From Albugo candida (taxonomy: Eukaryota > Oomycota > Peronosporomycetes > Albuginales > Albuginaceae), in the NCBI GenBank assembly GCA_905220665.1, contig CAJNAR010000176.1, positions 186,001 through 250,000 of the forward strand: a stretch of DNA of 64,000 nt, read 5' to 3'. Every line of letters begins with the position of its first letter. Position 1 is the stretch's first letter. Shown one piece after another: positions 1 to 64,000 of this stretch. Both the position numbers and the translations under genes were made by a program. The notes under the pieces were generated by a model that was given only the letters and a program-made list of their open reading frames with translations, was not told where the DNA came from and made no database searches.

Positions 1-1990
1 AGGATATACTCTATTTATACCAGAAATCGATCACGAAAGCACTTATCGCATCAGAATCTGGTGATCAGCTTGATTTCCCATCGGTACTGAATTGCCTCGA
101 AACCATTGCAAACACCATCATTCGACCCATGATTCACAATAAGGCCCCGAATACAAAGATGATATCGACGAGATTATTCACGCGCAAAAACGTCTTCGTG
201 CACTGCTCACCAGCAGCAATGCACTGTCAGCGTACTGTTTTATCGATCTCGCCGAGAAGCCTTTCTGTGGACTATGCGACAAACGTGCAAGGAGGTTAAC
301 AGACTTCATTTCACCCAGCACACCTAATCGTTTGACGGCTGAGGCTACGACAGCGATCAACTATACTTGTACGTGACCACCATAGGCGTGCCGTTCGTAA
401 ATCCGGAGAAACTGCTCAAGTCATTACGTATATCTATGTCAGACCAATTCCATAAGCCTCAAGTCAGCAAATCTCTGTTGGAAATACAGAATGGTCTCAG
501 CCACGACTGTGGACAAAATCGTACAAGCATTTCGGTCTTTGAAAAACAATCGCGCACCATGTGCAGATCACGTCCCAGCTGAATTACTGGAATATGGCTC
601 CCTTGTGGTTGCCAACTACTCGCCGAAGCTATGAATCGTCATATCCAGAACCTTACCTCGTCCATGCGTGAAAGCCTTCCCATGGTGTTATTATCACCGT
701 TTTGTAGCCTAATAAACGACGAGAAGATGCGTAAACCTTCGACAGCTCACTCCGTACCACTCTCAAGACCATGTCCACACTCATTCTGAATCGCATCCGT
801 GCAAAATGAATAAGTGGCTCTCACCTAACCAAGGTGGCTATCGAGTCGCTTGCAGTACAGCTGATTCGGTCTGGTTTCACCGATTGAATATAGCCTTAAC
901 GCGTCGTTTTTCAGAAAAATATGCACATTCTAGGGATTGACGTCAGCGACGCTTTTGACCTCATGGATCGACATGAATTGCTACTCGTCCTCGACTCGAT
1001 TTCGATTCAGACGAAGTCCAGGGAATAAGCGCTCCTAAACTCCGTACCCTCAAACTCCTCCTTGTCATGGAATACTGATCCACATTTGCGATTTTTGGTA
1101 CATTTTAAAAAGCGATGCACTCTTCCCACCTTTGATCGTGGTATAGTTGGAAGCGGTACTATGAGATCTATGTCACCACCTCCGTGTGTCAATGCGCGAG
1201 TTCAACATCATTTTCTTTTCAATGATGCGGATTTCATTTACCATGGCCTTCTCGTTTCAAGCAATCAATTCTTGTTGCTGAGCAAGAATTTAGGCGTGCT
1301 CTTTGGCCATCGATGTCAGCAAAACTGACGGAACGACTATTGCTCGTGCAATGAACGCGACCGACGGATGTTGGCGCACCGTTTGCAACGTGAAATCACT
1401 ACTTGGCGACTCTAAAGACGTACACATCGGGAACCTCACGCAACAGCATCCTGCAAAAGGGTCTGAACTTTGCCTCCATCCTCACCTACTTCCAGATACA
1501 TTACGATTTTGCATATACAATGTATATGTGCTGCGTATTCTAGTATGCAATTATGAAACATGGTGTAGTACAGACCGCGACATTGGTAGTCTTGAAGCGC
1601 ATCACCGCCGACTTCGCCACGTCCTCCGTATCCACTATCATCCACCTGACGTGGTATCGATGGAAGCACTTTGGTCATGTTCTTTGTCGCGTCACAGACT
1701 ATTCCAGCTCAGTCGGACATTCCCCGATACTATGATTCTTCTGGAAAACGCCGCCTATTGAGGTCGTATACCCACCTACCCCAACCATTCACGACAGGAT
1801 CTAAGGCTGAAGATAACTCCTAATCTTCATCTACGGATAAGAGTATATCTATACGCCTTTCCAATATTTGCAAAAGACCGGGTCAGATGGAAAGTTGTCA
1901 CTTAACGTCTCTCGGCGTCAGCAAAAGCGAGAGTGGGATACAAGATCTCCATCATCGGAGGTTCAGCAAAATTACTTCAAGCTTTTCCTA
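1..1990 (+). mobile_element. LINE-type retrotransposon remnant, lineage A
   Basis: Conceptual translation, spread over three frames, gives reverse-transcriptase pieces. Around 820-1015 it reads NQGGYRVACSTADSVWFHRL followed by ILGIDVSDAFDLMDRHELL, matching the non-LTR RT motifs with the first catalytic Asp region (D-x-x-x-A-F-D). Around 1540-1760 it reads NYETWCSTDRD and LEAHHRRLRHVLRIHY, typical of the region after the RT palm in LINEs ('W...LDAFHRRxLR'). I could not find the YxDD box between these blocks, so the middle is probably deleted or badly decayed. The copy is 5'-cut by the window edge, carries many stops and frameshifts, and is clearly dead. Its sequence differs from the two LINE-B copies in this window, so it is a separate lineage. 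Confidence 0.7.
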
Positions 1991-1999
1991 CTACCGTCG

Positions 2000-4600
2000 C
2001 GCGTCTTATTTGCAAAGGCACCATCCCCTGCTTCTCGATCATTAGTTCTTCATTTATTTATTATCGGGTCTCACGATCCAATAGCATACATAAAAGATCA
2101 ATAACGCCATTCTTTAGCGTTGTGCGACATGAGAGAGAACAAGAACCAGGCAAAAGCATGTATAAGGATCACAATCTTAGCTTTTCGCAACTTCAAAACC
2201 TCCTTAGAGTATCCTCCAGTGACATTACCAGTTTTCAACTAAGGTTGATGGCTTGGGCGTTTCGGGATGATACAGTTCGCTCCACTCTACAAACCGGTCT
2301 GAAGCTCGCACACTTTGGATAGTTCCAGACCCACTCATTCGGTCTACGCTGCGTGCGATTGGGCACGGATGGCTGGCGAGCGTTATGACGTATTGTGAGC
2401 TCAAAAGTGGATAGTTGTGTATACAGCCACGTAACCGAATCAGTTGTTTCTCGTGGTCTCATTCAGTACACTCAATCGATCCATTATGCGGTAAACGCGA
2501 GAAATTGCCATCAAACAATTGATTTAGGCAGAATGGAAAGCTGCTTCAGGTTAAGATCTATTGTCGAAGAAAGGTTTATAAAGGAAAAGTAGTGATGTGG
2601 AGACTCAAACAGGTTAGAAATATTGAAAGAGAGAAAACTGTGCTGGCAAATGATCTCAATTACACAATTACAACGCCTTACTTTGATCACGCATCATGGA
2701 CATTTCCCCGATACGCTGCCTTTGACTTCGGTGCCTATTTCGGCTTTAGTCACTCGAACACATTTTTTTTCGGACGCAACGAAACTGAAATACGCATATT
2801 TCGGGTCATTGGGTTTCGCATTAGCTTTCTTGCAGGGCGAACAATCTTTTATATCTTCCACGTCACTTTGTACATCGCTGTCTTCGGGATTGTGGACAGA
2901 AAATTCAATGTCGAGAAGATGATCGCGATCAAAATGGCACACTTGATTTTTCTGCTCTGTATCAGCTGTACATTGCCCGTAGCCACAACATCCGTTCTGA
3001 GGGCAAGATTCATCAGTTTTGGAATCATCATCAGTGCAGAGACTCATATTCGAAATGACTTAAGTAACTCCTGGACGAAATTCTGTAGGATCCGCGGCGG
3101 TCGCATTAAAAAATTTGCACATTATCGTTTTCATATTACCGGGTTCAGTGTACGCATTTGCATTAAAAAAATCTGAGTTGACGACTCTATCGCAAGTCGA
3201 TTGTTGGTCAGCTTGAAGAAGCATTACAGTTTCGGGATTAATATTCTGGACTATTGCGTTTTTGATCCGTGTTAAGAGAGCCGATGCATTATGCATTAGA
3301 GCAAGAAAAACGAGGATGGATTGAACTGATTGTCTGACCATTGTTGCTTTAAAAGGAAAATTGGAGAATGAGAGAATGCTGCGTGAGTATAATGAGAATA
3401 GTGATAAATCGGTGAACATAGAGAGGGTTATAATCCAGAAAACTTGTGGTATAGAGCACTGATTTTGTGGGTTATAAATGAAAGTGAAAGTTTGACAAAT
3501 CTCCGCGTAATGACGATCCTTTGCCGGACTTTTACTAATCCATACTTAATCAAGTGGTAATGAGGAAATGCTCTATTCAGATTAGAATTTATGATCTTTT
3601 ATCGTATTCAAGCCTTTAAGAGAGGGCTACATACGGAATATTGGCAGCTGTGTTCCTTTATAGGGCGCGCACGTAGGTGGTACTTATTTAAATCGCAAAC
3701 AAAATGGCTTATCGTGCAAGAAACAGATGTGTTAAGTGTCTTTTTTACGAGTGAGAATTCCCGTTGGACACTGAATAAGTATTACATATATGCACATATG
3801 TTTTGACCGATTGACATCTTCCACCCTTTTTTCTTCACTCATTCAAGAAGAGATGTAAGAATGACGAGAAATGTACAACGCAAATGCCTTTTGTAGGCCA
3901 CATTCCCTAACTATCATCCATGTACACAGCATAAACACGATAAAACGTAAGCGTAAATTAGGTTGTAGGATATCAAAGTAGATGAAGGCTCTGGTCAGCA
4001 CCATATGAGTATGGAATAATTATGATTTAGTATCTCTCTATTCTATACAAGTTGCGGACCAAAAAGACGCATGCCGAACGTGGAAGAAGGAAAGTGCGTG
4101 TCAAATTCTCACGAAAGAGCCGTAATTTTTTCTTTCTGTTAAGTTTGTACTTCATGCAACTAAGTTCATAAGGACGATAACACATTCGATTACCTCCTTG
4201 TAATCCTGAACTCGCTTACTGGTCAATTAAGGGAAGAAAAGGATGTTTCATTGGTTTAAAACACAACTCACGAAAGAAAGCTTACCAGGTACAATGCCTT
4301 GGAACTGTTGATTGGTAAATAATTTAACTCTTTCATGAACGGGATTGGTTAAAATACTCAAATTACAACGAATAATCACACGAAAAGAGCGCATGCAGTG
4401 GCGAAAACATCAGTTCCATTTATCAGCGCATCATTTCTATATAACTCGTCCATTTATACTGCTTTTGCTGTTGATAAGAAATACCATTTTCCATCGGGTA
4501 AGACATATAACCTCCCTTATTGACCGATCGATACTCTCCAATACTTTTTGTAAAGCTAAACTCTTAAGATGAGATCTGTTATACGAAAGAGTCAAATGTA
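2000..4600. repeat. Segmental duplication, copy 1 (secreted-gene block)
   Basis: This block aligns over its whole length, with moderate divergence, to 27500-30130 in the same orientation. Shared landmarks include the 'agcgttgtgcgacatgagag' stretch near 2117 and 27567, the minus-strand secreted gene (start 3341 and 28780), the 'taatcaagtgg' stretch near 3548 and 28988, and scattered similarity on to about 4600 and 30130. The two copies lie about 25.4 kb apart. Apart from the secreted-gene relic and its upstream sequence I see no other gene here; 3420-4600 holds only diverged non-coding copies. Confidence 0.75.
2694..3341 (-). pseudogene. Secreted cysteine-rich protein (CCG-effector-like), one premature stop
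   Basis: The frame starts at ATG 3341 with a clear signal peptide (MVRQSVQSILVFLALMHNAS, cleavage likely after ASA). It runs 93 codons, hits TAA at 3060-3062, and reopens in the same frame to 2694. The full frame is 216 codons including both stops. It is a paralogue of the intact gene at 28139-28780: N-terminus, spacing and most cysteines align, and the downstream half contains SCPQNGCCGYGQC and ends KGSVSGKCP against KGSVSGIAH. At the stop the paralogue has TAC (Tyr), so a single base change explains the break. The paralogue's CX2CX5G is here C-S-P-C followed by Lys instead of Gly. Function is unknown; secretion and a host-interaction role are inferred from architecture only. Confidence 0.8.
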
Positions 4601-4924
4601 TTACTTATTGCCATTACAAAGCATTGTTTCTGCCCCTAATGAGCATACACTTACACGAACAATGCAGAGAACTGAAAAGCTGTTGCTTGTTCCGTTCGAT
4701 ATCAGCAGTGTGCACTATCGTATCATGTTAGATATATAAAATTGATCATCACTTTCTATTGTTTCAAATATATGACACAGCCCACAAAGCAAAAACCTTC
4801 TGTACTAGATCGATTATACAGCAATCAACGCTTGTCTCCTGACATATATAATACCGACGCTTTCGGTGTGGAGATAGGTCGTTTGTACCCGAGTCGAAAA
4901 ATTCTTAACTCGCTTTCACGACAT

Positions 4925-5179
4925 TTAACGACTCAATCGATATGTTGCTTCACCAATTACACCACTCGCGTTTAGAACGGAACATTTGTATCCGTACAGC
5001 AAATCAGTTCGATTCTCCACTTTGTTAACCTCAAGGCAGTCTATTCTCAGACAGAATTGCTCATGTCCCGAGAATGTTTTGCTTGCGTCACATTGAAAAT
5101 TGTAATTATAAAAGTCCATAATGTCCATAGTACAGAGAGCGACACTGAAGAAGCCTCTTACATTAAAAAAACATTTCAA
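4925..5179 (-). CDS. Small cysteine-containing ORF, possible secreted-protein relic
   Basis: An 84-codon frame with six cysteines (for example FQC, QFCLRIDC and GYKC) and one N-x-T/S site in VENRTD. The first codon is TTG with a TGA just upstream, and the first internal ATG is at residue 18, so there is no convincing signal peptide in this frame. The cysteine spacing and position near other secreted genes suggest a 5'-truncated member of a secreted family, but I recognise no family. It could equally be a chance ORF. Confidence 0.3.
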   Translation of the reverse strand: MKCFFNVRGFFSVALCTMDIMDFYNYNFQCDASKTFSGHEQFCLRIDCLEVNKVENRTDLLYGYKCSVLNASGVIGEATYRLSR

Positions 5180-5199
5180 AACTCAAACACACGACAGTG

Positions 5200-6960
5200 A
5201 ACGTATACACATACATCTCAGACCTTACCGACATCATTCATCACTAATACGTCTCACCATATCCGCCTCCTAATCCGAACGTTTTTCACGATCACGGTAT
5301 CGTTTAGGCGTACTTTCTGTCGTCTCTGATATTCATCCTATACCTTGAGGAAGCGTGAAGTGACCAGATGTGCTGCAATAATTTCAGTTCACCGTCAGAC
5401 AGAGCTTCTCCGATTCACATCATCGCAGTATGTTGGCGCCTTTCTGATTACAATATAGTACAACCGGATCGATTCCCATCTCCACATCATGGTGATACGG
5501 TATTCTGAATTTCCATCCGTTTCTCCACGCTTCCGAGTCAGCATGAGTTCCAACGGCACTATCGGATGAGAATTTCTCCGACTCAATACTTTACATTTTT
5601 TTTCTGCACCTTGAATATGACCGTCTCAAATGGCTGGAGTAATCGACATCGTAGCACAGGCTGCAGCTCACCGTTACGTATGACAGGAATTATCCAGAGT
5701 TCCATAAAAGAGTTTTGAGATTTGAGCCACCATATCAAAACTGATACTAACGCTATTGATTGTTAGATAGCCTTGCTGCAGAAACCAGTGTATCCATTAC
5801 CGTATAGTGGACACCTTCAACTATACCGTATACTAGAGACCTTCGTCTATATGCTTCCTGAGAAAACGTCAGCACCTTTGATAGTGATGGAAAGATCAGC
5901 TCGATCGAATAAACTGATGCTCAAAGATCCAATATGAAATGTACGTGGGCTTGTAGAAATTTACCGTAGCGAATGCAAACTTCGTTTATAGGATGCCTGC
6001 CAACACGTCACACGAAGCAAAGCATGCTCAGACACGGTGTGATAGGGTTGGATTCTGAGTTTCTTTTCTTATCCTTGCTATTCAAAACCTATCGCAGAAC
6101 GTGAAACTAAGCAAAAGACGTGTTTCGTTTACGCACGCCTTCAGGCTTGAACATTCCTCCTCTTATTACAACTACTTCCTCGATCTGCTTCAGCCAGTGT
6201 AGTTTATTCGCATCCCGTCTATATAAAGCGTCTGTTGCATTGGACAGCGTGGTTAGAGAAGGGACTGAAAGATATAAGCTCTTTCTAATCATATGGCGAG
6301 CTGGCTGTACGAATCGATAGAGCTGAAAATGAGTCGTTGGAGCGCTTGAGTCGTATTCTTCACCAGCCGATATGACAAATAATAATTCTTCGATTGAACA
6401 GTTTACTGAAAGTGTTATGAGTATTTCGTCTAGCACTCAGTTCCTCTCAATATGACATAGACGAGACAAACTTGCATACATTCCAATTCACTCAATTGCT
6501 CACTTTGAGTTAGAAGCGTCTTGTATGTAGTCGATTCAACAAGTCATTTCGATGGACATACAGCTGCTTTTTCGTGGTCAGGTCATTGATCTAGTGGCAG
6601 TGATGTAAGAAGGTGACGATGTAATGCTGATAGAAATGTCACTTTTCATGCACATTTTGGCTCGGGTGTATGGTGCAAATCTTCTAGAGCCAACATTTTT
6701 TGACCAAGTTCAAAGTCTATCAGACAACTGGATTCGAAAGCTTTGCCGATTTTGCTTGCACCAAACGATAGCTTTTGAAGTGCGGAACATTTTGTTGCAA
6801 GAAGATTGTGCATAATCTTTTTTTTGCATGGTGTTGATACGCCTCAAGAAAAAATTGACCTTTTGCATGTTTTCCTAAGATCGGCAGGATTTGAAGCACC
6901 CCGTGTGAAAGGTCGTACGCTGTGCAATTTTTTTTCGTGGATGGAATGAAATGAAATAAG
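5200..6960. other. Stretch without a confident gene
   Basis: No recognisable transposon or gene. One minus-strand frame at 6107-6436 stands out (see its own entry). Short frames at 5395-5586 and 6720-6968 (both minus) have no start context or recognisable motif. No tandem repeats or RNA genes were seen. Confidence 0.5.
6107..6436 (-). other. Open frame of host-gene-like composition, unidentified
   Basis: A 109-codon frame with balanced composition and no low-complexity, containing CSIEELLFVISAGEEYDSS and later LHWLKQIEEVVVIRGG. The first stretch faintly recalls the start of Sec63-type domains in large helicases, but the match is too short to call. It opens at GTG with a TGA three bases earlier, so if real it is an internal exon or a fragment. 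No neighbour supports a function. Confidence 0.2.
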
Positions 6961-6969
6961 GCAGACAAG

Positions 6970-9490
6970 TTATCTAAACAAAAAAAGAGTAATGTCTGTG
7001 TACAGTTTTTGGCCTAGGATAACAGGAAATAGAACACGGGAGGTATAGAAAAAAATGACGAATGGCGTTGCATATATGGCAGAGCCATAAGGAAATCCGA
7101 AAAAAAAGCTCAAACACCTGTTGAGACATCGATATGCCTGCAGAAATGAATCCTTGACGCGTAGACGTCGGTGCAATTTCATCTTCCGGCTGTCCCGCTC
7201 AACCTTCTCCGCCTCAACGCCATCCTTGCCTTTGCTATACGTTTCGATGTATCGACAGGATGTTCGAGCGTGATTCCGAATTTTCTTCATGCTCACTCCA
7301 TCGAGGATAACAGGGAGCCTCTCCCAAATCGAGGTGAAATTATAATCACACTGGTTCCGAGCTGCTCTCTTGGCGGCTCCCCAAGTACCTCTCGATGAAG
7401 TTGCACTCACAGTGGGATTTGCTAATATTTAATAATGTGTCCTGCCTGCTTCACCTCCATCTTCGGGCTGAATCCTGCTCAGCAAAATCGGGCCGAGCCA
7501 TCAAGGCATGCCTCCAGTAGCAGTCATTTGCTGGAGGCAATGCCTTGGAATGGCAATCCAGATTCCAATTTACATTGCGAGGAGGCCCGATCCCTCTATC
7601 CTACATAACCTGTGAGAGAGCTACGTCAGTGGTGAGATCGCATCAGTGAGATCTTGAAAGCACAGAGAAGAAAGCTTACCATCTCGATGCCCTTAAAGGA
7701 AATCTTTCCATTATTGGTAAACCACATGGATTGCCAAATTTTTTGGTAATCGATGATGTACCATCCATCTTTGTATCGGTATGTTTTCTCCTCCTTGGGC
7801 TTGAGAATCATCCTGCCAGCCACCAGAGCGTTGAGAGCAAACTCCTGATGATTGGAGTTTTGGTCGGAAGAAAAACGTCTTGTGAAAGAAAACAAAATCT
7901 TCAGTTCCAACTAGAACTGTGAAAGAAGAAATTTGAAAAGCTCACCAATACATCCTGGATGAAGAATGTTGAAAATGAGGATGGCCTTTTCATTGACTTG
8001 CCTTACCATGTCTTCACTTTTCCACCAACCATCTCTGTTTTTGCCTGCCTTGATGATCTCTCTGGCTGATGGTGAAGTGAGCTCATTCTCCCTCGCTTGC
8101 TGATCAGTGACTTTCTGCGCTCGTGCCACGGGCCCATGAAAGTCACTGATCATGATTGCCCCCTGGTTCTTTCTTCCTAATCCAACTATCGCCTTCTTCT
8201 ACCCAGAACTCCTCTCTCCCATCGTTGCTGTAGTAAGTAGACTTATCCTGCGTCACATGCACATACTTGTTGTCCCACACTTTCACCTTGCCCTCCACCA
8301 ACACATCCATCTCCTCTCCAGTACACTCATCCATCTTCTTTTTGTAGTCAATCATCCTCTTTGACCAACCCTCTCAATATTCCACCACATACTCCCTTTC
8401 ATGACCGTCATGTACAGCTGCATTTCCTTTTTTCTGAATACCCAGATCTTCTGCTCCTTATCTCCCAGGACCTTTGGTAAAATAATGTTTTGAATGACCA
8501 TCTGGAGCTCTTTGGGCGATCTTTTACTAAGGTTCCTCCCCCTCATCCATGACAGGCACTCCCTATTGATATCAGGGTCTGCCAGGATCTCTCTCATTTT
8601 TGAATGTCGGCCTTGCTAATGTGTTGGAAGGGCTTTGCTGACCAAGTACCGATCTGCACAAAGCCCAACGTTCCTGTAGGCCCAGTCTGACGTCTTGTGC
8701 AGTTGTCGTTGGCTGCAGTAGCTGTAGCTTCCTTCTTTCTCATGCCCTGGTAAAGCCGTCCTTCCAGATACTGGAGGATGGCCATAAGTCTTAAAACAAG
8801 ATAAGGTGGGAATTTTCCCCAGCTGCTTCTCTGGTTCTGTATGCCTTACAGCCCTTTCTTCAAACCGTTAATGGCCTCTCCCATCCTGGCTTTTTCTTCT
8901 TCCTGCTTCTCACTACTCTCATCTTCTGATGCAATGAACAGCTCCTTGCTAATTTGAAGTAGATGTCCAGCCTCTGCAGGTTATTCTCCTTGACATACTT
9001 CTCCCTCCTCCACTTGGTAGTTCTTGAGCTCTCAGCCAAGGTATGTAAAGAGTTAGAGGGTAAAGAACGTTTTTGGCAAAAGAAGCCAGCTCATTTTTAT
9101 AAGTAGAATATCTCTTCTTCTCCCCCTTCTTTTCCTTCTCCAGCTGAGCCTGGACAAAAGCAATTCTCTTTTGTAGCTGTGTCTGTTTCCAGCCAGTCTT
9201 CTTCCTCTTCACCTTAACCATCACCTTCCTCTTCAACCCTTACTTCCTCTCAACTCCGACATGAGGTTCTGAAAGGCGGGATCCTCTGCTGCCTCCATCT
9301 CTCCCTGCTGTTGTTTATGTGCCTGAAGATGCCTCTTCTGGTTTTTCGCTTGGTGCAAGTTGGCTAATAAGGCCAGCCTTCTTTTTTTGGGAGGAGCCAT
9401 AATAAAAAAAATATTAGAATTTTTTTTTGAAATTTCTTTTTTAACGGTTTGATTCGATAAAACGCGCAGAACCTTACCAACTTTACTCAC
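6970..9490 (-). mobile_element. DDE transposon of a fungal/oomycete-type family
   Basis: The region is accounted for by one transposase gene read right to left, described in the next entry. I looked for terminal inverted repeats outside 6970 and 9490 and could not find them by eye, so the element ends are uncertain. Confidence 0.65.
7090..9400 (-). pseudogene. DDE transposase with probable introns and frameshifts
   Basis: The start is ATG 9400 (MAPPKKRRLALLANLHQ, basic). Blocks in order: a Lys/Gln-rich N-terminus to about 8950; a helix-turn-helix-like block near 8350-8600; VHVTQDKSTYYSNDGR near 8240, with a candidate first catalytic Asp; AGKNRDGWWKSEDMVRQV near 8010; ILHPGC then DQNSNHQEFALNALVAGRM near 7840, second Asp; KDGWYI near 7770; NDCYWRHALMARPDFAEQ near 7500; FHCECNFIERY near 7400, candidate Glu; then MKKIRNHARTSCRYIETYSK and a C-terminal HRRL. 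This block order matches, from memory, an abundant uncharacterised fungal and oomycete transposase family. Likely introns lie after HPGC (GTGAGC...TTTCACAG) and after GIEMV (GTAAGC...CTCTCACAG). Blocks sit in different frames, so some breaks are true frameshifts. Confidence 0.7.
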
Positions 9491-9701
9491 ATATTCACTC
9501 TTATTTTAAAAATTAACCTTAAATAATGGGATTATAGAAAAATATACCAATTTGATAAATAAATAAATAAAAATATACCAAGGCAGTATACTATACGTAC
9601 GGATATACATTTGCTTAGGATCATAACTAGGAAAACCCAGTTTTCGATGAAAAACCGCTGATCAATAATGCACTATGTATTAATGATAGCGAAGCATACA
9701 A

Positions 9702-11450
9702 TTATGCGTCCCTTATCGGACAGGTCCTACGATTATGGCCAGAATTGTTGCACATTCCACATCTCGTTCGGCGCTTTTCCATTTTCTCAGTAGCTTGTTG
9801 CGATGGAATGCGCTTCTTCTTTGGCCGGCGTTTTTTTCTCAGAATAGATAAAACGTTGCACACACCTCTTGTGAAATCATTTTTCAGCACGATAGGCATT
9901 ATGTTATTGTCGGATCTCTCAGAATAGGCGGCCGCCAACGTCGATGATTTCCAGGAGTCATGCAAATACGTGACCATGTTGCGCAATCTCCTGTAATGAT
10001 TCAATGCTAATAAAGCATGAATGCAAGGCGAGCAAACAAATTCCAAGTACCCACACGAGCATCACACAACTTTACCACGAAACGGAACTGCAAAATTTAA
10101 CGGAATGCCCCCCACCCCTGAGCGAATTACGAAGATGTAGTAACAGGTCGAGCATTTATCATCTTCTCCCCATCTCGCAGCGGCCATTGTTTTATCCACC
10201 TTCAGTGATGCATATGGAGTTAGTACTCACCAGCCTTTCACTTTGCTGATATTTTCAGCCCACTTGCACGCCACGTAACGTTCGATTCCCACCAAGCAGT
10301 CGATGATAGGAAGAGTCCGAACAACCTTCAGCACGCTGTTTACCGCCTCCGCGTTGTTTGCTTTTAAAGTGTTGTATATTGGAGATGGTGAGTAAGCTAT
10401 TGACCAATTTTCAGGACTAACCTCTTGTAGCCACCAAAGTACTGCTGTTCAAATTGGCGATATTCGCCTTTGCCTTCTCGTAATCCACCGTTGTACGTGA
10501 ACGAGCCAATATCCACGCCAAATTCTTCAACAGCTTGGACTTATATTTTGCTGAAATTTTTCATCAAATGACGGAAGCAGAAAAAATGTGGGACGTCTGG
10601 TGCCGACATAAGCATAGCTATCATAAGTCCTTTGTCTCTATCCGATATCACGAACGCAGGAGATGGCTAAAGGTGAGAGAGTAGGAACTTCAAAAACCAG
10701 CTCCGGTAACCTTCATTCTCTGCCGACACATAGCCCAACTCCGATAATTTGGATCTCGTGGTTTCCATTTCGAAAGCTCGCAACAAGGGGAATCCCACCG
10801 ATTGATGTCTTCATGAATGTGCCGTCCACGGATATCCCACGCTCACTGTATGAAGTATATGCTCGAAGCCCTTTCCGGAAATTGATAGTCAACCGCATGA
10901 ATTCATCATCTACGATTTCAAGCTTGGCTTCGTAGCCTAGAATGTTTAGTGCATTCAAATAGGATGGAATGAGGCTGCATTGCTCAATATCACTTCCGTA
11001 TAACTCAAGCTTCAACTTTTGAGTGATTGAGCACAGTTCATATATGTAGCTGAAATCCCTTCGTTTCTCAACTTCGTTTGTATCATCACGGGAGTCACTT
11101 TCCTACCGGATATTATGGCCATATCTTCGATTGCAGAATTTAAAGCAATTTTTTTTGCAGTTGTATATCTGCGAGACGCCTTTGACGGTTCGGATACTTC
11201 ACAGGAGTGCAAAAACAAACTTCGTTGGAGGGATGAATGTATGCGAAAAGGCAAACTGCACAACGAAGAAACAGCCATGCTGTGTGCACACTGCTTTATA
11301 ACGACGTTTGTCACTTGCCACCACACGAAACGGACGGTTACATTCTCGGTTGTACTCAATTACTGCTTGAATTATATCCAACTTATTGGCATAGCTCCTG
11401 TTCTCGAAGAAGCTGCGGCTACTTTTCTGTTCTTCGTCCTCGCTTGCCAT
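9702..11450 (-). pseudogene. MULE-1 (Mutator-like) transposase
   Basis: All parts of a Mutator-like transposase are present in order. The DNA-binding N-terminus is near 11,300 (FRVVASDKRRYKAVC...GCFFVVQF). DGTFMKTSIGGIPLVA near 10,810 carries the first Asp. ISDRDKGLMIA near 10,640, followed by PHFFCFRHLMKNFSK, carries the second Asp and the helical His motif. NNAEAVNSVLKVVRTLPI near 10,350 carries the Glu. A SWIM-type CSPCIHALLAL lies near 10,020 and a zinc knuckle, RCGMCNNSGHNRRTC, near 9,720. Pieces lie in several frames with stops between them, so it is inactive. It abuts MULE-2 on its right. Terminal repeats were not identified. Confidence 0.85.
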
Positions 11451-11535
11451 TGAAATGTGTAATGTGTATATCCGTACGTATAGTATGCTGCCTTGGTATA
11501 GTTTTCTATTTATTTATCAAATTGGTATTTTTTTC

Positions 11536-11682
11536 GGGAATTGTTATTTCCACCACACTTTTTACTATTACACCACACCATAACTTTTAATATCACTGGT
11601 GCACCACGCAAACCACACCACACCACAGCACTCTCGTTCGCCCGATCTCTTCGCTCTCATTCGCTCAGTCTCGCTCTCATTT
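11536..11682. repeat. MULE-2 left terminal inverted repeat
   Basis: Begins gggaattgttatttccacca and ends ctcgctctcattt. It pairs with the reverse complement of 14589-14734; the inner ~75 bp match almost perfectly. It differs by an extra ~20 bp near 11561 and lacks ~19 bp present in the right copy. Confidence 0.92.
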
Positions 11683-11770
11683 TCTCTCAACCTCGCTGTT
11701 GTAACCTCTGGTACTGTTTTACCCTGTGTGAAAATTGACGCGCGGTGACTTCGACTGCTGTGCAACAGTT

Positions 11771-13144
11771 AATGACTGATCTGAACGCCCCACAGATCTT
11801 GAAGTGTGCTTTTAACCGGAGTCTCCAACAGAAGAGCCGAATCCAACACACAGATGGTCTTTGTGGATCGAGAAGCACTTATAGATCATGTCAAGAAGTA
11901 CGGACTGGAGACAGGTTTCGCGCTCTCAATAAAACTCGGCCAAAACGCGCACCCATTCGCGTGTGGAACTTGGTTCTGACCTTGGCGGCTCATTTCCGAA
12001 GCGCAAATCAGTCCACCTTGTTCCAGAAAAGAACCAACGTGAAAGCGGGACACGTATGACCGACTTCAAGTGGAAAGCAATTGGAATTCAGCGGGACGTT
12101 GGATGGCATCTAGAAGTGAAGTGAGGTGAGCAAAACCAAAACCCCTCGCCCAACCTTGCTGAACATCCGAGTTGCCGGCGTCTGAACAATTAAGCAACAG
12201 AGTCTGTCGAGCAGATGATAGAAGCTGGTGTGCCCGCGCCCCAAGTTCTGACATCATTACGCCAAGAGGTCCCAGCAAGTTTGGCGATCGAAAGAACGAT
12301 CTATAACGCCAAATCAAAACGTCGTCGCGTAATACTGGACGTCTGAACACCTATTCAAGCGCTGATGGACGAGCTTGAATCCGACGAGTTCTATCGCGCT
12401 CGAATGCAGCGCCGACGGCAGTGTGAAGCGACCCTTTTTTGCGCATGTCAACTTTGTGGCGCTCGCCAAACAGTTCAGTTTAGTGCTCTTGTTAGACTGC
12501 ACTTACAAGACCGGCCGGTTCCGGATGCCGTTGCTGTACTTTGTCGGCCGCACAAGCTTGAACACCAGCTTCTCGATTGGATTCGCCTATCGAAGCGGAG
12601 AAGCTAAACTTGATTATGTGTGGGCTTTGAAGGAGGTTGGCCAGCTGTATGTCAATGAAGCACTTCTGGCTGTGGTGGTTTCCGATGCAGATGCGTCATT
12701 GGCAGCAGCACTCGCACGTGTAGCTCCTGGCTCCTGCCACCTTTTGTGATTGTGGCACATTGAAAAGAATCTTCTCGCAAGGACAAAGGCACATTTCAAA
12801 GAAGACGACCACCATGAGGCACTTCTGCATCTGTGGACCGGCCTTTGTCAGGACCGCACACCTGACGAGTTTTAATTACGCAGGGATCACATTTTACCAA
12901 GTTCTCGGATTTGCCGGCAGTGTACACTTATCTCAGTGAAACATGGCTTGTGCGCAAAGAGAAGTTTGTCGCAGATTGGACAAGCGATTACCAACATCTC
13001 CGTAATACATGCACATCGACGGCAGAGGGGGCTCATGCATCACTGAAGCGGTACTTGCAGGTCAGCACCGGCGATCTTCACGGCGGTAATGAGCGCATTG
13101 CCCAGCTTTTGACGAATAAATTCAAAGAATTCCGCCGCTGTTGA
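11771..13144 (+). pseudogene. MULE-2 transposase, DNA-binding and catalytic part
   Basis: A FAR1-like N-terminal zone (FVDREALIDHVKKYGLETG near 11,860, FKWKAIGIQRDVGWHLEV near 12,070) is followed by the MULE core. DCTYKTGRFRMPLLYFVG at about 12,497 holds the first Asp. VVVSDADASLAAALARVAPG near 12,680 holds the second, followed by WHIEKNLLAR. TAEGAHASLKRYL near 13,020 holds the Glu. The codon before LWHIEKN is TGA (12747-12749) where the family normally has Cys, a one-base loss. A TAA near 12,870 and a frameshift between 12,750 and 12,911 further break it. MULE-3 in this window has the comparable TSRAEGAHFTIKGW, which supports the assignment of the Glu block. Confidence 0.85.
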
Positions 13145-14485
13145 GACGCAGCAAACCAGAATGCCGCATTATTTACGAAAAATTCCGGCATATGCGGATT
13201 TGAGAGGTACATACAGCACACGTTGCGATTGATCGATACACAGCGTGCTTTGATGCTCCGCAGCGCGGCTACCAATCAACCATTACGGGAGTGCAGCGAT
13301 GCATTCAGCACAACGCTTGGCCTACCCTAGGCTCATGACATAAGAAAATTGTGCGGAAAGGAACCAATCGGTCTTGGTTGCATTGCACAGCATTGGCACC
13401 TGAATTACCAACAGCCGGGTGAAGACGGCGAGGTCCGCATCTCGGAGCTGAGCTGTGCATTGGATCGGCTGCAGGAGGTATCCAGATCATGGCCCACAGT
13501 CAAACGCGCGATCGCTTGCGCGCTGATTGACAAGTTGCTGGCTGTTCAGATGCCGTCCCTCGGCGATCCCGCTATGGTGAAAGCCAACGGCAGGCCTGTT
13601 GGGACCAAAAACAAGCAGAAGTCGTCGACAAAGCGAAATACATCTGGATTTGAGCATGCCACAAAACGTCGCCGTCATTGCACTCTGTGTGGCAAAGCCA
13701 ACCTTAACAAACGCTTTTGCGCGAAGAAGCTGAACAAGAAAATGAAGATGCGCCTGGAGGAGGAGAAGATGTGCCCAGAGAAGGGAAATCAAAGTACACC
13801 CAAGCCGCCGAGAATCCTGAGCTTCTGCGCTGGCGAAGATGTGACGGACGTGCAGGGTGACGAAAACTGCGGCTTTCGTGCTGTGGCTTTGGCGTTGTTC
13901 GGGAAGGAGGATGCATGGCCCATAGTGCGAATTAGCATGGCCCCGCATCTTCGCAATAACAAGGAATTTTACATCGAGCAACTTCCGGAGCCAAGTTCGC
14001 CTGTCAAATTTGAGAGATTCGCGCAAGAAACCGAGCACGCCGAATCGCCGGCCTCCTACGGCTACGGCTACTGGCTCTCCGCGCCACAACACATGATAAT
14101 TGCGGCAAAAATATTTGCCAGGCCATTCGTTCTGCTGCACAATGGCAACGGCTTCCGGACTTCGTCATTCACGTTTATTCCGAGCGATTTNGTTCCCGGT
14201 NNGCGTTTGATCCCAATGATGTTCACGCCGGCCACGAGCCATTTCCAAGTCCCTCAGCTGTTGGATAATGGGCCTATCCCGCCATTATACTTTGGGCCGC
14301 TGTGCTGCAACTTTGATGCGCCCTCCGTCCGTCAATGGCGGGGTTTGCCTGGCCCCCGCCTTGCTACAACGGCAGGAACAACCACAACCGCTTTCACATT
14401 CCTAGAGGACAAATCGGTTGTTGCTATCAAAACGAAGTTAAAAAGAACAAAGGCAAAATCGGTACGCGAGAAATTTAGGAAGTAG
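13145..14485 (+). pseudogene. MULE-2 C-terminal region with OTU-like protease domain
   Basis: Continues the transposase frame after TGA 13142-13144 and a TAG near 13,330; the open part has no ATG start (TTG at 13349), so it is not a separate gene. A GRPVGTKNKQKSSTKR linker and a basic HCTLCGKANLNKRFC cysteine cluster precede the OTU domain. There GDENCGFRAVALALFGKEDAW has the Asp-x3-Cys catalytic signature, and ATSHFQVPQLL near 14,235 supplies the expected catalytic His. OTU domains are deubiquitinase-like cysteine proteases; their role in MULEs is unknown. Three ambiguous bases (14191, 14201, 14202) fall inside the domain and leave two residues undefined. Confidence 0.85.
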
Positions 14486-14588
14486 AATTTAGTTAGTTTG
14501 TGTAGAGTCGTTTGACACAATTTAGCCAAGTAGAAAAACCAGACGACTTGACAAGGTTAATAAACGCGACCTTTCCAGAACTTCTAGC

Positions 14589-14734
14589 AAATGAGAGCGA
14601 GACTGAGCGAATGAGAGCGAAGAGATCGGGCGAACGAGAGTGCTGTGGTGTGGTGTGGTTCGCGTGGTGTGGTCCACGTGGTGTCGTACACCTGTGATAT
14701 TAAAAGTTACGGTGTGGTGGAAATAACAATCCCC
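14589..14734. repeat. MULE-2 right terminal inverted repeat
   Basis: Reverse complement begins ggggattgttatttccacca. It matches 11536-11682 apart from two compensating indels in the CCACACC-rich middle. A run of seven T's follows, as also precedes the left repeat. Confidence 0.92.
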
Positions 14735-15630
14735 TTTTTTTATAATCCCTTAAATAATGCTTGGAATAATTTGGATTCCAAAAAATCTAAATTTAAATGA
14801 ACATATTCGAAAAATAGCTTTACGAAACTGCTTGGATTTGTTAAAAAAAATTTGCCCGAAATTGAAACAAAAAAAATGTTGGTTTTAGGGGAGTCGCACC
14901 ATAGTATTGAGTGGTGGGATGGTGCGCACAATTGCGTTTTTTTGTGTGAAGGACCGTGAGAAGGGCTTATGAACGCTCAATAGAATGAATTTGAATTTCG
15001 TTCAATATCGCTATTTGTGTGCGTTGTCTTTTTTCTGTGATGAACACAAAAATAGGATGACATTTCCGTACTTCAGGTGTTCGCACAAATTATTTCTCGG
15101 GAACTGCAATTGTGTGGTGGACATTAGATGTGGCGCAGTTCCTATCCTTTCGCACGTACAGAGGTTCAAGATTGTAGCGCTGTCTAGCAATCTTACAATG
15201 CATGTATCGTAGTGAGTATGGTGATGAAACAGAGAATTGTATAGTATTCAATAATGTTGAGACGAGAATGACTGCGTTTACGATCGCACCGATGCGCCTT
15301 GAAATGATTCAAATTTGTGAATTAATTGATAGATCTGACTATATTTGAAGTTATCAACTTCTTATTTTCCGATGTATGCAATATCCGTAATATGGGTCTT
15401 AAAAAGAAATACCGCGGAAAAGATTGACAATGGTCGACCCGCTTCTTGCTTGCGGAAGAAGGAATGAACATCGATCCAAACAGGCCTTACGAAGAGAGGT
15501 TTCTCATTTACTGTTGCTTGGTCTTTGTTGCAATTGTTCAAAGTGACTCAAAAACATAATGGACGATACAATCATTGTGAAGAGGAAAAAAACTTGTATA
15601 AAAAGACACTACAATTCAGAAGACGGTAAC
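14735..15630. other. No gene seen
   Basis: AT-rich sequence with T and A runs near 14,735-14,880 and GTGTTCGCAC/GAACACAAAA-like words near 15,040-15,090 that recur near 16,580-16,660. Only short frames without motifs. Confidence 0.5.
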
Positions 15631-16293
15631 TCAATCGTGCATTTTCACATAAGCGGAATGTATATCGTCAAAACGTAGCAGATTGATAATCAGACCCTTC
15701 ATTTGACAAACTTTGTTGATTATGTTATAGGAGGTGCCTACGCAAGCTTCATTCTGTATGCAGTGAACTTTGTAGTCGTGAATGGCAGGCTTTTTCGTTG
15801 GAAGGTCAAGATCAATTCCAAAGATGTAGACGTTGATAAGGTATCCCTTTGCTGGTGTGCATGTTGCTTTTCCACCGATAACAGGAATACATTGATTACT
15901 TCTCCCACACAAATTCAAGTTGCATGGACCAGGAGGTGGATCCGGTCTACTTTTAGTGATATAATATATTGAACGGCCAGTGTTCGGGGTTGGATTGACT
16001 GTTGGCTTTGAAGTAAGTATTATGGCCTGGCACACAATGCTGGTGGCAGAAAGAAATGTTGGCAAGATTGCAGATGCGTTGAAAAAGTTGACTTGAAGGG
16101 CGTTGATGCATATTCGAACATCATTCACAGTAATGGAATTAATGTTTTGCCACGTAAAGTTGGCATTTTCCAGAAGTGTGACATCACAGAATACGTGGTG
16201 AAATTGAGTAGCGATGACCATGGCGGATCGGACAAATATCTTTCACATGAGAGTGTTTGTATCGACGACGAAACCAGCAATTAAGATGAACTG
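15631..16293 (-). pseudogene. Secreted cysteine protein relic, family of the palindrome genes
   Basis: From ATG 16221 an open frame of 196 codons runs to 15631. It contains CINALQVNFFNASAIL, a proline-rich linker (RPDPPPGP), then CNLNLCGRSNQC...C and a C-terminal HCIQNEACVGTS...C. The first stretch matches the palindrome genes (C-x-x-x-[VL]-Q-x-[SN]-F-x-N-x-[ST]-A), including an N-glycosylation sequon at the same place. The cluster C-x4-C-x5-C-x9-C parallels their C-x5-C-x5-C-x6/10-C. ATG 16221 gives no signal peptide. Upstream in the same frame, before a TGA at 16243-16245, lies the hydrophobic FILIAGFVVDTNTLM, which looks like the remains of one. I infer a secreted protein cut by one stop and lacking its original start. 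Confidence 0.6.
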
Positions 16294-17490
16294 ATCGGTG
16301 ACAAGCAAAGTAGTTGGTTTATACTATTATATTATAGAGCATTCCTTCTTACAGTAGGATAGATGCTGAGCTTAAACTGAATTACTCCATAGGAGAATCA
16401 GATCATAGCATGGACTGTGTGCAGATGCTTGCATTTTGTGCTGAGCGGACCGGGAGAAATGCTCAAAAGGCTTCCCCTAGTTTCAGAAAGTGTGCGTTCG
16501 GTATCGCGCTTTTTCTTACCAACATCTGCATTTCATTTACGTGATAAATACTCAAATAGGAAGATGTGTTTCGTGGTTAAGTGTTCACACAAACCATCCC
16601 TGAAGGGTGTGGTGAACACAAAATGTGTGTCACGTTGTATGTGTTCGCATGGTGTGTTCGCATGGAAAAGGCTGCGCAAAGAAAAGAGCGTTTAGTTTGT
16701 GTGTACAAGTGAGTGTGATGATGAGATCTTACTTATAGTAATTGCGTACTGTACGGACCGAACATGGCGGTAAACTTGAGAATGAGCGGGACGCTTATCG
16801 AGGAGAATCGACTCAATTTTATATAAAATGTCGTTATTCAATGGATAGATTTGACTATACATGTAGGGCTTTCCCTTCTCAACACAAGCTTTATGTAATA
16901 TTTGAAACATGAGGCTTGAAAAATCATAAACCGCTGCTGTTATTCGTTTCAAGCAATGTCAGTAAAATGCACGTAAATTGTTTTTTTTTCAAATGACATG
17001 TGCACATGCTCAAGGTGAATTAATGCATTGTTCTTGAACAGTACAAGTATCGCATGTACCACGCGGATATTTCAATCAGAATCGTGATAGGCTGTTAGCG
17101 ACGTTAAAGTTTATACGACCAAGTCACATAATGTTACAGCACAAGTTTGGGGTCCAAACATCGAAAAGCATGGGCCATCGTACCGTTTCATGCCTTCTAC
17201 AGAATCCTGCGATTTCTTCATTACTGGACGTGACCATACCAATTTTGATCAAGTTGTCCATATTACTAGAATTAGAATAACTGACATCTTAGGGTAGCTA
17301 GGTTATCTTAACTAACAATTATATATATAAATAACGTTTCATGTGGAAACCTGTGCGATATGATAATGTGTCGTCTCGCTAATAGTTTTGTTTTGCAGTA
17401 GTCTCAAATCACCACTAGATGAGACTGTGTCCAGCTGGTGAAATTGTACTTCGTCCAAAAGTGCGCGTTCCCAAATTGGTGTTCACCTCC
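16294..17490. other. No gene seen
   Basis: Contains GTGTTCACAC/GTGTTCGCATGG repeats near 16,570-16,665. Frames at 16417-16695 (plus) and 16692-16952 (minus) have no recognisable motif. 16,980-17,490 is AT-rich and empty. Confidence 0.5.
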
Positions 17491-17842
17491 TTAGGGGGAA
17501 CGTAGCCAACCAACTACGACTATGATCGAAGTTGCACCTGCGTTTCGATTGCCTGTGCGCACCCGCATCGAAGATTTTCCACTCCTGAACATCCACCAAA
17601 TGATCCTTGCGTCACGAGTTGATTGAACACCTTTGAAATACAAATGAGTTCGACTAAAAGGACGATGCATCAGATACATCGTCCTTGTAGAATTTTATGC
17701 AGAATAGTTTCTTCTTTGGCCATTTGTCGCAATCTTCATCGAAGTCTTGGAGACTGCGGATCTCCAACTTGGAGAATTTGTATCGTCCTCCAGGCCAAGG
17801 ATTGTCGGGAAATTTTGCGAGCTCGGTTTGAGAGTGGCAGCT

Positions 17843-19150
17843 TCATGATGCGATACTTTTTCCTAATGCGCAGGATCTTAAAGCAACTAATACGCAAATC
17901 TGGAAGGGGGAAGTGTATTCTTTTCCCATCAAAAAAGAAATTTGAACTTTCGACAATAACATAAGAATTTTTTGCTGTTTAAGTGTACGTGCGTCGAATC
18001 TTTTGATACGCCCAGGTGCACAGTGTAACGACACAGATGTTATTAAATCCATCGACTGCACAACCAGCCAGAAATAATAGACAGTACGTGATCGTTCAAC
18101 CCCTTCACCAAACCTATCATAAGAACGCTTGTCAATACTTGATAGAACCATCGGATGAAACACTGTGTGGCAAAACGGAATGCTGGAAATACTTGACCGA
18201 ATATTCTGGAATCATTATGGTCAAATTGGGAATACGAGAACACGGCATGGTCTGATTCAACGAGAGCAAAGATGACTTACTCAATTTTCGTTTCGCATTA
18301 GATCCTTACGAATAGACTTAAACGAGTTCGGGTTGCGTAAAAGAATATTTGGTGTCTCTGAAAGCAATGTCGAATCGTCCGCGAAGAATAGTACATGGAG
18401 GCGCCTTGCCATTGATCCGAATCCCATGTTCTTCGTGTTGCCAAATTAGTTTTCTCAAAGATTCGATCGCTATCATTAAAAGTAACGCTGGTAGAGGATT
18501 ACCTTGTTTTACTCCACGTTGCGATGTAATGGACGGTGTGGAATTTCAATTAATCCTCAACTACGCCTTCGTGTTGGTGCACAAAAGGGAATCCAGGCGA
18601 TTAAATTTCTTTAACGCCCATTTTTTCTCATGCACGAAACATTTACGTTCACTTGATTCGATCATAAGGTGTATTCAAGTCGCGAAAAGTCGCATACGCT
18701 TCCTCCCATGATTAGTGACCAAGTCTTGTATGTCGGTGACATATCGAATGTGTTGACGCATCGTCCGTCCCCGCACAAAAGCTTTCTGATCTTGATGGAT
18801 CAATTACTGCAAAAACCGTTGCAATCGATGCGCCAACACTGTTTAAAGTACTTTCACATGGAGAAAAAGTAGTGCGATTGATCGATAGTTACCAGGATCA
18901 AGAAGTGATCGGTTTTTTATGTAACAATTTGATTGCCGAGTAACTTTGTGATCCAAGTAAGATATTTCATTGCAGCTGATATTCGAACACGATCTTCGGA
19001 AACTCGCCGTACGTTTCCGGATCGAGATGATAGTGCAGCTGGTAGTCCATCCTTACCTGGAGAAGAACTCCTCCGCGTGTGCTTGATTGCTTCCGCCATC
19101 TTGGTCGTAATTGAGTGAGTTGAGAGACGATGTTGCTCTTTCGACGCAAA
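17843..19150 (-). pseudogene. LINE-B copy 1, reverse transcriptase
   Basis: RT blocks in order: SSPGKDGLPAAL and PETYGEFPKIVFEYQLQ near 19,000, fingers and palm pieces in scattered frames between 18,900 and 18,500, then LFFADDSTLLSETPNILL near 18,380, which retains the FADD catalytic box. The tail (18,160-17,850) aligns with the region after the palm in copy 2. Multiple stops make it inactive. Confidence 0.75.
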
Positions 19151-19559
19151 CTTGAATCGAATCTAATACATTTTTATGTTTTATGTCGCATGGATCAGCT
19201 GATTCGTTCTCGGAGCTTTAGAGAGAGCCCATGCAACTACCCCAATGATCTCTAGATTCATCAATTTGTTCCTTCGTGTTTGATGTCACGCGACGACGAG
19301 AACTATCCGGAGGGGAAAAAAAAGTTGTTGGAGTTCGTAATATGCTTCATGTGATGATTGAAGATTTCATCTTGTTTGTATTTGGCTTTGTTTTCCACCT
19401 GAAATTGGAAATGTTGGAGATTTGATTTGTAAATTGCCATGGCTGATTGGTATCCTGAGTGCGAAATCGAGCTGCTGCAGCTTCCAGAACACGCTCGTCA
19501 AACTCAGCATCATGTCGGTTGTCTTGGAATATCTTTTGTAGAGTGACTTGAAGCTTTTT

Positions 19560-20300
19560 CTTGATTAAGTCTTCCAACTTTCCCACATTTTTCCGAGATT
19601 CGAAGTTGTCCGCAACTGTTCGAGCACCAAATTCGCTTCCGATCTGATTGCTTCGACAAGTTGAGGATATTCAAATAGTCGTAATGAACATTTCCAATAT
19701 CCTCGACCCGGAGATTGAGTTGGATTTGCAAAAGTTACTTTTTGTGCAAGATGATCTCTTGCATGTCGTGAACGGAAATAATATGAGATTTTGTATACCA
19801 TATTGAATAGCTCTTCCGACATGCAGATATAATCGAGTCGATTAATGCGCGGTGATGGTCCTATAAATACTTTTCCAGTCGTATGTTGGTTTCTCCAAGC
19901 TTCTATCACACCCAACTGTGAACGCCATTCCAAACACTCTAATGGACTCGATTCGTGTCGTATTGTTCCACTCGAAGCATCGATAGCTGGATCGAGTGAT
20001 GTATTGAAATCAACATTTACGGTATGTGTTGCGTTCGATTCGATATTCTTGGAGAGCAGTAAGTCATAAAAAGCCACTCGTTCCTCGGCCTTGACCGCTG
20101 CATATACATTGTAAATATACACCGGTGCCTCGTGAATGCGAAGAGCACAACCAAATCGCGATTTCGAATGCTTCGCTCGGGGCGTTCTTCAGCTTTTGTA
20201 TAACCGGGAAAGTCCGAACGAAGGATTGTCAAGACGCCGCCACTGCGGTTTTAAGTCAGATGAAGAAAAGCACTGCTGTGATTATTTATTTAACTAAAAC
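19560..20300 (-). pseudogene. LINE-B copy 1, AP-endonuclease domain
   Basis: The open frame 19565-20122 carries VDFNTSLDPAIDASSGTIRH, LGVIEAWRNQH, RLDYICMSEELF and RHARDHLAQKVTF. These match the DFN, RxDYI/RIDYI and S-DH motifs of APE-type LINE endonucleases. The His after the final Asp is retained (RDH). The N-terminal half (TILRSDFPGYTKAEE) lies in another frame near 20,200. After GRGYWK the sequence passes into the linker before RT. Confidence 0.8.
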
Positions 20301-20619
20301 GAGTTCGGTTGGTTGTGATCGTGAAACTTGGTTTCTTGAACACAACAAATGGAGTGTTGTGATAGGACGTGGTCGATAAAAAGATGACCATTTTTACGAA
20401 TTCTATGAACATTCACCGTTAGTGCTGAGATAATATTCCACGTTGAAGTAGTCGAGGGTGTCTTAGCATTTACGATGAAGTGGACTATGAATCAATTCTT
20501 TGTCACCAACTTTAATGATGAGGTGTAGTGTTGGTAATTCTTCCGGGAAAAAAGGAAGTATTGAGGAAGAGCTCGTCCATATCACCACAGATGGTTCCTT
20601 GTTATTTCCTTTTAAGGCA

Positions 20620-22645
20620 TTAGAACAAACACTTGATGCCTACTTCTGAACGTGACAACAAGATTAGCACATTGGTGAACAATAATCGGCAATGACGGCT
20701 CGGAATAAAAATCACGTCCTCGTTAGTGAAATATTGGACTTGATAATCATTTACGTAATTAGTGGCGTCAGTATACAGAGCAGTATTTCCATCATGGCGA
20801 GAACTTTCGTTGCTATTGTGAAACCGAGAACTTGTTCCAGCACTGAACATCTTCATTTAAAACAAGAGCAGCGAATACTCTATTAATACTTAGAAGATGC
20901 TCCACGTCTTCTAAGTCACTACCATTAGACTCCATACACGAGCGTAGCACACCATGCACTGGTATAGATGACCAAGTGCTACTGGGATGATTCTGTCTGG
21001 ATTCGTGGAGATTTGTTCGAGTCTTCTCACATGACGGATATGTGCATCGGTTTGGATCAACTTGGTCGGATGATATTTTTGGAATTAATTGCCAAAACTC
21101 TCCCACCTTGCAAACTCGGTTGGTTCCTCCGCTTTTATAATTTTTGTGTGGCATTTCCGAATAAATTGAGCAGCCTCTTTCGAAGTGGCTAGTTTTTCTG
21201 GCATCCGTGCTCCATACCCGGACTTGCCAACCGCTTCGACTTCTTTTGAATCCACCTCTACTATTGCGAGCACGGAGTAGTAATTACTCGTTGCCAACTC
21301 AGGTAGAGCACAAGGGCGTGCGCAAACATGAGACGAGAAGTATCCATACGTTGACGTTTACAGCACGAGCGAGACAACTGCATGTCGCTTTCCCGTCCTA
21401 GTCCACTGATTTTGATAATACCAGTGGAGCTGGGTTTCCCTCAAGTACGAGAAGGGTTGGTTGCGGCACTTGTGGTGTGACGTACGGAGGAGAGTTGGGC
21501 ATCAACGATACTTGGCCGGTAGATTTCTTTCCACTATTGTGTCGCTTCTTTTTCGATCGGAATCGGCATATCGATGGGTTTCGAGGTGATCACGATACCA
21601 TTTTTCTTGTCATTTTTTTTGGTTTTGGATCTGCACTAAACGGAATAGAAGGCGCTATTAATTACAAGCAGTATGGGTGACATCGATCGAAACGTGGTCA
21701 CTCTTTCTGAATAGGAGCATTCTTTTACCGCGATTTTCTCGCATACCTTCCCAACTCAGACCGCTCCTTCAGGGCAAGTGGAGGACGCAAATTAAATTCT
21801 CCACTTCGATATTACGACCGCCTCCTTCGGGTAAATGTGCTTCTTGAAAGACATCGAGAAGGATTGTGGAGGGATTTCAAATTACCCTCCCATTCTACAT
21901 CAAGCACGACACCGATTACATCCAGATAGTATCGGCGTTCTAAGTCGTACTCATTAGAAAGGTATATGTCATCCAGAACGGTGATTGACGTGCACTGGAG
22001 CTATCCACGCGTCCGTGGACGTCGCCCATCCGATCAGCATATCTTACTGCGAGTTAAAAAACTTGTACAGTCTGACAACTATCGAGGAGAGATTCAAACG
22101 CCAAGTTGCAGTGATCTCGAAGGAGTCACGTCAGAATTTTCTTACCGAGAAGGCGGGTCAAATTCTGACCCGTTTCCGAAGAGATTGGGGAAATTACTTT
22201 TGTAATCTTTGAGGGCCTGGCTGGCTAGATGTTGGCGGCCACAACTGATCGTTCCGTATACACTCCGGCATATGGTGTTGAAATTGCTACAACATTCGAT
22301 GCTTTCGGCTTTGAGAGCTCCACGCGGTAGTGCGTTTTCGCTCTAGCCTTGTATTTGCGCAAGGACTATGCGACATAAAATGTCTGCCAAAATGGGACGT
22401 TTGATGTCGTCCACACTTGCAGTTGTCTTGGCACAAGCCTGTGACGATGCATTGCCCGTACCACCATTGCCACCCTCAACCGTCACGATAAAAGTGAGGT
22501 TTCTCTCCACATCATCACAAAAGGTTGATGACTACTCAGCAATCATACAATCACCCAATGCAGGGGTGACTCACGAGGGTTGCCACGTCACTACTAGTGG
22601 ACGCTAAAACCCTTGTTGTGTCCATATGTCGACTTGAACCATTCC
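20620..22645 (-). pseudogene. LINE-B copy 1, ORF1 region
   Basis: The 5' part (22,440-22,640) encodes STFCDDVERNLTFIVTVEGG and a Gly-rich stretch, homologous to 35360-35610. Near 21,900 it encodes NEYDLERRYYLDVIGVVLD, comparable with KEFDTLETK and YLDVFGVGVEEE in copy 2. The 3' part encodes VLRSCMESNGSDLEDVEHLL then INRVFAALVL, against VLLACMESNDKALEMAHLL then INRVF in copy 2, and LLSRSEVGIKC against FSRSEVGIKC. ORF1 of such LINEs is an RNA-binding protein; no zinc knuckle is visible here. Heavily frameshifted. Confidence 0.7.
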
Positions 22646-22984
22646 GTTTGGAGGAAGAGGTTAATTGATCCCCCGACACTTTTTTTTTAAATTACGTTCA
22701 TTTCTTATTTCGATTACGTCGTGCCTACTTAAATTATTACTCCCACACCTTTTTTGAAAAGTATATAAGTTTGCATTTCTAACTAATTGAAGTCATTTAC
22801 GTCGAAGATTAATTTTAGTCATATAGATACTTCAACTGTGCTGAACACTCACCATTTATAGACGATTAATTGCCAACTTGTTGAGCTATAATGCGTCGTA
22901 AAGATGCAAAGTTATCATGCACCAACGGCAAAAAAAAATTCTGTGAACGAAAATATATAATTTCTTACAAAGCTTGTCTTGAAT
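22646..22984. other. No gene seen between LINE-B and MULE-3
   Basis: AT-rich with a nine-T run near 22,682; no convincing terminal repeat for either neighbour. Confidence 0.4.
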
Positions 22985-25115
22985 TTGAGCTTCTAACCGG
23001 ATTTCGGCAATACTGCTTGTTATGGCCGATTCTTCCACAATTGCCGCACCTTAATTTCCCTCTAATTTGATGCTCAAATACTGAGAGATCTCATTTATGA
23101 GCTTCATTCTGAAAAGGCTGCTTTTATCCTGCTGGTCCTCTAGTTGCTTAAATATAGCACAGGGGGATTTGGTGCTATTGATCCCTGGTTTGCTTTATGC
23201 ATAAGTTGAGCCTTCATTTCCTTTTGTTCAATAGAGTTCAAGCCTTGATAAGTTGTCTCAAGTTGCTGCACAATTTTGGAAAATACTTCAATACCAGTCT
23301 CTGAATCTTCTTCAGCATTCTTTAAGACTGCTGGTTCGATTTCTGGATAAAGGTGCCATTGCTGTTGAATGTCGGATGGTAAGAGAGTTTGGTCATTATT
23401 GATTTTTTTTGGAAAGCGAGTGCCAGCCGGGTAGACCATAAATTGCTCCGAAAGCTTGCGTGCAAGTTCCTTTCCTGTTTCTAACCAAGCCCTCCTTCAT
23501 TTCATCGCTTTTTCTCAGAGCAAAGGAGAACACCTTACGCACCATCATATATCCTTTCATTCAGATCATGGTAAACTCTAGCTTCTGTTGCTGCAACTGC
23601 TGTCCGAAACTCCGTCTCTTGGTGATGTAGACAATTCGTTAACCTGGCTCTTACATCGAGTGGATCCATTGTTGATACCTTTACCCATCCTTTGATTGTG
23701 AAATGTGCTCCTTCAGCTCGCGATGTGTTAATATTCCCGAAGTGAGGGTAAAATATGTCCACGCTGTTATAAATTTTTCTTTGTGCACAAGCCCTGTTTC
23801 TTCCAAATACAACCATAAATATATCTTTGTTCCATACTTTATTTTCATCTTTTCTCACGAGCTGGTAAGAGTTACAGGATTCCCGCGTGTTTGCGACTGT
23901 AAGAATGATTCTTGTAATCAGATACTGATAAAATCTGTGTTTTTCATGAAACTAATCATTTACCTGTGATCAAGCAATCATGAATTCATCATATTCTTTT
24001 GAAGTACCAAATTTGCTCTTACAAATTGCCAGCACATTTTTTCAATATGCCAACGACAAAGGAGATGCTTACTTGCTGGGAATACCTCGTGGACAGCTCT
24101 TACTAGTGCAAGCTCGCGATCTGTGATTATTACCTTCGGATAGGATACCCCGTTATAGATACTTTTGATCTGAGTTGGTGCCCCTATGTAGTCATCCTGA
24201 TGCTCCTTCGGCAGGAATGTAGAGGACAATGAGAATGTTGATTAGAGGCAAGTAAGCCCAATAGCACGGAGAAGGGGTATTTTATACTTTTTTGTCTTGT
24301 ATGTGGAGTACAAGAGCAAACCAGAAGGAAAGCGTCGTGTCGATATGATATACTTTGGATTGGCAAAAAACATGTAGAAGTCAGATTGTGTCATTTCTAC
24401 ACTGGGTTGAAGAGATGAATTGGTCTTCCTTAAGTTCCTCAAGTAGTGCTGCGCTTTGTGTTCTGCCATTGAGGGACTGATTTCGCATCTTACCCTAGAA
24501 AGTGAAAGGATTAGAATAAAATCAAATTTTAGTATTCTGAAGTACACAAATTTCTGAGGCTGATCATGACTTTACCTTCTCATTGTTAATTTCCCTCAGG
24601 GTAGCTTTATTCATGAATCGTCGAGTTCAGGGGCTTTTCTCGCCCCTCTAGGTTTCTCTCCGGCTAGAAGGCACCTTTGTATTTTAGTTTTGCCTCAATA
24701 GTAAGCCTTCGTGCTATTGGATGCCTAGCAACATCTTTTGATTTTTCATGGTTATGTTCAGTATTCTTTACAAAAAATCTCCATTTTGAATCACTTACGT
24801 GTATTGTAGCGTAGAGCAAAAACGGGCAGTCCATTAATTTAGTGGAAGTTTGGCGCTGTCGGTTCTCCTGAGTAAGGTTTGATCTGTTTTTAGTTTTGTA
24901 TCATTAAAGTTAAAATTTTGTGCCTCAACCACCCCTGTGTATAGTCAAATCTTACCGTTTATCGCATGTTTCTCCCAAGTCACACGTTATGTCGTATCGC
25001 AGATTTTTGTAGAGCTCTTTATTGCCAATGCATAGCCTTCTATCAATGCAAGCTCTTGTATGGCTTTGTAGAGCTCTTCAAATGTGTTGTAGGTTGGTGT
25101 ACTGGTGGGGAACCA
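22985..25115 (-). pseudogene. MULE-3 transposase with FAR1-like N-terminus and an intron
   Basis: The FAR1-like DNA-binding region starts near 25,100 (FEELYKAIQELALIEGYALA). It continues as YDITCDLGETCDKR, is interrupted by a clean GTAAG...CTCAG intron at 24868-24955, then reads ENRQRQTSTKLMDCPFLLYA and WRFFVKNTEHNHEKSKDVARHP. The catalytic part has VIITDRELALVRAVHEVFPA with LLCRWHIEKM near 24,060 and TSRAEGAHFTIKGWVKVS near 23,690. A C-terminal zinc knuckle RCGNCGRIGHNKQYCRNP lies near 23,000-23,055. Frame changes between blocks and stops indicate a dead copy. TIRs were not found. Confidence 0.85.
24868..24955 (-). other. 88-bp spliceosomal intron in MULE-3
   Basis: Minus-strand GTAAGATTTG at the 5' side and TTACTCAG at the 3' side. 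Removing it joins the conserved CDxGxxxxxR block directly to RQRxTSTKLxxCPF, as in related FAR1/MULE proteins. Confidence 0.7.
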
Positions 25116-25229
25116 TATTTCAATCTTGTAGGTAGCGTACAGAATAAAAATGTGTCAACTTTGTTGTAAGTAGTGGATGGAGAAATTTACTGTTGTAGAG
25201 AAAAAATTCACAGTAGTGGATAATATCAG

Positions 25230-27500
25230 TTGTTTTAACCGATCACAGTTGAACTACACTAAGTATTAGACAATCACAAATATCTCGATTGAAGTTATGG
25301 GAGCAATAATAAGTGTGTTTTTGGATGTAATTAGTTAGAAATGTAAGGTTTTATTTATTTAATGAAAAATAAAAAGTTGTGGGAGTATATCGAAACTAGG
25401 CATGATGTAATATTACAAAAAGTTGCAGGGATATCAACAACCTTTATATTTCAGTTTGTTTAGTGCTGTTAAGTTGACGGTCGTAAGCAGCACATTCAAT
25501 GAGCTCCTTCATTTCATGACACGACCATTTGTCGCTTAACGGAAAGCAAACCATATTTTATTGCTTCAAAAAGGGCACTATGAGAGTATCATAACTGTCT
25601 GATCAGTTGAGTTGACAAACGCGCAATGAAAACTAAACACCCATCAGGATAAAGATGATTGGTTGAAATGTCTAGCAATCTTCGATTACTAGCGAATAGC
25701 CACACAAAACGAATGGTCCATTCATAAAAACTAGTTTCTGCATTGGCTTAAGTATCAGCACATCGACTTGTACACTGCTTTCTCTATTGGTGGAAATACA
25801 ACAACTATAATCTCGTCTTTTCACCAATGAGCTCCCTCCCCTACCTTGTCGATGGACAGGGAAACCATTTGCTTGCGATAGAATTTGGTATGCTCATAAG
25901 AAATAGGGAGTCAAAAACTGTTATTGCGTATTATCTTTGATGTTGTGGTGTGACACTGCTGAGGATGCCAACTGCAGTGAAATTGAAGGTAGACGACACG
26001 TTGTCGCCCGTTAGGTTTGTATCAGCAGTGTTGACTTGCGCGTTATATGAGGTTTCTTCTACTCGTTTATCATTCCAAAGGCTCGAAAGTCATGCGACTG
26101 CGTCACATTCAAAGCTTCCAATCACCCTACATACCTTAGTATTTGTCTGCGTCTCGTACGAAGAAGAAGATGGCATTATAGCCTACTTCATTCATTCACT
26201 TATAGCTTCTATAGCCTTATATTGTTGCTTTCGGGCAATTCCTCGGCCTTTTCGTTTGGGGCCCGTATCAAGTAGAGGTATGCAAGCTCTCAAAGATTGA
26301 TTGCAAGCTTTTCTCTTCCACTTATAAACGACCTTTCAGAGACTGGGAGTTCTTAATCTCGATCGTTGACGTTCACCACTTCAATATTCTATCTCACTTT
26401 AGCATGACATACATTCAACGTCGATGAGTTTATACATTAGCTCTTGCGACGAGGATAAACTCTACGACTGATACCAGCGCCTTAAACAGAAAAGGTGTGA
26501 GAGGAGAGATATGTTGAATGTCTTTCTTATTTGTGGCGAAGGAGCGGGCTGATACCTCTGAGTAAAATTCATGTATCATGTACCAGTAAGATTATATTCG
26601 AGCGATGAAAGCGCAATGAAGCAGGCGAAGACTTTATTGCTGTAATATTGTAAGCATATGATACGTAAACATGTAATGATAATTCATAACGATGTTTGTA
26701 CTTAATGCTATTAAATTTACACTCGTAAGCCGCATATTCAATGGGCTCCTTCTGGACACGAGAATTGGTCAATGAATAAAAAAAAAGGAAATCCTTTTAT
26801 TGGCTAAAATAGGTGCTATACGACACTTTCGTATCTGTCTGATCAGATGTGTGAAAAATCAATTCAAGGTCGATCAAATGTGTAATATTTACTAAACACC
26901 CATCAGGATAAAGATTATTGGTTGAAATGTCCGAATAGTCACAAGAAACGGGTGGCCCACTCAGTAGAAAATGAAATTTCCTTTGTCCAACGTATCCGTT
27001 TCCTCAAAGTTGTACAGTGCTTTCGTCATTGGTTCAACTTGTCACTCGGTTTTTCACCAATAAGCACTCTCCATTACCAAGAGAACCACACTCCTTGAGA
27101 TTGAATATGCTTACAAGAAAGAAGTCAGAAGGTGTGATAACATATTGCCTTTGCAATCACAGTCTGACACTTTTGAGAATGCCAATGCAAATACATGGAA
27201 ACCTTTCGCTTGTTACTATTTGTATCCGCTGTGTGCTTAAGCGTATCGTACGGAGCTTTGTGGAGTGGTCGCTACTGTCTGTGAATCATTTCGTACAAAA
27301 AAGAGCTTAAAAACGTGTCACTGCGTCCCACATTGAACTTCCATCAGCCCGCATACGCTAGTTTATCTCTGGGTTTACCGCGTTAAAATGAAATCAAAGT
27401 TTAAAAGTATTGGTCGTTGATTACCGGTCATGATGCTGTTTCAGATTTGGATAATAGAGTCTATCATGAGACGAGGCATGCAAGCTCTCTCTTTTGGTAA
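25230..27500. repeat. Two diverged direct-repeat units upstream of the secreted gene
   Basis: Unit 1 (about 25,440-26,690) and unit 2 (about 26,690-27,500) share ordered landmarks. These are 'cgtaagc(a/c)gca(c/t)attcaatg' near 25,482 and 26,725, 'acacccatcaggataaagat' at about 25,638 and 26,896, and 'ctgacactttgagaatgcca'-like sequence near 25,951 and 27,166. The unit is also detectable, more diverged, at 29,600-30,745. Open frames inside start at GTG or have no recognisable motif, so I call no gene. Confidence 0.65.
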
Positions 27501-30130
27501 TTAACAGTTTCTTCTTCTCCATCATTAGTTGTTTATCTAATAGCATACATAAACACCATTTTTTTAGCGTTGTGCGACATGAGAGAGACAAGAAGCAAGC
27601 AACAGCATGTCTAAGGATCGCAAAGTTTAGCTTCTCTCGACAATGAAAGCCTTCATTCAGAGTCTCCTACAATGACAATACCGGTTTCAATCAAGGTTGA
27701 TGGCTTGGGCGTTTTAGAACGACCCATTTCGTATAGATTTACAAACCAGTCTGAAGCTGGCAAACTTTGATTTGTATCATATCCACTCCTTTCAAGTACG
27801 CTGACTACGTGTGGACGGGAATGGGTAGGGAGCTTTTTGAAGTATTGTGCTCGACAAAAGTGGATATCTGTGTGAACAGCCACCAAAAAGAATCAGCTGG
27901 TTTTCGTACTCTGATTCAGTGTACTGAATATGCGGTGAACGTGAGATATTGCCATCAAACAGTTGATTTCGGTAGAATGGAAAGGCTTCTTCAGGTAAAA
28001 ATCCAATGTCAAGGAAGGTTTGATAGGAAAAAGTGGATACGCGGAGACTCGATCAGGAAGAAACAACAAAAGGGAAAGAACTGCTCTGCCAATCGATTCA
28101 ATTACAGAATTACCACGCATCACTCAGTTCATGCAACACTAATGAGCTATCCCGGAGACGCTGCCTTTGACTTGAATGGCTTTATCGGCATTTTTCAAGC
28201 AGGAACAAACTTTTGTTTTTTCATTGTAGCTGAAAAGCGTAGATTCCTCGGTCAAGCTTCCAACTCCACCCGACTTGCAAGACTGACAATCGTGAGCACT
28301 TTCAGAAGTTTTGCTAGTGATCTCCCCGGATTTGGACGAAGAAAATTCAATGTCGAGAAGGAATTCATCGTATGTGCATTGATATGCTGAAATGCCTCCA
28401 AGTTGTGACGAGGTTGTGCATTGGTTTTTATTGCAACATCCATCGTTGTAGCAACAGTCCGGCTCGGTGCAAGATTTCGTCGGACAGGCGGACTCATCAA
28501 ACTTGGAAACGACGTAACCAGGACCGGGTTGAGTGGTCTTTAGTTGCTCTTTCGTAGCCTTTGAGAACACACATGTTAAGTCTTGTTGTTGGAGGTAATA
28601 ATTTGCATCGAACAAGCCGTACTCAATAATGTTATCACAAATATGATACGAGTCCACTTTTAGAGTAAGCAGAGTGTCAAGCCCAGAAACCTGACGTCCA
28701 TTGAACCGTGTCAATAGAGCCGATGCATCATGCGTCAGCGCAAGGAGAACGACCGAAAGTTGGGCGGATAGACTGATCATTGTGATGGTTGTTGCTTTTG
28801 TAGGAAAATTGGATAATGAGAGAATACGTTGTGAGAAAAGTGAGAAATGGGTGATCAAAGAGACGGTTTACATCGATAAAATTTATGGTATAGAGCACTG
28901 AATTTGTGGCTTACAACCTAATTACGAATTGTCGCGTAATTACGAAATATGAAGCCATTTTGCCCCACTTTTACTGTTGCATACTTTAATCAAGTGGAAA
29001 TGATGAAATGCTTTACTCAGATTAGAATACATGATATCTTATCGTATAGGAGCCCTTAAAAAGGGTAGAAGGGTCTGATATGAAATATTGGTAGCTCTAT
29101 TTCTTTATAGGTTTTGAGAACGCACGTAGTTGGTCCTCATATGAATCGCACGCAATATGGCTTTTTGTGCGAAAATACATGGAAACAGATCCTTTATTAT
29201 GTCTTTTTTGAGAGTGAGAATTGCCGTTGGACAGTAAATAAATATTATATATATCTGCATAGATTTATGATGATTTACAATTTGCACCCTTTTTTCTTAC
29301 TCGAAGCTTTTTGTACTTGTGGCGAAGCGGAAGCCACATTCCTCAACTGATATCCATGTATCCATTCGTAGAACGATGAAGAAGAAAGTGTTGAAAGCAT
29401 AAGAGATGTTGTACAGGTTGTCAAAGGAGGAGAAGGCTTCCCTTACGTTATATCGTCAGCGGATCGTAAGTATCATATAATTTTAATCTAACGTTAAGTA
29501 CGATCCTACCTATCTGCTTCAGTAGAGATGCGGGTCAAAGAATACTGACGAACGCGAAAGAACAAAAGTACGGACTGAATACTTGAGCAAGTGCACTGAT
29601 GTTTCCTTTATACTTAATGCTACAAATTTTGTTTATATGGAACACTTTAGATGATGTAATGGACTCGTTTATTAGTCAAATGACGGGACAAAAGCTTGTT
29701 TATTGTTCTTAAATCAGATACACACTCATAGAACTAACATAACCGATGCAAAGAGAGCTTCTCTCACACACTTATTAGGCTCTTATTAAGTGTACTAAAA
29801 TAATACTATTTAGGAAGAGGATTGGTTAGAAATGTCCTTGTTATAACGAATCGCAGTACGAAATGCGTGGCCCACTCTATAGAAATAGACTTTTTTATTG
29901 GCCAAAACATCACTTCCAAGTATCCAGGCATCATGATTTCCTTTATAACTCGTGGCTTGTACACTGCTTTCGCTATTACTGAAACTACCATTTTTCATGC
30001 AAATTTAAACTCATCTTCTCAAAAGAAATACACTTTCCAGCACCCGATAATGACCAGTAGAACCACACTCTTGAGATATAAATTGATACGCTCATAGGAG
30101 ATAGGAAGTCGAAAAATGTGAAAACATATT
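27500..30130. repeat. Segmental duplication, copy 2 (secreted-gene block)
   Basis: Counterpart of 2000-4600 in the same orientation, carrying the intact secreted gene. Both flanks of the gene match, so the whole block was duplicated, not just the coding sequence. Confidence 0.75.
28139..28780 (-). CDS. Secreted cysteine-rich protein with CX2CX5G motif (CCG-effector-like)
   Basis: Intact 213-residue frame from ATG 28780. It could be extended to ATG 28858, but only the 28780 start puts a standard signal peptide at the N-terminus (MISLSAQLSVVLLALTHDAS, cleavage after ASA near residue 21). The mature part has 14 cysteines: isolated C48 and C70, a dense block C99-C135 (including SCTEPDCC and GCCNKNQC), then CQSCKSGGVG at 165-174, an exact CX2CX5G, and CSC at 192-194. 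I recall CX2CX5G as the mark of the Albugo CCG candidate effectors; that identification is from memory. No transmembrane helix or enzyme motif is seen. It is the only undamaged secreted gene in the window and has a TAA-interrupted paralogue at 2694-3341. Confidence 0.85.
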   Translation of the reverse strand: MISLSAQLSVVLLALTHDASALLTRFNGRQVSGLDTLLTLKVDSYHICDNIIEYGLFDANYYLQQQDLTCVFSKATKEQLKTTQPGPGYVVSKFDESACPTKSCTEPDCCYNDGCCNKNQCTTSSQLGGISAYQCTYDEFLLDIEFSSSKSGEITSKTSESAHDCQSCKSGGVGSLTEESTLFSYNEKTKVCSCLKNADKAIQVKGSVSGIAH

Positions 30131-30745
30131 ACTTTTAAATTACAGTCTGACAGGTTGAGGAAATCAATTTGCAGTACAAATGCAAAAAAAGTGGAAATAT
30201 CTCTCCTGTTACTATTTTTCTCAGGAGTTTGCTTTACCTTATCATTGCGAGGTTTGTTAGAGTTGTCGCGATTGTCTGTAAATCATTTTGTATAAAAGAG
30301 GCTTAAAAATTAGTCACTGCGTCCCAAACTGAACTTCAAAAAAATCGGCTTGCATACGTTAGTTTTGGTCGGGTTTTAGTTGAGTTGGAAGATGGAATCT
30401 ATCATAAGGACGTGCAACGTTAGTCACTATCTTGTTCACTTATAAATCCGTTAGCTATATGTCATTACTTTCTGATGAGCATTAGGATTCCTCGGTCGGC
30501 GCCACAAGGTGTTCCATCAAGTCGTGGTGTACAAGCTCTCCATCATCAAATGTTGAGCAAGATTTTCGCAAGCTATTCCTCTTACTGTCGAGCGCCTTAC
30601 ATGCAGATACACAATTTGCTACTTCTGGATCATTAGTTTTCCATAAATTTATTATCGATTATTACGATTCAATAGCATACAAAAAGATCGTTAACTCCAT
30701 TCTTTACCGTTGTGTGACATGAGGGATCACCAGAAGTAGGCAACA
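29600..30745. repeat. Third copy of the flanking repeat unit
   Basis: Shares 'tggcccactc(t/a)gta/atagaaa'-like sequence near 29,868 with 26,954, 'cagtctgaca' near 30,143 with 27,160, and the terminal 'gttgtg(c/t)gacatgag' near 30,708 with 27,567 and 2,120. Ends where Copia-1 begins (about 30,748). Confidence 0.6.
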
Positions 30746-30747
30746 GC

Positions 30748-33700
30748 TGTTGAAGACACCGCACGGAATGGGAAGTCACTCTACTGAAGAAAATCAAAAT
30801 AGAAGTAAGTATATTTTTCATGACTGTTAGTTTCTTTTTCTACGGCATTTCTCAATTACGAAACCACCGCGTCGAGCCAGTCTACAGCGAAAGGTATACG
30901 AAACGCTATATAGATCCTTGGAGCTTTTACCAAAACGTTCGTCGGATGGCAATGTGGAGTCGTTACTTTCCAACACTCCTTCCTACGGCGCCGTGTGTTT
31001 TTATCTAAATTCATGTCCTGATCCTTGCTATTTTTGCGTATCAGCGAACATAGTCCGATCAATTGTTGTAGTCGAACAGTGCTAAATGACTTCGTCAGCA
31101 AATCAGCTGCAATATCTTCGGTTTGCACAAAATAGGGCTTTACGATGCCTCGTTTGGTACAATCTCTGATGAACTCAAGCTTAATATCGATGTGTTTCGC
31201 TCGCGTCAAACTTTCTTCGTTTTCCATCTGGCGGATAGCTGCTTGATAGTCTATCTCCATCTGAATAGTTAATTCCACGTTTATCACCAGCTCAACAGTT
31301 AGCATGCGCAATTCGAGGAGATCTTGTGCTTCCATGCAGCGAGTCCAGCCCACTATCATGTCAACCACACGAAAACTTCCTCCGCTTACCGACTTGCGGC
31401 TAATTCTATCACCTGCAAACTCCGCATCGCTTCCGCTTGAAAGTTGCACAGTACTATTTAGCTCAAGCTTTTCATGTCAAAGCTCAAACTTGACGTTTTT
31501 AGTTCTTTTCACATGCCTGGGGATTCTTTTGCTCAATTGCCATTCGCTCACCGTAGGAGCATAGGCTCGACGCGTAGCTCGGTGCACCGCATAAGCAATG
31601 CCCGGTCGTGTGCATCGAGCAAACCACAACAGTGATCCCACAATCGATTGAAATTGTTTCAGTGATGCTCATCCGACTGTTCCACTTGCGGGTAGAATGG
31701 GTTCAGCTTCCCGCATGTCGGTATCATGCTTGATCCCTACGGGTGTCATCAAGTGGTGCGCATCTTGTTGGCTAAACCTTAATAGTAGCTCATCTATCAT
31801 TTTGTTCTTGGTCAATTCTGTAACCAGACTCCGAATAATGAGTACGTCGCATCCCTAGTAGCTTCCTAACGATGCTCAGGTCCTTTACCTGCAGCGTTAC
31901 TGATGGTTAGAACACATCATCCACTCGGATCTTTGATCTCCCGGTCACCAGTATATCATTAGCATATACTCCGACGACAGTCCTTACATCGAGATCTTCT
32001 TTGTAGTAGAGGCACGAGTCTGTGACACATTCTATGAATCCGACACGACGTAGTTCTGAATGTAGGAGTCGCGATTAGGCACGTTCCCATGACGCGCCAG
32101 TACACCCCGTGTCTCAGATAGTGCAAGGATAAACTTCCCAGTCGTCATGTCCATTACTGCGGCGAACTTTAGTGTATACCACCATGGGTGCTTTGTAGCG
32201 CTCGATGTTTCCGTCAGCATTTTTTTTTGTCTTGAGAACCCACTTTTTGTTGAGAGGACGCATTTCATCAGTGCTGAACACAATTTCACACGTGTCATTG
32301 GCCTCGGGAGAATCGATCTTTGATTCAGCAGCGCGCTCCCAATCCACGCAAGTGTCGCTCTCCATAGCCTTGTAATCGTGTCTAAATCGTCATTGTTGGC
32401 TAGGTTCCTACGCTTCTTGACCTTCCCTGATCCCACTCTTGGCCCCTACCGATGTCCAACATCACCACTTGACTCGGGTAGTGTGTCACTAGACGTACAC
32501 GTTTTAGCTGTTGAATCATCAGTAATGTCGATGGGAGCAGCGGGCTTCTTTTTCCTAGCATCCACCTCATCATATTCGTCAATCAGACACACAATTTTAG
32601 CATTCGCTTCCACGCTAAGATTTTAGGTAATCTTACATGCTGCGGTGTACGAACTACATGGTCCTTTGTGAAGAGGACGATATAACCTTTAGTTTCGTCG
32701 CTCTAACCAATTTTGTATCCTGCCTCCTCACGCCGGTCAAGATTCTAATGTTCTGGTGTCCGAATCGCGGTGCATGGTGATACAAAAATAACGGTATCGT
32801 CAGCGTTGGTCTGACTCCAGTCAGTACTTGAAGCGGCGAAGCACGACCCGCATTTATTCGCGGCGGTCTGGGGTTAATTATATACAGGACGCATATTCTG
32901 TAGCGTCTTCCCAAAAGCTCAAAGGCAGCCTTGACACAAATATCATGAAGCGCACCATGTTCATCACAGTTTGGTGCATACGCTCCGCCTTTTCGTTTTG
33001 AAGCTTGGTGACCCGTTTCCGATACCTGACGTTCCACACCGGTTTTCTTGAAAATTGAAATGACGATCTTATACTCACCTCAACCATCAGTACGAAGGCA
33101 GTGAACCTTGTAGTTAAAGTGCTTCTCGAAGTAAGCAAAAAAGGTTCCTACGCCTCGTTCGCCTTATCCTTCGCTTTTTCCAGAAACGCGTGGCAGTAGT
33201 TGCTCTTGTGATCAACGAATTGATCAAGTGCTTGTTTTCACATCTGTCGATGGGCACTATGGGGCCTTTAATTCCGCAACAGATAACGCCAACCACCATG
33301 TCGATAGTAGCACTTATTCGTGTGTCTTGAATATGTTGATGGTTGCGGGACTGCTTTCCCTGCGCACACGTTAAGCGCGCCGGCCTTTTCTTATCCGTGA
33401 GAAGTATCTCACTGGACGGGTCATCCGCTATCCTCTCGATGGTGTCGTACGCCAGGTGACCAAATAGCAAGTGGAAGTCCAGTAGACTCCCTTGTCGAGC
33501 ATCTGAGATCGGTAAACCGGAGGCTACACCAAAGCTGCAGCTATGCACTTCTTGATATTCATGGCATCAATTACAACGACATTGTCGGTGACAACGCTTA
33601 CCATCAGTACGTCATTCGTATCCTTATCAACATCGAAAATCTTGAATCCGTCGCTTCGTCGAACCACTACACGTGTAGTGCCATCATAACCAAGGTCATA

Positions 33701-34090
33701 CCCTATTTCTCCTATTTTTTCATAAGCGGGAATATTTTATGGAAGATCCGCCGATGAATAGACATCGCGTAGCTTAATGCGACGAAGCTCTCTATCGACG
33801 CGTACCACAAAATCGGCATTTTCCTTGAGATGCTTTTCAGGCTTCTGGCATTTGGACGTAGGCACTCTTCATCACACTCCACTGTATCATAGAGAAGTGA
33901 TGTTGTCGTCACCAGGTGACGACTCGAACCTATTGCAAGAGAAACTGTTGCTGTGAAAGCGTCTCTGTCGACCGACCACTTCGGTGAAGGCAGCTTCTAT
34001 CCTTGGATGGTGTAGAGAAACCAGGCCAAGATGATTTGTTGCCAGGAGACGAAACCATCGTAGCGGGTAGATAACGAAAAATAACACTTC
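30748..34090 (-). mobile_element. Ty1/Copia retrotransposon, copy 1
   Basis: Minus-strand pol in canonical Copia order (protease, integrase, RT, RNase H) with stops and frameshifts. The 3' boundary is set where similarity to the secreted-gene repeat unit ends and a TG-initial sequence (tgttgaagacacc) begins, which may be the LTR edge. No second LTR was found. Confidence 0.8.
30990..33990 (-). pseudogene. Copia-1 pol polyprotein
   Basis: Protease: SRHLVTTTTSLLYDTVECDE near 33,900, corresponding to the 'D-S-G-A-S-R-H-L-V-N' start. Integrase: LDFHLLFGHLAYDTIERIAD near 33,450 (His of the HHCC zinc region) and GKQSRNHQHIQDT, then YRKRVTKLQNEKAERMHQTV near 33,000. RT: RPLNKKWVLKTKKNADGNIE then RYKAPMV and WEVY near 32,200, and VGVYANDILVTG near 31,970, where the catalytic YVDD is changed to YAND. 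RNase H: GDRISRKSVSGGSF near 31,400, QAAIRQMENEESLTRAKHID near 31,200, then TEDIAADLLTK. Fragmented across frames. Confidence 0.82.
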
Positions 34091-34289
34091 TACTGTACAT
34101 TTGCACTGGCATCATTCCTTTGAACAGGTTGTGAGCCCAATAGATAATGCCTCCCACGCGGTTAAGCCCACCGCTGGACCTAGGATAGTTGCGGGTCGCG
34201 AAAGAGGCCAGTAGTCTACAAGGCGAAGACATAGATTCAAGGCAGAGGTGATGCCACGGAGCACGGATGACAGGCTGATGAACCTCTTG

Positions 34290-35010
34290 AAGGGAGCAGT
34301 ACTACATGTCAACTCCATTGTACCAAAAGTGGACGTACCGCATAAATTCGCGTCGTATGCAAGAGTGCATGACGCAAGACAGCGCAAGCTGAACATTCCT
34401 CACTTTGATGGATGGGAGTTTTAACCTACGTCAAGGAAGGGATTGCTTGCCCTGGGGGACGCAGTTTGTACGTGAAGTCTCATTTGCTGAGAGAGCGAGT
34501 GGATATTCGTTGACAGAAAATGTCAGGATAGACATACTTGGACACAATCTCGCCGGAATGGCCGATCATTACTATAGACGCCAAGTTGAAGGTGGGTGGC
34601 AGGAGGAGCCGACATGAGAGTACGTCATGCAAAGTCTTCTTCATACGTTCCCAATGGAGGCCTCTCCGTCACAGAGCATGAAACTGTTTACGGCCTTCAA
34701 GAGTCCCCAGCGAAGCTGTACCGAGCACTATTTATACCTTATCACAGTAAAGAGGCTTGTTTGTGGCAGACAACTTGGTACAGGGAACATTTACCACTAT
34801 GTCGACCCATCGATGAGAGTGTCAATGCTGGCGCGCATGAACTTGACAAGGATTATTTTCCTTCGTGAAGCACGGGAATTGACGCACTTCACGCAGTCGA
34901 CGGAGATCGAACGACGTGGAAAGCACATTGGTAAAGACGTCGTGAAAAACGTACGAACCGTCCGGGAGAAGGCACGAAAGGTGTGCAAAGATTTGCGGAA
35001 GTGATACAGC
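34290..35010 (+). pseudogene. Copia-type gag fragment on the opposite strand
   Basis: Reads LNIPHFDGWEF near 34,390, then FVREVSFAERASGYSLTENV, RIDILGHNLAGMADHYYRRQ, SQSMKLFTAF, TEHYLYLI and ARELTHFTQSTEIERRGKHI. This is the same gag type as Copia-2 (FLRQVNLAEASCGFRW, LGHCLAGTAEKYI, AEELTQFPTSIEI). It faces away from the adjoining minus-strand Copia-1 pol, so it is either a second element or an inverted part of the same one. 35,010-35,250 carries stop-rich continuation only. Confidence 0.75.
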
Positions 35011-35359
35011 TGGACACATACAAGCTGCGTGTCCCGCTAATACGGACGAAAGACAAACAAGCGACGACGTGGATTTTGTGCTTGCAGTAGATGATATAAG
35101 CACTGATCAAGGACATTGAATATTGGACAGCGACTCGAGCCGTCACACGGTAAACGGAGAAAGAATGATTGAGGACGCCGAGGACTTTCAAGCTGAGTGC
35201 GTCGCAGCTGAAGGAGGACGACCACTTCTCAATCTGCCGACTAATAGGTAAGCAGCCAATTCAGTACAAAACAACACGATAAACAACTTTTTTCAACTCT
35301 TTCCCCTGGAAAACAATCGTTCAAGTCGAAATATCGATACAACCCAGTGTGCTATGGTC

Positions 35360-35610
35360 CACTTGTAATGACGTGGCAACCTCATGAGTCACCCTGTTGC
35401 GGGTGATTGCATGATTGTTGATATGTCATCACCCCTGTGTGATGACGTGAAAAGGACCCCCACCCCCGGTATGATGGTACAGGGTAATACCGGTGACGGA
35501 CGTGGTACCGGTGATACATGCGGTACTGTTATTGGCTCGTTACAGGTTGACCCAAAAATACAACTTTGGCTGACCATATTAAGTCACAGGAGAGGAGTCC
35601 TTGCCTAAGG
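35360..35610 (+). mobile_element. LINE-B ORF1 5' fragment
   Basis: DNA and protein match the 5' end of LINE-B copy 1 on the other strand (22,440-22,640). Both encode a GDCMI...SS block followed by CDDV[EK]R and a Gly/Thr-rich stretch, here GNTGDGRGTGDT. Only about 250 bp is present, so it is a short relic. Confidence 0.65.
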
Positions 35611-36017
35611 CCAGGCTAAAGCTCGGGTGAAATTCCGCCATAAGCCAGAAATTGCAACCTCCACTCTTTGAATGTGAGCTTCAAGTCCTCTGTATTCTTT
35701 CTTTCCAGTAAGAAGCTCGATCGATAGCTTCATCTCCTTGAAGGCAGGTATCTTGATCCCGAATTTCAGCTGCGGAAAGAATTGCTGCCCCAGATGCATA
35801 TCCACTTGAGCCCTAGGCTGCACAGTCAGGAAGAACTGGTGCTGCTGCACTCGGGGTTGTGGTGAAGTAACGGTATCTGCATCCGGATGGCTTCACTGAG
35901 CGAGTCAGCTTTGGGTCGCTCTCTGCGAGCACCTAAGAACTTAATGAAATCGCTCAATCTTCGGGATCCTGATTCCACATGAGGCATCTGAGCACGGTCT
36001 ACGCGTTCCTGTGCCAT
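35605..36017 (-). pseudogene. Retrotransposon gag-like N-terminal fragment
   Basis: Two overlapping frames encode SRRLSDFIKFLGARRERPKA and FGIKIPAFKEMKLSIELLTG followed by YRGLEA. The latter resembles the 'IPxFKExKLSxExxxGxExYxGLG' opening of the gag type seen in this window. No zinc knuckle. 36,018-36,608 contains nothing recognisable. Confidence 0.45.
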
Positions 36018-36608
36018 TTCGCGCTTTATAGTTCCAAGAGTTTCTCCAATCCGCCCAGACGATCTACACCATGGTCGGAGGCCCAGTGCTCACTTGATTG
36101 AGAGATTTTTGCGCTAACATTTGTCGCATCATCGTGTGCGCATAGTTGAGCTGCTGGAGGGTCTCTCGGAGTGCTTGGGCTCATAGCCTGTTTTTTGTCC
36201 ATGCTGCTTTAAAGTGTAGGATAAACGAGAAACTCTATATTCTATGGTCCTATTACCTCTTCTATCCGTTTCCTACAATCATCATAGTAGATTTCCAAGA
36301 GGCGCGTCAACCATTCCAAGGGTCGCATTCTTTCGACATCACTTCTAACGCCTTTTCGATATGCCCTCTTATAACCTTACGATTAGGTCGAAGTCTACAA
36401 AAGACTACCCTGGAGAACCTGAAGCATCTTTGGTCGTTCATCCCATCAACCGTCGGTGCCATTTCTTTTTCAATTTGTTGAAATGCAGCTTGTAATTGAG
36501 CAATTGGTCACGATTTCCATCATTCGTCAAGTTGACGCCGTAATTGCACTTGATTGTTTTTGATTTTCGAACACGGCAGCATTTGAACATCGTCCACAAT
36601 GCGCATGA

Positions 36609-36775
36609 CAGAACTGCAGAATCCCTTTGAAGTCATAGGGGTTTTAATACGTCACACCTTCATGCGTTATCTCGAACGATCAGTCGCAGAACTGCAGAAT
36701 CCCTTTGAAGTCATAGGGGTTTTAATACGTCACACCTTCATGCGTTATCTCGAACGATCAGTCGCAGAACTGCAG
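36609..36775. repeat. Perfect 78-bp tandem repeat, 2.1 copies
   Basis: Units at 36609-36686 and 36687-36764 are identical, followed by a partial third starting cagaactgcag. No coding frame runs through it. Confidence 0.95.
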
Positions 36776-37490
36776 TAGTTTTTTTCGTACCTGTTTTGTG
36801 CATTGAATTTCAATAGAATTAGTCACGACCCTCCCCCCCAACATTCCGCTTTCCGCAGAGCTTGGGATAATAACTTGTTGAGCTCCTTCTACTTTTACTG
36901 GAGCGAACTAAAGTCGGTGCTAGGTTATGTTCAGGTCTTTTTCCGCTTACTGCTAATCTAATCATCTAGAAATTATCCGCATATTATTTAAACATTCTTT
37001 AGGTTTTCAGTATGCGACAAATAACGATATTGGTTTTTTAAGTACATTAAGCGCTTGCTTACACTCACAGCGTTTATATCTCGTTGTGATTGAATGCAAC
37101 GAACATGTTTTGTCGAGAAACTTTCAACAGGATATTTTGACTCAAACGTAACTCACATCGTTTGTGGCGATCTAAATAGATTTCTGGTGTCCCGTTTGAA
37201 TTGTTACAGGGGTATCCATCGAAATTAGCCAAGTGGACTCTCAAGGTTGAAACGCATTTACAACTTGGGTGTTTCCGATGCTTGGCATCAACATCATCTT
37301 ACGAACGTGCCTTTACTGGCCTTATACTAAAAAACAAGACTAGACTACATCCTTTTGTCGGAACCTCATTTCCCGTCGGTGGCCAAAAATTCCTGTTATG
37401 TTTCACTCCCTCTTACGGGTGATCATTTGGCGCATATTGTCTATTTTTCCAATCCGTCTCAGCCGTAAGGTCTTGGGCATTGAAAATGTT
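36776..37490. other. No gene seen
   Basis: AT-rich sequence; the frame at 37201-37422 has no recognisable motif. Confidence 0.45.
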
Positions 37491-37495
37491 CTGTT

Positions 37496-38180
37496 CTACT
37501 GTTCGACTATACAGTAATCTAAGAGAGATTGAGGAGCAGGTGGACCGTAACTTGGACAACTATCTGCGTGCATTTTCTCATGTCTGGAAAGAAGGGGTAC
37601 GTTGAAAGAAGCACAGGAAACAATCGTCACAACATATTCAAAAGTAGATCCGTAACCAAGAGTAATCAGATGTCCTATGAATTTAAGCTGACTTGAATGA
37701 AGCAGCAGCAGGTTATCGCCAATCCAGTCTAGCGCAAGAAATACAGATGTACGAGGCAAGCACCCAATCCTTTTAGTATCGCGTCAGGATCTCGTCCACG
37801 TATAATCAACAGTACATCTTGGATTATAATATAAGACACAGGAAGAAATTCATCTCGCCAATTCTTCCCACTAGTGCACTCGACATGTTATCCAGTACCT
37901 TCGAAAGAAGTTTACCTCCAACTAGGCCTGAGTCAACCAATCCTATTGATATCAACTTTCGGTTCACATACCTCTGGGGGTTAGTATCAGAAGAGAGATC
38001 ACCTACGCTCAGCAGGAATGTCTTTGCAACCTCGTGAGAACAAGCAAGACTTGTCCAGTCGATCTCAAATACAATATCCGATTGTGATGAATTGTTTTTG
38101 TCAGCTCCATTGACAAATAAAAAATTAGAATCCGCACAGCATATGCATGAACACTCCGCATCTGACATGTACGGAATCAC
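37496..38180 (-). pseudogene. Possible host-gene fragment, faintly YWTD-propeller-like
   Basis: Two minus-strand frames with protein-like composition. 37824-38180 (ATG about 38,168) begins MSDAECSCICCADSNFLFVN and continues FEIDWTSLACSHEVAKTFLL. 37496-37759 holds SVFLALDWIGDNLLLLHSSQ then LITLGYGSTFEYVV. The phrase LALDWIGDNL recalls the 'LAVDWIxxNLYWTD' repeat of LDL-receptor-type beta-propellers, but the YWTD itself is absent. The two frames are separated by stops, so this is at best a broken exon pair. It could be chance. Confidence 0.3.
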
Positions 38181-38699
38181 CGCAGCATTCTACCAACTCA
38201 CTCCGGGTATTTTTGTTGAATGTAGAAATTGACTTCGGACACCAACTTCATTGAAGATTTTTTTGTGGTCTCAACGTAGCTAGGCAATAGCGCAGCTGTT
38301 GGAAAGGGTTAGAAGAGTTGAAGGAGCAAGTGAATCTCGAAGAGCTTCTATGACAACGGAAGAGATGGCTACCAGATCTTGACAGATAGGTATAGGAATA
38401 ATTGCACGTTTGCTACAAAATTTAGGAGGAGCAGGAGAAAAATGAAGCTCGGTAAACATGCACAGAATGGCATAGAAGAGAATGAAAAATGGGTAAGGAC
38501 AGATAAAATACACAAAATCAATTTCTCCGTCAACAACGCACCCAACAACAACAACTGGGTGAGTCCAGTACCGGGATCAGACGATAGCAAGAATGAGCCG
38601 ACATCATCAGTTCACTCAAGGGCATCGTCGTAACGCGCAGCAATTTCGCCGCGCGTCGCAGATGTCATTACAGACGCGCCAGATCGTGGATGAAGCTGG
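38181..38699. other. No confident gene; may include Copia-2 leader
   Basis: A plus-strand frame (38379-38633) is rich in Lys, Asn and Ser without motif. It lies just before Copia-2 gag and could be leader or LTR sequence; no LTR pair was found. Confidence 0.35.
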
Positions 38700-38756
38700 G
38701 CAACAGACGAGAAGATTCTCTAGGCCCTCGCCGCTCTGTCAGATCGCATAGAGATA

Positions 38757-39742
38757 ATGGAGATTTCCCAGATGCGGAACGACGAGAATGATAGAATGCG
38801 TGGTGCGATAAGGAGTAGACTGTTTGCATCGGCTCTCCGTGCGAATGAGTGCGAAAGGACGATGACGGTTGATACGTTGAGGAACTCTCCGGAGCGCAAA
38901 CCAGCAGCTTCTCAAGCAGGCGCAGCACCCTCACCCGGATTCGGCTCTCATCTCACCGATGCCTCCCATACAGCATCGACAGTTGCGCTCTCCGGTCGAC
39001 GCGGCACCTCCTTGAGCGGTTGTTGCAGCTGTGTGCAAGTTTGACGGCACCGGGTTGTATCGTGAATTTGGGTCCGCGTTTTATGTATGACTGGGGAAAG
39101 ACGTTTTTGCGACAGGTCAACTTGGCCGAGGCATCGTGCGGATTTCGCTGGAGTAAAGTCGTCGAGGTGGACCGGCTAGGTCATTGCCTCGCTGGTACAG
39201 CCGAAAAGTACATCACAAGCAAGTCAATATCTAGTGGATATTGCAAGCGACGCTCGACCTTGTCATGGGACGCCTGTTAGAGATGTTTTAGACGACCATT
39301 ACTGGTGGCCAGTCGATGAAAAGCTTCACGCTGAAAAAGATCGTTATTACTGTCCAACATCGTTCATCACGCGTCCCCAGAGCTCATGAACGTGATGTGT
39401 GCCGAGTATGACCCGACACGAACCGATAACTTGCGACACGCTGAAGAGCTGACGCAATTCCCGACGTCGATCGAGATCGGAAATGGATCGGTCGGGCGTG
39501 AGGTCGTCGTCACGCATGTTGAGACGTCGTCTCAGCGACAGGAATCACGAAGATGTTCTGGGTCCGGAAAGACTGGACAGATTCAAGCGAATTGCCGGAG
39601 AAGGGTGAAATGTACCCGCATGAGTAGTGATGGAAGTATGGTGCTCGCAATCGGCGAAAACAAAACATACAAGCGCGAAACACGCGGTGGGGGTAAGTAC
39701 AAGGCGCAAACTGAATTTGTGAATGCCTTCGTTGGTGTTTAA
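38757..39742 (+). pseudogene. Copia-2 gag
   Basis: N-terminal DENDRMRG zone, then YDWGKTFLRQVNLAEASCGF, LGHCLAGTAEKYI, and AEELTQFPTSIEIGNGSVGR, followed by a degenerate zinc knuckle (CSGSGKTGQIQANC, with the His lost). Split between frames at about 39,045 and 39,280. Confidence 0.75.
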
Positions 39743-39784
39743 AGCAGTAAACCAAGCGATTGAATTCTGGACACCATTTCAAGA

Positions 39785-42700
39785 AGGCACTTGGTGAATG
39801 ACGCATCGATGAGACACAACGCTGAAGATTGCGACCACGAGATCTCGATGGCAGACGGCAAGTCGCTCAAGATCACCAGTGTTGGAAGTGTTCGCTTACA
39901 AGTAATTTCGAATGGTAAAAAGGGAACGATAACGCTCAAGGACGTATATTTCGCGCCGCAGCTTGCGCGCAACACCGTCTCTTACGGTAAGCTTGAGAAG
40001 AAAGGGTGCGGGCTCGTGTGAAGTGGATCAAGTCGTTTACTAGTGTGACGGAGCGACGGAGCGATAGATTTCGACTTCAGTATGCGGATGAACTTACTGA
40101 ACGTGCATACAATCGTGACAGCTGTGCGGCAAAAGAGGTCATCAGACGTTTCAATGGCTAAGCTTACCGCCGCAGGATCTAGCACGCCACCATCTGATAT
40201 ACAGTGCGCATCATTGATGCAATTTTCATGCTCGGATGGGGCACCTATCTCTCGGCACGTTCGAAAATATGCAAAGACACCAGGGAGTCGCATCAAGATT
40301 ATGAACCACACGAGGACGGCCTGTATTTCGCGCAGAAAAAGAAAGCGAAGAAAAAGAACAAGCAGTCGCGAGCGGAAAGCGCAAAAACGCACTTATTGAT
40401 CGGATTGCTGGAGTGATTTGTTACGATTTGAAGCGTCCGATGACGCGATCAAATAGCCGCGGAAATCATTACCTCGTGAATTTCGTCGACCACAAGTCGA
40501 ACTACTGGCACGTTTTTTTTGCGTCGGCACAATACAAGGCTGAAAAGAAGTTCAAAGATTGCTTGGTTTTTTCTAGCTGATGTTTGACGGCAAAATTCAC
40601 GTTTTGCGAACGGACGCAGGGGCGAGTACAGAAATGATGACCTTTTTGCCAGCGCATAGAAGTTGCGAGACAGATCATTGAAGCGCAAAATCAAGCTTCG
40701 AATGCCAAGGCCGAGCGCATGCAACATATTATACTCAGTATGGCGCGCAGCGGGATATTTGTCAGCCGGCCGCCTCTCAAATTTTGCGGAGACGCCGTGG
40801 AATACGCCGCGTGCATTCTGTCCAGGTATCCGACTCGAGCGGACATGAGACGCGCATCCATGTTGAAGTACTGACGAATAAAGCGCATGATCTTCGAAAG
40901 ATTGTTGTGTTTGGGAGCACCTGCGCGGTATACATAGACGCACGAAACAATCGGTTACGCGAAGATCTCAGATTGGCGTCATCATCGGAATCAGCTACGA
41001 AACCAAAGGTTTTTGCGTGTTCCTGCAGAATGATAACCATGTCGTGATAACGCAGCACGTTATGAACATCGAGACGCTTAGTGAGGAGCAAAAGAGTCAT
41101 CTGCATCGCTCATTGAAGTTTGAACACCAAGTGGTTATGACTACATTTGTAACACAGACTCAAGTCACTACATTTGGGAGAGCGGCTCCAGATACGAGGA
41201 TAAAGAGCGTCCACAAGGATAAGCAGTGAAAGGTGCGACGTGTAGCTCTCGAGCGATTTCTAAACGCGTAGTGGCGGCTGGCGACAAAGAGGATGCAGCT
41301 CAAGGTCCAAGCGTGGTGAGCCACGTTGTTGAGCGAGATACAAAGAGCTAAATCGACGCGATGCGCAGCTCTAGGCGTGAGGACTGGTAAAAAGCAGTGA
41401 TAGAAGAGCTCAAGAAGCTCGATGACAACAGTGTATGGACTGATCACGCGCCAAGCCAACAGCAACGCTCACCAAACGAAATGGGTTACAAGACAAAAAG
41501 GACGCAGAAGAAAACATAGAAAAGCTCAAAGCACGGATAATCGCGTGCGAGATCGAACAAGTCCTGATAGTGGACTACAGCTTTACTTTCACTGCGATTA
41601 TGGACATGTCGACAGTGAAAGTGATACTGGTGCTCGCGGCGACATGAAAATTACCGGCAAAGCATGAAGACATACCGAATGCGTATGTCAAGGCCTACAA
41701 AGAAGCGAACCTTGATATTCATCTGCAAGTTCCTCGGTCAAGGACGTAGACGATAAGACGAAAGAGAATCTCGGTGCAAGAAGCAAGAGCGAGTTGTTGC
41801 AACAGCTGCATAAGAGGCTCTACGAATTAAAGTAAGCGGGGCACCTGTGGAGTCAATTGCTACATGCGAGGCTCACTGAGGGATATCTGGCGAACGAAAT
41901 GGTGAAAAAACGTCGTCGTGGTCTGCGTGTATGTCTGTAACTTGCTGGCAACTGACACTAGCGCTGATTCTATTGATCATCTCTTTGTGTAGCCTCGGCT
42001 CGCTGTTGATGAAAGACCTGGGACGTTTGTCAAAGTTTTTGGGTATGCCCATGTCACTTGCCAAAGACAGCTCCTACGTTCTGAATCAGGATGATAATAT
42101 TCAAGACCTACTACTTGCATGGGATTGTAGAAAAAACTCGACCCTTTCGCCTATTGGAGCCGACTGTTACGAGGTGAAGAACGAAGCCAGCGCGCTTGAT
42201 GGGACGACGAGAGAAGCTGGAAAGCAATCAATTTTTAAGTTTCAGTTGCTATTTGGAAGGCTACTGTGGGTGGCGGTGCACGCGGCCAGATGTGTCGTTC
42301 GCTATGCCCAAGGAGATGCGCAAATGCAACAGTCACGTGTTTACGATTGAAAGTTGGCGAAGCGCATTTTAAGCTACTGAAAAAAAGACTCAAGGACTAG
42401 AGCTGCGGATGACACCAAGAGTTGCAGTGCGGGAGACTCCGACGGTGGGCCCATAACGTCTCGCAGATTTTGCAATTGATAATAAGGATCGCAAGTCGCT
42501 GACTAGAAACGTCGTTTTGCTTAACGGCATGCCAGTAAGCTGTGATCTACAAATCAAGGCGGTGTCTCCAAGTCTACTATGAAAGCTGAGTTTGTTGCTA
42601 CTTCTGAAACCTCGCGCGATTTACTCGGCATCCATGAGATGCTGGGCGAGGTCAACACGGCGCCATCTCTGCACATGCTAATGCATGCGGATAAGCAGGC

Positions 42701-42910
42701 ATCCATCAAGCAAATTGAAGACGAGGCATCATCGATCAAGGCTAAACACATTGATGTGTGGCTCAAGTTCGTGTGCGGCAACGCCAGACGGGGCATTGTG
42801 ATCGCGCAATAGATACGCTTGGCGAAGATGCTCGCATACTTGCTGACGAAAGCACTGGACCCAGCAAAGCTTGAAAGTTTGCTTGCACTCATGTGCTTGG
42901 AGTATTAGTT
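39785..42910 (+). pseudogene. Copia-2 pol polyprotein
   Basis: Protease block: VNDASMRHNAEDCDHEISMA then SYGKLEKKGCGLV (39,790-40,020). The integrase region, 40,070-41,100, is in many frames: an EIITS*ISSTTS zone, RMPRPSACNI, and late blocks matching 'IVVFGSTCAVYIDARNN' near 40,900 and 'VFLQNDNHVVITQHVMNIET' near 41,010. In RT near 41,930 the YVDD box reads YVCN (VYVCNLLATDTSADSIDHLF), so catalysis is lost. FLGMPMSLAKDSSYVLNQ and TPIGADCYEV-like sequence follow near 42,050-42,170. RNase H: MKAEFVATSETSRDLLGIHE (42,579) and IKQIEDEASSIKAKHIDVWL (42,700), ending with LLTKALDPAKLESLLAL. Confidence 0.8.
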
Positions 42911-45900
42911 CAAGGCCTTTGAGATGAACAAAAATGCTAGCGTGATATGTAAGTGGGAATGGGGATTATGCTGCGTCTGAGACAGCACACCCAACATTTG
43001 AAACAGTTTCTTTACAAGAAACTGATATCTTGCTGATCCTGACCACTATTTTACCATTACATGGACTGCGTGGTCTTGCAGTTAATGGCGAGGATATTCA
43101 CGTACAGACTGCAGCAGGGGCTTCCAAAAACTGATTAGGGGAGGGGGGGTCAGATCACTAATCGTGGTGAAAAAACATACGAAAGTTTTTTCGGATTGAG
43201 AAAATGTACGATCGAGTGGATTGGTCGTAAATGTTTGAGATTTGGTCAAAAAGAAACGTGGAACGTCTCACCCAGTGAACACATCCTCTTTACAAAAACA
43301 CGAATGTTTCGTTGTTGTTAATGGAACGCATTTACCCAAAATCACTTTTCTAATGGATTGAAACTAGCTGATCTGCCTACGCATTTCTCCAGCATGACGA
43401 TTGGGCTTTTGGAAAATTTGTTGCGAAGGAATGATCGACCTTGCTTAAGCATCTAGTGAAAGGATACAGGAAGGGGGGTTGTCAACTTGACATTATATCG
43501 TTTCTTCTCAGTAGAGTGGAGTAGCAGCTCGAGCTGTTCAGGAATATTGCGATGGTTCAAGTGCAAGTTGAATTGGTACAAGTGTTTTTGTCTTCACTAA
43601 ATTGACATCACGCATGTCCACCGTTGCGAAAATAAAAGCACTCGTACCCATCATTATTGGTAATTCCATTCAGCCATCCTCCTCGTTTGTGATATAATGA
43701 ATGGGGAGTAGTGATCGATCTTAGGGAGTTTTTCGTTAGTGGTTCCGTCGAGAAGAATTTTCTGTGAAAGAAGCTAGTGGCACAAACTATGGTTTTATCA
43801 GTTTATGACACTCATAACTCATTTCAACATTTAGCAACATTCACATCAACACTGTAAGTCGATGCTCAATCGAATTTGTTTCAAGTTTGAATTCTGAACG
43901 AGTTCAACACACAGTCAACCTTCTTTTCTCGCAGCGCAGCTAAAGAAACAACGCTTTCCCTTTTTACAACAATTTATACTTGATTCCAGTTCAGCTTCAT
44001 CCAGCAAATGTTCATACAGTAAAAGAGATCACATAATGCATATTACCCAATTATAGGCCATATCAAGCACTCTCTTTCCTCGCGATATCAGCACGTCGTC
44101 ATGCGACCATGGTTCGTTGGAATGTAGCGTCATCTTGGTGAAAGCAGACATAGTTCTGAGTGCACATGATGATTAGTAGATTTGACTGCTGGGGAAACCC
44201 GAACTCAAAATGGTAAGATCTAAAATGGTAGTGAGAACTGGATGAACCCGATAATTGGGTAGCATACTTGCGTGGAGACTATTAAAGAGCTTTCCAAGAA
44301 CTTCAAATATAGATCCGGAGTATAGTCGGAAATGAATACCGCTTTGCCGAAATTTTAATGCCAAACCGAACCGGTACGCCTGTTCTGATTTCCATCCGGA
44401 ACAGGGAAACCGTCACCCGGTTAAGCTCGCGAGTTCTGCGATGCGTCGATATGAAATCGGCGCAAAAAGGTCGATGTAGAAAACTCTCACGACTGTAGAA
44501 CTTCACTTAAACTAAATCGCAGTATGAAATTTGCAACTGATCCGATCCAGACCGTTCGTTCACAAAAAAGACACAGGAAGATCCTATCCGAAGCGCATGA
44601 GCGAATCGCTTCCGCCAATTACGCGCTGATTCGGGAACTATTCTCAGACATCGATAATGAGCAAAGGCGCTTCTTGATCGTTTTGTCTGCTTAAAATGGA
44701 GCTGAGGGCGACTTGAAGCCGTATCGGAGCATACAACATGATGCTGATAAATAGCTCATGTTATGATGAATCTTAGCCTGAAAGATCTCATCCGCTTTGG
44801 TGCTACCAAACACATTATGGTGAAGTGGAAAGGTACCATGAAGTGTTCTTCGAATGTAGCACGACCAATTCAACTTGGGAAGTACTAATTAATACTTGAT
44901 AAATCTTCTTGTCCGTTCGACCACGATCGCAAATTGAGTATGCACGTATTCCGTGACTTTACAAAAGTATTTAATCGATTAATTTTCAATTTTATTGTAT
45001 CGGTGCGTGGAAACCTTTTCGACTGATGCTGTACGATGGTTGGTTTTCATTAAGTCGCGCCTGCTATTCATTTTATTTGAGTCATCGGAATAGCAGACAT
45101 TTCCTTATACACCTACTGCTTCTACTATTTATGAGATGTACAGCGCATTCAGTTCTTACATCTGATGTTTCCAACGGAGTGCTATCATGCTTAGCAACCG
45201 ACCAATTGCGTCATATCAACACATATGACGCAGCCCTGGAATCCTTCTCCGCTTGGCTCAGTTTATCTAAGAGTCGACGAGGATCAAGATAACAAGTTGA
45301 TGCGGTAGCCTATCTTCTCAGTAATACTCATATTCTATCTGCTGAAGTGCGGTGTGAATAAATCTACACCCGTCTTGCATGTATTTCTATAAGTATTGGA
45401 GTCTAGGTACTTTTTCCAAGAAGTAATCTCCTAATTGTAGTACTGACGGAGGGTGTTTCGTCAAAATGTTACCTTAGTAGAGAAGGACCTCCTCGAGTGA
45501 GGATACAAAAGTCAAGTGAGAATACGAGCAAGTAATTCAACGACTACTCCCAATATAACGATAACGAAATAGGTGTTGCGGGGATCAGCACAAAACAATT
45601 ATTTTGAGATCGAAACCCGGTGGGTATTCACTCGAAAATCGACCTCGTACTGAGTCGCAGCGAGTGTTTCTGGATAGCGCTTGAATACATAGTGATGCGT
45701 CTAACACTGTCAACATGTCCTCTTATACCGATTACGTAATGATATAGAAGGGAAACAACAAAAATGACATGCAAATGAAATGTTTTTCTCCGACGTTTTA
45801 CCTCGCAAAATGACAAGAATCTACTTATGTATCGTTTCGGTCCGAATCCTATAATTGGGATCATGAGCCAGACCTGTGATATGGTTGGCGAACGTTCGCT

Positions 45901-45935
45901 GTCCCGTACTTTTATACTCCATGTTATAACGAACG
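42911..45935. other. Gene-poor 3-kb interval
   Basis: No recognisable transposon. Frames at 44303-44506 and 45628-45966 (both minus) lack motifs. Near 44,530-44,690 a plus frame reads RSQKRHRKILSEAHERIASA, with good composition but no identity. 45026-45292 is listed separately. Confidence 0.45.
45026..45292 (+). CDS. Small ORF with hydrophobic segment, unidentified
   Basis: 88 codons from ATG 45026, with a hydrophobic segment HFLIHLLLLLFMRC at about residues 27-40 followed by a polar tail. The hydrophobic stretch starts too far in for a typical signal peptide, so it could be a signal anchor. No homologue is recognised; may be chance. Confidence 0.2.
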   Translation: MLYDGWFSLSRACYSFYLSHRNSRHFLIHLLLLLFMRCTAHSVLTSDVSNGVLSCLATDQLRHINTYDAALESFSAWLSLSKSRRGSR

Positions 45936-47584
45936 GTGTTGTGTCCATTCGTGGAACCTTTATCATCAGATGAGAAGTTCATTCCAGGTACGACGCCGCG
46001 TACGTTCTCTGAGCAATCATTTTCAGCAGTACAAGTGCTGGGTCAGCGCATATTTTCTGCAAACTTGTGCATGGTCAACCACTGGCTTTTAAAGAAAACG
46101 TTGAATAGACACCAGCAGACACAAAGATATAGTCGTCGTCTTTTGGGCTCAGCAAACAATGATTTTTCTTCGGGGTGGGGTGATGGGTATAGCAAATTCG
46201 ACATGCAAAACCAACATGCCTTGGATACAATTTTTGCTCAGGATCAACTAAAAGCAGACAAAATTTCCAGGTTTCAAATGCCATTGCTCGATGTCATGGG
46301 TGTGGCATGTACAAACCAGTAATGTTCCCTTTGCTATGTTTTATTGTGACACGAATCAGAACATGATTACATTTGGGCACATGGGCAAATGAAGGTAATT
46401 TTTCAAGATAGAATCACTGGGCCGATGATCATTGTCACTGACAGAGAATTAGCATCGATGACTGCAATCTCACGGGTTCTACTTGAAGCGACGAATCTGC
46501 TTTGCATATGGCAAGTTAATAAGAATGTCCTGGCAAATGCTAAAAAGCACTTTCCGAAGGACGAATAATGGAAAGAATCTTTCACAAAGTGGCACGGATT
46601 GTACCGCTCTGCCACTAAACAGGAATTCGAAGAGAATTGGGTGCTCCTCAAAGATGCTATTAATGAGACTGGCTATGCGTATTAACAATCCACATGTGTT
46701 CCACACAAGGAGAACATCCTTGTCTGGACAAAAAAAAGCATTTTGGGCATGTAGCTACCTCTCGCGTTTAAGGCGGACATGGAACCTTGAAGAAAGGGAT
46801 TGTAGTTTCAACAGGGGTTTTGACAGCAGTTTATAGAAATAGGTTCTTGTAGCTCAACAGCAGCGCCAAGGAATACGTCAAAAAATTGCATACGATCGTT
46901 CACACATTATCGTCCCCCTTAGTTAGAGCTTCAGGACAACCGTGAATAGAAAGATTTCACATCATGCATTGAATGAAGTATGTAACACTAGTGTATGCAT
47001 ATAGTTGTGTACAGTACTAGGCAACATATGTAATGACCATATTTTTTTTCTGAAGGTCTTCAAGCAGTATCAAAAAGCACTATCGATGGAGAGCAATAAA
47101 AAATGCAATAGAACATTCACGAGCCCTAAAGTATTTCCTTGCTCTCATGCCATCAAAGAGCTTCAAAAGATGGGGCCAATCTTACATGAAGCTCATCTCC
47201 ATAAGCGCTGGTGGCTTAAAAACAAGTCTGTATATCCCACACTGTATCCTGCAATACCTCGCCAGGAAAAAACAAGCGTTTCGGACATTGTGAAAAAGTT
47301 GCAAGAGCGTTAGTCGGTCTTGCCTCCACACAGACAGCGACTTTTTGAGCAGGATCTCAATTGCCTTGCATCTATTCCAAGCCCTGGGGTAAATGATCCT
47401 GCCACAGTGGCCTCACGTGGACGGCCGAAAGGATCAACGAGTACCAAACGAGATCTGTCCGCATTTTAGTACATTTGAGAGGGAGCAGCAGGAACTGCCA
47501 AATCGAAGATGCGGGTCCTGCAAACAAGAAGGTAGCAACAGGCGCATATGCCCACAACCCAAAGTCAACAAAACAAATCTGTAA
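45936..47584 (+). pseudogene. MULE-4 transposase, 5'-truncated
   Basis: Starts within the catalytic domain (FQMPLLDVMGVACTNQ at 46,275, just after the expected first Asp). Continues HDYIWAHGQMKVIFQDRITG then MIIVTDRELASMTAISRVLL (second Asp) with the helical motif changed to LCIWQVNKNVLANAKKHFPK, and EFEENWVLLKDAI. The C-terminus has a SWIM-type PCSHAI (47,140), LHKRWWLKNKSVYPTLYPAI, PGVNDPATVASRGRPKGSTS, and a degenerate zinc knuckle RCGSCKQEGSNRRIC in which the His is replaced. It belongs to the FAR1-like MULE group but is distinct from MULE-1, -2 and -3. Stops and frameshifts throughout; the N-terminus is missing or unrecognisable. Confidence 0.8.
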
Positions 47585-47605
47585 TTCAATTTTTTTTTTT
47601 TTCAG

Positions 47606-47735
47606 CGGGTGTGGCGATAATGGTTCCCTAATCTAATTTCAATTTAGGGCTGTGATGATACCGGTTCCCATTCAGGTTGTGTGACGATACCGGTGTTCTC
47701 AGTTATGTTAGGGGTGTGGCTATACCGAATTCCTT
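47606..47735. repeat. Degenerate GTGTGGCGATACCGG-like tandem motif
   Basis: Four imperfect units spaced about 35-45 bp: gggtgtggcgataatggttc, gggctgtgatgataccggtt, ggttgtgtgacgataccggt and aggggtgtggctataccgaa. It lies between the end of MULE-4 and the palindrome; the last two units are also present, inverted, at the right arm's outer end (57,685-57,745). Confidence 0.6.
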
Positions 47736-49384
47736 GATATATCATACTTTATAATTAAAACCAATCTGGAAGAATATGGTTCGCGTAACTTCAATAGTAT
47801 CTTGTTAGACTTCCATAAACCTCCTTTATGTGCACAATTCTTTATAAATGAAAAAGAAAAGATTAAAAGATATCCGTGGACTGGTTCCTGAACGAACTTC
47901 TACATACATAAAATACGCTTTCATCAGCAACGAAGAATTGCGCATGGAACATTTCGACAGTGCAGAAAAGTCGGTATTTGTTTTTTTTTCTGTCAGACCG
48001 TGCCGATTACAGAAAGGATGCGAGTATTGAATAACATTACCCAAGTCATACAGTGTGATGCCATAAGATCTTTCGGGGTGACACCCTCACTTCTAAGATA
48101 ACTGTTTTCTAGTTGCATGTTACAGCGTTTCTCTTGTACGTTTTTTCCATGGAAACGCTACTCATGTGTCTTGCAACTGATGCTGTCGTTTCACACTTTC
48201 TGGGGTCTCTGAGAATACTTCCATGATTTTTTTTAACTATATGCCGTTTTCAAAATCCGAGTGCTTCGTATCACGACTTGACTATTTCTGTCGTTTGAGA
48301 CTCAGTGACATGCATCGAATTCATCTAAGCAATTTTCTTGAAAGATTTATCTTCAGCCGTGAATTGGTAGCAAGATCATTTTGTCGTTTAAGAGGGGAGC
48401 AATTTTCATAGTTTATGTCGTATTCCGCTTTTATAACTGATGTAAACTGCTGAGAAAAGGTAGTATTAAAGCATGCAGATGGAGGCACAAATAGGAATCA
48501 GCAAACTGCTTGAACTCCTTGCACTAATTTGTCCCTCTTTCCAGATTGGACTGTTTGGAAATCCTCTTTACTATCAAAAGAGTTAAATCTTCAAGTCGAC
48601 ATTCCCTTCGTGGTATTAGTCCGCTGACACACCTGAACTATATAATAGTCAAATAGCACCAATCGAGATTTTGAAGGAATCGGAAGTATGATGTCAAGGT
48701 TTGTAAACAAATCGTCCGCTTCAATAGCCTTAGCAGCGATGATTTTGTCCAAATAAAAGAATTCCATGAGATGGTCGACTCCAAAGCGTGCTTTGTGGAG
48801 GTATCACAAGAAACGCAGATCTAATGAGAGAATTGAACTCAATGTATTCCACAAACATCGCCTGCCCTTGAGACTTTCAAGAGAGCAATCAAGTCTTTGA
48901 GAAAGTTTCTTTGTTCTAAAGAGGATCGGAGTTAAACTCCACGTCTATATTCCTTACCCGGACACTCGAAAAGCACTTCTTGAACCTTGTTTCTAGATCT
49001 TCTCCAGCATATTTCAAAGCGCTTTGATTGGAAATGTCTTTGAATGGTTCCAATGTGCGTACTTGTTGTGTTATGTGCTTTGCAAGGAGTGCTAATATTG
49101 TCGAAGTAGACTGCTTTAGAAAACGGCGATTTCAATTGCTCCGGACGAAGCGTAGTGCTAATGCCTTGAACGCCATCCATAACTCAGCGACTGTCCTTGT
49201 TCAGTGTGGTCGTATATGGAGTAGCTCAGACTCATTATTTCGGTCACAATCAAAACCAGATGCTGTCGTGACTTCACCACGGCATCAGAATGCCAAGTGC
49301 GCGATAACATGCCATAATGGTCATTCATCAATCAGATCTGAGGTTGAACTGGTAATATTCAAAGGTAAGACGGAAATGAAGTTT

Positions 49385-49960
49385 TTATGCAATTAGTAAA
49401 TGTAGTGCGAGGGCTATTACAGAGTCTTGTTCAAAAGGTTTTGATGCACGGGTCAAAGCCCGCCAATATATGTAGCTACGTAGGTAAGGTTCGATTTCGG
49501 ATGTCAGGTCGCCAATGAAGGCTCTCATGGAGCCGGCAGTAGTTATCTGCACCGTGACTATATCGCACATGTAATAACGAGCTTTTCTTTTTTCCTTCGG
49601 ATTATCATTGGAAATAAATGCCACGTCTGGTACATCACCAAGGGTGTCGTTTAAACAAACATCACCAAAACGACTACAGATGACAGGTGGAACGCAATCA
49701 ATAACATCAATGCAAAGATTTGTTGCTTGAGCCTTAGCGATTCGGGATGATATATTGCATGCCGCAGTTATGTCGGTGGTTTTCACGGACTTCCCGAATT
49801 GTTTGTCTATATCGTGCTCTAAAAAAAAGCATTCATACATATTGGAATCATCAATTTTTCTCATGGAGACTGCCGTTATGTTTTCGAAGGAAGCTTGAAC
49901 AATTCTGACACAAAGTTCGATGCCAATTTCCATGATGTCGTGGTGCATGTAGAAAATCAT
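49385..49960 (-). pseudogene. Palindrome gene 1 (left arm): secreted-type cysteine protein, 5' end broken
   Basis: 191-codon frame from ATG 49960, with a TGA directly upstream. Contains CVRIVQASFENITAVS, DITAACNISS, and CIDVIDCVPPVICSRFGDVC (C-x5-C-x5-C-x6-C). It ends after RAFIGDLTSEIEPYLRSYIY and a short tail. It is clearly homologous to gene 2 (51340-51965): the CxRIVQxSFxNxTAVS and DITA...C-x5-C-x5-C blocks, and the DIV..QITTAG and SEI endings, line up. The ATG start gives no signal peptide. The lost N-terminus probably lies in other frames upstream (ISLDIFLFYSYV near 50,060). So it is a relic even here, although the body is open only in this arm. Confidence 0.65.
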
Positions 49961-50219
49961 TCAGGCAGCGATCCACCGACAGCATCAAATCTTTTTTTCG
50001 CATTTGTGAGTGATTGTGCACATAAGAGTAAAACAGAAAGATGTCGAGCGAGATACTATTGGTGATACTAGGAAGATACTCTTCCGAAGTGGTCTCTACT
50101 CTACAGATGCGTTGCAAGGGACAAGCGGCAGCAGAAGAAAATCAGCTTGCATTATGTCGAACCTTATTTGGAAAAAAAGTCAATACAATATACCGTTTGA
50201 ACTTACAGTGAACTACTAG

Positions 50220-51330
50220 GCTCCCTCGATACTTTTATCTGTTCATTATCTTGGCCATAGAAAAGTCCATATCGCTTGAATCACAGGCATGTTCGGTATC
50301 ACACCCATTGTAATTCGATTACGGGGCATTGTGCTATGTTTGACACAAAAGACCTGCTATAGCGTAGATTTTTTCTCAACAGATAGATAGAAGCTTCTTC
50401 TACAGTGTATTAAATCTCGCACGGTCCATATTTTATTGAGTTACAAATTAAGCTCATGCACACGACATCGCACTCTACAAATCGCAACCTCATCGACAAA
50501 GTGCGCATTCTTATTTAAAGCACCCGATGTTTATGGCTCACTCTCAGTTCAACACTCGCACCAGATACAGCCTCAGTTGAGGATGTCAATGTAATCCAAT
50601 AAGACTAACGGACTTCGTAGGCTGTAATAAGCTATGAGCTTTCATACAATATCATATGCATGAGAACACCCGAGCCAGTAAGTTAATAGATTATACAGCT
50701 TATAAGATCCTTTACTACCGCTATACCCAGCATGCAGTATGAAAGTACGTTTAAAGGTACAATGGCCACCAAATCGTTTCCAGAACAATATGAACTTGAT
50801 GAGGGGAAGAATCAAAGTCACCCCTTAGTTGTGAGCTGATCCGGCACCTTTCTAGAACACAGGCGTATGTCTCAATCGTAAGACTTCCTTCGAGTGTGCC
50901 GAATGTGCGCACTACCAGCTCTGTACCAGGTGTAGAGTTAGTGCCTACAATCCCAGACATATGTAGAATTCGATTGTATCCGTCTCGTCGCATAATAGCA
51001 GACGCAATTCAATGCGTAACGCTATCTCGCATTAGCTCTTTAGCAATTAGAACTGGGGTCGAACTGGGGACATTTGAAATGTTCAGAGGAAAGTGTACTC
51101 ATTCATGCGATTTCAGAAAGGGTGGGGCGGAGAACACTACCAAGTCCTTTTGGGACGGTTTTATGCACTGGATAGAACACGCGCGTATAGATGGAGTTCC
51201 GTCTTACATGGTGTCGCGTCGGATACTGTTAACATGGCCGCTTGAGTGAGCAAGTGATGAGAGAAAAGATAAGGAAAAAGAGACTCTCAAAAGGCACGTT
51301 CAAAATTCGAACGGTTACACGACACAAATT
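50220..51330. other. Unassigned interior of the arms (mirror 54077-55187)
   Basis: Opposed frames 50751-50993 (minus, ATG start, MRRDGYNRILHMSGIVGTNS...) and 50896-51249 (plus, GTG start) overlap antisense, and each has an exact mirror at 54414-54656 and 54158-54511. Neither has a signal peptide or known motif; at most one can be real and I cannot choose. The 47,740-49,380 part of the arm (mirror 56,026-57,667) likewise has only anonymous frames such as 48932-49180 (minus). Confidence 0.4.
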
Positions 51331-51339
51331 ACCAGTAAG

Positions 51340-51965
51340 CTACTTTTTTACTGGTAAGGTTCCGATTTCGGAACCCGGATCCATGTACAAACCTGATATG
51401 GTGACAGCAGTAGTTATCTCTTTCGTGAGTTTATTGCGCATGAAGAAATGCTGCGGCATTTTTTTTTCGGATCATCTCCGATGTTGATCCCCATTCCGGG
51501 TAGGACACCAACCTTGTTATTTGTGCATTTGCCAACTTTTTCGTTTCCTTTCCGTACACATATGAAAGGTGTAGCGCAATCAGTAATATCGTTGCAATTT
51601 TGGTTCGCTCCCGCGAAGTTAAATTTGTCTTCAATGTTAAAGAACGCCGTGATGTCACTGTCGAGGGAGCTATAAATTACCTCGTCTTTATTTTAAGTTG
51701 TCGAAAACGAGCATTTTTTTTGGCTACCAGTAGGACCAATTGATGTTATGGATACTGCCGTATAATTGTTAAAGGAAGTCTGGACGATTCTAAGACAAGG
51801 GTCGATATAATCGTCTACCATCATCAAAAGATCAAAGTCTTCCTCCTTTAGGTTCATTTTCGAGTTCATTTGTAAGCCAAGACCACGATGGCTTCCTGTT
51901 GTCGTTTTTGTGTCCGAAAACACAAAGATAGAAAGCGTGAAGTGAAATATGAACTTGAGGGCCAT
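51340..51965 (-). pseudogene. Palindrome gene 2 (left arm): secreted protein, in-frame stop plus frameshift
   Basis: ATG 51965 gives a signal peptide (MALKFIFHFTLSIFVFSDTK). The mature part has CLRIVQTSFNNYTAVS, then TAA at 51693-51695. Same-frame homology resumes immediately (DITAFFNIEDKFNFAGANQN, CNDITDCATPFIC). The A/T run at 51459-51467 is one base shorter than in the right arm, which shifts the last ~45 codons out of frame. Two lesions, so non-functional as read. Confidence 0.75.
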
Positions 51966-52496
51966 TATATAATGTTGTTGCTTTGAAGGAAATTGAAATG
52001 TGAATCACGTTGTTTGCGGCTCGTTATAAGCTGCGTCAGATGTTACTCTAAGTTTGATCTAGAAAAAGTAAAGGGAGTATGGATCTTGCACGTCATGGGA
52101 TGTAACAAATAGAGAGAGAGTGGCGAGAAGGGTGTGAGTGTCTTTGGCTTGGAGTGACTATCCCTATACGTTGAATTTGTAAGACTTTGATAGAGTAGTC
52201 GCACATGTGATATTATATAGCCGAGTCGGAGTGTCACATTCCTGAGATGTACAGAAATAGTAGTAAAGAAAGGTGACACTACTATATATCTATACAATTG
52301 TATCGCATACCTTTACACTTTGTTTCCTAACGTTGTATGTAATATTGTACTTCTATCGGAGTGTTACATGCTTAGGATGTAAAGAATAGCGGTAATGAAA
52401 GACGACTATACTATATGTAGATTTAGGAAGCCGTTAGTATTCACTCACCCTCTTGATAGTATTCAATCTCCCCCTGATTCACTGGGTAAAATTCAC

Positions 52497-52909
52497 TCAA
52501 ATTGACGTTAGACGGAGATCAATACTCACTCACTTGTAACAACTATTACCACTCAACTCACTACCGCTCAATCCACTCGAAAGTAAAAAAATGAAGATTC
52601 TCAGCTTTCTAGATCATCAGCCCATCTCTTACATCGCGATTGCTCACAAAGAAAAAGTTAAGGTTTTTAATTATGTATTGATAATAGCTTTTTTATAATT
52701 TCTAGAAAGTTGTGCTGATAGTTTAAGTCCTCAATATAAGCTACTTTTGGTAATATGCATATTTAAGCAAATTTCACGGTGTATGTGTTGAGTGTAAAGG
52801 ATTGATAAGTTGAGTTCAATTTTATAATGTGTTTGCTAGGTGTAGTTGAAAGTGAGTCACGGCACGTGATGGGTGAGGGGTATGGTTGAGTGATGAGTAA
52901 TCATTACTG
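52497..52909. other. 413-bp single-copy spacer of the palindrome
   Basis: AT-rich, flanked by ACTCACTCA-type words on the left and their imperfect complements on the right, so a weaker inverted similarity continues a little way in. No gene, no recognisable transposon end. Confidence 0.8.
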
Positions 52910-53440
52910 GTGAATTTTACCCAGTGAATCAGGGGGAGATTGAATACTATCAAGAGGGTGAGTGAATACTAACGGCTTCCTAAATCTACATATAGTATAG
53001 TCGTCTTTCATTACCGCTATTCTTTACATCCTAAGCATGTAACACTCCGATAGAAGTACAATATTACATACAACGTTAGGAAACAAAGTGTAAAGGTATG
53101 CGATATAATTGTATAGATATATAGTAGTGTCACCTTTCTTTACTACTATTTCTGTACATCTCAGGAATGTGACACTCCGACTCGGCTATATAATATCACA
53201 TGTGCGACTACTCTATCAAAGTCTTACAAATTCAACGTATAGGGATAGTCACTCCAAGCCAAAGACACTCACACCCTTCTCGCCACTCTCTCTCTATTTG
53301 TTACATCCCATGACGTGCAAGATCCATACTCCCTTTACTTTTTCTAGATCAAACTTAGAGTAACATCTGACGCAGCTTATAACGAGCCGCAAACAACGTG
53401 ATTCACATTTCAATTTCCTTCAAAGCAACAACATTATATA

Positions 53441-54067
53441 ATGGCCCTCAAGTTCATATTTCACTTCACGCTTTCTATCTTTGTGTTTTCGGACACAAAA
53501 ACGACAACAGGAAGCCATCGTGGTCTTGGCTTACAAATGAACTCGAAAATGAACCTAAAGGAGGAAGACTTTGATCTTTTGATGATGGTAGACGATTATA
53601 TCGACCCTTGTCTTAGAATCGTCCAGACTTCCTTTAACAATTATACGGCAGTATCCATAACATCAATTGGTCCTACTGGTAGCCAAAAAAAATGCTCGTT
53701 TTCGACAACTTAAAATAAAGACGAGGTAATTTATAGCTCCCTCGACAGTGACATCACGGCGTTCTTTAACATTGAAGACAAATTTAACTTCGCGGGAGCG
53801 AACCAAAATTGCAACGATATTACTGATTGCGCTACACCTTTCATATGTGTACGGAAAGGAAACGAAAAAGTTGGCAAATGCACAAATAACAAGGTTGGTG
53901 TCCTACCCGGAATGGGGATCAACATCGGAGATGATCCGAAAAAAAAAATGCCGCAGCATTTCTTCATGCGCAATAAACTCACGAAAGAGATAACTACTGC
54001 TGTCACCATATCAGGTTTGTACATGGATCCGGGTTCCGAAATCGGAACCTTACCAGTAAAAAAATAG
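53441..54067 (+). pseudogene. Palindrome gene 2 (right arm): secreted protein with one in-frame stop
   Basis: 209-codon frame from ATG 53441 to TAG 54065-54067, interrupted only by TAA 53711-53713. Signal peptide at residues 1-18 or so, with a strongly hydrophobic FIFHFTLSIFVF core. Blocks: CLRIVQTSFNNYTAVS with an N-glycosylation site, then after the stop DITAFFNIEDKF, C-x5-C-x5-C-x10-C (CNDITDCATPFIC...C), and EITTAVTISGLYMDPGSEIG aligning with gene 1's QITTAG...SEI. The 10-A run at 53939-53948 keeps the C-terminus in the frame shared with gene 1. A TATA-like acattatata lies directly before the ATG. No enzyme motif; role as a secreted host-interaction protein is inferred. Confidence 0.75.
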
Positions 54068-55446
54068 CTTACTGGTAATTTGTGTCGTGTAACCGTTCGA
54101 ATTTTGAACGTGCCTTTTGAGAGTCTCTTTTTCCTTATCTTTTCTCTCATCACTTGCTCACTCAAGCGGCCATGTTAACAGTATCCGACGCGACACCATG
54201 TAAGACGGAACTCCATCTATACGCGCGTGTTCTATCCAGTGCATAAAACCGTCCCAAAAGGACTTGGTAGTGTTCTCCGCCCCACCCTTTCTGAAATCGC
54301 ATGAATGAGTACACTTTCCTCTGAACATTTCAAATGTCCCCAGTTCGACCCCAGTTCTAATTGCTAAAGAGCTAATGCGAGATAGCGTTACGCATTGAAT
54401 TGCGTCTGCTATTATGCGACGAGACGGATACAATCGAATTCTACATATGTCTGGGATTGTAGGCACTAACTCTACACCTGGTACAGAGCTGGTAGTGCGC
54501 ACATTCGGCACACTCGAAGGAAGTCTTACGATTGAGACATACGCCTGTGTTCTAGAAAGGTGCCGGATCAGCTCACAACTAAGGGGTGACTTTGATTCTT
54601 CCCCTCATCAAGTTCATATTGTTCTGGAAACGATTTGGTGGCCATTGTACCTTTAAACGTACTTTCATACTGCATGCTGGGTATAGCGGTAGTAAAGGAT
54701 CTTATAAGCTGTATAATCTATTAACTTACTGGCTCGGGTGTTCTCATGCATATGATATTGTATGAAAGCTCATAGCTTATTACAGCCTACGAAGTCCGTT
54801 AGTCTTATTGGATTACATTGACATCCTCAACTGAGGCTGTATCTGGTGCGAGTGTTGAACTGAGAGTGAGCCATAAACATCGGGTGCTTTAAATAAGAAT
54901 GCGCACTTTGTCGATGAGGTTGCGATTTGTAGAGTGCGATGTCGTGTGCATGAGCTTAATTTGTAACTCAATAAAATATGGACCGTGCGAGATTTAATAC
55001 ACTGTAGAAGAAGCTTCTATCTATCTGTTGAGAAAAAATCTACGCTATAGCAGGTCTTTTGTGTCAAACATAGCACAATGCCCCGTAATCGAATTACAAT
55101 GGGTGTGATACCGAACATGCCTGTGATTCAAGCGATATGGACTTTTCTATGGCCAAGATAATGAACAGATAAAAGTATCGAGGGAGCCTAGTAGTTCACT
55201 GTAAGTTCAAACGGTATATTGTATTGACTTTTTTTCCAAACAAGGTTCGACATAATGCAAGCTGATTTTCTTCTGCTGCCGCTTGTCCCTTGCAACGCAT
55301 CTGTAGAGTAGAGACCACTTCGGAAGAGAATCTTCCTAGTATCACCAATAGTATCTCGCTCGACATCTTTCTGTTTTACTCTTATGTGCACAATCACTCA
55401 CAAATGCGAAAAAAAGATTTGATGCTGTCGGTGGATCGCTGCCTGA

Positions 55447-56021
55447 ATGATTTTCTACATGCACCACGACATCATAGAAATTGGCATCGAACTTTGTGTC
55501 AGAATTGTTCAAGCTTCCTTCGAAAACATAACGGCAGTCTCCATGAGAAAAATTGATGATTCCAATATGTATGAATGCTTTTTTTAGAGCACGATATAGA
55601 CAAACAATTCGGGAAGTCCGTGAAAACCACCGACATAACTGCGGCATGCAATATATCATCCCGAATCGCTAAGGCTCAAGCAACAAATCTTTGCATTGAT
55701 GTTATTGATTGCGTTCCACCTGTCATCTGTAGTCGTTTTGGTGATGTTTGTTTAAACGACACCCTTGGTGATGTACCAGACGTGGCATTTATTTCCAATG
55801 ATAATCCGAAGGAAAAAAGAAAAGCTCGTTATTACATGTGCGATATAGTCACGGTGCAGATAACTACTGCCGGCTCCATGAGAGCCTTCATTGGCGACCT
55901 GACATCCGAAATCGAACCTTACCTACGTAGCTACATATATTGGCGGGCTTTGACCCGTGCATCAAAACCTTTTGAACAAGACTCTGTAATAGCCCTCGCA
56001 CTACATTTACTAATTGCATAA
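55447..56021 (+). pseudogene. Palindrome gene 1 (right arm), frameshifted
   Basis: Mirror copy of 49385-49960. The T run at 55579-55585 has seven T's against eight in the left arm, so the frame from ATG 55447 runs into TAG right after ECFF. The remainder is open from about 55,575 to 56,021. Other differences from the left copy upstream are Glu-Asn for Glu-Tyr and Arg for Gly in the shadow frame near 55,320-55,470. Confidence 0.7.
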
Positions 56022-57747
56022 AAACTTCATTTCCGTCTTACCTTTGAATATTACCAGTTCAACCTCAGATCTGATTGATGAATGACCATTATGGCATGTT
56101 ATCGCGCACTTGGCATTCTGATGCCGTGGTGAAGTCACGACAGCATCTGGTTTTGATTGTGACCGAAATAATGAGTCTGAGCTACTCCATATACGACCAC
56201 ACTGAACAAGGACAGTCGCTGAGTTATGGATGGCGTTCAAGGCATTAGCACTACGCTTCGTCCGGAGCAATTGAAATCGCCGTTTTCTAAAGCAGTCTAC
56301 TTCGACAATATTAGCACTCCTTGCAAAGCACATAACACAACAAGTACGCACATTGGAACCATTCAAAGACATTTCCAATCAAAGCGCTTTGAAATATGCT
56401 GGAGAAGATCTAGAAACAAGGTTCAAGAAGTGCTTTTCGAGTGTCCGGGTAAGGAATATAGACGTGGAGTTTAACTCCGATCCTCTTTAGAACAAAGAAA
56501 CTTTCTCAAAGACTTGATTGCTCTCTTGAAAGTCTCAAGGGCAGGCGATGTTTGTGGAATACATTGAGTTCAATTCTCTCATTAGATCTGCGTTTCTTGT
56601 GATACCTCCACAAAGCACGCTTTGGAGTCGACCATCTCATGGAATTCTTTTATTTGGACAAAATCATCGCTGCTAAGGCTATTGAAGCGGACGATTTGTT
56701 TACAAACCTTGACATCATACTTCCGATTCCTTCAAAATCTCGATTGGTGCTATTTGACTATTATATAGTTCAGGTGTGTCAGCGGACTAATACCACGAAG
56801 GGAATGTCGACTTGAAGATTTAACTCTTTTGATAGTAAAGAGGATTTCCAAACAGTCCAATCTGGAAAGAGGGACAAATTAGTGCAAGGAGTTCAAGCAG
56901 TTTGCTGATTCCTATTTGTGCCTCCATCTGCATGCTTTAATACTACCTTTTCTCAGCAGTTTACATCAGTTATAAAAGCGGAATACGACATAAACTATGA
57001 AAATTGCTCCCCTCTTAAACGACAAAATGATCTTGCTACCAATTCACGGCTGAAGATAAATCTTTCAAGAAAATTGCTTAGATGAATTCGATGCATGTCA
57101 CTGAGTCTCAAACGACAGAAATAGTCAAGTCGTGATACGAAGCACTCGGATTTTGAAAACGGCATATAGTTAAAAAAAAATCATGGAAGTATTCTCAGAG
57201 ACCCCAGAAAGTGTGAAACGACAGCATCAGTTGCAAGACACATGAGTAGCGTTTCCATGGAAAAAACGTACAAGAGAAACGCTGTAACATGCAACTAGAA
57301 AACAGTTATCTTAGAAGTGAGGGTGTCACCCCGAAAGATCTTATGGCATCACACTGTATGACTTGGGTAATGTTATTCAATACTCGCATCCTTTCTGTAA
57401 TCGGCACGGTCTGACAGAAAAAAAAACAAATACCGACTTTTCTGCACTGTCGAAATGTTCCATGCGCAATTCTTCGTTGCTGATGAAAGCGTATTTTATG
57501 TATGTAGAAGTTCGTTCAGGAACCAGTCCACGGATATCTTTTAATCTTTTCTTTTTCATTTATAAAGAATTGTGCACATAAAGGAGGCTTACGGAAGTCT
57601 AACAAGATACTATTGATGTTACGCGAACCATATTCTTCCAGATTGGTTTTGATTATAAAGTATGATTTATCAAGGAATTCGGTATAGCCACACCCCTAAC
57701 ATAACTGAGAACACCGGTATCGTCACACACCCTGAATGGAAACCGGG

Positions 57748-59600
57748 CCTCCGATATTGAGGCTATCATGAAATTGTATGCTGATAGGGAGCATCCAGAG
57801 TGGTCGGTCTTGGCTGTAAACCTGGAAGCAGCAAGACGTTTCCAAATCCGAAAGCCACCTTTCCAATGGTTTTGGAGACGGGACAGTCGTTAACCTGTAC
57901 TCCAAATGGGAGAATTCGATTCTCCTTGATGCGAGACCACGGTAATCCGGTATTTGAAAGCTTACTGGAGAGCCGTTCATTCACTCAGGTGTCCAAAATG
58001 CCAGGAGGCAACATCAGAGTGATGGTCAGCACGGCGGATGCCTGTCAACAGTTGGCGTGTTAGACAGTGGCTATCCTTGGAGACAAGTATTTTTTCAAAG
58101 AATTTGATACTCTGGAAACGAAATAGTATCTCGATGTCTTCGGTGTTGGCGTGGAGGAAGAACGAAACAGCATTCTCCGCACTCTTCACAAACTCGGGTG
58201 GCAAGTGGTGTATGACACCTTTCGCGAGACTGTTACCACTAAAGAAGTGGTGATGTCGACTTGAAGAGTCTTTTCTGGTTCTTTGACATTCCCCCAGCAG
58301 TAGGTTCGAGTTGGGCAACTGCTAGAGAAAATCTCTTACGATAAACAGCTCTACCCAATCAGGGGGGGGGTGCTCCTATTCCAATGGAATGAACACGTTT
58401 CGGTCAACGTGGCTCTTATTGCTTGATTTTGGGTGCTACATCAGGCACTGGAGCAAAGCAACAACCAAAGCAAAAACAATAAACAACGAAGCCAAAATCA
58501 ACATCCAACCCAGATTCCAAACAAACAACAACCACGAAAACAAAAACAGCAACGAAGAAAACGACCGAGCAAAAAGCACTCGTGGTGGCACCACGAACGG
58601 TATTGAAGCCAGTCCCCTTCAAGAATTGGAGACGAGAAAACCTGTACGGAAGGTATCCGATTAAATCTCGTTGGAGCTCAATTCTCCTCTCACTATAACA
58701 CCACCAGGAGCGCCATCCTTATTGCAGATGTCTCCTCCCATACTCCAAGTGGCCAGTCAATCGTACTCAAAACCACGGGGGGAGCGGGATGGGGTAATCC
58801 ATGTATTGGCATGGACTAGTGGAAACGTAATCGAGTGGAGCCGTTCAAACAAATGGTCTCCCAAGTACCACATCTTGCGCTTCCGACGTTAGCGACTAGT
58901 GATAATTTTTCTGTGCTTGCAACTATGCTGGTGGAGAGGGAAGAAATAAAAGCGATTGCCAATCCGGAGAATGCAAATCATCCCGCTGAGAACACGGATG
59001 CCAAAAGAGGTGACCTCCTCGAAACAGGGACCACACTTCTAACAAACACGGCATACAACTTTTGAGAAAACGGAGCGACCAACCCAAATTGGTGAAATAA
59101 AGCAGCTCATGGAAATCGATTCGAAAAATTCCCTTCACTTGCTCCGTCCGTACAAGCTGGTTCTAGCCGATGCTTGCATCTCTCACATAAGAATGTTTGC
59201 CCAGTTTTGCGACAAACGCGGACAGATTATCCGAGCTGCACTTGATCATCCGATCACGATGAATGATGTGCTCCTCGCGTGTATGGAGTCGAATGATAAA
59301 GCTCTGGAAATGGCGCATTTACTCATTATAAACCGCGTTTTTGAAGCCCACAATCTCGGCGGAGATGTTACGTCTCCGACGGGACGTTGGTGGAAAAATT
59401 CACTCGAAGCGATCTGTTTTGTTCGAGAAAGTAATGTCGTGGTTGACGTCAGTGCCGGACACAGTCCTCGGTTTGACTCGAGAAACCAAAGCGCTCGGGT
59501 TTTTGAAACTCTTACTTTTAAGTATTGCTCCTACATTCTACACAAACGATTAATGGCTACGCTATCTCACCGATGGACGATTGATTTGGATTCCGGTTAA
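57748..59600 (+). pseudogene. LINE-B copy 2, ORF1
   Basis: Starts mid-protein with SDIEAIMKLYADREHPEWSV and PPFQWFWRRDS, then MPGGNIRVMVSTADACQQLA, YLDVFGVGVEEERNSILRTL, a Gln/Asn/Lys-rich linker (58,440-58,570), a Pro-rich PPGAPSLLQMSPP and, at 59109-59600, a 163-codon frame with VLLACMESNDKALEMAHLLI and INRVFEAHNLGGDV. Several stops separate the pieces. RNA-binding function is inferred from position only. Confidence 0.7.
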
Positions 59601-60060
59601 TCATTGTCTTTTACTTCCAACTAATATGATCATATCCTTCTCCCGCTCCGAAGTGGGCATTAAGTGTTGGTCTCAATGGTTTGGAGTTAATGGCGAGAAG
59701 TTCTCCCTGCTGACATCGCTGAGCTTCCAGTCAGCCTCAGCTTTTTCCCAGAGAAACATACAACCTTTCACCTCTCACAACAAGATGGTGAACGAGGTTG
59801 ATTGCTGCTCCACTCCAGCGTGAATGCTAAAGGCTGCTCGGTTATTTTAACGTGGAACAATATCTCAGCACTCACGGTGAATGTTAATGGAATTCTCACG
59901 CATGGTCATCTTTTTATCGACCACGTTCTATCACAACACTTCATTTGTTGTGTTCAAGAAACCTAGTTTCACGTTCACAACCAACCGAACTCATTTCAGT
60001 TTTTATGATGATCAAAACAGTGCTTTTCTTCAACTGACTTAAAACCGCAGTAGCGGCGTC

Positions 60061-60600
60061 ATGACAATCCTTCGTTCGCACTTTCCCAGTTCTACAAAAG
60101 CTGAAGAACTCACCGAACGAAGCATTCAAAACCGCTATTTGGTTATATGCACCAGTCAAGGCCAAGGAACGAGTGGTTTTTATGAGTTATTGCTCGCCAA
60201 CACTTTTGGAGCGACCGCAACACATATCGTCTTTGATGATTTTAATACACCACTCGATCCAGCTTTCGCTGCTTCGACTGGAACAATCTGGCACGAACCA
60301 TGTCTATTAGCGTGCGTGGAATTGGCGTGCACAGTTGTGTGTGGTAGATGCCTGGAGAATACAACATCTGACTGTAAAAGTATTTACAGTACCATTACCG
60401 CGAAAGAATCGACTAGATTATATCTGCATGTCGGAAGAACTATTCAATATGGTATACAAAACCTCCGAGTAGTTTCGTCCGCGACATGCGGGAGAACATA
60501 TGGCACAAAAAGTAACTTTTACAAATCCAACTCAGTCTCCGGGACAAGGATATTGGAAATTTTCATTACGAATATTTGAATATCCTAAAGCTGTAGAAGC
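60061..60600 (+). pseudogene. LINE-B copy 2, AP-endonuclease domain
   Basis: TILRSHFPSSTKAEELTERS opens the domain and FDDFNTPLDPAFAASTGTIW holds the DFN motif; ESTRLYLHVGRTIQYG is the frameshifted equivalent of RLDYICMSEELF in copy 1. More decayed than copy 1. Next comes the YWKFSLRIFEYPKAVEAIRL linker to RT. Confidence 0.75.
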
Positions 60601-61169
60601 AATCAGATTGGAAGCGAATTTGGTGCTCGAACATTTGCGGACAACTTCGAATCCCGACAAAATGTGGGAAAGTTGGAAGAGGAAAATCAAGAAACAGCTT
60701 CAAAGCATTGAACATAAGGTTGCAAAAGATAGCCGACGTGATTTTGAGTCTAGTCAGCGTATTTTGGAAGTCACAGCAGCTCGATATCGCATTCACGACA
60801 CCAATGAGTCACGGTACTTTTACGAATCGAGTTTCCAACATTTCAGAATCTCGGTCGAAATACAACCAAGATGAAAACTTCGACCACTACGTGAAGCATA
60901 TGGAGAACTATTCCAAGCATTTTTTCCGCCCTCCAGATTGTTCTTGTCGTCGCGTGCCGATCGAAAATGCTACAAAAGTGTGGCACCGTGACATCGAGCA
61001 CGAGGGAAATTATTAACGATTTTAGAGATCATAGGGATGGTATCTTGGGATTCTCTATAGCTTCGAGATCGACTCAGATGATCCATGTGAAAGAAAAGAA
61101 AAAAAGCTACTTGATTCAATTCAAGTTTCCCTTGCATCCGAAGAGCAAGACCGTCTCTCAACACGCTTA

Positions 61170-62660
61170 AGTACGACCGAGTTGGGAGAAGCGAACAAGC
61201 ACATGCGGAGTAGTTCTTTTTAGGTATGGATGGGCTACCAGCTGCATTCTGTCATCTTTCTCCGGAAACGTATGGCGAGTATCTAAACATTGTGTTCGAA
61301 TATCAGCTGGAAAGAGGTATCTTACTTCGATCATAACGTCACTCGGCAATAACATTATTGTACGAAAATGGATCACGAGGTGATCCTGGCAACTATCGAC
61401 CGATCGCACTGCTTTACGTCGATTTGAAAGTGCTTTCAAAGGTTTTGGGGAATCTATTTCAACCGTTTTTTCCAAAATGGATCCATCAAGATCAAAAAGC
61501 ATTTGTGCGTGGAAGGTCGATGCGTCACCATATTCGACATCTCACTGACATCCTATACTTGGTCACTCATCGTGGGGAGGTAGCATATGCGACGTTTTTT
61601 GACTTCGAGGAAGCTGATGATTGAGTCAATTAGACGTACATGTTTCGCGTTTTTGGAATAAATGGGCGCTGGGGAAAGTTTCCTCGACTGTGTTCGTTTC
61701 TTGTACAGTAACACGAAGGCGCAGTGGATGATCAATGTAAATGTTATACCGTCCATTACACCACAAACGTGGAGTAAAAATGGCGATCCTCTCTCAGCAT
61801 AACTTTTTCTGACGACGATGGAACCTTTGGGAAATTTACTTCGACAAAATGAACGCGGCATCTGGATGAATGGCACGACTGTCGCAACGGGCTTTCTTCT
61901 CGCGGACGATTCGACATTGCTTTCAGATACACCAATTGGTGTTTTGACGCAACTCGAACTCGTCCAAGTCTATTGCGATGGATCGAGTGCGAAACTCAAC
62001 TTGAGCAAATCATCCTTGCTCTCATTGAATCGGACCATGCCTTGTGAACGTATTATCAATGTGACCATAACGGGTCGTGAGGATTCGGTCACGTATTTGA
62101 GGATTCCGTTCCACCGAACACCAACTCATCCGATGGTTATTTCAACTCTCCACAAGCGTTTTTACGATGGGTTTGGTGTATGGTTTCGCGTGCACGAACT
62201 GTCCGTGGTCGGCTAATGGTTGCGTAGACGATGATTTCATCATGTCTGTGGTATTACAAGATGCACGTGAACATAAAAGTAGAGAAAATTGGACAGCGGC
62301 AATCAATGTTAAATCGATTTGCGCTTGGTCGGAAACACAAAAAAGATTCAAAACTCGTCCACCTACTCAGCAAAGAATGTTTATATCTTCGCCGACAAGA
62401 TGGTCGACTTAGTGGGACGACTAAAGTTGCAACGTATTTAATTCCTCCAGCAGTTTGCATCCGATGCGTCGACCATTATTCCTGCAAATTGGACAACTGG
62501 TTAAACGAATTATTACAACTAATCCAACCTTCCTTTGGACCACACAAGCTGATGGATATATTCACGATCGCACCACATGGACATGGAAAAATGATTCAAT
62601 GGGAGAGGACATCGTCTTGGTGGAAACACGCATTTAAAATGTGGCATCAGATGGATTAGA
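61170..62660 (+). pseudogene. LINE-B copy 2, reverse transcriptase
   Basis: Blocks: GSRGDPGNYRPIALLYVDLK, WIHQDQKAFVRGRSMRHHIR and EVAYATFFDFEEADD (61,358-61,624, normally FxKAYD), a TPQTWSKNGDPLSA-like block near 61,760, then EPLGNLLRQ, VATGFLLADDSTLLS with an intact ADD box (61,880) and LVQVYCDGSSAKLNLSKSSL. Stops at 61,622 and elsewhere plus frame changes make it inactive. Confidence 0.85.
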
Positions 62661-63179
62661 GCATTAGAATATCCGATTTGAATGTTTCACAACGCCGTCA
62701 GTATTACATGGAACAACCGATGTGGTTTCACTGCGACCAAGAATTACATTACGAAGTTGCTACTCGTACTCCAAGTACGTAATACGTTTGATCCAATCTT
62801 GGCATGGTGGCCGAACCACATCGGACGTTTTGAGAATCGTTTGCTACGCTTTTCGAGGTTCGTAGTCTTCAAGACTTTTTTTGAGACAGCGACACATGGC
62901 CAACGAAGGAAGCTTTAGTCGCCAACGATTACAACGACGAAGAGCTGATCACGTCGGATATGGCTGGAGAAAAGTTGCTGATTCGACTTTACAATGAAGT
63001 CACTCAGATAGTACAGCGTATATACGCCACAATTCGTCTCATCATTGGATTCAGCCAAGCAGAAGTGGTCGATTTTTTTTATGTTGGAGCACAAGCAAGG
63101 AGATAAAGTATTATTTTCTATCTATTCCACGCTCTCAACTCTCACGAATCGTCTGGAAACCTCCCGAACCAACCAAGAG

Positions 63180-63600
63180 TCATCCGATGTCGACACATTG
63201 GTCACCGCGGGAGAGATCGGCCACACTGGATTTAGAGCGGGTTCGAACTTTTATGGCTACATCACGGCATCTTCGGAAACGTGTACTACCAATTTTTGAA
63301 GATTTAGAGTTTCGTCTAGCCTTTCGGATGTTGCCAGTTCGATCTCGTTTCTGGTTCTTAAAGGATATTCAGCCCGACATTATATTGCGCACGCAGCCTC
63401 CATGTGGGGCAGTTTAATCCGATCAACATCTCTTTGTAGAGTGCAATCACACGGTACCATTATGGAGGGAGTTACTCCCTAGTTGGGATCAGTTTTTCTC
63501 CTCTTGGACGCATATTGTTTGTGAAGTCGGACCAGCACTACGGTCGGATTGGAAAGAATATCAACACATTATATCAGATTTATGGCTTGCATAGCAAGCG
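63180..63600 (+). pseudogene. LINE-B copy 2, zf-RVT-like C-terminal domain
   Basis: RSRFWFLKDIQPDIILRTQP and DQHLFVECNHTVPLWRELLP match the zinc-binding domain found after plant and oomycete LINE RTs (C...H-x4-C pattern). It follows an unrecognised 62,660-63,180 stretch and precedes a stop-rich 3' tail to about 63,970. Confidence 0.6.
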
Positions 63601-64000
63601 GTGACACTGCACTTCGTCTGAACAGATTGCAATCGTCGTTTGTTCGATCAGCGATCAGCAGCTCCGACAATTCCAGCACTTTCCTTGATCTATCCCACCT
63701 TTAGCACGCCCGTTCGGTACTATCGAATACAGTGTTACGACCAAGACGAACGCATTTAAAGTGCTGGATCAGCTCACAACGCAAGGATCATTTGCTGGAT
63801 TTTTTAGAAGTCGACGATCATTGCTGCGGGTATGACACAGACAAGTCAAAATGCAAGTGCAACTCAGATCCTAGTCGTACAACTTTACAAATTTATAGCA
63901 TTTACAAGCTGGACAAGTCTCGTATTAAGGTGGCTGAGGCTACTGCAGTACAGAATTATTGACGAGAAGACTATTATCATCTCTCATAGGTATTTTTACA

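What the first reader, a model, noticed from the sequence alone, without database searches (positions are those of the whole stretch)
47660..57747. Near-perfect 4.84-kb inverted repeat with a 413-bp spacer
The two arms mirror each other around position 52,703 with only a few substitutions and three one-base indels, while everything else repeated in the window is strongly diverged. The arms therefore either arose very recently, are kept alike by gene conversion, or come from a fold-back assembly or library artefact. The arms carry secreted-protein relics, so the inversion doubled an effector-like locus. The outer ~200 bp is more diverged than the interior, which fits conversion that fades towards the ends.
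Basis: seen in the sequence. Interest (0 to 1): 0.8.

Follow-up and report, generated by a model that had tools for sequence, protein, structure and literature searches.

The report
Fold-back palindrome seeded by small transposon
A 4.8-kb piece of a white-rust genome was copied backwards next to itself, apparently because a small hairpin-forming transposon let a DNA end fold back and prime its own copy; it is a clear example of a known kind of DNA accident and doubles only decayed secreted-protein genes.

Summary
The inverted repeat is there: arms 47661-52496 and 52910-57746, 12 substitutions and 3 one-base indels. The genome is Albugo candida or a close relative. (1) The "413-bp spacer" is the inside of a 557-bp MITE-like element (52425-52981), whose own 72-bp terminal inverted repeats (TIRs) form the innermost arm ends. 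(2) Left arm and left flank are colinear with an 81-89% paralogue 170 kb away, so the left arm is original and the right arm the copy. (3) The right TIR carries the left-TIR base at its innermost position (52910; p=5e-7 over 24 left and 16 right TIRs). Copying therefore began at or inside the inner TIR edge. (4) The copy ends at 57746, fused without shared bases to the interior of a LINE. This is the signature of fold-back priming at inverted repeats with a large loop, as known from yeast and human inverted duplications. An artefact is unlikely, but no reads were available. Gene conversion is not excluded, nor is it needed. The duplicated genes are relics. New member of a known kind.

The parts
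47661..52496 (+). Left arm, the original copy
   Evidence: Self-BLAST, alignment; colinear, together with the left flank, with the paralogue on C174
52910..57746 (-). Right arm, inverted copy of the left arm
   Evidence: TIR direction test
52497..52909 (.). Spacer = interior of the MITE-like element; the hairpin loop in the model
   Evidence: Homologous through its length to other copies at about 70-77%
52425..52981 (+). MITE-like element at the centre of the palindrome; superfamily and target-site duplication not determined
   Evidence: Dispersed copies, several ending at the same places, e.g. L012 and L020
52425..52496 (+). Left TIR of the element (72 bp), template of the right TIR
52910..52981 (-). 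Right TIR, 72/72 identical to the left TIR, with left-type innermost base
   Evidence: TIR pairs 82-90% in the 6 of 11 other copies where a pair was reported
46153..47730 (.). Dispersed 1.6-kb repeat with a ~124-bp inverted-repeat end (47607-47730); the outer breakpoint 47661 lies inside that end
57747..63323 (+). LINE (non-LTR retrotransposon), 5'-truncated exactly at the end of the right arm; right-hand extent approximate
   Evidence: 82-85% to a C164 copy; relative with long ORF1 and an ORF2 with an endonuclease domain, PF03372; no shared base at the joint
42118..52327 (+). Segmental duplication, 81-89% identical in direct orientation to C174:398541-408732
51343..51965 (-). Relic 1 of a secreted-protein gene, left arm
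   Evidence: tblastn with the 208-aa paralogue ORF and P0003; ORF cut to 90 aa
53441..54064 (+). Relic 1, right arm
49493..49921 (-). Relic 2, diverged member of the same family (about 34% to P0003), left arm
55471..55913 (+). Relic 2, right arm

Best explanation
This is a real, fairly recent fold-back inverted duplication with an adjacent deletion. The original locus read left flank - arm - MITE-like element - unknown sequence - LINE. A break or exposed single strand to the right of, or inside, the element let the strand fold back so that its right TIR paired with its left TIR around a 413-nt loop. The 3' end, trimmed to the inner edge of the TIR (or corrected towards the left TIR), primed synthesis that rewrote the right TIR and copied 4.84 kb of the left side in inverted orientation. 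Copying, or the resulting longer palindrome, ended inside the terminal repeat of a second transposable element (47661 on the template), and that end was joined without shared bases to the interior of a LINE, losing what lay between. Shown by sequence: the palindrome, the element at its centre, the left-to-right direction, the copy start at or inside the inner TIR edge, the breakpoint places, the right joint. Inferred: the single-stranded fold-back intermediate, the deletion, the recent date, one event rather than several. No gene function is gained as far as the sequence shows.
For: MITE-like element at the exact centre. Innermost TIR base: C in 22 of 24 left TIRs, T in 14 of 16 right TIRs (a 17th had a gap); the window has the left-type base in both (p=5.3e-7; 72 columns were looked at). 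The two window TIRs are 72/72 identical, against 82-90% in the 6 of 11 other copies where a pair was reported, and share a G at TIR column 61 seen in 1 of 40 other TIRs. In 11 other copies with flank, no reported inverted repeat extends outward from both element ends. Left arm and left flank are colinear with the paralogue; the right flank is not. Substitutions: 6 left-derived, 5 right-derived, 1 undecided. The LINE is 77-92% identical to the other copies listed, while the arms are 99.7%, which suggests that it is older. Precedent: large-loop fold-back inversions in yeast (PMC7467729, passages); inverted repeats in ssDNA tolerate wide spacing and up to ~25% divergence (PMC10164571, abstract); Pol delta fill-in from the fold-back (PMC10622511, abstract and Discussion part 1).
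Against: No reads, no second strain and no allele were available. The cluster of 5 left-derived changes in 80 bp (simulated p 2e-4 for any such cluster) is not explained by the simple model. The lost right-hand sequence was not found, so the deletion is inferred. Only one strongly diagnostic TIR position exists; a second (column 50, p=0.016) would not survive correction for 72 columns, and the 41 TIRs read are not all independent (two pairs look near-identical). The first, smaller TIR set (11 left, 10 right) had 4 consensus differences, of which the window followed the left at 3 and the right at 1. One other copy (L019) matches about 40 bp outside the presumed element ends, so the element's ends may differ between subfamilies, and no target-site duplication was recognised. 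LINE divergence within a family does not by itself date this insertion.
Confidence: 0.73

Rival explanations
1. Old palindrome kept alike by arm-to-arm gene conversion, the outer ~160 bp escaping it.
For: Outer 160 bp 4.4% diverged against 0.11% inside; the heterogeneity is significant; the LINE at the right joint is diverged from its relatives.
Against: No sign of fading at the inner end; 5 of the 7 outer changes are on one arm and within 80 bp, which looks like a local event; derived changes overall split 6:5, as after a simple recent copy. None of this excludes conversion.
Confidence: 0.15
2. Assembly or library artefact: fold-back chimera or mis-join.
For: Inverted copies are a known chimera type (general knowledge); the arms are near-identical; no reads could be checked.
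Against: The loop is the interior of a dispersed element; both flanks are distinct within a 496-kb contig; the right arm has the paralogue's base at 6 sites where the left arm changed, which a same-molecule fold-back cannot give; no third near-identical copy was found to cause a mis-join (40 of 76 candidates scored); a right-arm-specific reading frame is held on a public contig of 4,933 bp (P0001; source not shown, weak).
Confidence: 0.07
3. Hairpin-RNA locus: transcription through the palindrome makes long dsRNA whose small RNAs silence the intact relatives of the relics. (It concerns use, so it does not compete with the origin above.)
For: 4.8-kb near-perfect stem; 18 exact 21-mers shared with the 208-aa ORF of the paralogue; Piwi-domain hits (3) and one frame with two RNase III domains in this genome (no other Dicer domain tested).
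Against: Only 311 of 4,816 arm 21-mers match the 15-kb paralogue stretch at all; no expression or small-RNA data; any recent palindrome would look like this.
Confidence: 0.05

Closest known systems
Fold-back inversions at inverted repeats in yeast (PMC7467729, PMC10622511, PMC10164571)
   Same: Inverted duplication centred on a pre-existing short inverted repeat; loop retained; copied side identifiable; second end joined elsewhere.
   Different: Interstitial, 4.84-kb arms in a natural oomycete genome; the seed is a MITE-like element; the outer joint shows no shared bases, whereas most second joints in those papers use repeats. The yeast products described there pass through dicentric chromosomes or capture a telomere.
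Human inverted duplications associated with deletion, ODIRA-derived in one model (PMC10766186)
   Same: Inverted copy with loss of neighbouring sequence (inferred here), one joint at an inverted repeat, one with little or no homology.
   Different: No triplicated segment here; the authors found no human case in their limited survey with unambiguously intact palindromic arms, this one is intact around a 413-bp loop.
Fold-back (FB/TU-type) transposons (recalled)
   Same: Long inverted arms around a middle.
   Different: The arms are a genomic segment, not a repeated element: two near-identical copies found in the genome.

Membership tests
Fold-back inverted duplication | Centre is a short inverted repeat that existed before the duplication | tested here: met
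   TIRs of a dispersed MITE-like element
Fold-back inverted duplication | One arm in its ancestral place, the other a copy | tested here: met
   Paralogue colinearity and innermost TIR base
Fold-back inverted duplication | Second end joined by repeat homology or end joining | tested here: met
   Joined to LINE interior; no base shared with the 5 LINE copies (of 6 searched) that showed the site
Fold-back inverted duplication | Single-stranded hairpin intermediate | not testable with these tools
   Needs an experiment
ODIRA inverted triplication | Three copies with the middle one inverted | tested here: not met
   Two near-identical copies found in the genome (40 of 76 candidates scored); later loss of a third copy not excluded
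Fold-back transposon | Arms repeated as a unit at many loci | tested here: not met
   Of 47 matches, besides the two arms: one paralogue in two pieces (82-87%), one 74% fragment, 37 short matches at the arm ends, 5 short internal ones
CCG effector class of A. candida | CX2CX5G motif | tested here: not met
   No match in the two left-arm relic ORFs tested, the paralogue ORF, or P0001-P0003

The most novel reading that the evidence does not exclude
MITEs seed palindromes of decayed secreted-protein loci in Albugo, and the resulting long hairpin transcripts feed RNA silencing of the intact relatives.
Probability: 0.04. Interest if true: 0.7.

Novelty: new member of a known kind. Interest (0 to 1): 0.3.

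Why it matters
It is an unusually legible natural fossil of fold-back copying: the seed repeat, the copy direction, the start point and the second joint can all be read. It lies in a lineage (oomycetes) where the listings of searches showed me no such case (11 of 11, 12 of 122, 1 of 1 and 12 of 18 papers listed; titles and starts of abstracts seen). It shows how dispersed MITEs could expand secreted-protein neighbourhoods. Here only decayed genes were doubled, so a consequence for the host plant is not indicated.

Tried and rejected
I first took 57747 as the terminus of a transposable element because nearly all long hits began there. That was a query effect: LINE relatives continue further 5', so 57747 is an internal truncation point.

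I looked for the continuation of the right arm beyond the LINE (which would mean that the LINE had inserted into the arm): 46100-47760 has no match in 57747-81999, and none near it among the scored genome hits (40 of 58 candidates scored). I looked for the ancestral right-hand flank: C174:186001-267999 has no match to the paralogue's downstream side, 408733-432999. The same call shows other matches: an inverted 63-70% match of positions 69421-71400 (beyond the window) to 394700-396830, and two short ones at 6668-7122 and 38297-38555; I did not follow these. An 85-aa ORF spanning the right joint was searched in the protein database: no candidate. A viral-contig scan for P0001 found no relative. 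Pfam gave nothing above cut-off for the relic ORFs, the paralogue ORF and the other ORFs tested; one sub-threshold match (PF22321, Zona_CL2, 23.2 bits against a cut-off of 26) fell on ORF 49385-49960 and I drew nothing from it.

The outer breakpoint lying inside a TIR of another element may be chance; I draw nothing from it.

Full report
Setting. The window is bases 186001-250000 of a 496-kb contig (C174) in a 38.9-Mb, 196-contig genome. The organism is Albugo candida or a close relative: the 207-residue query from the paralogue locus matches a protein named Albugo candida at 95% identity over 75% of the query. Which isolate is not shown. A long-read assembly of isolate Ac2V is mentioned in PMC10087428 (passages seen); the paper describing it is not held.

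Observation. The arms are 47661-52496 and 52910-57746, 99.69% identical, with 12 substitutions and 3 one-base indels; the indels lie in or beside homopolymer runs. The 2-kb flanks share only a chance-level 20-base match. In the whole genome (40 of 76 candidates scored, 47 matches) the arm has two near-identical copies, one paralogue at 82-87% in two pieces and one 74% fragment. Of the other 42 matches, 37 are short ones at the arm ends, because both ends lie in dispersed repeats, and 5 are short internal ones.

The centre is a MITE-like element. A 607-bp query around the spacer finds dispersed copies (40 of 48 candidates scored), and several of them end at 52425 and 52980-52981, for example L012 and L020. 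So a 557-bp element with 72-bp TIRs sits at the centre. I recognised no target-site duplication and did not assign a superfamily; one copy (L019) matches about 40 bp further out. Eleven other copies were read with flank. A TIR pair was reported in 6 of them, at 82-90% identity and 45-72 aligned columns, and no reported inverted repeat extends outward from both element ends; three (L016-L018) hold other inverted repeats that are not centred on the element. In the window the TIRs are 72 of 72 identical, and the identity continues outward for another 4.76 kb.

Direction. Window 42118-52327 is colinear with C174:398541-408732 at 81-89%. This covers the left flank and the left arm together, so the left arm is in its ancestral place. 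Independently, the innermost TIR base separates left and right TIRs across the family: C in 22 of 24 left TIRs, T in 14 of 16 right TIRs (a 17th had a gap), p=5.3e-7, the best of 72 columns. These 41 TIRs are the ones I chose from the list, and two pairs among them look near-identical. The window's right TIR has the left-type base, so it was rewritten from the left TIR starting at or inside its inner edge. Both window TIRs also share a G at TIR column 61 seen in 1 of 40 other TIRs, which suggests that the left TIR had already diverged when it was copied. The first, smaller test (11 left, 10 right) had 4 consensus differences, 3 left-type and 1 right-type in the window.

The right joint. At 57747 the sequence enters a LINE in + orientation, inside its ORF1. 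The relative L036 has a long ORF1, without a Pfam match, and a second frame with an endonuclease/exonuclease/phosphatase domain (PF03372, 35 bits, cut-off 24.5); its reverse transcriptase is judged by eye from the partial frame. The window's LINE is 77-92% identical to the 40 or so matches listed. Six LINE loci were searched for the joint, five showed the site, and in none does the base at the joint agree with the arm; the bases lost from this diverged copy itself are unknown. The left end of the template, 47661, lies inside the ~124-bp inverted-repeat end of another dispersed element.

Age and the outer cluster. With the paralogue as outgroup, 6 substitutions are on the left arm, 5 on the right and 1 is undecided, as expected for a recent copy; the local alignment to the paralogue is poor at one of the right-arm sites. 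Seven of 12 lie in the outer 160 bp; 5 of these are left-arm changes within 80 bp. Inside, the arms differ by 5 substitutions in 4,676 bp (0.11%). The cluster could be a local mutation or conversion event on the left arm, a difference between haplotypes, or the unconverted rim of an older palindrome. The data do not decide among these.

Artefact? A missed adaptor would not leave a 413-bp loop that is the interior of a transposable element (general knowledge of the platforms). A same-molecule fold-back could not give the right arm the paralogue's bases at 6 sites where the left arm is derived. The database also holds a contig of 4,933 bp that encodes the right-arm form of one ORF (P0001; identical to window 55575-56021). 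That is close to the arm length and could be a collapsed repeat from a short-read assembly, but its source is not shown, so it is weak support.

Genes. Each arm holds two relics of one small secreted-protein family. The paralogue locus keeps a 208-aa open frame, and a relative with a 172-aa open frame exists in another data set (P0003). Secretion is judged by eye from the hydrophobic N-terminus. The ORFs tested lack the CX2CX5G motif of the CCG class. The early stop of relic 1 is shared by both arms, so the gene was probably broken before the duplication, or conversion has since made the arms alike.

Comparison with what is known. Fold-back inversions in yeast arise from single-stranded hairpins; in strains with working MRE11 and SAE2 the loops are larger, with a median of 36 nt and up to thousands (PMC7467729, outline and passages). 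Inverted repeats in ssDNA tolerate wide spacing and up to about 25% divergence (PMC10164571, abstract). Pol delta fills in from the fold-back, and second joints mostly use repeats (PMC10622511, abstract and Discussion part 1); the second joint here does not. Human inverted duplications with deletion can show one repeat-based and one non-homologous joint (PMC10766186, parts of Results). The present case fits these in its main features. It is not, as it stands, a triplication, and not a repeated fold-back transposon. Library searches listed no such case in Albugo or another oomycete (listings only, 12 of 122 and 12 of 18 papers shown for 55 and 57; the one paper of one search holds the term in its reference list).

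Verdict. Well explained, very probably real, and a new member of a known kind; interest 0.3.

Noticed in passing
42118-52327: 10-kb segmental duplication, 81-89% identical, direct orientation, about 170 kb from its partner on the same contig (C174:398541-408732).
   Followed up: partly
36609-36775: 89-bp direct repeat, 100% identical, copies overlapping by a few bases.
   Followed up: no
11602-11682 and 14589-14669: 81-bp inverted pair, 98.8% identical.
   Followed up: no
28139-28858: 239-aa ORF (minus strand) with a CX2CX5G match, a possible member of the CCG class; no Pfam match.
   Followed up: no
18004-20484: A second, inverted LINE copy of the same family as the one at 57747.
   Followed up: no
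49385-49960: Relic-2 ORF has a sub-threshold Pfam match to a zonadhesin cohesin-like domain (PF22321, E 8e-5, 23.2 of 26 bits).
   Followed up: no
13349-14485: 378-aa ORF holding undetermined residues (the window has 3 N in 14001-16000); looks OTU-protease-like by eye, which Pfam did not support.
   Followed up: partly
G000:C174:255421-257400 (positions 69421-71400 counted from the window start): Weak inverted match (63-70%) to C174:394700-396830, just upstream of the paralogous segment.
   Followed up: no
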